From positions 1 through 44,921 of the forward strand of contig WTCE01000110.1 of NCBI GenBank assembly GCA_013138735.1: a DNA stretch of 44,921 nucleotides, written 5' to 3'. The stretch's first letter is position 1. Every line of letters starts with the position of its first letter. Origin of the DNA: Crocinitomix sp. GTDB taxonomy: Bacteria; Bacteroidota; Bacteroidia; Flavobacteriales_D; Crocinitomicaceae. A program made the position numbers and the translations under genes. Under the pieces are notes generated by a model. That model ran no database searches. It saw nothing but the letters and a program-made list of their open reading frames with translations, and had not been told where the DNA came from. This document shows positions 1-44,921 of the stretch, piece by piece.

Positions 1-61
1 CTTTGAAAAGAAAAATGAAATTTATTGATGCTTTTTTTGGAGTCTAATTCCTCTAAAATAT

Positions 62-157
62 ACAGCCTAATTTTTGTCCACTTGAAGATACTTAATTATA
101 AACAGCCTAAATTTTGTCTATTATGCCAATAATTTCATAAACGGTCTAATTCTGAAA
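62..157. repeat. Short direct repeats, about 40-base period
   Basis: The motif ACAGCCTAATTTTTGTC at 62-78 recurs at 102-118 with one change, exactly 40 bases later, and a degenerate copy (ACGGTCTAATTCTGAAAC) starts at 141. A further TCTAATTC lies at 43-50. The tract lies just downstream of the lipoprotein gene stop at 201. No coding frame explains it. It may be a small intergenic repeat or leftover 3' untranslated region; function unknown. Confidence 0.5.
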
Positions 158-179
158 CTGAAAATTAGTAAATTATTGG
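126..179. repeat. Inverted repeat downstream of lipoprotein gene
   Basis: CCAATAATTT (126-135) and AAATTATTGG (170-179) are perfect 10-base inverted arms, with inner arms CTAATT (146-151) and AATTAG (163-168). It lies 20 bases past the stop of the minus-strand lipoprotein gene, where a transcription end is expected, but no strong T-run follows, so a terminator call is uncertain. Confidence 0.45.
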
Positions 180-200
180 GAATTATCGTCTTGTTAAAGT

Positions 201-1622
201 TCAATTAATAGTGTTTATTTCAGCCTTCAATTCACTTAAATTAAAAGGTTGAAAATCATCTAAAGTAATTGTTTGGTTATTGGTGTTTGCCTCTTGAATA
301 CAAAGTTGTGGTTGTCCATCAATATTTTGTATACCAATTATTTTCACTTGGGCATTTAAAGGAATTTGGCTGAAGGCATATTGTTTCTCATTTTTTACGC
401 CTTGCATAATGCTTCGAATATCTTTAAAGATCAAATAGGTACTTAATGGATTGTCATTCTCGCAATTGACATAAAGGTCCTCTTTTGTTTCATTGGTTTC
501 CCAAAATCGATCACAATTAATCCAACCCAATTTAGATGCGCCCATTACATAAAATGCGAGTTCTCCTTGGTCAACATCCTCAAGAATTTCTTCGGTGTCA
601 TATTGTTCTTCAAATGATTCAGAATAGTTTTCGTAATCATGTGTTAAGTGCGTTCCAAACCCAAGATTAAAGGTGCTCTTTTGGTTTGGGTTCCCCATGC
701 CATTCATATCCAATGGTGGCCACGTTCTCAAAAATTCTTGTGCTAAACTATCAAATTGTTGATTGTTTGATTCAATCGTATTAATGCTTTCAAGCTCGCC
801 TTTTTTATCGAATCCTAACTCGTATTTAACTTCAATTTCAAAATTGTACTCACACAAGGTCTTTTTCATTTCAGGCGGTAAAATAAAATTGGTTTTAACA
901 TATGAAAAAATATCTCCTAGGCCGTTTTGAAATTCCCATTCAACTGGATAATCTCTCAATTTACCCGTATATAGACTAATTCTAGTTTCGCAAATGGTTG
1001 TAATAACTCCAGATGCAGGCAAGGTTAATTGGCCCGCTTGGGCATTAGAACTGGGTTGACTTTCTTCCGGTTCAGAATCATCACTAATTGTCCAATTCAT
1101 ATTATTAGCACTATCTCGGTCACCATAGAACAAATCCATCTCGTTTAAATTCTCATTTCTCGGAAAATAAATTTTATAATTTTCATTCGATTTTATTCGA
1201 ACTTCTGATCCTCCAGAGGTTGCCGTAACATGAATCATTCCTCCTGTTTCCAGCAAATCACCATTACTTGTGGTTGTCAAATTTTCACCAATAAAATCTG
1301 CATATTCATAACACTCTTTTACAGAAATTTCAATACTTGAACTAGGTTCTTCCAAGTTTGAAAAAGCGAAACAATTTTTAGGAAAAAAGAGTTGTGTTCC
1401 CTTTTCGCATTCAATTAAAGTATCCTTTGTAGGATCAATAGAATAGGTGCTTGGTTCAACTGCTAAAAACGATTGAATTTCATCTAACTTATTGTTTTGA
1501 ATTGTGTCTACTAAAATGTTGGCCTCGGTTGCTGCTGGATTTACATCACCATTACATCCAGACATTCCAAATGCAACGATTATTAAGCTTGCAAAACCTA
1601 CCATTAAATTGCGTTGCTTCAT
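201..1622 (-). CDS. Lipoprotein of unknown function with a TTSxGxLLxxGGMI module
   Basis: A 473-residue protein with a lipoprotein signal peptide (hydrophobic residues 8-20, lipobox ending MSGC at about residue 23), so it should be anchored in the envelope. Residues about 65-150 form a module seen in other Bacteroidota envelope proteins: a 'GTQLFFPKNCF' segment, then an acidic 'ISVKEC' strand, then TTTSNGDLLETGGMI. The rest is a beta-rich region and an acidic stretch near 315-350. It starts 2 bases after the stop of the DUF4349 gene, so the two are probably one transcript and may act together at the membrane. The same module, in diverged form, appears in the OmpA-family protein at 28768-29961. 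Biochemical role unknown. Confidence 0.85.
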   Translation of the reverse strand: MKQRNLMVGFASLIIVAFGMSGCNGDVNPAATEANILVDTIQNNKLDEIQSFLAVEPSTYSIDPTKDTLIECEKGTQLFFPKNCFAFSNLEEPSSSIEISVKECYEYADFIGENLTTTSNGDLLETGGMIHVTATSGGSEVRIKSNENYKIYFPRNENLNEMDLFYGDRDSANNMNWTISDDSEPEESQPSSNAQAGQLTLPASGVITTICETRISLYTGKLRDYPVEWEFQNGLGDIFSYVKTNFILPPEMKKTLCEYNFEIEVKYELGFDKKGELESINTIESNNQQFDSLAQEFLRTWPPLDMNGMGNPNQKSTFNLGFGTHLTHDYENYSESFEEQYDTEEILEDVDQGELAFYVMGASKLGWINCDRFWETNETKEDLYVNCENDNPLSTYLIFKDIRSIMQGVKNEKQYAFSQIPLNAQVKIIGIQNIDGQPQLCIQEANTNNQTITLDDFQPFNLSELKAEINTIN

Positions 1623-1624
1623 TT

Positions 1625-2539
1625 TTATTTCTCCTTATTCCCCTTTTTAAAGGATTTAACAAAATCAATTATATTTTTGCGCTTTTCAAAAACATAGACC
1701 AAACAATATACACCAATCGTTATAAAGAAAAGAATTGAAATTACTCTCAAATACCAAGCAATGGTCCATTCTAACGCAACCTTTGCACGGTGATAGAAAG
1801 AAACGCTGACAATGCGTGCCGCTTTAGTTTCTGCTAAAGAAAATTGAATTGTGCAAAAGGCATTCGATTCATCAAAATCTCCCAAATTAACGCCCAATTG
1901 TTGCAAGTTTTCTTCTATTTCTAAAATTCTATTTTCAAGGTTAATGTATTCATCAATTCGGCCATTTTTTTCTTTGAAAACAATGAGTGAAGCAAGCGTT
2001 TTTTCTAACGAAGCTTTTCTAGCGTTTAATTCTAGATAATCGTTCGTTTTATCATTTTTGATGATCTCTTTTGAGTGGGTCTTACCAATTTTGATTAAAA
2101 TATTGTAAAGTGTGTCAAAATTGGCGGGTGGCACACCAATTTGTAATTGCAGCTTTCGGTGATCATCATTACCGGTTTTACGCTCGTACTGCACAATTCC
2201 AAAATTACTTTCAACTTTGTTTCTAACATAGGTTTCATCTTCGTCAAACTGCTTAGATGAGGTGTTCACTTCGGCAATTTTTTCATACTTCTGATCAACT
2301 CCGCTAGATGCTGTGAGTCCCTGATCCATATCCATGTCAAACTTGCCAGATTTATAGCCGTCCGAGGCATAATTCTTCTTATTGTCACTTGAGAAACTGT
2401 CAAAATAAATCTCGTCTTCAATGACTGAATCAACATCTAAGGTATAGCCATAGCCTATTCTAAATACAAAGAGTAGTGCAAAAACAATGAAGAGGATAAA
2501 ATAAATGCGTTTGGCTTTTTTCGAAAGGAGGCGAGACAT
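1625..2539 (-). CDS. DUF4349 domain membrane protein
   Basis: A 304-residue protein. Residues about 12-32 are an N-terminal membrane segment and residues about 257-285 a second one, with the middle predicted outside the cytoplasm. The middle holds the features of DUF4349: a 'NFGIVQYERKTG' strand, 'LQIGVPPANFDTLYNIL', then a coiled-coil hairpin (DYLELNARKASLEKTL ... YINLENRILEIEENLQQL). Family members are envelope proteins of unknown function; many have a lipobox in place of the first membrane helix seen here. First gene of a two-gene unit with the downstream lipoprotein (2-base gap). A weak TATATTG box lies at 2557-2563. Confidence 0.85.
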   Translation of the reverse strand: MSRLLSKKAKRIYFILFIVFALLFVFRIGYGYTLDVDSVIEDEIYFDSFSSDNKKNYASDGYKSGKFDMDMDQGLTASSGVDQKYEKIAEVNTSSKQFDEDETYVRNKVESNFGIVQYERKTGNDDHRKLQLQIGVPPANFDTLYNILIKIGKTHSKEIIKNDKTNDYLELNARKASLEKTLASLIVFKEKNGRIDEYINLENRILEIEENLQQLGVNLGDFDESNAFCTIQFSLAETKAARIVSVSFYHRAKVALEWTIAWYLRVISILFFITIGVYCLVYVFEKRKNIIDFVKSFKKGNKEK

Positions 2540-2734
2540 AGGAATAGGTTTTTAAGCAATATAAATGAAAAGCCTGAGAATGTGAGAATTGCACTGTGAT
2601 TGCCAAGTGATTTTAACATTTTTTAGCAATCCGTAAATTACTTAACGCTTAGTCATCTACCAGAATTTATTCTAATAAGCCGTGACCCGTATCTTCCGAA
2701 TCATCTTTAGAAACAAGTCTCAATGGAGCTTACA

Positions 2735-2768
2735 TGAAAAAAGAGCATTGGTTTTGACGCAATGCTCT
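2735..2768 (-). terminator. Intrinsic terminator of the ten-gene operon
   Basis: AGAGCATTG (2742-2750) and CAATGCTCT (2760-2768) form a perfect 9-base stem with a 9-base loop. On the minus strand it is followed by a run of six T. It lies 66 bases past the stop of the last operon gene (2834), the expected place for the end of the transcript. Confidence 0.85.
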
Positions 2769-2783
2769 AGTAAGTAACTGGAC

Positions 2784-2805
2784 AGACCTAAATTTCTTCA
2801 GGTCT
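2784..2805. other. Second small hairpin before the terminator
   Basis: AGACCT (2784-2789) and AGGTCT (2800-2805) can pair across a 10-base loop. It sits between the operon's last stop codon and the main terminator, with no T-run after it. It could stabilise the 3' end of the mRNA; this is only inference. Confidence 0.35.
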
Positions 2806-2833
2806 TTCCGTTACGTCTTTTTATAACTTATGG

Positions 2834-3445
2834 CTATAGTTCTATTTGCACTGTGTCTCCTAATTTTGAAATAGTTCCTGGGTCAGGAATTTGATTCGTT
2901 ACCGCTCCTGATCCGGTATCCGTTAAAACTTCTACTTCTAAACCAAATTGATTCAATAACTCAGTAGCAGCTTCTAACGACAAGGTATCTAATGTTGGAA
3001 CAACACGAATATCTGCAATAGCTGCAGCTGGTGGAACCGGAACTATTTTGAATTTTAATTTTGTTGCCGCATTTACGTTCATGTTATACTTGTTTGTATT
3101 AGAAGCATTGAGTGGCGACACATATACCTTGGTAGCACCTACTACTTTTTTAGTCAAGCTTTGCAAGGGACCCGAAGTTGTTGGTGCCGTGCCAGATAAT
3201 GCTAATGATATAGTTGCTTCAACCTCAGTTTCAGGTAAGGCGTAAAAAGTGGGCTGATATCCAATATCTCTCAGTTGCGTCAATAACTCATCTCCACCTT
3301 CTGAATAGATTGCTAATGTTTGCGCTAATGAACCTGCGTCCAAAGCTGCTTGGGCATCTGCTACTCCCTCGCCAATTGATGAAATTAACTCTCCAAGTGG
3401 AGTAGCTAAAACATCTTTCATAAAATCCAACGAATTATTTGCCAT
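2834..3445 (-). CDS. Operon paralogue with C-terminal PASTA domain
   Basis: A 203-residue protein without signal peptide or membrane segment. It carries the cluster family's three motifs: helix 'IGEGVADAQAALDAGS' (about residues 23-38), 'IGYQPTFYALPETEVE' (about 61-76), and a degenerate third motif 'YNMNVNAATKLKFKIVPVPP' (about 118-137). Fused after this is one PASTA domain (about 147-203), recognised by VVPTLDTLSLEAATELL, the 'GAVTNQIPDPGT' turn and the ending 'LGDTVQIEL'. PASTA domains are known from penicillin-binding proteins and Ser/Thr kinases, where they lie outside the membrane and bind cell-wall material, so their presence on a leaderless protein is odd. Last gene of the operon, 11 bases after the preceding gene. 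Function unknown. Confidence 0.85.
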   Translation of the reverse strand: MANNSLDFMKDVLATPLGELISSIGEGVADAQAALDAGSLAQTLAIYSEGGDELLTQLRDIGYQPTFYALPETEVEATISLALSGTAPTTSGPLQSLTKKVVGATKVYVSPLNASNTNKYNMNVNAATKLKFKIVPVPPAAAIADIRVVPTLDTLSLEAATELLNQFGLEVEVLTDTGSGAVTNQIPDPGTISKLGDTVQIEL

Positions 3446-3456
3446 GGTTCCTTTTT

Positions 3457-4854
3457 TTAATTAAAATTTTCTGTGTCTTTTGCGAAGATGACCGTAATGG
3501 TATCTCCAACGTTCACTTCTTCACCAGCTCCTGGTGTCTGTTTAAATGCTTGTCCAATTGTCATAGTTGTAGATGCTTGATAAATTGGATTTAAAACTAA
3601 TCCGAAAGCAGTTAGTCGCTTTCGTGTTGCCGTTTCTGTTAATCCATTTACTTTTGGCATAATCAACTCTGTCGGTGGATTTTTAATTGGTTCTTGCGAT
3701 ATAATATCTAAGTGGACTTCGCTTATCGTGCCATCTTGCACATAATCTGCTCTTGCCGAATCAATGAGTTGGAGTTTGAATCCATCTCCATCATTTTTAA
3801 TATGTGTTTTAAGGTTCAAGGAGAGGTTAGATACAGCAAATCGTCCGCCAATAGATTCATCTGTAGCGGTTTCTAATTCACTTACGATAGCCTTGTAAAC
3901 TTCATTGGCTGGAGTTGCATCCCGTGTTAAAATATCGATTTTCTCTGCTTCTAAACGCTCTATGACAACTTTGCATTCAGCCACTTTTCCTTGTTCTATT
4001 TTAAGTGCTTCATTGATTTTTATACCGTTTGCTCTTTCAATTTCCAAAGCCTTTCCAAGTTCAATTATTTTGCCTTCGGCGGCTTCAAGAGTTTTTTTGA
4101 CTTCTAAAAGATTGAGTTTTTCAGCTTCCAAAGCTTTTGTCACTTCTAAGACTTTGTCTTTTTCGACACTTAGAGCATTTACAAGATCATCTACTTTCGC
4201 TCTTTCATCCACTAACTGCGCATCTCTAATTACAATGGTATCTAAAAGCTCTTTTATTTTAGCATCATTGGCTTCATATTCATCATCTTTTGGACGGACG
4301 AAAACTGTATGGCCATCCACGGTATATTCGAGTAATCGTTCTGTTTGATTTAAAGCTGCTTGTAATGCTGGGAAAAGCGGGTTATCTTTATTAGGTAGAG
4401 GCAGTGAGATCAAGTCGTATTCAAGGGGTGGGAAACGGCCTTTGATTTCTCGCTTAACATTAAAAGGCTCAATAAACCAGTTTGATCCATAATCAATTTC
4501 GATAACATTCTGTAAGCGAATCACTTGAAGATTTATGATTCCACCAAGCCCAATAACTTGTGCTGGTAAATCTGGATCTGGTGAAAGTAATGATACCCTT
4601 GTTGTTGGTAAATTACCACTTGCCAATGCCTGATAAATTGGAGCGAATGTTTCATTCGTTCTTATTTCATCCGATTTCAAATCTATTTCAGCACTATATT
4701 TACCTCGCGCTACCCTTGTCGAAGGAATGATAACTGTCCAAACCTTCTCAGCAACATTGAAGTATTCTATTTTAAGTTGTAAACCAGTGATATTTTTATC
4801 GCCTTTGTTTTTTAAGGCGCCTAAAAATTTTATGGTTGGGTCTATAATTTCCAT
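3457..4854 (-). CDS. Coiled-coil protein with C-terminal PASTA domain
   Basis: A 465-residue protein with no signal peptide. Residues 1-185 are a beta-rich domain I do not recognise. Residues about 190-312 are a long heptad coiled coil rich in L, E and K (for example LEAEKLNLLEVKKTLEAAEG). Residues about 320-390 form a second unrecognised domain containing 'FAVSNLSLNLKTHI', which recalls the middle strands of the neighbouring paralogues. Residues about 395-461 are a PASTA domain ('MPKVNGLTETATRKRLTAFG', then QTPGAGEEVNVGDTI). It is probably a structural, elongated subunit; the coiled coil suggests self-association. Starts 23 bases after the upstream gene of the same operon. Confidence 0.85.
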   Translation of the reverse strand: MEIIDPTIKFLGALKNKGDKNITGLQLKIEYFNVAEKVWTVIIPSTRVARGKYSAEIDLKSDEIRTNETFAPIYQALASGNLPTTRVSLLSPDPDLPAQVIGLGGIINLQVIRLQNVIEIDYGSNWFIEPFNVKREIKGRFPPLEYDLISLPLPNKDNPLFPALQAALNQTERLLEYTVDGHTVFVRPKDDEYEANDAKIKELLDTIVIRDAQLVDERAKVDDLVNALSVEKDKVLEVTKALEAEKLNLLEVKKTLEAAEGKIIELGKALEIERANGIKINEALKIEQGKVAECKVVIERLEAEKIDILTRDATPANEVYKAIVSELETATDESIGGRFAVSNLSLNLKTHIKNDGDGFKLQLIDSARADYVQDGTISEVHLDIISQEPIKNPPTELIMPKVNGLTETATRKRLTAFGLVLNPIYQASTTMTIGQAFKQTPGAGEEVNVGDTITVIFAKDTENFN

Positions 4855-4877
4855 TTTTTAATCAAATAATGCGTGAA

Positions 4878-5540
4878 TTAAAATTTACTTAAAGAGACTG
4901 ATTTATTTACGGTCCCGATATTAACAGCAAGAACATAAAATTGACCTGCATCAAATTCTGTTTTAGGAATGTTAACAGTCGTTTTCGCAATACCATCTAC
5001 ATCTGTGCTCACTTCAGCAATCGAGAATGTAGGTGCCGTAACTGCAGTTCCGCCGTTAATTTCCAATGAAGTTTCCTCATCAAAATTAAACTCGACGGTT
5101 GAACCGGGTAATTTTTCACCAACCGAATTTTTCACTTCTGCTTCTAATTCAATGTTATAAAATGTACCATCCAAAACAGGCTCCGCAGTTTTAACTTGAA
5201 TAATTGTTTGGGGTAAACCCTCGTTTGGTACAGTTGCCACAAACCTGCCCGTAACAGAACTATAGATCTCCGTTTTTGAAGTATTACTGCTCGTTAATTT
5301 GGCAGGTGAAAATTTTAAAACACTTCTGGTTTTATGATTATCATCTGTAACCGTTTGAAATTCTGAAGTAACCTGTAAACTAAAATCCAAATAAGGTACA
5401 TGGTAAATTGTATTGGGTCTTCCAAAAGAATCGTAAGGAGCAATGTCCCTTAAGTTTCGTTGTGCATCACTTAATCCATCCGCAATTCCTTCGAGGATGT
5501 CTTGTAATGCAAATGCTGTTATATCAGTTTGAGAACTCAT
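4878..5540 (-). CDS. Operon protein with AQ-helix and Ig-like domain
   Basis: A 220-residue leaderless protein. The N-terminal part (about residues 8-65) is a shortened version of the cluster family: 'ILEGIADGLSDAQRNL' corresponds to the GxAxAQxxLD helix and 'YHVPYLDFSLQVTSEF' to the PTFY strand. The second half (about 112-220) looks like a bacterial Ig-like domain of the invasin Big_1 type: 'AEVKNSVGEKLPGSTVEFNF' followed by STDVDGIAKTTVNI. Such domains are usually adhesive or structural and outside the cell. Three bases separate it from the upstream coiled-coil gene, implying translational coupling. Specific role unknown. Confidence 0.8.
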   Translation of the reverse strand: MSSQTDITAFALQDILEGIADGLSDAQRNLRDIAPYDSFGRPNTIYHVPYLDFSLQVTSEFQTVTDDNHKTRSVLKFSPAKLTSSNTSKTEIYSSVTGRFVATVPNEGLPQTIIQVKTAEPVLDGTFYNIELEAEVKNSVGEKLPGSTVEFNFDEETSLEINGGTAVTAPTFSIAEVSTDVDGIAKTTVNIPKTEFDAGQFYVLAVNIGTVNKSVSLSKF

Positions 5541-5543
5541 AAT

Positions 5544-6716
5544 TTAAAATCTCTCTTTTTTTTGTCGTTTTCGTTGTTCTTTTTTCGTTTCGCGTTTTTC
5601 TTCTTCTTTGCGCTCAGCATCTCTCTCTGCTTTTTGTTCTTCTTTGCGTTTGGCTTTGCGCTCTTCTTCCCGTTTTTCAGCCTTTTTTTTAGCTGAAAGT
5701 TGTTCTTTTAAAGCACTGCGTTTTTCATCTAATTCTTCCAATGTGTTTTTATTTACATTGAGTAATTTATCTCTTCGTGCCTCATACTTTGATTTGGCAC
5801 GATTGAGTTCTTTGTATTTGTTTTTTACTTTGTCCTTCGCTTTTGCCCACTTCTGATCTAGTTTTTCGCCGCCACGTTTTTTATTAAACGATTCGGTCAT
5901 CTTTTCCATTTTCTTACCCACCTTCGAATCTGTCAAAAAGCGATCTTTGACTTTAGAAATCTCACCTCTTAAATCTGGAACATCAGATGTATCACCGCCA
6001 CTTTCTGTACCAAATCGATCGAGATCTTTTTGGAGATTATCTATCGAATCGTTAAAACGAGAAACTTCTTTTTTTGCATTTTTAAATTTGCTTTCAAGTT
6101 TTTCTTTTTTCGCCAGCCAGTCGTCTTTCTTTTTTTTGACAGTTTTCACTTTTTTACTAAGCTTGTCAAAAGTTTCCTTTTTGCGCTTTAAACCACTTGG
6201 TACTTTTTCTTTGACTTTTTTCTCAAAGGTTTCTTGCTTTTCTTTCTTTTTGCCGCTGAATTCATCCTTCTTTTTAGTCAATTTTTCAGCGAATCGTGGC
6301 GTTGGAATCTCAGTCCCTAATGGTGTAGCGTTGCTACTATTTACAAGGCTAGAAAGACCAGTTGGAGCTTGGCGCTCATTTCCTTGACTTTTTTTCAAGG
6401 CTTCAAGTGCTTTTTTCCGATTGGCGTCCCATGCATTTATTTCCTTTTTCTTTTCAGAAATAGAAGGAATTTCTCCTAATTTTTCTTGAATTTGATTTCC
6501 AAAATTCCCAAAATCAGATTGCCCTGTCAATGCGCCCATTTTCTTTTCAAGCGCTTGCCGTTCAGTCATTAATTTTTTAAGCGTGCTATTTTGCTCTAAA
6601 GCCTCCTCTAATGGGTTTGCTTTAGACGCCTTTTCAAAAAATCCGTCATCTGCTAAAGGAGCCTTCTTTTTTTTCGGCTCCTTATCTGCAAATGTTTTCC
6701 AACTTTTAGCTTTCAT
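5544..6716 (-). CDS. Lysine/glutamate-rich coiled-coil protein
   Basis: A 390-residue protein of extreme composition: lysine and glutamate dominate, hydrophobic residues are sparse, and most of it is predicted helical or coiled coil. A less charged linker 'SSLVNSSNATPLGTEIPTPR' lies near residues 122-141. The C-terminal 60 residues are almost only K, R, E and A and end strongly basic. No enzyme or membrane motif is visible. Low complexity makes homology by eye unsafe, but the frame is fully open between tightly spaced operon genes (12 bases after one, 3 before the next), so it is a real gene. It might be a filament, scaffold or nucleic-acid-binding subunit. Confidence 0.8.
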   Translation of the reverse strand: MKAKSWKTFADKEPKKKKAPLADDGFFEKASKANPLEEALEQNSTLKKLMTERQALEKKMGALTGQSDFGNFGNQIQEKLGEIPSISEKKKEINAWDANRKKALEALKKSQGNERQAPTGLSSLVNSSNATPLGTEIPTPRFAEKLTKKKDEFSGKKKEKQETFEKKVKEKVPSGLKRKKETFDKLSKKVKTVKKKKDDWLAKKEKLESKFKNAKKEVSRFNDSIDNLQKDLDRFGTESGGDTSDVPDLRGEISKVKDRFLTDSKVGKKMEKMTESFNKKRGGEKLDQKWAKAKDKVKNKYKELNRAKSKYEARRDKLLNVNKNTLEELDEKRSALKEQLSAKKKAEKREEERKAKRKEEQKAERDAERKEEEKRETKKEQRKRQKKERF

Positions 6717-6728
6717 TAATCCTTAGTT

Positions 6729-7223
6729 CTAAATAGATGGTGGTGGTGGATTCAATACATCCAATTCACTTCTGATAAGTTCTTCTAAAATTGCTGGGGC
6801 AGGTACTGTCACTAGTTTAGTCCGCATAAGTGAACTTCCCTCAGCCGAGTATTGGTATTTTTGCGAGTAAGCTGCACCAACTGCTGCTGCTGATAAAAAA
6901 CCGACTTTCACATCAGCGGATACACCAGAATTGCTAGTTGAAGATCGCATACTAATTGCAATTTTTAACTCAATTACTGTATCTACAAATTGATAAAATG
7001 TTGGTGTAAATCCCAATCCCAATAAACTGAATTCAGTTCCTCCAGCTGTTAATTGGATTAATGCTGCGGGATCATTTGACCCGTCTTCTTTCAACCCTGC
7101 CATGAATTTTGTAATTTTCATGGAGACTTTGTCTAATTCAAACTGTGCTTCAGCAATACCAACCCCTAAACTTTTCACCATTTCTGGGAAAGGGGCATTC
7201 AATAATTCTTGTCCTATGGCCAT
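6729..7223 (-). CDS. Cluster-family paralogue, minimal form (164 aa)
   Basis: The simplest full copy of the repeated family. Motif 1, 'LGVGIAEAQFELDKVSMKI', lies at about residues 19-37; motif 2, 'LGLGFTPTFYQFVDTVIELK', at about 68-87; motif 3, 'YSAEGSSLMRTKLVTVPAPA', at about 124-143. The segment between motifs 2 and 3 is small-residue rich (S, A, G, V). No signal peptide. The plan (amphipathic N-terminal helix, central strands, serine/glycine-rich loop, C-terminal strand and helix) resembles DUF2589-type proteins, whose function is unknown; that link is my inference. Very close to the next gene upstream (7302-8126), which suggests recent duplication. Confidence 0.85.
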   Translation of the reverse strand: MAIGQELLNAPFPEMVKSLGVGIAEAQFELDKVSMKITKFMAGLKEDGSNDPAALIQLTAGGTEFSLLGLGFTPTFYQFVDTVIELKIAISMRSSTSNSGVSADVKVGFLSAAAVGAAYSQKYQYSAEGSSLMRTKLVTVPAPAILEELIRSELDVLNPPPPSI

Positions 7224-7259
7224 AATGTTATTCGTTTAATTGATAAATAATAAGAATTT

Positions 7260-7292
7260 AATCTGTGACGAAACAACGTTTCATCACAGATT
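7260..7292. other. Strong intra-operon hairpin
   Basis: AATCTGTGA (7260-7268) pairs with TCACAGATT (7284-7292), and after one mismatch GAAAC (7270-7274) pairs with GTTTC (7278-7282) around a 3-base loop. It fills the only large gap (78 bases) inside the operon, between two near-paralogues. On the minus strand a moderately T-rich stretch follows, so it may be an attenuator or an mRNA processing/stability element that sets different levels for upstream and downstream genes. Confidence 0.7.
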
Positions 7293-7301
7293 ACTATCAT
7301 T

Positions 7302-8126
7302 TTATACAACGACCACTGGAACAGGTGTTGGCTCAGTAATTTTTGACTCCTGTAATTGAAGACGAATTCTTTCTTCTAAGATAGCTGGTGGTGGAACAGG
7401 AGCTAATTTAGTACGTAATAAGCTAGATCCCTCAGCTGAATAACTGTACTTCGAAGCATAAGTAGCGTTCACTTGACTTGTAGTAATAGTTCTGTTCTTG
7501 TTCTTTTTACCTAATTTCCGTCTTCGTCTTCCTAATGTTTTCGTCTTAGTCACTGACTTTCCTCCACTACTCGAACTTCTAACTGTTGCAGCCTCTTGCG
7601 TAAAGCTGATGGCGATTCTAACTTCAATGATAGTATCAACGAATTGATAAAAAGTTGGGGTAAAGCCAAGTTCTAACATTGAAAGACGAACTGGAACCGA
7701 AATTAACGTATCGGCATTCGCAGCAGCCGCGAGCACAGCAATTGCGCCTGTCATTTGCAAGTCTGTAACACCCGAGTCGGTAATATCAGCAATTGCGGTA
7801 ATACCATCACTTTCTAAATAATCGAAACTGGTATTTAACATTTTTCCTGCTAGAATTCTTTTAAATCCTAAATCAGCTGAATTAAAAAGCGCGATTGAAG
7901 CATTGAAGGTAATTGATTCGTTACCAAAAAATACGCGACTATCTTCAAATGTAATATTTCCAGCGTCGTCTGTAATGGTGCTTAATCCCCCCATCATCTC
8001 GGCGACCTCTATCGAATTTTCATCTAATTTAATTTGTGCTTCCGCTATTGCGAATGCCATTTCTCTAATCATATCCCCCATAGGGACGTCTAGTAGTTGT
8101 TGACCAACTGAATCACTAATTGCCAT
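7302..8126 (-). CDS. Cluster-family paralogue with basic insert (274 aa)
   Basis: Motif 1 is 'MAFAIAEAQIKLDENSIEVA' (about residues 19-38), motif 2 'LELGFTPTFYQFVDTIIEVR' (about 150-169), motif 3 'YSAEGSSLLRTKLAPVPPPA' (about 227-246). Relative to the 164-residue neighbour it has about 90 extra residues between motifs 1 and 2, including a partial second 'ADLGFKRI' segment. Between motifs 2 and 3 it carries a strongly basic patch (TKTLGRRRRKLGKKNKNR, about residues 193-210), which could bind nucleic acid, acidic partners or membrane lipid. No signal peptide. Starts 31 bases after the preceding gene; followed by the strong hairpin at 7260-7292. Confidence 0.85.
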   Translation of the reverse strand: MAISDSVGQQLLDVPMGDMIREMAFAIAEAQIKLDENSIEVAEMMGGLSTITDDAGNITFEDSRVFFGNESITFNASIALFNSADLGFKRILAGKMLNTSFDYLESDGITAIADITDSGVTDLQMTGAIAVLAAAANADTLISVPVRLSMLELGFTPTFYQFVDTIIEVRIAISFTQEAATVRSSSSGGKSVTKTKTLGRRRRKLGKKNKNRTITTSQVNATYASKYSYSAEGSSLLRTKLAPVPPPAILEERIRLQLQESKITEPTPVPVVVV

Positions 8127-8157
8127 AATTGTTTTGTTTTAATGGTTAATGTTTTTT

Positions 8158-8607
8158 TTATAAATCTGCTATTTCTTTTAATAGTTCGCTTAATCTTTCT
8201 GGGGCTGGAAGCGAAACCAACCTAGCCGCAATAGAAGATGAACCTTCTGCTGACATTTCGAATTTTCTAGCGTATGAGGCGGAAACACTTACAGCCACAA
8301 TTCCGGCTTGTACACCTACCTCGGCGCCAATTGCAAAATCTTCCGACTCTGCTACAGAAAATTCTAATTTTGCCTCAACTGTTGCTTCTGTAAAAGCGTA
8401 AAACGTAGGAGCAAAACCTAAACTAATTAGGTTATAGTCTTCATTGTTTATGGTTACAGTTGTGGTTGCCATTTCCTGTGCCACCGCAATTGAATTTTTA
8501 TCTAAAGCAGACTGCGCTTTTGCGACAGCTAAACCTAGTTTTTCAATTAATAGGGGCAAAGGTGAGTTCACCAAGGAATTTACGACGTTCGATCCTGCTG
8601 TTGCCAT
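8158..8607 (-). CDS. Cluster-family paralogue, short form (149 aa)
   Basis: A compact copy of the family. Motif 1 'LGLAVAKAQSALDKNSIAVA' (about residues 24-43), motif 2 'ISLGFAPTFYAFTEATVEAK' (about 60-79), motif 3 'FEMSAEGSSSIAARLVSLPAP' is shifted slightly (about 115-135; only its core AEGSS and LPAP are conserved). The part between motifs 2 and 3 is acidic and then small-residue rich. No signal peptide or membrane helix. Only 3 bases after the OmpA-containing paralogue, so the two are probably translated together. Role unknown. Confidence 0.85.
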   Translation of the reverse strand: MATAGSNVVNSLVNSPLPLLIEKLGLAVAKAQSALDKNSIAVAQEMATTTVTINNEDYNLISLGFAPTFYAFTEATVEAKLEFSVAESEDFAIGAEVGVQAGIVAVSVSASYARKFEMSAEGSSSIAARLVSLPAPERLSELLKEIADL

Positions 8608-8610
8608 AAC

Positions 8611-10443
8611 TTATTGATTAAATGTGTCTTTTATTTGCTCCAAAAATTGACTTGGAGCTGGCATGGCTACTAATCGCGCTGCAATTCTTGCATTACCGGA
8701 AACGTCAATACTAAATTGGCGCGAAGTACGACCGTCAACTGAGATACCTACAGCTACTGTTGATGGATTATTAATTTTTTCCGAATCTTCTTTAATTCTA
8801 GTGCTTGTATTGCTCACATCATCCACGAGATAAACACTTTCAGTGTCTTCAAATGTTTCACTAGAATTATTCCCTATTGCTACCGTTGTGTTTTCTTGAG
8901 TATTGGTATAGGTAGTAAATCGAATGCTTGATTGATTATGCAATAAATAAGCAGTGTTTTCTACGACTTTAAAACTGAATGATTCTTTTGCAATTCTTAA
9001 AACATCTAAATCAGCAGCAAAATTACTCACTTCAGTCTCTAAAGAATAATTTACATTTCCTATGTCAAAAGAAAGCAAATAGGTGGTTTCAGTTACTGCA
9101 CCTGGTGAATCATATAGATGAATAAACCCAACATCATCCGTTGGTGATGAAATAATAATTGGTTCTGCTGATGCCACGGTAATTACTGGAGTTGCGCTAT
9201 TGACATAAAAATAGTCTGCACCTGATGTCAACTCAATTATTACTTTTCTATACAATAGATTTTTATTTTCATCAGGCGCTAAATCTTCACCCTTATTCTC
9301 AATTTCAATTTGACCTTTTGTAGCCCCCTCTGCAATAAACCATTTTCTCAAAGATTCTGCTCTTCTCTCTGATAGATCTTTGTTGTAACTAATTCCTCCA
9401 CTTCCATCTGTATGACCTGTAATAGTTATTGACATGGATGAGTCTCTACTGAGAATGTCAGCCAATACGCGGAGGGGTAGATCTATTATAGTATTGTCTA
9501 TCGTACTAGGCCCATCAGTATAAGAATTCTCTAATGCAATGCCAGCATCATCCTTATCAAAGTCAAAATATAATTCAATTGGTTGTGGACCACCAGTTTT
9601 AAGTTCATAAGTGCCAGCATCACTGTCAAAACCGATTATATCCCCAGAACCAACGAATCCATTGATTGTACTAAAAGTGGTTGGATAGTCAAGTGCAACC
9701 GCTGTACTGATGTCAAATGTAGCTGCGCCGCCATTATATTTAACAGTATCTAAGGTTGCATAATCTGCAATTTTAAGTATCGAGCAGTCAACTGTCGAAG
9801 GTTCTTGTGGCAGATTGATTACGATATAGCCGTCTAAATTTTGAACCGATTCATCAGCTGAAATACTCACATTAGATGCTTGGTATTTGGACGCGTCAAT
9901 TTCAGTCGAAACACGCTCAACTTGAGCATCTTGCCGAATTTCATTTTCAAATTTCTCAATTCGATCAATTGATCCTTCTGATTGATCCATTTTTACAGTT
10001 GTAGACTCAATTGTGATTTCCTCTGTATTTGAACTAGTAGTTACAAAAGCTCTTGAGCTTTTAAATTCTTTACGGTGGGCTTTGTTTCTATCTTTCCGTA
10101 AAAAATCAAGTTTTTCTTTGGAATAACCGCCTTGTTTGGTAAAGCCAATACTCAACTCGCCTCCGACTTCAAAACCTGTTGCCAAACGCATTTTTAATTC
10201 AATTTCTGCACTGATATCTGCAAATTGAAAGCTATAAAAAGCAGGTACAAATCCTAGCTCGAGTAAAGACTTCCCGCCAAACCCAGTCGCTGGATCAGCC
10301 AAAGCCAATGCCTGTTTAACTGAATTGTTATCTAATTGTTCTTGTGCCCGCGCAATTCCAATTCCCATATTGGAAATCATGTCGGTAATGTCGACTTGCT
10401 GGAGAATGTCTGCAGCAGATTTTAGCTTATCTATTTCGCTCAT
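8611..10443 (-). CDS. Cluster-family paralogue with nested OmpA domain (610 aa)
   Basis: The two ends match the small paralogues: motif 1 'MGIGIARAQEQLDNNSVKQA' (about residues 25-44), motif 2 'LELGFVPAFYSFQFADISAE' (about 60-79), and motif 3 'FSIDVSGNARIAARLVAMPAP' region at about 575-597. Between motifs 2 and 3 lies an insert of nearly 490 residues. It contains a complete OmpA-like peptidoglycan-binding domain (about 286-405): 'IELYFDFDKDDAG' strand, 'ITGHTDGSGGISYN', LSERRAESLRKWF. The Asp of GHTD and the Arg of LSERRA that contact peptidoglycan in this family are present. Despite this there is no signal peptide. It is 27 bases after the TPR gene and 3 before the next paralogue. Confidence 0.88.
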   Translation of the reverse strand: MSEIDKLKSAADILQQVDITDMISNMGIGIARAQEQLDNNSVKQALALADPATGFGGKSLLELGFVPAFYSFQFADISAEIELKMRLATGFEVGGELSIGFTKQGGYSKEKLDFLRKDRNKAHRKEFKSSRAFVTTSSNTEEITIESTTVKMDQSEGSIDRIEKFENEIRQDAQVERVSTEIDASKYQASNVSISADESVQNLDGYIVINLPQEPSTVDCSILKIADYATLDTVKYNGGAATFDISTAVALDYPTTFSTINGFVGSGDIIGFDSDAGTYELKTGGPQPIELYFDFDKDDAGIALENSYTDGPSTIDNTIIDLPLRVLADILSRDSSMSITITGHTDGSGGISYNKDLSERRAESLRKWFIAEGATKGQIEIENKGEDLAPDENKNLLYRKVIIELTSGADYFYVNSATPVITVASAEPIIISSPTDDVGFIHLYDSPGAVTETTYLLSFDIGNVNYSLETEVSNFAADLDVLRIAKESFSFKVVENTAYLLHNQSSIRFTTYTNTQENTTVAIGNNSSETFEDTESVYLVDDVSNTSTRIKEDSEKINNPSTVAVGISVDGRTSRQFSIDVSGNARIAARLVAMPAPSQFLEQIKDTFNQ

Positions 10444-10470
10444 TGTTTATAATTTTTGGATTAATAAATA

Positions 10471-11022
10471 TTATATTGGTAATACTACTTTCGGCAATTT
10501 AATGGCCATTTCTGGCTTTATATTCTCTTTAGTAACCGTAAAGTATTTGTGTTTTTTTTGTGAGGCTACAATTTGTTGCTTTGAAACGGTATAGCCTCTT
10601 TGCAACCAGTTTAACAGTTCATCCGTCAAGGGTTGTTTTCCCCTACCAATGGCATCTTGTGCTTTTTTGAAGAGTGTAACTGCTTCCGTTTTGTCTTCCT
10701 TTAAAAGATATTGAACCGCTTTTTTTTCTACTGCTACGGCGTAATTTTTTTTGATAATATCAGCCTTGTCAACATTGTCTTCTAACAAAGCTATGGCTTT
10801 GTCGCAATAGGCAATTACTTCGTCATGTGCACCAGATAATTCAAGTGATTCCATTACACATTGCGTATAATGTTGGAAAAAAACTTGGTCGGCATTCTCT
10901 TTTGTAGCCATTCTTATTCCTTCGCGATAGTGCCGCAAGGCTTCAGTATGGTCTCCTTTTAAACTGTAGATTTTTCCATTTTCTACAATTCCTAAATGCA
11001 TGAATTTATTTTTTTTGCTCAT
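10471..11022 (-). CDS. TPR-repeat protein
   Basis: A 183-residue helical protein with about three TPR-like units: residues 9-43 ('GKIYSLKGDHTEALRHYREG'), 44-83 and 95-130 ('AVQYLLKEDKTEAVTLFKKA'). The last 50 residues are basic and end in a hydrophobic tail. TPRs bind protein partners, so an adaptor or assembly-chaperone role for the other operon products is reasonable but inferred. The start codon shares one base with the stop of the upstream gene (TAATG on the minus strand), so translation is coupled. Confidence 0.8.
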   Translation of the reverse strand: MSKKNKFMHLGIVENGKIYSLKGDHTEALRHYREGIRMATKENADQVFFQHYTQCVMESLELSGAHDEVIAYCDKAIALLEDNVDKADIIKKNYAVAVEKKAVQYLLKEDKTEAVTLFKKAQDAIGRGKQPLTDELLNWLQRGYTVSKQQIVASQKKHKYFTVTKENIKPEMAIKLPKVVLPI

Positions 11023-12131
11023 TATTTTATGTAATAATCGTAATCAACTGTGCATCCTGCTTCTTCTAATTCGTCAGCAATACATCTGTAAAGTAAATCG
11101 CCTAATGGTTTGGGAAATTCCCAGGGAGATTCCTTATTCGGGAGTTCTTCGGCTGAGAGGTATTGTGCTAAAACGGTTTTGGATTCTTGCAAATCACCCA
11201 TTTCGGCAATGATTAATTTATAGTTGTTAGGTTTAATAACATGTGCTGTGCAATTTAAACCTGCCGCACTATATAATTTTAGTTTATCAGCAACGGTTTT
11301 TCCATTAGCAGAAGCTTCTAATTGAATTGGCAAGTTTGCAATGACGTTGTCAATAATTTCAGCAGGCATTCCCGTTTCTTCCATCAAAACTGATCGAAAA
11401 TTTTCGTTCGATTCATCCACTTTTACCAAATTAATTTCAAAGCGCTGAAAACTCTGATTGATCATTTTAAGTAAACCGGTGGATTGAAACTTTTTCCAAA
11501 GATCTTGTGCCGTTTTATAATCCAAATTACTAATGCGATTGTTTGCATCCGCGTCAACATCTAACTTCAAATATTTTAAATGACTTTGTAGTTTATGTAA
11601 GAGCATTTTGTTGTCATTATTGTCTCCAAAAAAAACCGTGTATAAATCTTTTTTTGGTGCACTAATAATAACCTCAGTATCTAAACGGTCGCACAAAGCT
11701 TGTGCTGTTGATTCTGACACATTACCAAGAACCACACATGGGTCGCTTGTCAATAAATTGAAGGCCTCTTGCAATCCGCAACCTAAAAATTCGCTTAATT
11801 TTTTTGCAACTACAGGTACATATTCAATGTCATGAATATAGACGCCTACGTCAACAGGGTCTTGCTTTTCGGGTAATGGATCAGTTGATGGTTGGATCCT
11901 AGAAACCATTCCAAGTGTGTTCAATAATTCATTACATTGCTCGGCTAAAGCGCCGTCAATATTTGTAAATAATACGGTTGGTGTATTGTACAATGCTTGT
12001 ACAATTAACTCGACTGGAGTGCCTAATACGTCTGACAACATTTTGGATGCTGATGGGTTTGCCGATCCGATAGAATCGATAATTACGTGGTAGGTATTTC
12101 CGTCGATATTTTGGGTATCGTTTGTATTCAA
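11022..12131 (-). CDS. Tandem ribosomal L7/L12 C-terminal-like domain protein
   Basis: A 369-residue protein made of about five diverged copies of a fold like the C-terminal domain of ribosomal protein L7/L12. Clear copies start near residue 14 ('YHVIIDSIGSANPSASKML' ... ALAEQCNELLNTLG), 96 ('VGVYIHDIEYVPVVAKKLSE' ... AQALCDRLDTEVII), 228 ('FEINLVKVDESNENFRSVL') and 297 (YKLIIAEMGDLQESKTVL); the copy near 163 is degenerate and the last has an insert. The N-terminal dimerisation domain of real L7/L12 is missing, so this is not the ribosomal stalk protein. First gene of the operon, hence possibly its organiser. No TAnnTTTG box was found upstream. Function unknown. Confidence 0.8.
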   Translation of the reverse strand: MNTNDTQNIDGNTYHVIIDSIGSANPSASKMLSDVLGTPVELIVQALYNTPTVLFTNIDGALAEQCNELLNTLGMVSRIQPSTDPLPEKQDPVDVGVYIHDIEYVPVVAKKLSEFLGCGLQEAFNLLTSDPCVVLGNVSESTAQALCDRLDTEVIISAPKKDLYTVFFGDNNDNKMLLHKLQSHLKYLKLDVDADANNRISNLDYKTAQDLWKKFQSTGLLKMINQSFQRFEINLVKVDESNENFRSVLMEETGMPAEIIDNVIANLPIQLEASANGKTVADKLKLYSAAGLNCTAHVIKPNNYKLIIAEMGDLQESKTVLAQYLSAEELPNKESPWEFPKPLGDLLYRCIADELEEAGCTVDYDYYIK

Positions 12132-12163
12132 GAAGGTAAATTTTTTAGTAGGTTAATGAAAAA

Positions 12164-12184
12164 CTCGTTCTATAATATTACGAG
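12164..12184. terminator. Possible bidirectional terminator or leader hairpin
   Basis: CTCGT (12164-12168) and ACGAG (12180-12184) pair around an 11-base loop. Seven T follow on the plus strand and five T on the minus strand. It lies 33 bases before the first operon start codon, so on the minus strand it would sit in the operon leader and could attenuate it; alternatively it stops read-through from phnA. Confidence 0.45.
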
Positions 12185-12393
12185 CTTTTTTTTAATAAAC
12201 AATACTTTTTAACATTTATTGTGTAAGTATTAAAACAGTAGTAATGGTGTTGATTTACTAAAAAACAGGGCTAAGTATTATCACTTAGTTTTATACGTGT
12301 TAAAGACTAATGTGTTGGCGTGCAGCAGCTTAAATTATCAAATTAAAGCCATGGCTTAATTAGCTGATCAACTAAAATTAGCGCATTAAGGGA

Positions 12394-12434
12394 TAAAAAT
12401 TCGGAGAAATATTTTTGATAGCTGTGCCGAATTT
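12394..12434 (-). terminator. Terminator of phnA-like gene
   Basis: AAATTCGG (12397-12404) and CCGAATTT (12427-12434) form a perfect 8-base stem. On the minus strand the second arm runs into TTTTTATCC. It is 26 bases past the stop of the phnA-like gene. The 22-base loop is long. Confidence 0.55.
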
Positions 12435-12459
12435 AACGACAAGTGTAACGTACTTGGAC

Positions 12460-13041
12460 TTACATTTTTTTAACAAATTGTGTTAAAATTACGATTTGTT
12501 GCCCTTCAACTTTGCCTTCAATATGTTCAGCATTATCCCAAACAAGTGAGATTCTTCTCACCGCTGTTCCACGCTTTGCGGTGAAGCTGGCACCACCTTT
12601 TACGTTTAAGTCTTTTGTTAGCACGACAGTGTCTCCATTTTCAAGTATAACGCCATTTGCGTCTTTATGAATAATGGCTTCTTCGGCGTCATTTCCTTCA
12701 CCCGTTGATGCAGCCCATTTTAATGTGTCTTCTTCCAAATACATCATGTCTAATAAATCTTGCGTCCAGCCTTCCGCTTTTAGCCGATTTAACATGCGCC
12801 ATGCTACAACTTTAACAGCATCAACCTCGCTCCACATGCTATCATTTAAGCACCTCCAATGATTAGGGTCTACTATATCAGGATTTTCAATTTGCCCCTT
12901 GCAAGTATCACAAACAAGAATAGAGTCGTCCACGGTTCCTTTAGGATGAGGTGGAACTTCGTACAAGCTTAAATTATTTTCTGAGGTGCAGATTTCACAT
13001 TTTGAACCTGCGCGTTCTTGGATTGTTTTTTCGATACTCAT
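12460..13041 (-). CDS. phnA: PhnA/YjdM-type zinc-ribbon protein
   Basis: A 193-residue protein. The N-terminal zinc ribbon has CEIC (about residues 15-18) and CDTC (about 44-47). The C-terminal part has the typical PhnA domain: 'VILENGDTVVLTKDLNVKG' followed by 'FTAKRGTAVRRISLVWDNAE' and a closing 'GQQIVILTQFVKK'. PhnA was named after the phosphonate operon but this family is not a proven phosphonoacetate hydrolase, and its cellular role is unclear. The middle segment with 'HWRCLNDSMWSEVDAVKVV' is typical of the longer Bacteroidota members. Single gene with its own terminator. Confidence 0.9.
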   Translation of the reverse strand: MSIEKTIQERAGSKCEICTSENNLSLYEVPPHPKGTVDDSILVCDTCKGQIENPDIVDPNHWRCLNDSMWSEVDAVKVVAWRMLNRLKAEGWTQDLLDMMYLEEDTLKWAASTGEGNDAEEAIIHKDANGVILENGDTVVLTKDLNVKGGASFTAKRGTAVRRISLVWDNAEHIEGKVEGQQIVILTQFVKKM

Positions 13042-13103
13042 TGAATGCTCTTATTTAGCTATAAAGCTATAAAAATTAATGCTTGCGTATCGGATCTTAT
13101 GAT

Positions 13104-13262
13104 TTATTTGATAATTAATTTTTTGGTATAAAATTTTCTATTGAATCTGATTTGCAAAACATAGATTCCTGATGAAATAGGAGACATATCAATATGGCTT
13201 GTCACTATTTGCTCTTCCAAGATTATTTTACCTCTTAAATCATTTTGTATCTTCACCCAATT
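13104..13262 (-). pseudogene. Remnant of a T9SS type A sorting domain
   Basis: Reading the minus strand, 13262 to 13104 translates to the end of a typical C-terminal sorting domain: NWVKIQNDLRGKIILEEQIV, then SHIDMSPISSGIYVLQI and the basic end FYTKKLIIK followed by a TAA stop at 13104-13106. The order (V-I-x-D/N-L-x-G-K, IDMSPISSGIY, KKLIIK) is diagnostic. No matching secreted protein lies upstream: the divergent four-helix-bundle gene begins at 13268 on the other strand. It is therefore best read as the last third of a lost T9SS cargo gene. The frame was found by direct translation and is too short for standard gene calls. Confidence 0.75.
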
Positions 13263-13267
13263 ATAAC

Positions 13268-13654
13268 ATGCTAGGTCAAAACAAAAAAATATTACAAGCT
13301 AAAATTGATGTGCGATATCACTCTCGCGAATTGATTAAGGTGATTTTTATGGTGACAGAAGATTTCCCAAAGAATGATCCGGATCAGCTAGGACCATTAC
13401 TCAGAAAAAAGGCTTTGGGGATTTCATCCTTTTTAACGCATGGCACTGTCAAGTCAGATAAGGAAGAACAGAATGAAGATTTTTTGGTGGTGATGTCGGA
13501 ATTGCGCGAAGTTTTAAAACTGATTACTATTGCAAACCATTTAAGGTTTTGTGGTGATCGACAAAAGGCAATGGTGCGATTGGGTATTGCAAATGTGATT
13601 GATAACCTAGATAAATTGGTTGTATTGACTGGCGGGTTTAAGGACAAAAAATAA
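13268..13654 (+). CDS. Four-helix-bundle protein, divergent
   Basis: About 128 residues from the ATG at 13268. An upstream in-frame ATG at 13199 would add 23 residues, but these overlap the sorting-domain remnant and look non-native ('MSLFALPRLFYLLNHF'). A possible -7 box TATCTTC lies at 13248-13254. The pattern 'YHSRELIKVIFMVTEDFPKN' then 'PLLRKKALGISSFLTHGTVK' and 'EDFLVVMSELREVLKLITIA' matches the small 23S rRNA intervening-sequence-type four-helix-bundle family, which in Bacteroidota is also found as free-standing genes of unknown function. It ends 19 bases before the convergent hexosaminidase stop. Confidence 0.75.
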   Translation: MLGQNKKILQAKIDVRYHSRELIKVIFMVTEDFPKNDPDQLGPLLRKKALGISSFLTHGTVKSDKEEQNEDFLVVMSELREVLKLITIANHLRFCGDRQKAMVRLGIANVIDNLDKLVVLTGGFKDKK

Positions 13655-13673
13655 GTCCACTAAAAAGCAATCC

Positions 13674-15590
13674 CTAAAGGTCTGTTGCATCAAGCAACAC
13701 TAATGCCGTCGCAATACTACTCATTTTGCCATTTGCCATAAATGCACGTGTTTTTAATAAGCCACCTTCTGTTACTTTAAAAGGACTTGAATAAAGGCTA
13801 GCGTTTTTATCTGGATCACTTCCATCCAACGTATATCTTATGTCAACTAATTTTGAAGAATGCTCAATTTTTATAGAATCAGTTATACTCAGGGAAATAG
13901 TGTCTGGAACAATAGGATGAGGCACGCGATAGTTCGCACCCATTTGGTCGAAACGCATATATTGTTGATCTAATCGCATTAAGAAACCCTCTAAATCTTT
14001 ACGATCTTTCATAGTCCAGCAAATTTCAGATAAGGCACTAATTCTTGGCATCAATAAATATTCTAAATGTTCTTCTGTTGTTATAAATTCTGTCCACATG
14101 GTTGCTTCTGCTCCAATGAAATAGGATTTATATTCGGCAGGAATAGTGTCTGGAGTAGGGTCGAATGAATATACTTTTTCTGTGTTTGTCCAACAATAAC
14201 TTTGCCCAAAAGGTTCCATTTCTTTATGTGCTTTATCTACATAAATTCCATCAAAATAAAGGAATTGATAGGGAGACATAATGGCCTTGTGTTCTTCCTT
14301 GGCTGCTTCAACTCCTGCAGTTGTTCCCAACCATGACTGTAATACAGCATTAGGAGCAATTCCGCCTTCCATGATTTCACTCCAGCCGATAATTGTCTTT
14401 CCCTTTTCGTTAATGTATTTTTCCATTTCAGAAATAAACCAACTTTGTAATTCTTGTTCGTTTGCCAAGTTATTATCGCGCATTCTCTTTTGACATTTGT
14501 CACAAGCTTCCCATCTTTCTTTTGGACATTCATCTCCACCTATATGGATGTATTGCGAAGGAAATAATTCAACTACTTCGTCAATGATGTCTTTCAAAAA
14601 GGTAAAAACAGAATCATTTCCAGCACAATAGACATCAGGAATCACACCTGGGCGCTGTAAAACTTCAAAAGGTCCACCGGTGCAACTTAATTGTGGATAG
14701 CCGACCAATGCAGCAGTCGAATGACCTGGCATTTCAATTTCTGGAATTACCTCTATATGTCTTATGGCTGCATAAGCTACAATTTCTTTTATGTCTTCTT
14801 GTGTATAATAGCCTTCTACAGGAATGGTGTCGTATTGTTGCGCTGACCAAGGTGTATCATGATTTAGAATTAAAGTTCCACTGCGTTTTGAACCAAGTTC
14901 CACCAATTTTGGATATTTCTTTATTTCAATTCGCCAGCCTTGATCTTCCGTTAAATGCCAATGGAATTTATTCAGTTTGTGATAAGCCATATAATCCAAA
15001 TATCGTTTGGTAAATTCTACCGAGAAAAAATGGCGACAGGGATCAAGATGCATGCCACGGTATTCATATCTTGGTACATCTGTTATTTCAACTGCCGGAA
15101 TAATTAGTTCTGTTAATTCTCCCTTATCGCTATAAATGGGTGCAGGCAATAATTGGAGAAGCGTTTGTACGCCATAAAAGATTCCAGCGGGTTCGTTTGC
15201 TGTAATTTTTAAGTTCTCGTCAGCAATTAGTGTATACCCTTCGCTACCAAGAGTTGTGTCAGGCGTTTGGTTCAGAATAAAATGAATCCCTTTTTCAGTT
15301 GACTTTTCGTTCGATCTTTGGAGAGTTAAATTAGACGTTGCTTTTTCGATTCGTTCTTCTAGATATTGGGCGGTACTTTGTAACTCGTCTTGGCGACCAT
15401 GAAAATAAATAGTACTGCTTAAGTCAATTCTATAGTTTTTTCCTAATTCCGAAATCTCTAAAGGCATTGGTATAATTGAAACCTCTTTAGGTTCTCCTAA
15501 ATCTTCAGTAACTGTTGCGGGTGTTTCATGATTTTGACCACATGAAAAAAGAATGAATGTTAAAAAATAGAGGAGGATGTGCTTTTGCAT
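13674..15590 (-). CDS. GH20 beta-N-acetylhexosaminidase lipoprotein
   Basis: A 638-residue glycoside hydrolase. Residues 1-17 are a lipoprotein signal ending 'LFSCG'. Residues about 35-165 form the N-terminal GH20b-like domain; about 170-520 the catalytic barrel, beginning 'RYEYRGMHLDPCRHFFSVEF' and containing the acid/base pair in HIGGDECPKERW (Asp-Glu near residues 353-354). It should remove terminal N-acetylglucosamine or N-acetylgalactosamine from chitin oligomers or glycans by substrate-assisted catalysis. The end (about 575-635) is a chitobiase C-terminal-type Ig domain with 'YTLDGSDPDKNASLYSSPF'. As a lipoprotein it probably works in the periplasm or on the cell surface. It appears to be transcribed alone. 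Confidence 0.95.
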   Translation of the reverse strand: MQKHILLYFLTFILFSCGQNHETPATVTEDLGEPKEVSIIPMPLEISELGKNYRIDLSSTIYFHGRQDELQSTAQYLEERIEKATSNLTLQRSNEKSTEKGIHFILNQTPDTTLGSEGYTLIADENLKITANEPAGIFYGVQTLLQLLPAPIYSDKGELTELIIPAVEITDVPRYEYRGMHLDPCRHFFSVEFTKRYLDYMAYHKLNKFHWHLTEDQGWRIEIKKYPKLVELGSKRSGTLILNHDTPWSAQQYDTIPVEGYYTQEDIKEIVAYAAIRHIEVIPEIEMPGHSTAALVGYPQLSCTGGPFEVLQRPGVIPDVYCAGNDSVFTFLKDIIDEVVELFPSQYIHIGGDECPKERWEACDKCQKRMRDNNLANEQELQSWFISEMEKYINEKGKTIIGWSEIMEGGIAPNAVLQSWLGTTAGVEAAKEEHKAIMSPYQFLYFDGIYVDKAHKEMEPFGQSYCWTNTEKVYSFDPTPDTIPAEYKSYFIGAEATMWTEFITTEEHLEYLLMPRISALSEICWTMKDRKDLEGFLMRLDQQYMRFDQMGANYRVPHPIVPDTISLSITDSIKIEHSSKLVDIRYTLDGSDPDKNASLYSSPFKVTEGGLLKTRAFMANGKMSSIATALVLLDATDL

Positions 15591-15661
15591 AAATATGATT
15601 GCTTCAATTTTCGATTAAAATTAAGATTTTTAAGGGAAAGTATAAGCTCTCTTTCTAGCAT

Positions 15662-15693
15662 AAAAAAAACTGAGTCTTTTAAAGACTCAGTTT
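15662..15693 (-). terminator. Terminator of DUF2807 gene
   Basis: AAACTGAGTC (15667-15676) and GACTCAGTTT (15684-15693) form a perfect 10-base stem with a 7-base loop. On the minus strand a run of eight T follows directly. It is 29 bases past the DUF2807 stop. Confidence 0.9.
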
Positions 15694-15721
15694 CGCAATA
15701 ATTTTTTACTTAATCAAGTGA

Positions 15722-16525
15722 CTAGTTCGCATTAATTAAATTCCCACTGCCTGAACTACTTACATTGATAATAGGATTTCCTTTATAATAAACATTCCCT
15801 GAACCGCTAATGACTGCATCTAATGTACTATTTGCTGTCACTTCAACTTTACCACTTCCAGAAACAGAAACATCCACATTTTCAGCTTCAAGATTAAAAG
15901 CTGTGTAGTTTCCACTTCCGCTAACGGTCGCCTTGCTATTAATTGTTGTGCCGTCTTTTACATTAATTCCGCCAGAACCACTAATTGTCGCCGTCGCATT
16001 TTCTGTAGTTATTTCGTCCATTGTTAGACTACCAGAACCAGACACGGTCATGGTTTGATTAACTGAATTAATTGCTGTAGCTCGCAATGAACCCGAACCA
16101 GACACCGCCAAATTGAAACTTGAATATTCCGTTGAATTATCAATGTTGGCATCTAAACTTCCACTTCCTGAACAGGCGAGAGAATTGACATTTGGCGCCA
16201 TGATGGTTATGCCAATATCCTCACTATTTTTAATAGTATAGCCTTTTTTAGTTCCAATATATAGGGTGGAATTTTCAACATAAATATTCATTGCCTTAAA
16301 TACTTTATCGGTTGTATTTATAATAATGGAGGTAGTTGCCGATTCTGTAAAAGTTAAATCACCACCAGTTCCAAAATCAATTGCCGTAAAAGCTGTTTCA
16401 TTCACAATATGATCTTCGGGTATACCTTTAGACGCATCTACCTTTTTACAGGCAATTAGTGCAAAAATTCCTAATGTTATCAAAAAGAATTTTTTTGTTT
16501 GATTCAATATACTTGCTCTTTTCAT
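15722..16525 (-). CDS. DUF2807 (head GIN domain) lipoprotein
   Basis: A 267-residue protein with a lipoprotein signal (hydrophobic residues 12-25, lipobox LIAC at about 23-26). Residues about 45-265 form the DUF2807 beta-helix: short rungs with the repeated motif SGSGSL or SGSGN occur about nine times ('LACSGSGSLDANIDNS', 'LAVSGSGSLRATAINS' and so on). This family is common in Bacteroidota and is annotated as putative auto-transporter adhesin or head GIN domain; its function is not established. The gene has its own terminator (15662-15693) and an inverted repeat in its upstream region (16548-16583). Confidence 0.92.
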   Translation of the reverse strand: MKRASILNQTKKFFLITLGIFALIACKKVDASKGIPEDHIVNETAFTAIDFGTGGDLTFTESATTSIIINTTDKVFKAMNIYVENSTLYIGTKKGYTIKNSEDIGITIMAPNVNSLACSGSGSLDANIDNSTEYSSFNLAVSGSGSLRATAINSVNQTMTVSGSGSLTMDEITTENATATISGSGGINVKDGTTINSKATVSGSGNYTAFNLEAENVDVSVSGSGKVEVTANSTLDAVISGSGNVYYKGNPIINVSSSGSGNLINAN

Positions 16526-16547
16526 TTTCTTAATTTTTGTTTGTTAC

Positions 16548-16583
16548 AGTAGGGTGACACCTTAGTTTTAAATTACCCCTACT
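16548..16583. promoter_or_regulatory. Inverted repeat upstream of DUF2807 gene
   Basis: AGTAGGG (16548-16554) and CCCTACT (16577-16583) are perfect inverted arms 22 bases apart, centred about 40 bases before the start of the DUF2807 gene. The position fits an operator or a special promoter with GTGTCACCC inside the spacer (minus strand). No regulator is nearby to assign it to. Confidence 0.4.
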
Positions 16584-16591
16584 CACAAAAA

Positions 16592-16981
16592 CTATTTTAT
16601 GTGCTGCTCGCGTTCATTCAAGTAGGATATAAACTCACGCGCCATTTCTTGCTCCTTTCCAGTTATAGGAGGCTCGGCGCTGACTACATCAATCACAATG
16701 GACCGGAATATTGAAGCTAATTCGGTCGTGAGATGCAAATCCCCTAAATGAAAATCGTGAAGCCCACCGCGCATCATTTCTTCTGTCGAAAAAGATTCGA
16801 CAGTTTTCCATTGTTGAAAGGCCGTAGTTACCATTGATAGATCATAGCCCCGATCTTCTGCAATTTCGTCAATGCTAGTTTCCAGCATTTCAATTTCTGA
16901 TTGATCCACTTTTCCATCTGCTAATGAAAGGGCTAAAATAATGCGACCGAACCCATAATACATATTATCTATAATTTCCAT
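16592..16981 (-). CDS. TerB-like small protein
   Basis: A 129-residue soluble, acidic, all-helical protein. Residues about 14-50 ('IILALSLADGKVDQSEIEML') match the first helices of the TerB-like fold, in which acidic residues in the ADGKVDxxE loop can bind metal. TerB-like proteins are named after tellurite resistance but most are uncharacterised. The remainder has no recognisable motif. It has a good promoter box upstream and stands alone between two envelope protein genes on the same strand. Confidence 0.6.
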   Translation of the reverse strand: MEIIDNMYYGFGRIILALSLADGKVDQSEIEMLETSIDEIAEDRGYDLSMVTTAFQQWKTVESFSTEEMMRGGLHDFHLGDLHLTTELASIFRSIVIDVVSAEPPITGKEQEMAREFISYLNEREQHIK

Positions 16982-17014
16982 AACGCTGTTTTTAAATCAT
17001 TCACAATTATTGTA

Positions 17015-17022
17015 CAAAGTTA
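17015..17022 (-). promoter_or_regulatory. Bacteroidota -7 box of TerB-like gene
   Basis: On the minus strand TAACTTTG (17022 down to 17015) is an exact TAnnTTTG box, about 34 bases before the start codon at 16981. A -33 TTTG is not obvious. Confidence 0.5.
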
Positions 17023-17090
17023 AAGTAAAGTATCCTTTAGCTTACTAATTATTAGCACGTTGGAACGTGATTTATGTCATTTTTGGGCGC

Positions 17091-17126
17091 AAAAAAAGTC
17101 CTGTTCACCTTAGGCGGACAGGACTT
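17091..17126 (-). terminator. Terminator of small lipoprotein gene
   Basis: AAGTCCTGT (17096-17104) and ACAGGACTT (17118-17126) are perfect 9-base arms, extended inward by CACC/GGCGG pairs with one mismatch. On the minus strand seven T follow. It lies 64 bases past the stop at 17190. Confidence 0.9.
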
Positions 17127-17189
17127 CTATTATTTTCTCTTAAAAAGTTGATTAAATAACCGAACCTTTCAATGTGAATTTTTTTTCAA

Positions 17190-17645
17190 TTATTTCTTCA
17201 AGAATTTCTTTGATAAACTAAGTGGGCCTTGTGTAGTTGTACTACCAGCTGAAGCTGGATTAGCAGCATTGATGAAAAGTGTATCAGCTGCTACCATAGG
17301 TCTGAAGTTTGTATATGAAGCTGGGTAACCAGTTACAATAACTTCCATTTTACCTAGTGTTCTGTTAATTTCATATCGTGGCTCAATTAATACATCAGCG
17401 TTTGAAGTTTTTAAAGCTTCTAGTAATGCCATACTCTTTGCTGCAGATTCTGCAACACTTGAAGAACAAGAATAAGTAGCAGTAACTTTAGTTGCTTTCA
17501 CTTCTAAGTCTGCCATAACAGGCTTTTGGAATACAGTTGGTCCATAAATGTCGGCATCTTTTGCTGTATTACTTGATTCAAGTGTCTTACAGGCAGTTAA
17601 CGAAATCACTACCGTTGCTAATGCGATAAATTTAATAGTTTTCAT
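17190..17645 (-). CDS. Small lipoprotein of unknown function
   Basis: About 151 residues from the ATG at 17645. A longer reading from 17720 is rejected because it would cover the YceI terminator and a perfect promoter (17669-17699). The signal peptide 'MKTIKFIALATVVISLTACK' ends in the lipobox LTAC, so the mature protein is lipid-anchored. The mature part has 'VTATYSCSSSVAESAAKSMA' and 'DVLIEPRYEINRTLGKMEVI', then VTGYPASYTNFRPM, a pattern seen in a family of small Bacteroidota lipoproteins of unknown function. Last third is serine/threonine rich and ends basic. Monocistronic. Confidence 0.85.
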   Translation of the reverse strand: MKTIKFIALATVVISLTACKTLESSNTAKDADIYGPTVFQKPVMADLEVKATKVTATYSCSSSVAESAAKSMALLEALKTSNADVLIEPRYEINRTLGKMEVIVTGYPASYTNFRPMVAADTLFINAANPASAGSTTTQGPLSLSKKFLKK

Positions 17646-17668
17646 AATAGGAGTTTTATATTTTAGCG

Positions 17669-17699
17669 CAAAGGTATTATTTTCTCGCTTAAGTCCAAA
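17669..17699 (-). promoter_or_regulatory. Consensus Bacteroidota promoter
   Basis: On the minus strand TTTG (17699-17696), a 19-base spacer and TACCTTTG (17676-17669) match both consensus elements. Transcription should start near 17662, about 17 bases before the ATG at 17645, and it fixes that start. Confidence 0.85.
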
Positions 17700-17701
17700 C
17701 A

Positions 17702-17734
17702 AAAATAAAAACCGCCCCATAATATGGAACGGTT
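17702..17734 (-). terminator. Terminator of YceI gene
   Basis: On the minus strand AACCGTTCC (17734-17726) pairs with GGGGCGGTT (17718-17710), nine pairs including two G-T, followed by TTTTATTTTT. It lies 27 bases past the YceI stop. Confidence 0.85.
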
Positions 17735-17761
17735 CTTAACAAGATCAATTGTAATTTAAGT

Positions 17762-18283
17762 TTACATCACAGGTAATTCAAAAGAGATGACAACATTTGT
17801 TTTTTCTGGTTTCTTATCACCAAAGTTGCCAATTTTGTAAAGTGCTGCTTGAATGGTCGTTGTACCTTTAAAAACTTTGTTTACATAAGTAAAAACAATT
17901 TTTTCCTCACGTTCAACATCTCTAATTTTCATCATTCCTTTCATCACATAGCTGTTGCCATCTTGCTCAAAAGAAATGCTTTTAAAAGACATAGTTGGAT
18001 ATGTAGCCATATCAAAATAATCAGCACTTTTTAAATGCGCATCTCTTTTCGGTGTTCCTGTATCCAAGGTGTTAACGTCCACGGTTCCTTCAATTGCTGA
18101 CTGTGCTAAATCATCCATGTTGAATTTGATTTTGGCTTGTAGCCCGGAAATTGTTCCTGTTGTATTTTGCATATCTGCAACAAAGGAAATTTTAACATCA
18201 GCCATATTCAGCGTCAACTCTTGTGCTATTGTCATGATTGGCATTATAAAAAAGGCCAAAATTATTAGTGATTTGATTTTCAT
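17762..18283 (-). CDS. YceI-family periplasmic protein
   Basis: A 173-residue protein with a cleavable signal peptide (residues 1-20, ending TIAQ). The mature part is the YceI lipocalin-like barrel: 'VKISFVADMQNTTGTISGLQ', 'TVDVNTLDTGTPKRDAHLKS', ADYFDMATYPTMSFKS and the final strand 'NVVISFELPV'. Family members bind polyisoprenoid or other amphiphilic lipids in the periplasm; their physiological role in Bacteroidota is not settled. The gene has a strong promoter box (TATATTTG) directly next to a perfect 24-base palindrome, so it is probably under a dimeric repressor. Confidence 0.93.
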   Translation of the reverse strand: MKIKSLIILAFFIMPIMTIAQELTLNMADVKISFVADMQNTTGTISGLQAKIKFNMDDLAQSAIEGTVDVNTLDTGTPKRDAHLKSADYFDMATYPTMSFKSISFEQDGNSYVMKGMMKIRDVEREEKIVFTYVNKVFKGTTTIQAALYKIGNFGDKKPEKTNVVISFELPVM

Positions 18284-18345
18284 TTTATTCTTGTTTTAGT
18301 TTAAGATTAGTTCATTTATAACATGAATCATACCAGATTCTAGAA

Positions 18346-18380
18346 CAAATATAAGTAAATAGATGTTTAAACATCTATTT
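18346..18380 (-). promoter_or_regulatory. YceI promoter with 24-base palindromic operator
   Basis: On the minus strand TATATTTG (18353-18346) is an exact -7 box. Immediately upstream, 18357-18380 is a perfect 24-base palindrome with core AGATGTTTAAACATCT (18361-18376); another half site AGATGTT lies at 18383-18389. The palindrome covers the spacer and -33 region, as expected for a repressor site, for example of MarR type. The repressor is not in the neighbourhood. Confidence 0.75.
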
Positions 18381-18528
18381 TTAGATGTTAATTGTTAGTT
18401 AATATTTTTTTCTGTCGAGAAACTCATGCTGAATAAGGGGTTGAATAACTGTTTTTTTTAGTGCAAATAGTCCGCGTAATCAAAAAGTTTCTTTATATTA
18501 CTTGTTGTAACATGTAAAAACCAGTCTT

Positions 18529-18903
18529 ATGAATTCAAAAGTTAAATTAATAATTCGAATCCTGTTGGCCTTATTTGTGCTCCTTTTTGGGGTGAATAAA
18601 TTTGCGGAATTTATGCCTTTTCCACCCGTGCCAGGAGATGGTGGGCAATTAATGGACATCTATATTAGTTCCGGTTTTATGGGAATAGTAGGCGCACTTG
18701 AAATAGGTGCCGGACTTGCACTTTTAGTGGGAAGATACATACCAATTGCTTTAACAATTACAATTGCAATCATGGTAAATGCGGTGCTTTTTCACATATT
18801 TCACGATCCAGCAACGGTTGGCGGAGGAGTTATTGGTCTTGTCTTAGCATTAGTGCTTCTATTTGGCTATAAAGACAAGTTTGGAACCTATTTTAACGTA
18901 TAA
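18529..18903 (+). CDS. DoxX-like four-helix membrane protein
   Basis: A 124-residue membrane protein with four predicted helices (about residues 7-24, 46-66, 70-92, 98-115). The first helix followed by 'GVNKFAEFMPFPPVPG' and a later 'GALEIGAGLALLVGRYIPIA' is the DoxX/DoxD-like pattern. DoxX-family proteins are linked to quinone or sulfur redox chemistry in some species and to oxidative stress in others; substrate here is unknown. Transcribed alone and closed by a terminator at 18928-18960. Confidence 0.85.
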   Translation: MNSKVKLIIRILLALFVLLFGVNKFAEFMPFPPVPGDGGQLMDIYISSGFMGIVGALEIGAGLALLVGRYIPIALTITIAIMVNAVLFHIFHDPATVGGGVIGLVLALVLLFGYKDKFGTYFNV

Positions 18904-18927
18904 ATTTGAAATAAGTATAGCAACATT

Positions 18928-18960
18928 AAAACCTCTCTGCCAAAACGGAGAGGTTTTTTT
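18928..18960 (+). terminator. Terminator of DoxX-like gene
   Basis: AACCTCTC (18930-18937) and GAGAGGTT (18948-18955) are perfect arms with a 10-base loop, followed by a T-run. It lies 27 bases past the stop. Confidence 0.92.
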
Positions 18961-18977
18961 GGATTATTAGAATAAAC

Positions 18978-19034
18978 GCAACCAAAAAGTTGCTTAATTG
19001 AAAAATTGATTTATATTTGCAACCGAATAGTTGC
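18978..19034 (+). promoter_or_regulatory. SRPBCC-arsR promoter inside two GCAAC-N6-GTTGC operators
   Basis: Two palindromes of the same form, GCAAC-N6-GTTGC, occupy 18978-18993 and 19019-19034, exactly 41 bases apart. The promoter is built into them: the -33 TTG (18990-18992) is inside the first, and the -7 box TATATTTG (19012-19019) runs into the second, with a 19-base spacer. A dimeric regulator on either site would block RNA polymerase. The ArsR-type protein encoded 450 bases downstream is the natural candidate (autoregulation). Confidence 0.85.
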
Positions 19035-19053
19035 GTAAAATAAAATTAAAAAC

Positions 19054-19479
19054 ATGAATGATAAAATTGTAAAGGAACATCAATTCGCACATCCAATTTC
19101 AAAAATTTGGGATGCAATAACATTAGAAGCCGAAATTTCTACTTGGTTTATACCGGCAGATTTTAAAGCAGAGCAAGGGTATAATTATACTTTTAAACAC
19201 GAAGCTGAAGATCAATGCACCACAATAAATGGTGAAATTTTAAAGGTGAATCCAACTACCGAATTGGTGTACACATGGGTGGTAGAAGGGACAGATATAA
19301 TTACAACCGTCAGTTGGAAATTAGAAGCGAACGAAGGAGGGACATTTCTGGTTTTAGAACATACTGGAATTAGTAATTTCCCTGGAGAATCTGCGGTAGA
19401 AATGTTTAATAGTTTTAGTGGTGGATGGGATAATTGCATTAGCGGTTTGGAAAAACATTTAACAGCAATTAATGTCTAA
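19054..19479 (+). CDS. SRPBCC (AHSA1-like) domain protein
   Basis: A 141-residue protein of the START/Bet v 1-like SRPBCC superfamily, AHSA1 branch. Typical segments are 'FAHPISKIWDAITLEAEIST', 'WFIPADFKAEQGYNYTFKH', TTVSWKLEANEGGTFLVLEHTG and the last helix 'GGWDNCISGLEKHL'. The fold makes a hydrophobic cavity for small ligands. In many bacteria such a gene is paired with an ArsR-type regulator; here it comes first and overlaps the regulator gene by 8 bases, so the two are co-translated. The ligand and reaction are unknown. Confidence 0.92.
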   Translation: MNDKIVKEHQFAHPISKIWDAITLEAEISTWFIPADFKAEQGYNYTFKHEAEDQCTTINGEILKVNPTTELVYTWVVEGTDIITTVSWKLEANEGGTFLVLEHTGISNFPGESAVEMFNSFSGGWDNCISGLEKHLTAINV

Positions 19480-19801
19480 GAAATACAGCATTGACAAAAT
19501 ATTTAAGGCATTGGCAGATGCGAATCGACGAGAGATTTTTCATTTATTAATCGTGGCGACATCTGCCTTATCTTTGACTCAAATTACCGCCGAATTTGAC
19601 ATCAGTCGTCAGGGTGTTACTAAGCATATCAAATTAATGGAGGACGCAGGATTAATACAAACGCATAACAAAGGTCGCGAACGCTTTTGTGAGGTTAATC
19701 CAACCCCATTAAATGAGATTAAAGATTGGTTAGCCGTTTACGACAAATTCTGGGATGACAAACTCAAAAGTTTGGGCGATTTTTTGGATAAAAAAGCTTA
19801 G
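19472..19801 (+). CDS. ArsR-family transcriptional regulator
   Basis: A 109-residue winged-helix regulator. Motifs: 'IFKALADANRREIFHLLIVA' (residues about 9-28), recognition helix region 'FDISRQGVTKHIKLMEDAGL' (about 43-62), wing 'IQTHNKGRERFCEVNP'. No CxC metal site of the ArsR/SmtB type is present, so it belongs to the non-metal subgroup usually paired with SRPBCC proteins. It probably represses its own operon through the GCAAC-N6-GTTGC sites at 18978-19034. Its stop overlaps that of the convergent CotH-type gene by 3 bases; no terminator separates the two. Confidence 0.92.
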   Translation: MSKKYSIDKIFKALADANRREIFHLLIVATSALSLTQITAEFDISRQGVTKHIKLMEDAGLIQTHNKGRERFCEVNPTPLNEIKDWLAVYDKFWDDKLKSLGDFLDKKA

Positions 19802-22062
19802 TTCACCAGTAATTTGAAAATTCTACCTTCCGTATCCGTAATAATATATAGGCCTGGTACAAAATTTGAAATGTCTAATTGAACAGTCGTTTGATCCGTA
19901 ATTTTTTGCTCAAGCATTAATCGCCCAGTTACACTATACATGCGCAATATGGTGGTTTGTTCCGAGCTATAATTAACCGTTACTTGGTTTTGAGCAGGAT
20001 TTGGATAGGCCGATAAAACAGCAATTTCGATTGCTTCTTCCTTTTCTTCTTCTAAACCAATTAACGTAGTGTTTTCCGCATTAAAAGTTGGATATAGATA
20101 ATTAAAAGTACCTGTCCCGTTTTCATATCTACCATATGTAATGTCCTCGTATTGTTCAGGATAATCAACCTGATCCAATAATTGTCCATCCGCATCACTT
20201 AAAGAGAGTACTTCGCCAGCAGCTGATAATCTAAAGTTGGTATGCAAGTCCGTAGCATCAACCGTATCACGATCTGCCCATAAAATAAGATATTCACCTG
20301 AGGCTATTGAAACATCTGGAAATGTCCACTTAGCCATGTCATCAGCATCATCCGATAAATGATAACCGGCTAATGCAATTGTTTCGTCTGAATTATTATA
20401 CAATTCAATCCAATCATCAAATTCTCCATCCTCATCTGGAGCAATATTCCCATTGTTTGCAGCTAATTCGTTAATGACAAGTCCTTTACTTGGAACTAAC
20501 GTGTAATATTCATAAGCTGCGCGCACGGGTGAAAATTTCCCAGCTTCCGAATTTTCAGCATAAATATAATAATCCAAATCTGTTGCTAAAATTGGAATTT
20601 CAATCCCGTAAACACCATCACCGGCGCCGCCGTCGCCATGTGCGCCGTCATCAAACATGGTTTGTGTCAAAAAGTAATCAAATTCATTGTAACGATAATT
20701 GAATTCTACAATGCTTGCATCCATAACTTCAGTTGTAAATGTTGCAACTTCATATGGAGCTGGATCAGCTGGTGAAACAACAATTGGATTGATTGTAGGT
20801 TGTGTATATCCAAATTCAGGAAGTCCAGTTAAATAAGGCTCTCGCGCATCCATTAATGCTTCGAGTCCTGGTCTGAAATCAAACCAAAATCCAACATTGT
20901 CATAAACATTGGAGTTGAAATCATCAAAAGAATAATGCGAATAAGGTTCTGTTTCAACATAAGGAGAAATTAACTCATGCATTGTTTCTGCGCGATCTAA
21001 ATAGTGATTGTTACTAATAGTTTCCTCTGTAATTGTGCGTAAGTGTGCTACATACATTCTTCTGTACTTAGGATTGGATAAGAGCGCTGCAATGAGTGGT
21101 CTAAAATCAATCGCATCATCATGCAAAAATGGATCCTGCTCAGCCAAGGCATCAAAACCAAGTGGTAAAAAACCAGTACCGTTAAAAACCAAACCTCCAA
21201 AGGACATATTTACATCCCAAATAACAATACTCCATTTTCCATTAGACATTTGATAGACATAAAAGTTGTGACCAAATGCAGTATATCCGTCGTTATGAAC
21301 ATATGCACTGCTTACCGCTAAAAACCATAATGCGCGATCCACATCTAAATAATCACCTACAGTTTCGGGTTCGAGCTCTAGTTCATAGGTGAGGTCTTGC
21401 AATGCGCCGTAACCAAAATCCGATTTCATGTCGTAAAGATCAACATAGTCCATTGAGTCGGGATGGTATGCTAGGTTAGAATTGTCTCCAAATAGATCAA
21501 ACGTTACAGGGTCGCATTTAAAAAAAGGATTATTACTTGAGCCATAATGTTTATTTAAAAATTCATTATCTACCGATTCTGTATTGGTATAAATTCCGCG
21601 ATACTCTTCATTGATATAAAGCTCTACAAAACTTGCGCGTGGCGCATCCATATATAAATTCGATAATTCATACGTTAATGCTTCACGAACCATACTAGGA
21701 TCAGTATAACAATTCGCCAATTTGATTTTATCTTTTCCTTGATATTCCTGCCCAGAAATGATATGGTTGAGGTCAATATTAAAAGGGTTTTTATCACTTG
21801 CGATATCCATTGAACTATTCCCTTTGTAACGCACGCCACAACTGTCAAATTCGGTTCCATTGATAATGACATGTGCCAATATTCTACCGGTTCCACTTCC
21901 AGTTCCAGTTCCTTCGCTTGCTAAAGAGTCAAGCAAATGATCCCAGTTATCATCAAAAAATGTGATTTCAACTTTATGCACAACATCTATATTAAAGACA
22001 CTTTGTGCAGTAGAGTAGAATGCACATAAAAGAAGTAATGTTAAGGTAAATAGTTGTTTCAT
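19798..22062 (-). CDS. CotH kinase-like secreted protein with lamin-tail and T9SS domains
   Basis: About 754 residues from the ATG at 22062, which gives a clean signal peptide ('MKQLFTLTLLLLCAFYSTAQ'); a start at 22080 only adds six residues. Residues about 25-400 are a CotH-like domain ('KVEITFFDDNWDHLLDSLAS', FEFDSCGVRYKGNSSM-type strand, 'KIKLANCYTDPSMVREALTY', IVIWDVNMSFGG). CotH of spore formers is an atypical protein kinase; activity here is not shown. After an Ig-like linker, residues about 515-620 form a lamin-tail domain ('LVINELAANNGNIAPDEDG'). The C-terminus (about 685-754) is a T9SS type A sorting domain (AYPNPAQNQVTV ... FKLLVN). Hence exported and probably surface-bound. Confidence 0.92.
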   Translation of the reverse strand: MKQLFTLTLLLLCAFYSTAQSVFNIDVVHKVEITFFDDNWDHLLDSLASEGTGTGSGTGRILAHVIINGTEFDSCGVRYKGNSSMDIASDKNPFNIDLNHIISGQEYQGKDKIKLANCYTDPSMVREALTYELSNLYMDAPRASFVELYINEEYRGIYTNTESVDNEFLNKHYGSSNNPFFKCDPVTFDLFGDNSNLAYHPDSMDYVDLYDMKSDFGYGALQDLTYELELEPETVGDYLDVDRALWFLAVSSAYVHNDGYTAFGHNFYVYQMSNGKWSIVIWDVNMSFGGLVFNGTGFLPLGFDALAEQDPFLHDDAIDFRPLIAALLSNPKYRRMYVAHLRTITEETISNNHYLDRAETMHELISPYVETEPYSHYSFDDFNSNVYDNVGFWFDFRPGLEALMDAREPYLTGLPEFGYTQPTINPIVVSPADPAPYEVATFTTEVMDASIVEFNYRYNEFDYFLTQTMFDDGAHGDGGAGDGVYGIEIPILATDLDYYIYAENSEAGKFSPVRAAYEYYTLVPSKGLVINELAANNGNIAPDEDGEFDDWIELYNNSDETIALAGYHLSDDADDMAKWTFPDVSIASGEYLILWADRDTVDATDLHTNFRLSAAGEVLSLSDADGQLLDQVDYPEQYEDITYGRYENGTGTFNYLYPTFNAENTTLIGLEEEKEEAIEIAVLSAYPNPAQNQVTVNYSSEQTTILRMYSVTGRLMLEQKITDQTTVQLDISNFVPGLYIITDTEGRIFKLLVN

Positions 22063-22100
22063 AGTCAGTCGCTTGTTCATGTAAATTTAACATTTTCATA

Positions 22101-22160
22101 ATAAACCACCAAACTGGTAGTTTATCGTATTGAATTTGCAAACATTGTTAGTACAATGTT
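22101..22160 (-). terminator. Two hairpins between subtilase and CotH-like genes
   Basis: AACATTGT (22141-22148) pairs perfectly with ACAATGTT (22153-22160) around TAGT, and ATAAACCACCA (22101-22111) pairs with TGGTAGTTTAT (22115-22125) with one mismatch. Both lie downstream of the subtilase stop at 22200, so they probably end or protect that mRNA, although neither has a long T-run. Confidence 0.45.
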
Positions 22161-22199
22161 CTGTCGGTGAAAAAGGTATTCCCCCTATTTAGAAAAGGC

Positions 22200-24368
22200 T
22201 TATTGTACAACAAACTTGAGTTGTTCCACTTTAGAATCTTTAACAATGCGCAATAAATAGGTGCCAGCTGTAAGATGCGTTGTATTAATTACGCTTGTAT
22301 TTTTAAATTCTCCGCACAACTTTCCTGAAAGATCAAAAACTTGAATTTCTGCATCCTGAAGGTCGGCGCCAACAATGTTTAATACATCAGTTGTTGGATT
22401 AGGATAAACGCTCCAATCAATGCTGCGGTTTATTTCTAACCAACCAGTAGTGGCTAGTGCTTTTTTTACGGCAGCATAGGCATTGATTTTTCCCCAGCCC
22501 CATTTTGTGTCTCCTTCTGCTGGAATTTCTCCAGTATAAATATCTTCTCGAGCGGTGGCAATAATAATCAACTTTACTTGCCAAGGCGATAGATAAGGAT
22601 TTGCCTCTAGCATCAAAGCCGAAATTCCTGCAACTGCTGGAGCAGACATTGAAGTGCCGCTAAATCTAGCAAATGGATAATCTCTACCGTCAAAAGAAAC
22701 GGAAGTAATTTCGGTATAACTGCCATCAGTATAAGACGAGATTGAAGATCCAACAGAAACTCCTGGAGCAGAAATGTCTGGTTTTAAATTCTCATTCATC
22801 ATTGGACCAACGCTTGAAAAAGATGCAGGACCTCCGCCTACTAATGTTCCTCCACCTGTTAAAAAACTGGCTGAAAAAGCCGCAACAGAAATCGCTGTAT
22901 TCGAACAAGCTGGTGCGCCAATTCCGTATAAATTATCACCTGCCGTATAATCGGCACCAATAGAGCTAAAAGGCATGCCCCAATTTCCTACATCTGTAGA
23001 TAGTTCTGTTACATTCCAGTAATGAACAAGGCCTGAAGTGGCGGCAGATTTTAATACGATTTTATAACCCGGAGCACTTTTTTTAACGCGCAACCTCATT
23101 TGTGGTCGATCATTACTCGGGTATGCCGCATCCATTGACAAATTATAATAAATAGTGTCTGTAGTTGCTGGCACAACTAAAAAGGAATCAACGTAAGTAT
23201 CAGTAGTTAAGGTATTGTACCAAGGTGTTTCAATTTGTAAAACATTACCTCCATTTAAAACTCTAAAACCACCTAAAAATGATTCATCCTCTTCGCCCCA
23301 CGCATGTATACTTTGTCCCCAAAGGTTTGGCGTTGCACCTGTGTAAAACTCAATGCGCGATTGTAAGGTATCACCTGTAAATTCTTTCTTAATATGAAAA
23401 TTAACATTCCCATTATTACCTCCTGAGGTAACAAAAACAACACCTAAATCTGAATAATTGTCTAAAGCTTGAGAAAGGATTGAAGTACCATCCAATGCTC
23501 CGGTATGATATAAACCCCAACTCATATTAATTACGAGGCGTTTACCTTCGTCTTGAGATTTTGTGTACATCCATTCCCATGCGTCCAAAATGGCGCTTTC
23601 GTCCACTAAAAAAGTAGTGAATAAGAATTGAGATTCAAATGCTACGCCTCTATAAATGGTTCCGGCTCCACTTCCGCCAGTAATGCCAGCAACATGACTG
23701 CCATGTGTAGCAAATGAATAGATGTTCGCCGTGTCTGCTTGTGCTGCGTCTAATGTTGCAGGCGTATTATATTCAGTTCCGTAATCATAATCTGCGGGTG
23801 TTGGCCCCGAATTTTTAAATTGATCCCAAGCGGCAAAAATTCTTGTGTCGGCCAATAAAGTGTCAAAAAACATAGGATGCGAATAGTCAAATCCCCAATC
23901 GGTAATGCCAATAAAAACATCTTTACCAGTAAATGCACTTGGCAAACCTAGTCCACGGTGAATGCTGTCAACTTTAGTGTCAAATAGTACTTTGTTCAGT
24001 TCTGGTTTAATTTTTCCAGCTACTTGTAATTCCGTTACGCCGACTAATTCGTAAACCTGATCGAGTTGAGATAGTGGAAGTTTAATACTTACAATGTCTG
24101 AAACTCTTGATCCAACCATAATTCCATCCGCGTCTAAATCAACCGCATCAAAGTTACTGTTGACTTTTACCAATAGCGAGAGATAATCAACATGATTGAT
24201 CGTGTTGATTGGGTATTTCGATTTTATTTGATCGGATAGGCCGTTATTAGATTCGTTTACCGCTTTTGTGATCTGACCAATGTCTGCTCGGCAATTGTTA
24301 GAAACCCGGATTTGAGCAGATAGAGAGACTGCAAAAGTGAGAGAAAGTACTAAAAGAATGTTTTTCAT
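22200..24368 (-). CDS. Subtilisin-like (S8) protease, T9SS cargo
   Basis: A 722-residue secreted serine protease. Signal peptide at residues 1-18 (ending SLSAQ). The catalytic triad is visible: Asp in 'FIGITDWGFDYSHPM' (near 154), His in 'ATHGSHVAGITGG' (near 222), Ser in 'FSGTSMSAPAVAGISALM' (near 573). About 230 residues between the His and Ser blocks include a beta-rich insert (about 330-460). A propeptide-like region precedes the Asp block (about 20-140). The C-terminus (about 650-722) is a T9SS type A sorting domain (VYPNPTTDVLNIVG ... LKFVVQ). It should be exported through the outer membrane and degrade external proteins or process surface proteins. Confidence 0.95.
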   Translation of the reverse strand: MKNILLVLSLTFAVSLSAQIRVSNNCRADIGQITKAVNESNNGLSDQIKSKYPINTINHVDYLSLLVKVNSNFDAVDLDADGIMVGSRVSDIVSIKLPLSQLDQVYELVGVTELQVAGKIKPELNKVLFDTKVDSIHRGLGLPSAFTGKDVFIGITDWGFDYSHPMFFDTLLADTRIFAAWDQFKNSGPTPADYDYGTEYNTPATLDAAQADTANIYSFATHGSHVAGITGGSGAGTIYRGVAFESQFLFTTFLVDESAILDAWEWMYTKSQDEGKRLVINMSWGLYHTGALDGTSILSQALDNYSDLGVVFVTSGGNNGNVNFHIKKEFTGDTLQSRIEFYTGATPNLWGQSIHAWGEEDESFLGGFRVLNGGNVLQIETPWYNTLTTDTYVDSFLVVPATTDTIYYNLSMDAAYPSNDRPQMRLRVKKSAPGYKIVLKSAATSGLVHYWNVTELSTDVGNWGMPFSSIGADYTAGDNLYGIGAPACSNTAISVAAFSASFLTGGGTLVGGGPASFSSVGPMMNENLKPDISAPGVSVGSSISSYTDGSYTEITSVSFDGRDYPFARFSGTSMSAPAVAGISALMLEANPYLSPWQVKLIIIATAREDIYTGEIPAEGDTKWGWGKINAYAAVKKALATTGWLEINRSIDWSVYPNPTTDVLNIVGADLQDAEIQVFDLSGKLCGEFKNTSVINTTHLTAGTYLLRIVKDSKVEQLKFVVQ

Positions 24369-24584
24369 ATTATTTTGACTTAGAAAGATAAAGTTAGGGA
24401 TAAATGGGCGGAAAATGATTTATTGAAGAATCTAAACCACGTATACCGCATTCATATGGTAACGATTACCGTAAAAATAGACGAGTTGGATTTACGTTTG
24501 AACGGATTAGCTCACAGAAACATTTATCGCTTATGCTAGTAAAATAACCTTACGTCTAATCTTTCAAAGAATACGCTAAAGTGT

Positions 24585-24593
24585 TATATTTAG
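24585..24593 (+). promoter_or_regulatory. Likely promoter of DUF6493-SWIM operon
   Basis: TATATTTAG (24585-24593) is close to TAnnTTTG, with TTTC 19 bases upstream at 24562-24565. It is 24 bases before the start codon. A small hairpin, TTTAGTT/AACTAAA, lies at 24589-24605 in the leader. Confidence 0.5.
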
Positions 24594-24616
24594 TTTTTAA
24601 CTAAACTGAATCTTTA

Positions 24617-27340
24617 ATGGATCAAATAATTGAGCTAATTAAGCAGCATGACTGGAGAGTAATATTCAATTACGCTGAATCTTTGAATGATACTGAACGA
24701 CTAGATTTTCAGTATAAAATAGGTGCAATCAGTTATCCGGATATAGACTCAGATAATGGCGAAGACTTGAAAGGCAAAGCAAGGGAAACGTTCTATGAAG
24801 ACAGACAAAAAAATGCTGGAGCAATTGAATATGCTAAGTTAGTTTCAATAAGAAGTTTTGATGAATTTAAAAAATCATTTCCTAATGAAATGGGGCGTTT
24901 GGTTTTTGGATCCTCATGGGGGGGAAATACAGGTAATCATGCGCAAAAAATTCACTTTTTTAAGCAGCATCCACCGAATTATTTAGACAAGCTAATCAAG
25001 AGGGAAAAGTTAAACATAATTGAGTTTGAAATTCTATGGAAGTTTTATAAAAACGGCTGGATTGAATTCGACGAAGAGTTATTCGTTAATTCACTCTTTT
25101 ACGTGCAAATGTTTACGCGTGATACAGAAAAAGATGCTGCTTTTTTAATTGAAAATCCAGATGCAATTGAAAAAATACTATTGCAGTTTTATCGATACGA
25201 AATTGAAATCTTAGACATTTCAAAATGGGAATCTAGAGAAGGTTTTCAGTGTACAAAAATCCATAAATTTTGGACTGAGGTATTTACAATCTTAATTGAA
25301 AAAGGAGTTGAAATTCCGCGAAATTTGATCACTAATTTGCTCGAATCACTTTTAAATCATTGGAAAAAACCACACCTAAATTGGCACATTCAAATTTTAA
25401 AATTGCTTGAGCCAACGTCTAGTGAATATATTGCCGATCAGCATTTGCTTTTCTCTGCGCTTAGTTCAGAAAACAACACAATTGTCAATTATGCCGTGGG
25501 TGCAATTAAATCAGTTCATAAAGAAAAGGATTTTGATTTTGAAACCTGTTTTGACAGCATATCCGTTTTGTTTGTCAATGAAAAGATAAATAAATCCCTT
25601 TTAGAAGTTTTGAAAATAATAGATTATGGCGTTTCAAAAGATGCGACATTAAAAGAAACTATTACAGAATCACTTTGTTTAGGGTTAACCACATCTAATA
25701 CCAAAATACAGACTGAATTTGCCAGTCGAATTGCAGCATTTTGTTCTCCAAATGAATTAGAAGAATTAGTTACACCTTATCTTTCTTACTTAAAGTCAGA
25801 ATCAAAAGAAATTTTAGCGGTTGAAAAAAAGGAAGAACTAGAAACATCCCAATTAGAAGCTACTGAAACCGTTATTGAGGAATTAAATTACCCGAAAAAT
25901 TGGGACGAATTACTCGAACATATTTCTAAAACTATCCGAACGAAAGACCCAGCAGATATGGATGTCTTATTGGAAAGTCTCATTCAGCTCAATGATCAAC
26001 TACCTCCCAATTATCAAAAACAGCTAGGTTCTTATAAAAAGCAATTGTCACGAGAGTCATGGGATTCTTTGCTGAGATATTTTTCTGAATTCTTTCTTAA
26101 CTATGTCAATAATTCGGATGTGTATGAACATCAGGTGTACAATTCTAATCCATCAAGGCTTCCTTATTTAAGTGATAAATTTATAAAGGTGTTTCAACAG
26201 TTGAAAACCAATAGTAAACTGTCAATTTTATCTACTCCCACGCATACGCCTTGCTACATTCATCCAGAAATTTTAATTGATAGATTGCTTGAGTATGAAA
26301 GCGCAAATTCAGAAATAGACTGGATTGATTTAACTGTTGCTTGTAATCGAATTTTAAAAAATACGCCTTGCAATGACTTTGCTGATAAAGCCAATTCGCT
26401 TCAAGGTAAATATGCAAAAGCCATTAATTACTTAATCGGAAATTCTGATGAAATTGAGTTAGCGGTTAAAACTGAAAAACCGAAGAAAAGTATGTTGAAA
26501 TCTTTATTCGGTTCTAAAAAGGAGAGTCAAGAGGAAGTGGTACAGTATGTTGAAGAAGAACTATTGAGTTTATGGGCCCAAGTAACAAGAACAAGAGATG
26601 TAGACGGTGTGTACAATGCATTTAAAAACACCATTCTTGAAGATAAGCAAAGCGTAGTTGGACCGCTCAATTTAGGTTTTGAAATTAGAACTGACAAAAG
26701 CGGTAGTTATACATGGACTTCTTTAGACCTAGAAAAGGGTTGGAATTCAATGGGGAGTGATTATTCGCAAATAAACAATTATGCCTATTCTAATTCATTT
26801 CATTTAACAGAAAGCGATCATGACATGTATTACCAGGCAAGCTTGGTAATTAATTATATTGATCCTTTACTCTGTTCGCATGTTTTTTTCTATTGCAATA
26901 CGGAGGGAATCCATAGTGCTCCACTTAAATTCATCTTGGATAATAATATCAAAGTTTATCATAGCGGCTGGATTTATATTGCAGCTTGTTTATTGACTAA
27001 TGGGAAGGAAGTCAGAGCTATGGCAGAGGAATATATTGTTTTCGCACTTGCGAATAAGTTTATGAAGCAAACTTACTTATCCGAGATTATTGCGAAATTA
27101 ATCGTCACAAAATTTATTCCTGTCAAACGATTAACGGATTATATTGAACGTTCATTTGCGATTAAAGAATTGAAGGAATTACATTTTTGTATTCTATCTA
27201 AATGTATTGAACAGGTGGATTTAGAAGATAAACCAAGAAGTTTCCCCAAAATAGTCACCTTATTTAAAGAATTTCAAAAAGATTTAAAAATTGAATCGAG
27301 TTCTGAATTAATGGTAAAACTAAAAAGGTTTAAAAAATGA
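24617..27340 (+). CDS. DUF6493-type large helical protein
   Basis: A 907-residue leaderless protein, almost entirely alpha-helical and rich in charged residues, with HEAT-like helical pairs in the first half ('LLFSALSSENNTIVNYAVGA', then 'SLCLGLTTSNTKIQTEFASR'). The opening 'MDQIIELIKQHDWRVIFNYA' and the adjacent SWIM-domain gene fit the DUF6493 family. There is an E/K-rich linker around residues 395-425 and a lysine-rich spacer near 620-640. No enzyme motif is seen. It overlaps the next gene by four bases (ATGA), so the two products are made together and probably form a complex. Cellular role unknown. Confidence 0.75.
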   Translation: MDQIIELIKQHDWRVIFNYAESLNDTERLDFQYKIGAISYPDIDSDNGEDLKGKARETFYEDRQKNAGAIEYAKLVSIRSFDEFKKSFPNEMGRLVFGSSWGGNTGNHAQKIHFFKQHPPNYLDKLIKREKLNIIEFEILWKFYKNGWIEFDEELFVNSLFYVQMFTRDTEKDAAFLIENPDAIEKILLQFYRYEIEILDISKWESREGFQCTKIHKFWTEVFTILIEKGVEIPRNLITNLLESLLNHWKKPHLNWHIQILKLLEPTSSEYIADQHLLFSALSSENNTIVNYAVGAIKSVHKEKDFDFETCFDSISVLFVNEKINKSLLEVLKIIDYGVSKDATLKETITESLCLGLTTSNTKIQTEFASRIAAFCSPNELEELVTPYLSYLKSESKEILAVEKKEELETSQLEATETVIEELNYPKNWDELLEHISKTIRTKDPADMDVLLESLIQLNDQLPPNYQKQLGSYKKQLSRESWDSLLRYFSEFFLNYVNNSDVYEHQVYNSNPSRLPYLSDKFIKVFQQLKTNSKLSILSTPTHTPCYIHPEILIDRLLEYESANSEIDWIDLTVACNRILKNTPCNDFADKANSLQGKYAKAINYLIGNSDEIELAVKTEKPKKSMLKSLFGSKKESQEEVVQYVEEELLSLWAQVTRTRDVDGVYNAFKNTILEDKQSVVGPLNLGFEIRTDKSGSYTWTSLDLEKGWNSMGSDYSQINNYAYSNSFHLTESDHDMYYQASLVINYIDPLLCSHVFFYCNTEGIHSAPLKFILDNNIKVYHSGWIYIAACLLTNGKEVRAMAEEYIVFALANKFMKQTYLSEIIAKLIVTKFIPVKRLTDYIERSFAIKELKELHFCILSKCIEQVDLEDKPRSFPKIVTLFKEFQKDLKIESSSELMVKLKRFKK

Positions 27341-28692
27341 TTTCAACTGATTTTGAATATTCATATGATACACCTTCAAGATTTTCTGATGAAAAGTTAG
27401 GGAAAGAATTTTTACTTTCTCATTGTTCTGAAATTCAAGAAAATTCAAACGAAAACTGTTTTTTCTATGGGAATATCATTGACTCATATATCGTTTCAAA
27501 ATGTTTAAGTGCCCTTTCAAAAACAGTACGTTCTCATTTCGCCTTAGCAAGGGGAGTTCATTTAAGTTTAAGAGATCCGATTGTGTCTGTTGGCAATAAA
27601 CAATTAAAGTTTGAAGGCTTTTCTTCCTGTAATGGCGTCTATGCAAGAGTAGACATTAAGCCAAAAGCCATTGATGGTGAGTTTTTATTTTCGGGTAGTA
27701 CAAATGTAGATTTCAATAATGAGACTGTTAGAGCTTTTAACACCGTAAAAAAGGATGAAAAATTAATATTAGGAGTTGGCGCAAAAGAATTGGATATCAT
27801 AACCGAATCTAAAACGACAAAAGAAAAAAAAGTAAGTCTGCCAGATAAATGGATTAAGGGACTAGGAAATGTACAAGTCTATCTTTCTGAAATGGAGTTG
27901 GTCTGTGAGCTAACAAAAGTTGAAGCAATAATGCTCCTTAAATCAGTGCCGAAATCAATTGTGAAGGACGATTTTTATCTAACAAAAGAAGGGAATCGCT
28001 ATAAGTTTACACCCTCAGTTAAAAAGAGTCTTCTTAAATTTGGTGCAATTCATAGGCTCCATTTAATTACGCATTTGTTACCCCATATCAATTCCTTCAA
28101 TTTTTATAAAGATAAAGACGACCAGAGCGTTGCTTTGATTTTGGATTTTAAGAATGTACAAATGTTATTCCTCTTTTCCGCTGGGGCATATAGAGGATTT
28201 TCTGGAGAAGGTAGAAATGCGGAAAATTTTGCATTGAATATTCCAGATGAATATTTGGTTGGAATTAACAACGTTTTTAAGGCAAATGATACATTTAATC
28301 CAACTTTACTTGCCGTTGAAAGTGATATTGATTTGAGTTTAATGAATCAATCACATGCCTATCTTTCATCTATCGGCTTATTAGGATATGATTTGGTAGA
28401 ACGAAACCACTTTTATAGAAGGCTCCCGTTTAAATTAAAAAGGCTTAGAAACCTAAATCCGCGTTATAAAAATGCTCAGAAATTAATTGACCAAAAAAAC
28501 ATCAAAATTTTAAGTAATTCTGATGGTAAATTAACGGCAGAAGTCAAGGGTACAGCTGGTGTAGTTCATAAAGTCATATTGACGAGTCAAGCGGGTTTTT
28601 GCACCTGCACCTGGTTCACTAAAAACAAAACGAATCGAGGGCTTTGTAAACACATATTAGCCGTGAAATTATTAACATCCGAAGAAGTTTGA
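27337..28692 (+). CDS. SWIM zinc-finger protein
   Basis: A 451-residue protein. The C-terminus (about residues 420-451) is a SWIM zinc finger: the CxC pair in GFCTCTWF and the CxH pair in GLCKHILAV, separated by about 13 residues. SWIM fingers bind nucleic acid or protein partners. The first 400 residues have no domain I recognise. Start overlaps the end of the DUF6493-type gene by four bases. Paired DUF6493 and SWIM genes recur in bacteria, often with MoxR AAA and von Willebrand factor genes, but those are not present here. Confidence 0.85.
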   Translation: MISTDFEYSYDTPSRFSDEKLGKEFLLSHCSEIQENSNENCFFYGNIIDSYIVSKCLSALSKTVRSHFALARGVHLSLRDPIVSVGNKQLKFEGFSSCNGVYARVDIKPKAIDGEFLFSGSTNVDFNNETVRAFNTVKKDEKLILGVGAKELDIITESKTTKEKKVSLPDKWIKGLGNVQVYLSEMELVCELTKVEAIMLLKSVPKSIVKDDFYLTKEGNRYKFTPSVKKSLLKFGAIHRLHLITHLLPHINSFNFYKDKDDQSVALILDFKNVQMLFLFSAGAYRGFSGEGRNAENFALNIPDEYLVGINNVFKANDTFNPTLLAVESDIDLSLMNQSHAYLSSIGLLGYDLVERNHFYRRLPFKLKRLRNLNPRYKNAQKLIDQKNIKILSNSDGKLTAEVKGTAGVVHKVILTSQAGFCTCTWFTKNKTNRGLCKHILAVKLLTSEEV

Positions 28693-28767
28693 AAATTGGG
28701 TTTTAAGACCTGTTTTATCGGTGTCATATCGGTCTATTCTAAATCTAATATTTTATTTAATCGAAGC

Positions 28768-29961
28768 CTATTGAAAATCTTCTAGACCAACTTTGTATTT
28801 ACGATAAATTCCTTTTTCAAAAATTTTAATGAACCACCACTGCTTTTTAATTTCTTGGCTTGGACAATAGCCCCTATTACTTTTGTTACTTATATTTTCA
28901 ATGGATTGCCGCTCCATAATTAAAGTGTCGCCTTCTGTTGTTCTGGCAAGTATTGAAATCATAGGATCTGGACAGCATAAAAGGTCTATCTTAATTTTTC
29001 GGTCCCGTTTGTTTTTCGGGACATTCCCAAAAATAAAAAACTGACAGTCACAGCTAATCGTCGCATAGTCTAATTCAACACCGCGCTTCGATTTAATTTT
29101 TACTTTGATTAATAATTCAGGTGGAATTCCCTTATCCATATTAATAGTGCTCATGCCTGAAAGTGGGACTTCATAATAATAACGATCGTTAATTTGAACT
29201 TCTTTAATCGTTTCGTCGCTCACTATTTCCCAGGCACCACCTTCACCGAGTTCATATAAATTCATGCCAAAAGTTGAACATGCGGCATTTAAAGGAATGT
29301 ATGCTATAACTTCAATCCCTTCGCAAATATCATATTCAATCATTCCACCCGAAACCAACGAAGCACCACTTGATGTTACTGTTTCAAAACCCCTTTCTTC
29401 TGCACTAGCAGGATCTAAAAATTCTGAAATATTCACACAATTTGGATTAGCTTCAAACGCACATTTATTGATTTTGTAAATGGTGCCAGCAGGTAAAACA
29501 ATCATAGTGTCTGCTGAGCAATCTGGCAGTTTTATGCTTTCTTTTATTGCTAAAATTTTTATTGGTTTGTTGTAGAGAACAGTAATCTCAACACGTCTGT
29601 TGCGCTGCATTCCTTCTGCATTTGAGTTGGTAGATGCTGGTTTGGATTCGCCGAAGAAATCACGGGCAATTAATTTGTCAGCTACATTTTTATTCAATAG
29701 GAAGGATGCGATAGTTTTTACCCTGTTTTGCGATAAAAGGAGATTATAAGCATTACTTGCATCATTGTCTGTGTGGCCAGCAAGTTTAATTTGCGTTACA
29801 TCCCAAGTTTCAATTGAATCCAATAGCAGGTTTAATTTAAGCTTTTCTTCATTGCTAATAATGTATTCGTCCTTGTCAAAGTTGATGTTTAATTGGAATG
29901 TTTCTTGCCCAAATAATGGGCAATTAAGCAAAAGGAGCAGTAAGGGAATTAACTTTTTCAT
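28768..29961 (-). CDS. OmpA-family envelope protein
   Basis: About 397 residues from the ATG at 29961, which opens a normal signal peptide ('MKKLIPLLLLLLNCPLFGQE'); a start at 29991 would add ten polar residues before it. Residues about 22-130 are an OmpA-like peptidoglycan-binding domain: 'NINFDKDEYIISNEEKLKLN', LAGHTDNDASNAYN and 'NRRVEITVLYNKP'. Unusually it lies at the N-terminus, just after the signal, not at the C-terminus. The rest contains 'GTIYKINKCAF' and TSSGASLVSGGMIEYD, a diverged version of the module in the lipoprotein at 201-1622, then a cysteine-containing tail. It probably tethers the envelope to the cell wall. Confidence 0.85.
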   Translation of the reverse strand: MKKLIPLLLLLLNCPLFGQETFQLNINFDKDEYIISNEEKLKLNLLLDSIETWDVTQIKLAGHTDNDASNAYNLLLSQNRVKTIASFLLNKNVADKLIARDFFGESKPASTNSNAEGMQRNRRVEITVLYNKPIKILAIKESIKLPDCSADTMIVLPAGTIYKINKCAFEANPNCVNISEFLDPASAEERGFETVTSSGASLVSGGMIEYDICEGIEVIAYIPLNAACSTFGMNLYELGEGGAWEIVSDETIKEVQINDRYYYEVPLSGMSTINMDKGIPPELLIKVKIKSKRGVELDYATISCDCQFFIFGNVPKNKRDRKIKIDLLCCPDPMISILARTTEGDTLIMERQSIENISNKSNRGYCPSQEIKKQWWFIKIFEKGIYRKYKVGLEDFQ

Positions 29962-30023
29962 TTCATAAGGTTGATGTTCAAATGATTCCAAAAGTAACCG
30001 AAATAGATAAAGGACGCTTGAAT

Positions 30024-30050
30024 TTCTTCTCCTTCTTCTTCTTCTTCTTT
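30024..30050. repeat. TTC/CTT simple repeat
   Basis: A run of about eight TTC/CTT triplets with one interruption between the divergent OmpA-family and cysC genes. On the minus strand it reads as GAA codons in a short open frame lacking an ATG. Slippage at such a tract could vary promoter spacing; no evidence for function. Confidence 0.6.
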
Positions 30051-30136
30051 AACGTGAGTCGAATCAGGTCGAAGCAAAAAAAACGATTACAATTGTTAAA
30101 AAAGCACAATTGAAACAATCAAATTATTCGAGATGC

Positions 30137-30166
30137 TTTGAGAATCCGTTCTTTCTTGTAATTTTA
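30137..30166 (+). promoter_or_regulatory. cysC promoter
   Basis: TTTG (30137-30140), an 18-base spacer and TAATTTTA (30159-30166) fit the Bacteroidota consensus. The start codon at 30176 lies only ten bases further, implying a very short leader, and the promoter would lie inside the longer reading from 30110, which argues for the later start. Confidence 0.6.
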
Positions 30167-30175
30167 ATCCAATCT

Positions 30176-30703
30176 ATGAAATCGAATCAAGTTTTTTGGA
30201 TAACAGGACTATCAGGAGCCGGCAAAACGAGTGTTGCTATGGAGGCTGTTGAACAGCTTAAAGATTCTGGTCATGACTTTGTCTTATTAGATGGAGATGT
30301 TGTCCGAAACGGCCTGTGCAAGGATTTGGGATTTAGCATTGAGGACCGCCAAGAAAATATTAGACGGGTAGCTGAAGTGAGCAAATTGTTTATTCAAAAT
30401 GGACAGTCGTGCATTTGCACTTTTATCAGTCCTACCAATGCCATTCGGAATATGGCTGCTGAGATTATTGGCGTGGATTTTTTTAATGAAGTTTACATCA
30501 ATACACCATTGGCTATTTGCGAGACACGTGATCCGAAAGGACTGTACAAAAAAGTCCGAAAGGGAGAAATACCCAATTTTACTGGAATTAGTTCGGTCTA
30601 CGAAATTCCGGAAAATCCAGATTTAATTTTAGATTGTTACAACCATTTCTTATCGAAAAGCGTCAAAGAGTTAATGGAATTTATTACGCTCAAAATTCAA
30701 TAA
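30176..30703 (+). CDS. cysC: Adenylylsulfate (APS) kinase
   Basis: About 175 residues from the ATG at 30176; a reading from 30110 adds 22 residues not typical of the family. The P-loop GLSGAGKT is at about residues 11-18, followed by 'FVLLDGDVVRNGLCKDLGFS' and 'DRQENIRRVAEVSKLFIQNG', and the lid 'GLYKKVRKGEIPNFTGISS'. It phosphorylates APS with ATP to make PAPS, the sulfate donor. Its partners CysD and CysN are encoded at 34503-36581. No PAPS reductase or sulfite reductase is in the window, so PAPS may serve sulfation. The stop is followed directly by the next start codon with no gap. Confidence 0.95.
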   Translation: MKSNQVFWITGLSGAGKTSVAMEAVEQLKDSGHDFVLLDGDVVRNGLCKDLGFSIEDRQENIRRVAEVSKLFIQNGQSCICTFISPTNAIRNMAAEIIGVDFFNEVYINTPLAICETRDPKGLYKKVRKGEIPNFTGISSVYEIPENPDLILDCYNHFLSKSVKELMEFITLKIQ

Positions 30704-31786
30704 ATGCAGCCAAAAGATATTACACATCCATTTTCTTGCTCTTACAGTTCAAATGTAGCGGAATTGTTAACGCGATTGAATTGTTCGTTAGCCATTTCTA
30801 CTTATCAGGCCGGTAAACTAATCTTTATTTCGCCAAAAAACGAAGAGCATTTAGTTCAGTTACCCCGTACTTTTCAAAAACCAATGGGAATTGCTTTTGA
30901 TGGCGAACGTGGCAAATTGGGCTTAGCTTGTAAATCAAGTGTAGAGATATTTCAAAATTCAAAAGACTTAGCCGATTTTTATCCAAAAGGGCCTGGTAAA
31001 TATGATGCGCTTTTTATGCCAAGAGTAAGTTATAACACAGCTGCTATTGATATTCATGATTTGCGATTTGGTAAGAATGGTGAAATATTTGGCGTAAACA
31101 CGCTATTCTCTTGCGTTATTCAATTAGATGATCAGTATAACTTCACACCTTATTGGTCGCCTGAATTTATTACCAAAATCACTTCTGAAGATCGCTGCCA
31201 CCTAAATGGCATGGCTATGCAGGACGGTTTACCCAAATATGTCTCCATGTTCAATCAAGGGGATACGCGACAAAGTTGGCGAGAAAACATCACAGAAACA
31301 GGCACGATAATTGATGTTCAGAGCAATGAAGTTTTATTTGATAATTTGCCCATGCCTCATTCGCCTACCATTATAAATGGTAAACTTTACGTTTTGCTTT
31401 CTGCCACTGGTCAGTTAATGCGCCTTGATCCTGAAAAGGGAACACAAGAAGAAGTCATTAATTTGAAGGGCTTTGTGCGTGGGATGGGCCAAATAGGCGA
31501 ATATCTTTTTATTGGGCTATCAAAGCTTCGAAAAAATTCTAGCACATTTGCACACTTAAAAATCGCTGATTCAGCCAACTATTGCGGTATAGCAATTGTA
31601 CATTTACCTACAGGGAGTCATTGTGGAGAAATTAAATATCACTCTTCTGTGGATGAAATTTACGATATTGAAGTGCTGCCGAATATGACGCGACCAAATA
31701 TTATCAATAATCAAATGCCTGAAAGCAAGTTAGGAATTAGTATTCCAGACCAAACTTATTGGGCACAAATGAATAAAGACACTTAA
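30704..31786 (+). CDS. TIGR03032-family protein
   Basis: A 360-residue leaderless protein, probably a beta-propeller. The opening 'FSCSYSSNVAELLTRLNCSL' and 'STYQAGKLIFISP', then 'NTAAIDIHDLRFGKNGEIFG', 'SPEFITKITSEDRCHLNGMA' and LPMPHSPTIINGKLYVL are the marks of TIGR03032/DUF4915. The function of the family is unknown. It starts at the base after the cysC stop, so it is co-translated with the PAPS-forming enzyme, which suggests a role in using or controlling sulfation. Nine bases separate it from the first FG-GAP gene. Confidence 0.85.
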   Translation: MQPKDITHPFSCSYSSNVAELLTRLNCSLAISTYQAGKLIFISPKNEEHLVQLPRTFQKPMGIAFDGERGKLGLACKSSVEIFQNSKDLADFYPKGPGKYDALFMPRVSYNTAAIDIHDLRFGKNGEIFGVNTLFSCVIQLDDQYNFTPYWSPEFITKITSEDRCHLNGMAMQDGLPKYVSMFNQGDTRQSWRENITETGTIIDVQSNEVLFDNLPMPHSPTIINGKLYVLLSATGQLMRLDPEKGTQEEVINLKGFVRGMGQIGEYLFIGLSKLRKNSSTFAHLKIADSANYCGIAIVHLPTGSHCGEIKYHSSVDEIYDIEVLPNMTRPNIINNQMPESKLGISIPDQTYWAQMNKDT

Positions 31787-31795
31787 TCCAAAACT

Positions 31796-33145
31796 ATGCA
31801 AAATCAAGACTATAATAAATTAAAAGGTTTAGCCAAGTACATTAATCAATTGATCGATACAGGTAAATGGACAGCATTGGGTGAAAATCGTCAAAACACA
31901 TTAAGAAATGCACTCAATAAATTAGCTGCTCGTGTACAAAGGTTTGTTGCAAAACGAAAATTGACACGAGTGCTTGGAGCGGCAGTAATGTTGCTTTCGG
32001 TTAATGCCAGTGCACAATCTTTTGCAGATCCGGTTGAGGGTGCCTTTGGGCTGGCAGGCGTAAGCTATTTAACCAAACCAGAATTTGTTGACATAGATGG
32101 TGACGGAGATTTAGATTTTTTTCAAACTAATTATGACGCGGAGGGCTTTCTTTTTCAGGAAAATATAGGAACTGCAGAAGAACCTGATTTTTCCGAATTG
32201 GAAATAAATCCTTTCGGTTTATCTCCGGCAGCAGGTCTATTAATGCCAGTTTTTGGTGATTTAGACAATGATGGCGACTTTGATATTTTAGCGAGTACTT
32301 ACGAGGAAGGCGGCGCACTTTATTTCGAAAATACAGGAACTGCGACCGATCCAGCTTTTGGTGCAGGGGTAGCTATACCATTTGGAATTACAGCTGGTTA
32401 TATCATAATGGACGATTTAGTTGATATTGATGATGATGGTGATTTGGATCTATTTGTTTCTAAATATGATGATGTTACTTCAGAAGGAAAAGTTTTCTTT
32501 TTAGAAAATACAGGAACACCAGAAGCTGCAGCTTTTGCGAGCGGAGTTGTAGATGCTTTCGGAATGACCTTTTCTGGTGCCGATTATTTTACGTTTGTAG
32601 ATTTTGCCGATTTTGATGATGATGGCGATTACGATTTTATGCGGACAGATATGTATGGTAAAATTGTTTATTATCATGAAAATGTGGGAGAAGCTGATGC
32701 GCCAGATTTTGATGCAGGAAGTGGATTAATTTCTCCATTCGATATTGACGCGCTTACTGGGGGAGATCAATACTTTTTTGCATTATCATTAGCTGATATT
32801 GATGCGGATGGTGATTTCGATTTATTTATATCTGAGTATTCTAGCGAAGGAACTTATTTCTACGAAAACAGAACAATTGTTGTGAGTATTCCTGACGCAA
32901 TTGAATGGAATGATGAAATTGCCCTTTTCCCTAATCCGGCTGTAGACAATATCACTATCCAAACAGCATTAACGAGTGAAGCTATTCAGTCCATCCGGAT
33001 TATTACGATTGATGGACGAGAAGTTTATCAAAACACACAACTTGTAAATACAATTAGCGTAGCAGATTTTGAAACGGGAATCTATTTATTAGAAGTTACC
33101 AATAATGAAGGGCAGCAAATGATGTTGAAATTTATTAAAGAGTAG
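31796..33145 (+). CDS. FG-GAP-like repeat T9SS protein, five repeats
   Basis: A 449-residue surface protein. It begins with an unusual extension of about 55 polar, basic residues ('YNKLKGLAKYINQLIDTGKW' onwards) before a normal hydrophobic signal core (LTRVLGAAVMLLSVNASAQS, cleavage near residue 75). Five repeats follow (about 95-365), each with a calcium-binding motif of the form DxDxDGDxD, for example 'FVDIDGDGDLDFFQTN' and 'ADIDADGDFDLFISEYS', and an ending like ENTGT. The C-terminus (about 375-449) is a T9SS type A sorting domain ('ALFPNPAVDNITIQ' ... MMLKFIKE). Probably an adhesin or surface polysaccharide/ligand binder. Follows cysC and the TIGR03032 gene in one unit. Confidence 0.93.
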   Translation: MQNQDYNKLKGLAKYINQLIDTGKWTALGENRQNTLRNALNKLAARVQRFVAKRKLTRVLGAAVMLLSVNASAQSFADPVEGAFGLAGVSYLTKPEFVDIDGDGDLDFFQTNYDAEGFLFQENIGTAEEPDFSELEINPFGLSPAAGLLMPVFGDLDNDGDFDILASTYEEGGALYFENTGTATDPAFGAGVAIPFGITAGYIIMDDLVDIDDDGDLDLFVSKYDDVTSEGKVFFLENTGTPEAAAFASGVVDAFGMTFSGADYFTFVDFADFDDDGDYDFMRTDMYGKIVYYHENVGEADAPDFDAGSGLISPFDIDALTGGDQYFFALSLADIDADGDFDLFISEYSSEGTYFYENRTIVVSIPDAIEWNDEIALFPNPAVDNITIQTALTSEAIQSIRIITIDGREVYQNTQLVNTISVADFETGIYLLEVTNNEGQQMMLKFIKE

Positions 33146-33455
33146 CGGTTTACGATTTTCTGATGTTAAGAACGTATAAAATTGTTCTTACTGCTAAAGT
33201 TTATTTCGTTTCAAGATCAAGCAAAAAAATGCGCCTATGTTTATACTTTTTGTATAACCCAAGGTTCTATTTACGACATCCGTTCTCAAAATTTTTTCTT
33301 AAATCCGCAAAAGCAAAGGCGTTGAACGCTTAATAATCTCAAGTGCTGCTTTTTGATTTCGAATTGTAATTGTATATTTAGCAACTAAGGTTATTGGAGG
33401 GAGATTTAAATATCACTCATTTGGGACTGAAATTAATGACAACTAAAGCGGAACA
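33146..33455 (+). other. Region between the two FG-GAP genes
   Basis: No gene is seen in these 310 bases. Directly after the first gene is a perfect hairpin, TAAGAAC (33167-33173) with GTTCTTA (33184-33190), perhaps a weak terminator. A promoter for the second gene lies at 33352-33381. Confidence 0.6.
33352..33381 (+). promoter_or_regulatory. Promoter of second FG-GAP gene
   Basis: TTTG (33352-33355), a 17-base spacer and TATATTTAG (33373-33381) fit the Bacteroidota consensus apart from the last base. The leader would be about 68 bases to the GTG start at 33456. Confidence 0.6.
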
Positions 33456-34451
33456 GTGCAACATAATAATTATAAAAAATTAAAAGGTTTAGCGGGATAC
33501 ATCAATCAACTGATCAAGTCAGGAGAATGGAGAGTGTTGAGCAAGGTGCAGAAAGACTCATTAAAAAGTGCTCTAAAAAGATTGGTGAACAGTGTTCGAC
33601 AATTTATTGGAAAGCAGCGTTTAGTGACAACTTTAGGAGCAGCAATAATGCTTATTTCAGTAAATGCTAATGCGCAAAGCTTTGCTGACCCTGTAATGAA
33701 TCCTTTTAGCATGGGAACAGAGGGCTATTATTATACGAAGCATCAATTGGTCGATTTGGACGGAGATGGTGATTTAGACTTGTTTTATAGCAATCCGGAT
33801 GACGAAGTATTCTACTATCAAGAAAATACGGGAACTGCAACAGCTCCTGCTTTCGCGGATGCCATTTCAAACCCTTTCGGTTTGGCACCAACTTATCCGC
33901 TATACACGCCTATTTTAGCTGATTTAGATAATGACGGTGATCTTGACTTTATTCGTACTGAAAATTATGGTTTTTCGGTTTATTTTCATGAAAATACCGG
34001 AGATTCAGAATCACCTGTATTTAGTGGTGGAGATGGTGTCGTTTCGCCCTTTGGCATTGATCCTTTAGGCGCAGAAGAATATTTTGTTGCCCCAACTTTG
34101 GCGGATATTGATGGAGATGGAGACTATGATTTGTTCATCTCTGAGCCCTATGGCAATACGTATTTCTATGAAAATAGAGCGATAGTTGCTAGTATACCTG
34201 ATGCAGCTGAATGGACAGATGAAATTATTCTTTTCCCCAACCCAGCGGTTGATAATATCACGATCCAAACAGCTTTGACGAATGAGGCTATTCAGTCCAT
34301 CCGCATTACAACAGTTGATGGACGACAAGTGTATCAAACTTCACAATTGGTAAATACTATCAACGTATCAGATTTTGAAACGGGGATTTACTTGTTAGAA
34401 GTTACGAATAATGATGGGCAGCAATTATTGCTGAAATTCGTTAAAGAGTAG
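33456..34451 (+). CDS. FG-GAP-like repeat T9SS protein, three repeats
   Basis: A 331-residue paralogue of the preceding gene. It must start at GTG 33456: an in-frame TAA lies at 33444-33446, and the aligned first codon of the neighbour is ATG. The same polar N-terminal extension ('YKKLKGLAGYINQLIKSGEW') precedes the signal core (TTLGAAIMLISVNANAQS). Only three repeats with 'VDLDGDGDLDLFYS', 'ADLDNDGDLDFIRT' and 'ADIDGDGDYDLFIS' are present, against five in the neighbour, which accounts for the size difference. The C-terminal sorting domain ('ILFPNPAVDNITIQTALTNE') is nearly identical. A tandem duplication followed by repeat gain or loss. Confidence 0.92.
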   Translation: MQHNNYKKLKGLAGYINQLIKSGEWRVLSKVQKDSLKSALKRLVNSVRQFIGKQRLVTTLGAAIMLISVNANAQSFADPVMNPFSMGTEGYYYTKHQLVDLDGDGDLDLFYSNPDDEVFYYQENTGTATAPAFADAISNPFGLAPTYPLYTPILADLDNDGDLDFIRTENYGFSVYFHENTGDSESPVFSGGDGVVSPFGIDPLGAEEYFVAPTLADIDGDGDYDLFISEPYGNTYFYENRAIVASIPDAAEWTDEIILFPNPAVDNITIQTALTNEAIQSIRITTVDGRQVYQTSQLVNTINVSDFETGIYLLEVTNNDGQQLLLKFVKE

Positions 34452-34502
34452 CGTTCAATTGGTTTAATAGCATTGTGTTTAGGGATCTTTCTTAAGATAT
34501 GC

Positions 34503-35693
34503 TTACAAAATCGTTCCGGCAGCTACAGTTTGATTTGTTGTAGGGTCGATCACTATAAACGTGCCTAGTGTTTTACTTTCTACATACGGTTTAGTTATAA
34601 GAGCAACTTCAGTTTCTAATTCGGCGGTGAATATTGTGTTCAGATCTACGCGTTCATTCGTCTTGTCTGATTCAATTACACTTTTGATCATGCAGCTTAC
34701 TTCTTGTGTGGACAATTTTAGAATATAGCTTTTGTCAAACTGCAAAGAAGTCTCATCCATCCAGCAACATTTTGCTTTTATCGTTTTTGTTGCTTGTAAA
34801 TCTGCTTTTTTCCTTGCTAAAATATCACCCCGCTTAATCGCGTAATCTGTATCTATTACAAGACTTCCGTACTCGCCAGGTTTGATAGTATTGACGTGTT
34901 TATTCGCTTGATAAATCTTAGAAATGGTCGCAGACTTTTCTGACGAAGAAATAAATAGGGTATCTCCTGTGTTCAATTCGCCGTCAAAAACATTACCTAA
35001 AATATGTGTTTCATTCTCATGATTCAGAACAACTTGAACAGGAAAGCAAGGGGAATCATCCGTTGTATCAATTTTCTTGGCATTATTTAAAACTGCTAAT
35101 AAAGTTGCTCCTTCATACCATTTCATACGGTCAGATTTTTCTGCAAGATTATCGCCCTTGGTTGCAGAAACAGGAATGAAAAAATGATTCGCTTCAGCTG
35201 GATTAATGATTTCAGAAAAATCAGACTTCAATTGATTGAACGCCTTCTCATCATAATCCACCAAATCCATTTTATTAATACAAATCAGAATATTTGGAAG
35301 CTGTAATAACTGCCCAATTTTCAAATGTCGTCTAGTTTGTTCAGTGATGCCATTTTCCACATTCACCATCAGTACCAACAAATCTGCCGTTGAAGCACCC
35401 GTAAACATATTACGAGTATACTCTTTATGTCCTGGGCAGTCTGCAATGATAAAACGCCGTGCAGCTGTTGAGAAATACTGATAACTGACATCAATTGTAA
35501 TTCCTAATTCACGCTCAGATTTTAAACCGTCTGTAAACCAAGCATAATTGACGACTTCATCACCTTCACTTAATGCCGTTATTTTACTAATTTGATCTGC
35601 TTTTAAAGCTTTGACTAAATGCAATAAGTGTCCAATCAAGGTGCTTTTACCATCATCAACACTGCCTGCCGTTAAAAATCGAAAGAGTTCCAT
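34503..35693 (-). CDS. cysN: Sulfate adenylyltransferase GTPase subunit
   Basis: A 396-residue translation-factor-type GTPase. G1 is GSVDDGKS (residues 10-17), G3 'DCPGHKEYTRNM' (about 88-99), G4 NKMD (about 143-146). The two beta-barrels after the GTPase domain end with 'VIDPTTNQTVAAGTIL', as in CysN. It couples GTP hydrolysis to APS formation by CysD. At 396 residues it is short and carries no fused APS kinase, in agreement with a separate cysC at 30176. Three bases after cysD. Confidence 0.95.
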   Translation of the reverse strand: MELFRFLTAGSVDDGKSTLIGHLLHLVKALKADQISKITALSEGDEVVNYAWFTDGLKSERELGITIDVSYQYFSTAARRFIIADCPGHKEYTRNMFTGASTADLLVLMVNVENGITEQTRRHLKIGQLLQLPNILICINKMDLVDYDEKAFNQLKSDFSEIINPAEANHFFIPVSATKGDNLAEKSDRMKWYEGATLLAVLNNAKKIDTTDDSPCFPVQVVLNHENETHILGNVFDGELNTGDTLFISSSEKSATISKIYQANKHVNTIKPGEYGSLVIDTDYAIKRGDILARKKADLQATKTIKAKCCWMDETSLQFDKSYILKLSTQEVSCMIKSVIESDKTNERVDLNTIFTAELETEVALITKPYVESKTLGTFIVIDPTTNQTVAAGTIL

Positions 35694-35696
35694 AAC

Positions 35697-36581
35697 CTAA
35701 AAATATCCTTTACTTTTTCGATCCTCCATGGCACATGCAGAGCGTTGGTCATCCATACGGGCACCGCGTTCAGATTCTTCCGAATGGGTAATCTCATCAA
35801 TGATTTCCGCAACAGTCATAGCATCTGATTTAATTGCTGCTGTGCAAGACATATCGCCAACTGTCCGGAAACGCACATGGTCTCCAAAAACAGTTTCGCC
35901 GTCCATTATGATGTGTTCGGAATGCGGCATCAATACATTGTCTCGATAAAAAACTTGGCGTTGATGGGTAAAATAAATCGAAGGAACTTCTAGTTTTTCA
36001 GTGAGAATATAATTCCAAACATCTAACTCTGTCCAATTGCTCAAAGGGAAAATACGTACATTTTGATTGGGTTGAATATGACCGTTGTACAAGTTCCATA
36101 ATTCAGGTCGTTGTGCTTCAGCATCCCATCCTCCATTATTGTTTCGAACTGAAAAAATACGCTCTTTTGCTCTTGCTTTTTCCTCGTCCCTTCTTGCTCC
36201 ACCAATACAGGCATCTGCTTGCAAATCTGCAATAGAACTAAGGAGTGTTACGGTTTGCAAAGCGTTTCTGCTGGCATCTCTTCCTTGCTCTTCAGTTGCA
36301 TCACCTTTATCAATACTCGCCTGAACAGAACCTACAACTAAATCCAGTTGATATTGATCCGCTATTTTATCGCGAAAGGCAATGGTTTCCGGAAAATTAT
36401 GGCCTGTATCAATATGCAAAACTTTAAAAGGAATTGGTGCTGGCCAAAATGCTTTATACGCTAAATGAATCAACGTCAATGAATCTTTTCCGCCTGAAAA
36501 TAAAATTAATGGGTGCTTGAATTGAGCCGCCACTTCGCGCATAATATGAATGGCTTCATTTTCTAATTCTGGTAAGAACAT
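35697..36581 (-). CDS. cysD: Sulfate adenylyltransferase catalytic subunit
   Basis: A 294-residue ATP-pyrophosphatase-type enzyme. The PP-loop SGGKDS lies at about residues 29-34, followed by 'FKVLHIDTGHNFPETIAFRD', 'CIGGARRDEEKARAKERIFS' and 'IFPLSNWTELDVWNYILTEK'; the end 'ERGARMDDQRSACAMEDRK' and 'KGYF' is standard for CysD. It makes APS from sulfate and ATP with CysN. First gene of a two-gene unit; the 137 bases upstream contain no clear consensus promoter. Confidence 0.96.
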   Translation of the reverse strand: MFLPELENEAIHIMREVAAQFKHPLILFSGGKDSLTLIHLAYKAFWPAPIPFKVLHIDTGHNFPETIAFRDKIADQYQLDLVVGSVQASIDKGDATEEQGRDASRNALQTVTLLSSIADLQADACIGGARRDEEKARAKERIFSVRNNNGGWDAEAQRPELWNLYNGHIQPNQNVRIFPLSNWTELDVWNYILTEKLEVPSIYFTHQRQVFYRDNVLMPHSEHIIMDGETVFGDHVRFRTVGDMSCTAAIKSDAMTVAEIIDEITHSEESERGARMDDQRSACAMEDRKSKGYF

Positions 36582-36718
36582 ATGATACTTATTCAGGATA
36601 AAACGGCGTAATAATTTAATCGGGTGATGTGCATAAAAAAGGATCGGAAATAATGAAGTTTAAAAATAGTCAATTTCAATCAAAAATGCATGTTCGAAAG
36701 CATCCTATCTTCTTCGAA

Positions 36719-39700
36719 TTACATGATTTTTCCACCATTCTCCCCGCTTCCTGGTCCTAATCGAATTTGCTTGTGAGCAATTGAGATTAGGGTAGGGTGG
36801 TGCTCAATAAAAACAACAGCATGCCCTTGTTCAATTAGCTTGTCAAAAATGGTGATTAAACGCAATAAATCCAATTGATGTAAACCATTGCTTGGCTCAT
36901 CAAAAAGGTAGAGTGTTTTTCGTTTGGGATTTGTTAATGCCGTTGCGAGTTTTAGTCGTTGTGCTTCACCGCCTGATAAGCTATTTCCGCCTTGTCCTAA
37001 TTGTAAATGGCCAATTCCTAAATCAATTAATTGCTGTAATCTTAGATTCAGTTTTTCATTTTGGAAAAGGTTAATGACTTCCGCGGCGCTTAATTGTAAT
37101 AGGTCGCCAATGGAATGCAGGATACCATTTTGTCCTTCAAATTTAACGGCGTTAACTTCAGGGTTATATCGGCTTCCTTCACAGGTTTCACATTGGACCC
37201 AAATATCGCTCATGAAATCCATGCTCGTTTTAATCTCGCCATAACCTTTGCAGGCCTCGCACTTTCCTATTTTGGATTGATAGGAAAAGTCTGCTTTTTT
37301 AAATGGCAAAGCTTCACTTTTTGCAATACCAGCAAATTCAGCTTGCAATAAATCTAAAAACCCAACTATTGTAGCGGGACAGCTCAATGCATTAATCGCA
37401 ATTGGATTTTGGTCGATTAATAGTATTGCATCAAAAATCTCGAATCCGAATATTTTGTCACAACCAATGGCCCTTTTTTTAGTGACTGATGCATAAATAA
37501 CATCCTTAATTAAGGAGGATTTCCCACTACCAGAAACACCTGTTACGGCCGTTATTCGGCTGGATTCAAAAGTGACATCAATTCCCTTTAAATTATTTTT
37601 AGAAGCCCCTTTTACTCCGAATACTGATGCAGGGCTTTTGCTTTCATTTCGATTGAATGAAACAGCCTCAAAAAGTAGTTTGTTCGTAATCGTTTCAGGG
37701 TGGTTTTGAATAGCGCTTGTTGCACCTTGATAAACAATTTCACCACCATTTTTACCAGATTCCGGACCCATTTCAATTAAATAGTCGGACGCTGAAATAA
37801 AAGATTTATCATGCTCAATTACAACCACCGTATTTCCTTTTTTGGTGAGTTGGCGCAAGAGATCAATTAATACGTTTACTTGATCCTGATCCAGACCAAT
37901 AGTAGGTTCATCTAAAACGTAAGTTACGCCAAATAGATTCGCAGAAAGTTGTCCTGCCAATCGAATCCGTTGAATTTCTCCGCCGGACAAACTACCAGAC
38001 ATTCTATCCATGGTTAAATAATCCAAACCAAGTGCCATTATAGTCTCCATTTGTTGGCTTACGGGAGGTAAAACCAATTTTAAAATGGCATTAATTGCCT
38101 TGTTCGTTTGTTTTATTTGAAGGAGAGTAAAGGCAGCTTTAATGCTCATTTTGCACAATTCTGCCATGTTTTTTCCAGCGAATTTTATATCCAATAAATT
38201 GGCTTGGAGTCTGTCTCCCTTGCATATTTCACAGGGCACATCATGCAATAATTCTAAAACAGATTGGATGTTTTTATTGTCTCGGTGGCGTTCATATTCA
38301 TCATTGATATAATGATAGAACCCTAACCATTTTGTGTTTAATTCTTGCGTGCCACTTCTGGTTTTTGTTTTAAACGCCCAATTGACTTGCCATGCTGTCT
38401 CGCCCGTTCCATACAAAATAACGTTCTTAATTTCAGCTGAGAGATCCTGCCATGGGTGTAAAAGATTCCATTTTTTTTGCGTTGCAATTGTTTTCAATGT
38501 GGCTATAAATTGCCCTTGTGGATTGGTGAAATATTGGGCTGTTTTATTTGCATTTAAAGCTCCCTCAAAAATTGTTTTTTCTGGATCAAGAATGAGGATG
38601 TCAGGATCACATTTTTTTTCAATCCCATGTCCTTTACATTGCGGACAAGCGCCCAATTTATGATTAAACGAAAAGTGTTGGGCCGTATATTCATGACCTT
38701 CCAATTGTGCAATACGCGAATATAATAGGCGCAAGTGGTCATGAATTCCTGTGACAGTCGCTACTGTTGATCGATTAGAATTATTCCCTCTTTTACGTTG
38801 AATGGCAATAGTTGGTGTCAATCCACTTGCTTGTTCAATTTCAGCACGATTTTGTGACTGAATTAAACTGCGGTTATAAGTCGATAATGATTCTGAAAAC
38901 CGTGCATTGGCTTCGGCAAACAAACTATCGTAAACCAATGAAGATTTTCCACTACCCGAAATTCCAGTTACAGCGGTAAGTTTGTTTTTTGGAAAAACGG
39001 CGTTCACGTTTTTGAGTTGATGCGTAGTTACACCATTCAATCGAATAAATTTTTGGGCATCAATGGCTTGAGCGACCAAGGCTTTGTTGTCTAATACTTT
39101 TGGAGCATAATGTTGCCGTTCAAGCAAAGGTTTCAATTCAATGATGTGTGCTGCATGATTTAAAATAAGTTCATCTTGCTCAATACAAACAATGGTGTTT
39201 CCATCTGAAGTAATGTCCGTAAATAAGTCTAGTAAATTATCCAAATCAAAAGGATGCAAACCAATGCTAGGCTCGTCTAAAATATAAAGCGTTTTTCCTG
39301 TCGATTTTTTCTGTAATTCATTGGCTAACTTAATCCGTTGCGCTTCGCCACCTGATAAAGTGGTTGCCGATTGTCCCAATGTTAAATAACCCAAGCCAAT
39401 TTTTTGTAAAGTCCTTAAACCTTTCAAAATTTTATTATTCTCCTGAAAGAAGGTACAAGCGGCATTAACTGTTAGGGCGTAAACCTCTGATATTGTCTTG
39501 CCCTTATATTGAACAGCAAGTGATGCTGCATTAAATCTCTTGCCCTGACAGGTGCCACAAATTAAGTCCACCTGACCTAAGAAATGCATTCCAATTTGTG
39601 TTTTACCAGCGCCCAAACACGTTTCACATCTGCCACCTTTAGTATTGAATGAAAAACTCGATTTTGTCAATTTTTTGGCCTTAGATTCAGGTAGTTTCGA

Positions 39701-41506
39701 GAATAAATCACGAATATGATCTGATATACCTAAATAAGTGGCTGGATTACTTCGTGGTGTTCGGCCAATCGGTGCTTGATCTGCATACACCAATCGATCA
39801 ATCGCGTCTAACTGATTAAAAGCTGCAATTGCAACTGGTTTTTGTTCTTCGTTAAATTGATTTTGGATGAGTGGCATCAAAGTCCGCTTCACCAAGTCTT
39901 TTTTTCCACTGCCGGATTTACCAGTAACAATATTCAAGCATCCCAATTTAAACGAATAGCTGCCATTTTCTAGTCGTCCCTCATTGCAACCTTCTAAAAG
40001 GATAGATTTTACGGTATTTTCTGAGTGGGCATTTATTATGGCTTCATTTTGCCTTGTGTTTTTTAGAGCAGCAAATGTTGGACTAATCGTTTCATTCTTA
40101 TTCTGTTTTAAAAAATCAGTATAGCTTCCATTGAATAAAATGTTTCCACCTTCAATCCCTGCTTTTGGACCAATGTCAATAATCCAATCCGCGCTATTAA
40201 TCGTGTCTAAATCATGCTCAACCACAATGACCGTATTTCCACGCGCAACCAAGGTTTTGAGAATGCTTAGCATGGTTTTATTTTCATCCGGATGCAAACC
40301 AATGCTCGGTTCATCAAAAACGTATAGCACATTACTCAGTTCAGTTCCAATCTGATTAATGACACGAATTCGTTGAATTTCACTCCCCGAAAGTGATTTT
40401 GCGGGTTGGTTAAGCTCTAAATATCCCACACCAATTTGGGTCAATAAATCAATTTGTTTCGTGATTTTTTCTACAATTGTTTTGGCGACCTCATTCCATT
40501 TTTGTGTAGCTAACCATTGTAATAATTTCACCAATGATAGCTCCAACAAATTAGCAATAGAACGATCGTGAATCAATACAGATAAAGCCAATTTGTTGAG
40601 CCGTTTACCGGCACATTCCTTACAAGTAATCGCCGAAACATACTTCAAAATATTGGCGTTTCTGTCACGGCGTAAGATATCCGACATGATTGGAATCATG
40701 CCTTTATAAAAACCATCCTCGCGGGGTTTTGCTTTAATTCCTGTCCATTTTAAACGCGATTCAATGCTATGCTTTCCAAAGGGCACTTTTAGCCTTTCAC
40801 TACCGTAAAGTATTACCTTTTGCTGTGCTTCCGTCAATTCATTCCACGGAATATCCACGTCAAAACCTTCCGCCTTGCAAACTTCATTCAACACATCAAT
40901 CGTCACTTGCGAATACATGATATAACCCGTTGGCAAGGTTGGCGCCAAAGCCCCTTCCCGAATCGATTTGTCAGGATGAACTATTAGTTTTTTCAGGTCA
41001 ATTTCCTCTTCCTTTCCCAGCCCATTGCAACGCAAACATTTTCCTTCATCCGAATTAAATGAAAATAGGGAACGGGTTAAGGGGGCTTCGGTTTGTGCCA
41101 CGCTGACTGAGGCTCTCGAAGTCGAAGTTGTTCGAATCGAAGTCCCCGTGCGTGCATACAATAAGCGCAGCCATGCATAAATATCCGTCAAAGTTCCAAC
41201 GGTAGATCGGGTATTCATCCCGGTTGTTTTTTGACTGACCGTAATAACTGGCGAAAGTCCCTCAATGCGATCCACATTGGCCGGACTAATTTTACCCATA
41301 AACTGTCGTGCAAACGAAGGCAATGTTTCAAAGTAACGGCGTTGGCCTTCTTTTGCAATAATATCAAAAGCCAAACTGGACTTTCCAGAGCCAGAAATAC
41401 CCGTTACCACAATGAATTGGTGATGCGGAATTTCCAACGACACATTTTTAAGATTGTGCGTTGAAGCGTTGGTAATTTTTAAAGTTGCGTTTACTTTACT
41501 AGCCAT
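36719..41506 (-). CDS. uvrA: Double-length UvrA-like ABC protein (four ABC modules)
   Basis: A 1595-residue protein equal to two UvrA-type halves joined head to tail. Walker A motifs: GISGSGKS (36-43), GKSGSGKK (near 531), GISGSGKS (near 850), GVSGSGKS (near 1324). Each module has its signature (SLSGSE, TLSGGE, SLSGGE, SLSGGE), a DEPS/T-x-GL Walker B and a CxxC zinc-finger pair. The roughly 110-residue UvrB-binding domain of normal UvrA is absent from both halves ('LRLLYAR' is followed almost at once by FSFN), so it is like UvrA2 in tandem. Such proteins bind DNA and may protect from intercalating drugs or DNA damage without UvrB. Module 2 Walker A and module 1 signature are both degenerate. 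Confidence 0.93.
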   Translation of the reverse strand: MASKVNATLKITNASTHNLKNVSLEIPHHQFIVVTGISGSGKSSLAFDIIAKEGQRRYFETLPSFARQFMGKISPANVDRIEGLSPVITVSQKTTGMNTRSTVGTLTDIYAWLRLLYARTGTSIRTTSTSRASVSVAQTEAPLTRSLFSFNSDEGKCLRCNGLGKEEEIDLKKLIVHPDKSIREGALAPTLPTGYIMYSQVTIDVLNEVCKAEGFDVDIPWNELTEAQQKVILYGSERLKVPFGKHSIESRLKWTGIKAKPREDGFYKGMIPIMSDILRRDRNANILKYVSAITCKECAGKRLNKLALSVLIHDRSIANLLELSLVKLLQWLATQKWNEVAKTIVEKITKQIDLLTQIGVGYLELNQPAKSLSGSEIQRIRVINQIGTELSNVLYVFDEPSIGLHPDENKTMLSILKTLVARGNTVIVVEHDLDTINSADWIIDIGPKAGIEGGNILFNGSYTDFLKQNKNETISPTFAALKNTRQNEAIINAHSENTVKSILLEGCNEGRLENGSYSFKLGCLNIVTGKSGSGKKDLVKRTLMPLIQNQFNEEQKPVAIAAFNQLDAIDRLVYADQAPIGRTPRSNPATYLGISDHIRDLFSKLPESKAKKLTKSSFSFNTKGGRCETCLGAGKTQIGMHFLGQVDLICGTCQGKRFNAASLAVQYKGKTISEVYALTVNAACTFFQENNKILKGLRTLQKIGLGYLTLGQSATTLSGGEAQRIKLANELQKKSTGKTLYILDEPSIGLHPFDLDNLLDLFTDITSDGNTIVCIEQDELILNHAAHIIELKPLLERQHYAPKVLDNKALVAQAIDAQKFIRLNGVTTHQLKNVNAVFPKNKLTAVTGISGSGKSSLVYDSLFAEANARFSESLSTYNRSLIQSQNRAEIEQASGLTPTIAIQRKRGNNSNRSTVATVTGIHDHLRLLYSRIAQLEGHEYTAQHFSFNHKLGACPQCKGHGIEKKCDPDILILDPEKTIFEGALNANKTAQYFTNPQGQFIATLKTIATQKKWNLLHPWQDLSAEIKNVILYGTGETAWQVNWAFKTKTRSGTQELNTKWLGFYHYINDEYERHRDNKNIQSVLELLHDVPCEICKGDRLQANLLDIKFAGKNMAELCKMSIKAAFTLLQIKQTNKAINAILKLVLPPVSQQMETIMALGLDYLTMDRMSGSLSGGEIQRIRLAGQLSANLFGVTYVLDEPTIGLDQDQVNVLIDLLRQLTKKGNTVVVIEHDKSFISASDYLIEMGPESGKNGGEIVYQGATSAIQNHPETITNKLLFEAVSFNRNESKSPASVFGVKGASKNNLKGIDVTFESSRITAVTGVSGSGKSSLIKDVIYASVTKKRAIGCDKIFGFEIFDAILLIDQNPIAINALSCPATIVGFLDLLQAEFAGIAKSEALPFKKADFSYQSKIGKCEACKGYGEIKTSMDFMSDIWVQCETCEGSRYNPEVNAVKFEGQNGILHSIGDLLQLSAAEVINLFQNEKLNLRLQQLIDLGIGHLQLGQGGNSLSGGEAQRLKLATALTNPKRKTLYLFDEPSNGLHQLDLLRLITIFDKLIEQGHAVVFIEHHPTLISIAHKQIRLGPGSGENGGKIM

Positions 41507-41514
41507 GTTGATGG

Positions 41515-41522
41515 CAAAGATA
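41515..41522 (-). promoter_or_regulatory. -7 box of the UvrA-like gene
   Basis: On the minus strand TATCTTTG (41522-41515) is an exact TAnnTTTG box, with TTTCA 19 bases upstream. It is only eight bases before the start codon at 41506, so the mRNA would be almost leaderless. No LexA-type palindrome is seen. Confidence 0.6.
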
Positions 41523-41721
41523 GGGGTTTGCGTAAAATGTTTGAAATTGTAATAATAAAAGCGCGATCTTAAAATTTGAAATGGCGAATAAAATAGCAGT
41601 ATGAGCCATGCTTCTTACCATAACAGTCACTTTGCAAGTTTTAGTATTGATAAATTGCTTTTTTGTAGATTTAATTCTTAAATTTATTTTTTACCCTAAG
41701 TGCCGCAGAACAAAATTTTTG

Positions 41722-43761
41722 ATGATGAAAAGGATTGTAATGGTGGTACTTTTAATGTTTGCACATGCGGTAACCGCGCAAGACGCGACAGAACTAAGAA
41801 ATCGCTTAAACGGAGAATCCAAGCGACAACAAATCGAAACTTATCTCGACATCACTGAAATTGGCTTACCTGCTGATTCGAATCTTTATTATCTTGATCA
41901 AGCATTAAAACTTTCAAAAGAAATAAACTTCGATTCTATCTTTCCGATTGAATTTGCTTCCTCAATTAATTATTATGTAAAAGGCGATTATAGAGCGGCT
42001 AAGTCCATAATCAGGAGAAGCTTAAATAGTGTGGGATACTCGGACTATATGATTGCCCGTGTAGGACACATTCATATGCTTTTGGGGGTTTTCTGTGAGG
42101 CAGAAAATGATAATGATTCTGCCTTTTACTATTATGATTTGGCTATTGGAATTCTTCGCAAAGATACGGCTATTAAAAGCCTTGACATCCTATCTTCATC
42201 TTATCAAAATAAAGCAAATATTTATTTAAAAATGGGCAAACATGAAGCTGCTTTACCTCTTTATTTCCAGTCGTTAGAAGTTGATCGATCTAGGTTAAAT
42301 TCAAACTTCGACAACATTGCAATTGGCAACAATAATATTGCAGGGTGTTATCAGGAAATGGGGCAGTATGATAAGGCTCTTTTTTATCATGACTTAGCGA
42401 TTCAAGCAGCTGAAAAAGATGGTGATTTAGTTCAGTTGGGTAATGTCTATGTTGGATTAGGAAGGACTTATTTATTGCAAGGTGAGTTAGAAAAGGCGAA
42501 AGAGATTTTTTTAAGAACGGAAAGCATTTTAGAAAATGTTGGTTTCGTTGAACATCTAAATTTGGCATATGTGTATTTGGCGCAGATTTATTTGAGTCAA
42601 TTGGATTATAATTTAGCTGAGTTGTATTCAGAGAAAGCAATGACGGGAGTAGCCTCCATTTCAGATTTTTACGTTCAAGCTGAAGTTTATTTGACACAAG
42701 CGAAGATTAATAAGAAAAAGGGGCGTTTAACTGAGTCACTGAAGGACGCAACTATGGCCCATGAGATTTCTAAACTACATGGCTATACAAATAACCAGAA
42801 GGAGGCTGTTGAAGAAATAATAGTCATTTGTGAGGAATTGAATAATTATAAGGATCAATCTAACTGGTACGACACACTAATCGTCTTGAACGAGGATGTC
42901 TTGAATGCAGATTATCTGACAATTATTGAAGAAACGGAAACAAAATATCAGACAGAGCGAAAGGAAAAACAAAACACCGATTTAAAATTGAGAAATGCGA
43001 TAATTCAACAGGATTTTGAGACTTCTGAACGACAGTTTTGGATGACAGCTATTAGCCTGATCGGAACATTGATTATTTTAATGGTTGTACGGCTGCGAAC
43101 AAAGAATAATACGTTGAAAATGGAAAGCGATTTTCAATCACTGCTACTCGAACAACATGAGAGAATGGAAGCTGGACGAAACGTGGAAAGAGAAAGAATT
43201 GCTGAAGAATTGCATGATGGAATAGCGAATGATATTTATGCCATACTGCTGAGATTGGATCATATTCTTGGCGAAAATGAAGAAGCCTCTAAATATCTTG
43301 ATATGCTAGGTCAAACAGGTCAGAAAACTCGAGAATTAGCGCATGAATTGAATGAATACAGCTGGAGTAAAGATGTAACGATCGAACATTTATTGAAAGA
43401 TCTTGTTGACACATTTGCAGATGAAAATCTCAAAATTGATTTGTCAATTAATGGATTGTCAAACCTAAAACTGACCACCAAAGCCAAGGTGAATATTTAT
43501 AGAACCGTTCAAGAGGCACTCGTAAATATAACGCGACATACAAAGTCAACCATTGTAAGTTTAATTCTGGAAGAGAAGGTTGGGTATTTGAATTTAAGTA
43601 TTTTGAACAATGAATCTTTCATTGGTTATAATAAAGAAGGAGTTGGTTTGAAGAATATGAAAAAAAGGGCGAAGCAGCTTTCAGGTATTTTCAAGATTGA
43701 ATCGAAAAATGGCAAAACAGCTGTCCATGTTGTGTTACCAATGTCTAAAATAATTTGTTAA
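41722..43761 (+). CDS. TPR-containing sensor histidine kinase
   Basis: About 679 residues from ATG 41722 (or 41725), which starts a signal peptide 'MKRIVMVVLLMFAHAVTAQD'; a longer reading from 41608 begins with unrelated hydrophobic sequence. Residues about 30-390 are periplasmic TPR repeats (for example 'ANIYLKMGKHEAALPLYFQS', 'GRTYLLQGELEKAKEIFLRT'). One membrane helix follows (about 440-458), then a coiled coil, the phospho-acceptor region of HisKA_3 type (RERIAEELHDGIANDIY, His near 496) and the ATPase domain with N-box 'VQEALVNITRHT' and G-box EGVGLKNMKKRA. The NarL-type response regulator partner is not in the window. The signal is likely a peptide or protein sensed by the TPRs. Confidence 0.93.
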   Translation: MMKRIVMVVLLMFAHAVTAQDATELRNRLNGESKRQQIETYLDITEIGLPADSNLYYLDQALKLSKEINFDSIFPIEFASSINYYVKGDYRAAKSIIRRSLNSVGYSDYMIARVGHIHMLLGVFCEAENDNDSAFYYYDLAIGILRKDTAIKSLDILSSSYQNKANIYLKMGKHEAALPLYFQSLEVDRSRLNSNFDNIAIGNNNIAGCYQEMGQYDKALFYHDLAIQAAEKDGDLVQLGNVYVGLGRTYLLQGELEKAKEIFLRTESILENVGFVEHLNLAYVYLAQIYLSQLDYNLAELYSEKAMTGVASISDFYVQAEVYLTQAKINKKKGRLTESLKDATMAHEISKLHGYTNNQKEAVEEIIVICEELNNYKDQSNWYDTLIVLNEDVLNADYLTIIEETETKYQTERKEKQNTDLKLRNAIIQQDFETSERQFWMTAISLIGTLIILMVVRLRTKNNTLKMESDFQSLLLEQHERMEAGRNVERERIAEELHDGIANDIYAILLRLDHILGENEEASKYLDMLGQTGQKTRELAHELNEYSWSKDVTIEHLLKDLVDTFADENLKIDLSINGLSNLKLTTKAKVNIYRTVQEALVNITRHTKSTIVSLILEEKVGYLNLSILNNESFIGYNKEGVGLKNMKKRAKQLSGIFKIESKNGKTAVHVVLPMSKIIC

Positions 43762-43820
43762 AATTTTAAAACTCGAGATGGAATTGATTCGTCTCAATGA
43801 CAAAGATTTCAGTTCTAAAT

Positions 43821-44702
43821 TTATTTCGCCTCATATTTTTGGAAAAAGTCAGAAGGCGAAATGCCAGTTTTTTTCTTGAAAAAGCGAGAGAAATAAGAAG
43901 CATCTTCATAACCCAAGTCGTAAGCAATTTCCTGAATGCTTGCGTTACCGTGAATTAGCATTCGTTTTGCTTCAAGTAAAATTCTATCATGAATTAAATC
44001 GCTTGTAGTTTTGCCAAGTGCTAAGATTACATTTTTATTTAAATGCTTTACACTTACATTTAGTGCGGCTGCATAATCCTTCGCATGTTTCCTCGTTTTA
44101 TAATAAAGGTCAATTTGTTTTTCCAACTGCAATAACCGATTTATTCTCTTCATACTGTCATCACTAGTCGTTGGGTGTTTGGCGCGATAAATCCTAGCCA
44201 GATCAACATAAATTAAATCTACTAGCAAGGAGATTCGCCGATCCTTTAGCCAGAAACGTTGTTCGTATTCTTCTAGAATTTGCTTGAAGTGTTCAGTGTA
44301 TTCATCAACTTGATTGGTCTCTAGTTCAATCAACGGTGAATTATAATTTGAATTAAATACGGGATAATCATCAATGTTCCGATTTGGGAAAAGCAAATTA
44401 TAAAATTCACGAGTATGAAAAAAAATGTATCCGTCAATATCCTCTGACAACTCCCAATGGTGGGTTTGCCCTGGGCGCAAAAGGAAGAGTGATCCAGGTT
44501 TTATTGGATAGGCATTAAAATCGATTTCATGCACTCCTTGGCCTTTGGTGAATAATACGACAAGATAAAAATCATGTTTATGCGGTTTAGATATTGCCGC
44601 GTGATATTTTTCTAAATGTGTTGCAAATTCGTTCGCATAAAAATGACCTTGTTGGTTCTCAAAATCAAACTGTTCAATATTTAAAACGGGCAATATCGTC
44701 AT
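43821..44702 (-). CDS. AraC-family transcriptional regulator
   Basis: A 293-residue regulator. The N-terminal cupin-like half has 'HKHDFYLVVLFTKGQGVHEI' and 'GSLFLLRPGQTHHWELSEDI', a small-molecule binding barrel. The C-terminal half (about 190-290) has two helix-turn-helix units: 'AAALNVSVKHLNKNVILALG' and the AraC signature 'IQEIAYDLGYEDASYFSRFF' ending KKKTGISPSDFF. Target genes are unknown. A TAACTTTA box lies at 44713-44706 on the minus strand, four bases before the start. It is convergent with the histidine kinase gene. Confidence 0.93.
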   Translation of the reverse strand: MTILPVLNIEQFDFENQQGHFYANEFATHLEKYHAAISKPHKHDFYLVVLFTKGQGVHEIDFNAYPIKPGSLFLLRPGQTHHWELSEDIDGYIFFHTREFYNLLFPNRNIDDYPVFNSNYNSPLIELETNQVDEYTEHFKQILEEYEQRFWLKDRRISLLVDLIYVDLARIYRAKHPTTSDDSMKRINRLLQLEKQIDLYYKTRKHAKDYAAALNVSVKHLNKNVILALGKTTSDLIHDRILLEAKRMLIHGNASIQEIAYDLGYEDASYFSRFFKKKTGISPSDFFQKYEAK

Positions 44703-44705
44703 GCT

Positions 44706-44713
44706 ATAAAGTT
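44706..44713 (-). promoter_or_regulatory. -7 box of AraC-type gene
   Basis: On the minus strand TAACTTTA (44713-44706) resembles TAnnTTTG. The start codon at 44702 follows so closely that the real start might be slightly inside the frame or the mRNA leaderless. Confidence 0.35.
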
Positions 44714-44869
44714 AAATAGAAAGCGTCTTTTGTCCTAGTAAACGCGATATTAATATAGAAGCTGCTTTTAAATCTATCTCGATCTTTGAAAAAAAAATTG
44801 ATTCGTCGCAATTATACCAGAACGTAAATAGATTACGTATTGAGTTTGTTCATTTATAGAAAAAAAGGA

Positions 44870-44921
44870 ATGACTATACTTGAATTTGTGACAGATTTCC
44901 CAACAGAACAGAGCTGTCGGG
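44870..44921 (+). CDS. IS1595-family transposase, N-terminus only
   Basis: From ATG 44870 the window end encodes MTILEFVTDFPTEQSCR, the start of IS1595-family transposases, which typically open with a helix of the form 'ILEFxxxFPTExxC' before a zinc ribbon. A purine-rich AAAAAAAGGA sits directly upstream as a ribosome binding site. The gene runs off the window, so intactness, the terminal repeats and the insertion site cannot be judged. The left end of the element should lie between 44703 and 44869. Too short for certainty, but the motif is distinctive. Confidence 0.65.
   Translation, partial: MTILEFVTDFPTEQSCR

Follow-up and report, generated by a model that had tools for sequence, protein, structure and literature searches.

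The window analysed here, a stretch of 44,921 nucleotides from Crocinitomix sp. (contig WTCE01000110.1), carries on its minus strand, from position 12131 to 2834, ten open reading frames (A to J) that form a tight operon closed by a terminator. As laid out in the original prediction, the ten genes were found in place, with intergenic gaps from −1 (A/B) to 78 bases (E/F); in relatives, the median gap of adjacent gene pairs is −4 to 27 bases. The features of the locus are as follows:

11022–12131, minus strand: gene A, 369 aa, TTG start as listed; about five tandem units resembling the L7/L12 C-terminal domain (profile comparison with 1ctf)
10471–11022, minus strand: gene B, 183 aa; TPR protein overlapping A by 1 base (Pfam TPR_1, E 1.6e-7; gene order)
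8611–10443, minus strand: gene C, 610 aa; core split by a long insert carrying an OmpA-type peptidoglycan-binding domain at residues 324–391 (Pfam OmpA, E 9.6e-12)
8158–8607, minus strand: gene D, 149 aa; minimal core paralogue (71 of 84 D proteins aligned, 15 invariant columns)
7302–8126, minus strand: gene E, 274 aa; core paralogue in which an insert separates helix and strands (alignments; hhalign with F)
7224–7301, minus strand: E–F gap, whose transcript has a 16-bp stem-loop (7293–7259; fold z −4.2)
6729–7223, minus strand: gene F, 164 aa; core paralogue (alignments; hhalign with D)
5544–6716, minus strand: gene G, 390 aa; lysine-rich coiled-coil protein (translation; most relatives have an ORF at this place, between F and H)
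4878–5540, minus strand: gene H, 220 aa; probable diverged core at the N-terminus and Ig-like domain at the C-terminus (hhalign; AlphaFold2; Foldseek)
3457–4854, minus strand: gene I, 465 aa; beta-type N-terminal domain (by reading), long coiled coil, small domain and C-terminal PASTA (Pfam PASTA, E 1.6e-8; alignment)
2834–3445, minus strand: gene J, 203 aa; core paralogue with PASTA at the C-terminus (Pfam PASTA, E 2.2e-7; hhalign with D)
2735–2768, minus strand: intrinsic terminator of the operon, stem GAGCAUUG/CAAUGCUC followed by a U run (about 2768–2735)

The transcript from 2833 to 2725 folded with a z-score of −6.0 for both of its stems together, GAGCAUUG/CAAUGCUC being the last stem. 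The terminator foreseen at 2735–2768 is thus backed by folding, although a generic consensus terminator scan did not list it; terminator-like sites in that scan were no more numerous than in shuffles. The stem-loop of the E–F gap was also picked up by the consensus scan, and several relatives have a stem of differing sequence in the same gap.

Alignments confirmed that C, D, E, F and J are paralogues sharing three ordered motifs, and profile comparisons with hhalign linked D to J (9e-23), D to F (7.5e-48) and E to F (8e-64). The comparison of J with H gave 1e-9, and the pooled core, J included, matched H over its whole length (5.5e-8; alignment samples for H of 60 and 70 of 77 proteins), whereas D, E and F alone matched H in short stretches only (0.0003 to 0.0065). 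Judged from these profiles, H probably has at its N-terminus a sixth and diverged copy of the core, less clear than the other five, which is in line with the five or more paralogues that had been proposed. The AlphaFold2 model of H (pLDDT 81.5, about 96 in the Ig part) was similar to Ig folds in Foldseek (E 2.2e-4, TM about 0.3). Unrelated folds of the paralogues had been named as grounds against the original prediction; the model of D, which bears on this point, was weak (pLDDT 60; best PDB match E 5.9) and was used for its outline only: like that of H, it shows a long helix followed by long beta strands.

The remaining assignments were examined by domain and profile searches, and Pfam matches bore out the expected TPR in B, OmpA in C and PASTA in I and J. 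A tandem L7/L12-like protein had been anticipated for A. The likeness is clear, a profile built from 49 of the 73 A proteins called matching 1ctf with an E of 1e-5, but the units number about five per chain and not two. Five of the ten unit-versus-unit pairs scored 7e-12 to 3e-5 and the other five 2e-4 to 9e-3, against 0.055 to 0.22 for the control profile B. Window A reached 19 bits with Pfam L12, below the cut-off of 25.9 bits, and 15 of the 49 A proteins gave an L12 match. The units resemble the C-terminal domain of ribosomal protein L7/L12, whereas a match to its N-terminal part was not seen.

The OmpA domain was found in 47 of the 48 C proteins scanned (chosen from 73 listed). In our own alignment, residues Asp346, Asn354 and Arg361 of C appear to correspond to diaminopimelate-contacting residues described for Acinetobacter OmpA in an excerpt of PMC5974059. 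Asp346 is kept in 45 of the 48 C proteins, and Asn354 and Arg361 in 48 of 48, so that the domain match is joined by two diaminopimelate-contacting residues, the Asp and the Arg. C thereby resembles OmpA/Pal peptidoglycan-binding proteins; it differs from them in that the domain is inserted within another domain and in that no lipoprotein or beta-barrel anchor was seen. For PASTA, window I scored 34.8 bits and J 31.2 bits against a cut-off of 23.2, and the domain was present in 40 of 40 I proteins scanned (a selection out of 49 called proteins and 22 candidate ORFs) and in 36 of 42 J proteins scanned (of 73 called). Both I and J end in a match to the PASTA family of PknB-type kinases, and the J profile matches PknB PASTA structures; however, the PknB-type match of I is confined to its PASTA part, and both proteins are without a detectable kinase or transmembrane part.

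No enzyme match above the curated cut-offs of Pfam and NCBIfam was obtained for the ten products, as expected. Hydropathy analysis of 663 assigned proteins, only 10 of them G, gave one signal-like N-terminus (in an H) and six membrane-like stretches (five in A, one in H). The predicted lack of signal peptides and membrane helices holds for these proteins apart from the few just named. With regard to the periplasmic location of OmpA, 76 C proteins were without a signal-like N-terminus or membrane-like stretch by hydropathy. Products of this kind might build an internal structural body, of a storage, compartment or cytoskeletal nature, in which the wall-binding-like domains would serve protein contacts; the coiled coils of G and I, the adaptor-type A and B and the missing export signal agree with it. 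We nevertheless consider such a body rather unlikely, as it leaves the fixed peptidoglycan-contact residues of OmpA across phyla unexplained.

In the genome scan, relatives were picked by D, E and F motifs (80 returned of 125 confirmed), and L029, L030, L031 and L033 were excluded from the locus counts as duplicates or fragments. Among 56 loci of at least 20 kb (the match plus about 10 kb on each side; the window was counted though it ends 2.8 kb past J), 42 carried the ten genes in the same order on one strand. These complete loci comprise 20 from Bacteroidota, 19 from Pseudomonadota (as the records are titled), 1 from Myxococcota, the window itself and L032 of its family, and 40 of the 56 read exactly ABCDEFGHIJ. 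In the other 14, one to three calls are missing, a different core call stands in the place of C (L109, L112), or the locus is partial (L095, with CDEF alone); among loci shorter than 20 kb, the complete order was seen in 9 of 26. The G and I profiles of the order scan were partly seeded by position, so the presence of these two genes is less independent. An additional weak I lies after J in L098, and the window has an additional OmpA protein far from the cluster (28768–29991). Synteny within Bacteroidota had been named as support for the cluster, and its loss in other genomes as grounds against it; the order is kept in Bacteroidota and, beyond them, in Pseudomonadota and Myxococcota, which is not expected by chance. 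At the same time the cluster is rare, D-like matches being present in 4 of 395 Bacteroidota and 1 of 299 Pseudomonadota genomes, query genomes included. A tree of six concatenated families from 71 loci, made by a quick method, was mostly phylum-wise, suggesting that the cluster is probably an old system with some transfer. The tree carried a warning of joined long branches and uneven composition, and nothing was therefore rested on single transfers. CP034120.1, a row titled Pseudomonadota inside Fluviicola, is probably a mislabelled genome.

Flanking genes mostly differ between loci. Clustering of 783 unassigned ORFs from 82 loci gave, in at least four loci, G or I in the usual place, response-regulator, sensor-kinase and housekeeping families and genes that close relatives have in common. 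With no constant informative neighbour among the 82 loci, the idea of a fixed gene at the flank that might reveal the function was rejected. A response-regulator family lies 1 to 6 genes off in 13 of the 82 loci, directly adjacent in 3 of them, and a sensor-kinase family is found in 7, which could fit a cytoplasmic sensor or scaffold that would bind, within the cell, muropeptides or wall precursors through its OmpA and PASTA domains and report wall damage or turnover. The near absence of signal-like N-termini, the kept diaminopimelate-contacting residues of C and the lack of a recognised export gene among the ten are consistent with such a role. It is nonetheless improbable in our view, because the ten genes hold no kinase, regulator or effector domain above cut-off, and the nearby regulators occur in a minority of loci and come from common families.

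Homologous structural proteins together with wall-binding domains in one operon recall baseplates, by analogy only, and would suit a remnant or relative of a phage tail, tailocin or contractile injection system, as would the match of J to a PHROG tail protein at a chance-level E of 0.038. No other structural PHROG match was obtained, and the significant PHROG matches cover the OmpA part. Furthermore, relatives were absent from the viral contigs and phage records searched, no viral structure fell below E 0.001 for the weak D model, and sheath, tube, baseplate spike and AAA+ proteins were absent from the ten in Pfam, PHROGs and NCBIfam. An origin of this type, already disfavoured, is thus very improbable and was rejected; a match to a known phage or secretion structure, which would have spoken against the original prediction, did not occur in the searches made. 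An anti-phage defence system was likewise rejected, as no PADLOC system matched; the matches were partial ones, linking ZorB and HEase with parts of C, PD-T4-6 with the PASTA region of I and LmuB with the coil of G (best E 3.8e-5).

The hint that the paralogues recall DUF2589 (PF11655) proteins received divided support. No window protein passes the Pfam gathering cut-off and genome G000 has no match; a Pfam search of 71 D proteins gave 1 match (E 0.13), and no solved relative of DUF2589 or D was found by sequence. In hhalign the link was weak and uneven: D matched DUF2589 with P 7e-4 over 138 columns, the pooled core gave 1.2e-3, and the ranges were 1.5e-3 to 0.05 for F, 0.016 to 0.09 for E and 0.007 to 0.17 for J, with reversed decoys reaching 2.2e-3 (J) and 2.8e-3 (E). 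A pooled DUF2589 profile gave at least 5 bits for 184 of 219 core sequences, which are mutually related, against 18 of 219 reversed and 0 of 219 shuffled ones and 1 of 402 flanking proteins, and the long-form profile alone found 82 core sequences against 39 reversed. In the opposite direction, the D profile found 8 DUF2589 proteins against 2 reversed and the F profile 9 against 0, whereas the J, pooled core and H profiles found reversed proteins about as well as real ones. At the level of sequence, a distant relationship of the core to DUF2589, below Pfam's cut-off, is probable. DUF2589 was present in 6 of 49 cluster-bearing genomes searched, which rules it out as an obligate partner.

By reading, DUF2589 proteins share with the core a helix, a hydrophobic LVP or LGF-type strand and a C-terminal P-x-x-L in the same order. 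Their loci often hold two or more adjoining paralogues, as here, though single DUF2589 genes also exist, and the C-terminal extension of the protein in L122 was read as Ig-like, as in H; by contrast, no A, B or G-like gene was seen by reading where ORFs were listed. A minimal four-gene form, on a Sphaerotilus plasmid (L126) and in genome G173 (locus L132, the one read among three extra Bacteroidota genomes with matches), has core paralogues, a short third protein and a coiled-coil protein in the same order. Search identified one core paralogue in L126, where the second was assigned by reading, and two in L132; the eight proteins of these forms gave no OmpA or PASTA match, and neither A nor B was seen alongside by reading. 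A link of the small domain of I to Trypco2 was considered and dropped, the family being present in 1 of 13 cluster genomes; Trypco2 was not listed for the four-gene forms (E 0.5) and was not among the best 25 of 45 families for I. DUF2589 does not appear in an excerpt of the paper naming Trypco2 (PMC7159879), and an excerpt of PMC3949148 describes a DUF2589-related region, AF0414–AF0417, in Archaeoglobus.

DUF2589 genes have a GH25 protein (L122) and an N-acetylmuramidase (L134) a few genes away; a C58-type peptidase and a jacalin lectin also occur near such genes, as do, in Vibrio sp. 16, HlyD and a peptidase-domain ABC transporter. These neighbours and the patchy, rare distribution would accord with a released antibacterial or interaction particle, in which the subunits would form a carrier docking on the walls of its targets in a biological-conflict system. 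We regard this as unlikely, since a toxin or lytic enzyme was recognised neither among the ten genes nor constantly beside them, and PADLOC gave partial matches only, such as that of ZorB to the OmpA part.

The reading that we find best, and hold with somewhat less than even confidence, is a multi-subunit assembly that docks on peptidoglycan. In its favour count the kept gene order and short gaps, the differing flanks, the six paralogues, the conserved OmpA and PASTA domains, the lack of an enzyme match, the similarity of the core to DUF2589 and the GH25 protein and N-acetylmuramidase close to DUF2589 genes; the poor D model, the uneven DUF2589 link and the absence of DUF2589 from most cluster-bearing genomes count against it. 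The original prediction is supported in part, and we infer the assembly, export and role of the products as follows. The operon would encode one multi-subunit protein assembly, in which the C, D, E, F, J and H cores, each with a long helix and long beta strands, would probably pair with one another to give a ring or fibre, with decorations at three core sites, namely the helix–strand loop (E), the beta part (OmpA in C) and the C-terminus (PASTA in J, Ig-like in H). OmpA and PASTA, as their domain identity and conserved residues suggest, would fix it to diaminopimelate-type peptidoglycan. A and B, encoded first, may be adaptors or chaperones of assembly, with G and I serving as spacers or tethers through their coiled coils. 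As the products are without signal peptides, the assembly would be built in the cytoplasm and would reach the wall after lysis or via an unknown export route. Wall-binding domains without an export signal are a contradiction that the docking assembly merely postpones, and as a counterpoint, OmpA and PASTA folds can take other roles. A more specific picture, offered tentatively and with more doubt than belief, is a new kind of bacterial protein machine, a hetero-oligomeric particle or fibre of six DUF2589-like subunits. The L7/L12-repeat adaptor and the TPR protein would help to assemble it in the cytoplasm, and it would be set on own or foreign peptidoglycan by its OmpA and PASTA domains without a known secretion route; the simpler DUF2589-type sets of two to four genes would then be reduced relatives.

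No description of the ten-gene cluster was found in the literature searched, and to our knowledge it is uncommon for a block of ten genes outside the named machines to keep its order across phyla. The cluster combines the lack of a recognised enzyme, six probably paralogous proteins, conserved wall-binding domains and no export signal. Solving it would probably uncover a new assembly and place DUF2589, a family of no known function, in a structural and functional setting.

The ten minus-strand open reading frames A to J, lettered in transcription order, form an operon at positions 2834-12131 of the window, which represents bases 1-44921 of contig C37 in a 6.8-Mb source genome that is 97.5% complete. 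A and B overlap by 1 base, and the intergenic gaps among A to J do not exceed 78 bases. Folding backed the terminator of the original prediction (z -6.0 for 2725-2833, with a stem and a U run at about 2768-2735), which was absent from the list of the consensus terminator scan. A further, strong stem-loop was found in the gap between E and F, and likewise in the related locus L034:

7224-7301 of the window, minus strand, E-F gap stem-loop of 16 bp, fold z -4.2
11407-11476 of L034, E-F gap stem-loop, fold z -4.7

Folding in relatives covered the 25 of 79 E-F gaps that are at least 35 bases long and was run without shuffles. The gaps of L035, L032, L108, L110 and L111 fold too, the stem sequences differing between relatives; in many other loci the gap is short or its fold weak. 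The stem-loop may be a conserved RNA element by which subunit ratios are set. Elsewhere in the window, a minus-strand protein of 1595 aa (36719-41506) is presumably, judging from its translation, an end-to-end fusion of two UvrA-like chains, and two adjacent plus-strand proteins (31796-34451) have very similar N- and C-terminal regions with repeats that we take to be VCBS/FG-GAP-like.

Analysis of the individual products revealed matches above the Pfam cut-off to PASTA (I and J), OmpA (C) and TPR (B), and no recognised enzyme among A to J. In D, E and F, and in the core regions of H and J, Pfam matches were absent or weak and below the cut-off. PHROGs, NCBIfam and PADLOC added matches on the OmpA, PASTA and coil parts, plus weak ones; J matched a PHROG tail protein weakly (E 0.038), and part of C matched a homing-endonuclease model (4e-4). 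The profile of A matched 1ctf, the C-terminal domain of L7/L12 (E 1e-5). When parts of A were compared with one another, five of the ten pairs gave 7e-12 to 3e-5 and the other five 2e-4 to 9e-3, against 0.055 to 0.22 for a control profile, which suggests that A consists of about five L7/L12-like units.

The core, the domain shared by C, D, E, F and J, was aligned by hhalign among D, E, F and J (2.6e-21 to 8e-64), and that of C is interrupted by a long insert holding the OmpA domain. The first 125 residues of H matched J (1e-9) as well as the pooled core, in which J is included (5.5e-8); D, E and F singly gave 0.0003 to 0.0065 over short stretches only. On these alignments we count H as a putative sixth, diverged core copy. 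Additions to the core occur at three sites, namely the helix/strand junction (E), the inside of the beta part (C) and the C-terminus (J and H). The structure models of D and H place a long helix first and long strands after it, and the strands would pair between subunits. Confidence in the D model is low (pLDDT 60; best PDB match E 5.9), and its best match among viral structures was the BFVD entry A0A516MP19 (E 0.027, probability 0.89). The C-terminal Ig fold of H was modelled with pLDDT of about 96, and Foldseek matched the H model to Ig domains (E 2.2e-4, TM about 0.3).

Scanning species genomes for motifs gave 125 confirmed relatives, 80 of which were returned as loci; 54 of these, the window and L032 make up the 56 loci that reach at least 20 kb. 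Among the loci listed, the exact A-J order on one strand was found in 40 of the 56, and the window and L098 each have all ten genes plus one extra hit. The full ten-gene loci listed (n=42) comprise 20 from Bacteroidota, 19 from Pseudomonadota and 1 from Myxococcota by record title, together with the window and L032, and in a tree the window cluster was nearest to that of a Crocinitomix MAG. In the remaining 14 loci, one to three calls are missing, a different core call stands in place of C, or the cluster is partial. Nearly complete clusters occur in Gemmatimonadota (L109), Balneolota (L113) and Latescibacterota (L096, truncated by the contig end). In L110 (CP034120.1, titled Glaciecola amylolytica), the cluster and several flanking genes match those of the Fluviicola loci L108 and L111 and those of L032; this record, one of the 19 full loci titled Pseudomonadota, is therefore probably mislabelled.

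The cluster is sparsely distributed. D-like matches were found in 5 of 59 relatives (A in 4 of 59), in 4 of 395 Bacteroidota, three of the four in one genus, and, among 299 Pseudomonadota, in the centre genome alone. Of the three in one genus, the genome examined holds only a smaller, four-gene form. This form, found on a Sphaerotilus plasmid (L126) and in genome G173 (L132), has two core genes, one gene for a short third protein and one for a coiled-coil protein, in a common order, and may be minimal. The plasmid search gave one relative, of the four-gene form, and none of I; neither viral contigs (query A2) nor phage records (query D) yielded any. The genes beside the cluster are mostly unshared between loci. 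Of 82 loci, 13 have a member of one response-regulator family within six genes of the cluster, and 7 have a member of a sensor-kinase family; both are common families.

The likeness to DUF2589 (PF11655) that had been proposed for the paralogues found support in some of the tests. A DUF2589 profile built here from up to 30 sequences scored at least 5 bits in 184 of 219 core sequences, which are mutually related, so that the 184 are not independent findings. Among the controls, this score was reached by 18 of the 219 sequences when reversed, by none of the 219 when shuffled, and by a single one of 402 flanking proteins. With the threshold raised to 10 bits, 65 core sequences passed, and none in the three control sets. 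The D and F profiles picked up DUF2589 proteins better than reversed ones, and the aligned parts of the two families correspond. On the other side, the core falls below Pfam's DUF2589 cut-off, the long-form profile alone found 82 core and 39 reversed sequences, and with the J, H and pooled-core profiles real and reversed DUF2589 proteins were found about equally well. The hhalign values were weak (D 7e-4, pooled core 1.2e-3, F 1.5e-3 to 0.05, E 0.016 to 0.09, J 0.007 to 0.17); values for reversed decoys went down to 2.2e-3. The core is probably a distant relative of DUF2589, not a member.

DUF2589 genes often occur in sets of two or more, and singles occur too; AF0414-AF0417 of Archaeoglobus are reported as a DUF2589-related region (PMC3949148). 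The following lie within a few genes of DUF2589 genes:

L122 (4052-9156), GH25 protein
L134 (6116-10398), N-acetylmuramidase
L123 (5881-10341), C58-type peptidase and jacalin lectin
L153 (936-7123), HlyD/peptidase-ABC pair (HlyD/ABC exporter)

With these neighbours, the DUF2589 genes make up an uncharacterised set of their own, and the wall enzymes, peptidase, lectin and exporter may point to a function at the wall or outside it.

In the A-J cluster, OmpA was detected in 47 of 48 C proteins scanned. At the positions aligned with the Asp and Arg of Acinetobacter OmpA that contact diaminopimelate, as stated in PMC5974059, Asp is kept in 45 of 48 and Arg in 48 of 48. All 40 I proteins scanned and 36 of 42 J proteins carry PASTA. 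The only signal-like N-terminus among the 663 assigned proteins is that of one H. That the wall-binding domains are kept yet signals are nearly absent is the central puzzle of the system.

To our knowledge no named system has this plan, and no description of the cluster was found in the open-access journal literature searched. We tentatively propose, at somewhat short of an even chance, a single assembly of all ten products, which would bind peptidoglycan. A and B would help to build this assembly, and it would leave the cytoplasm by lysis or by an unknown route.
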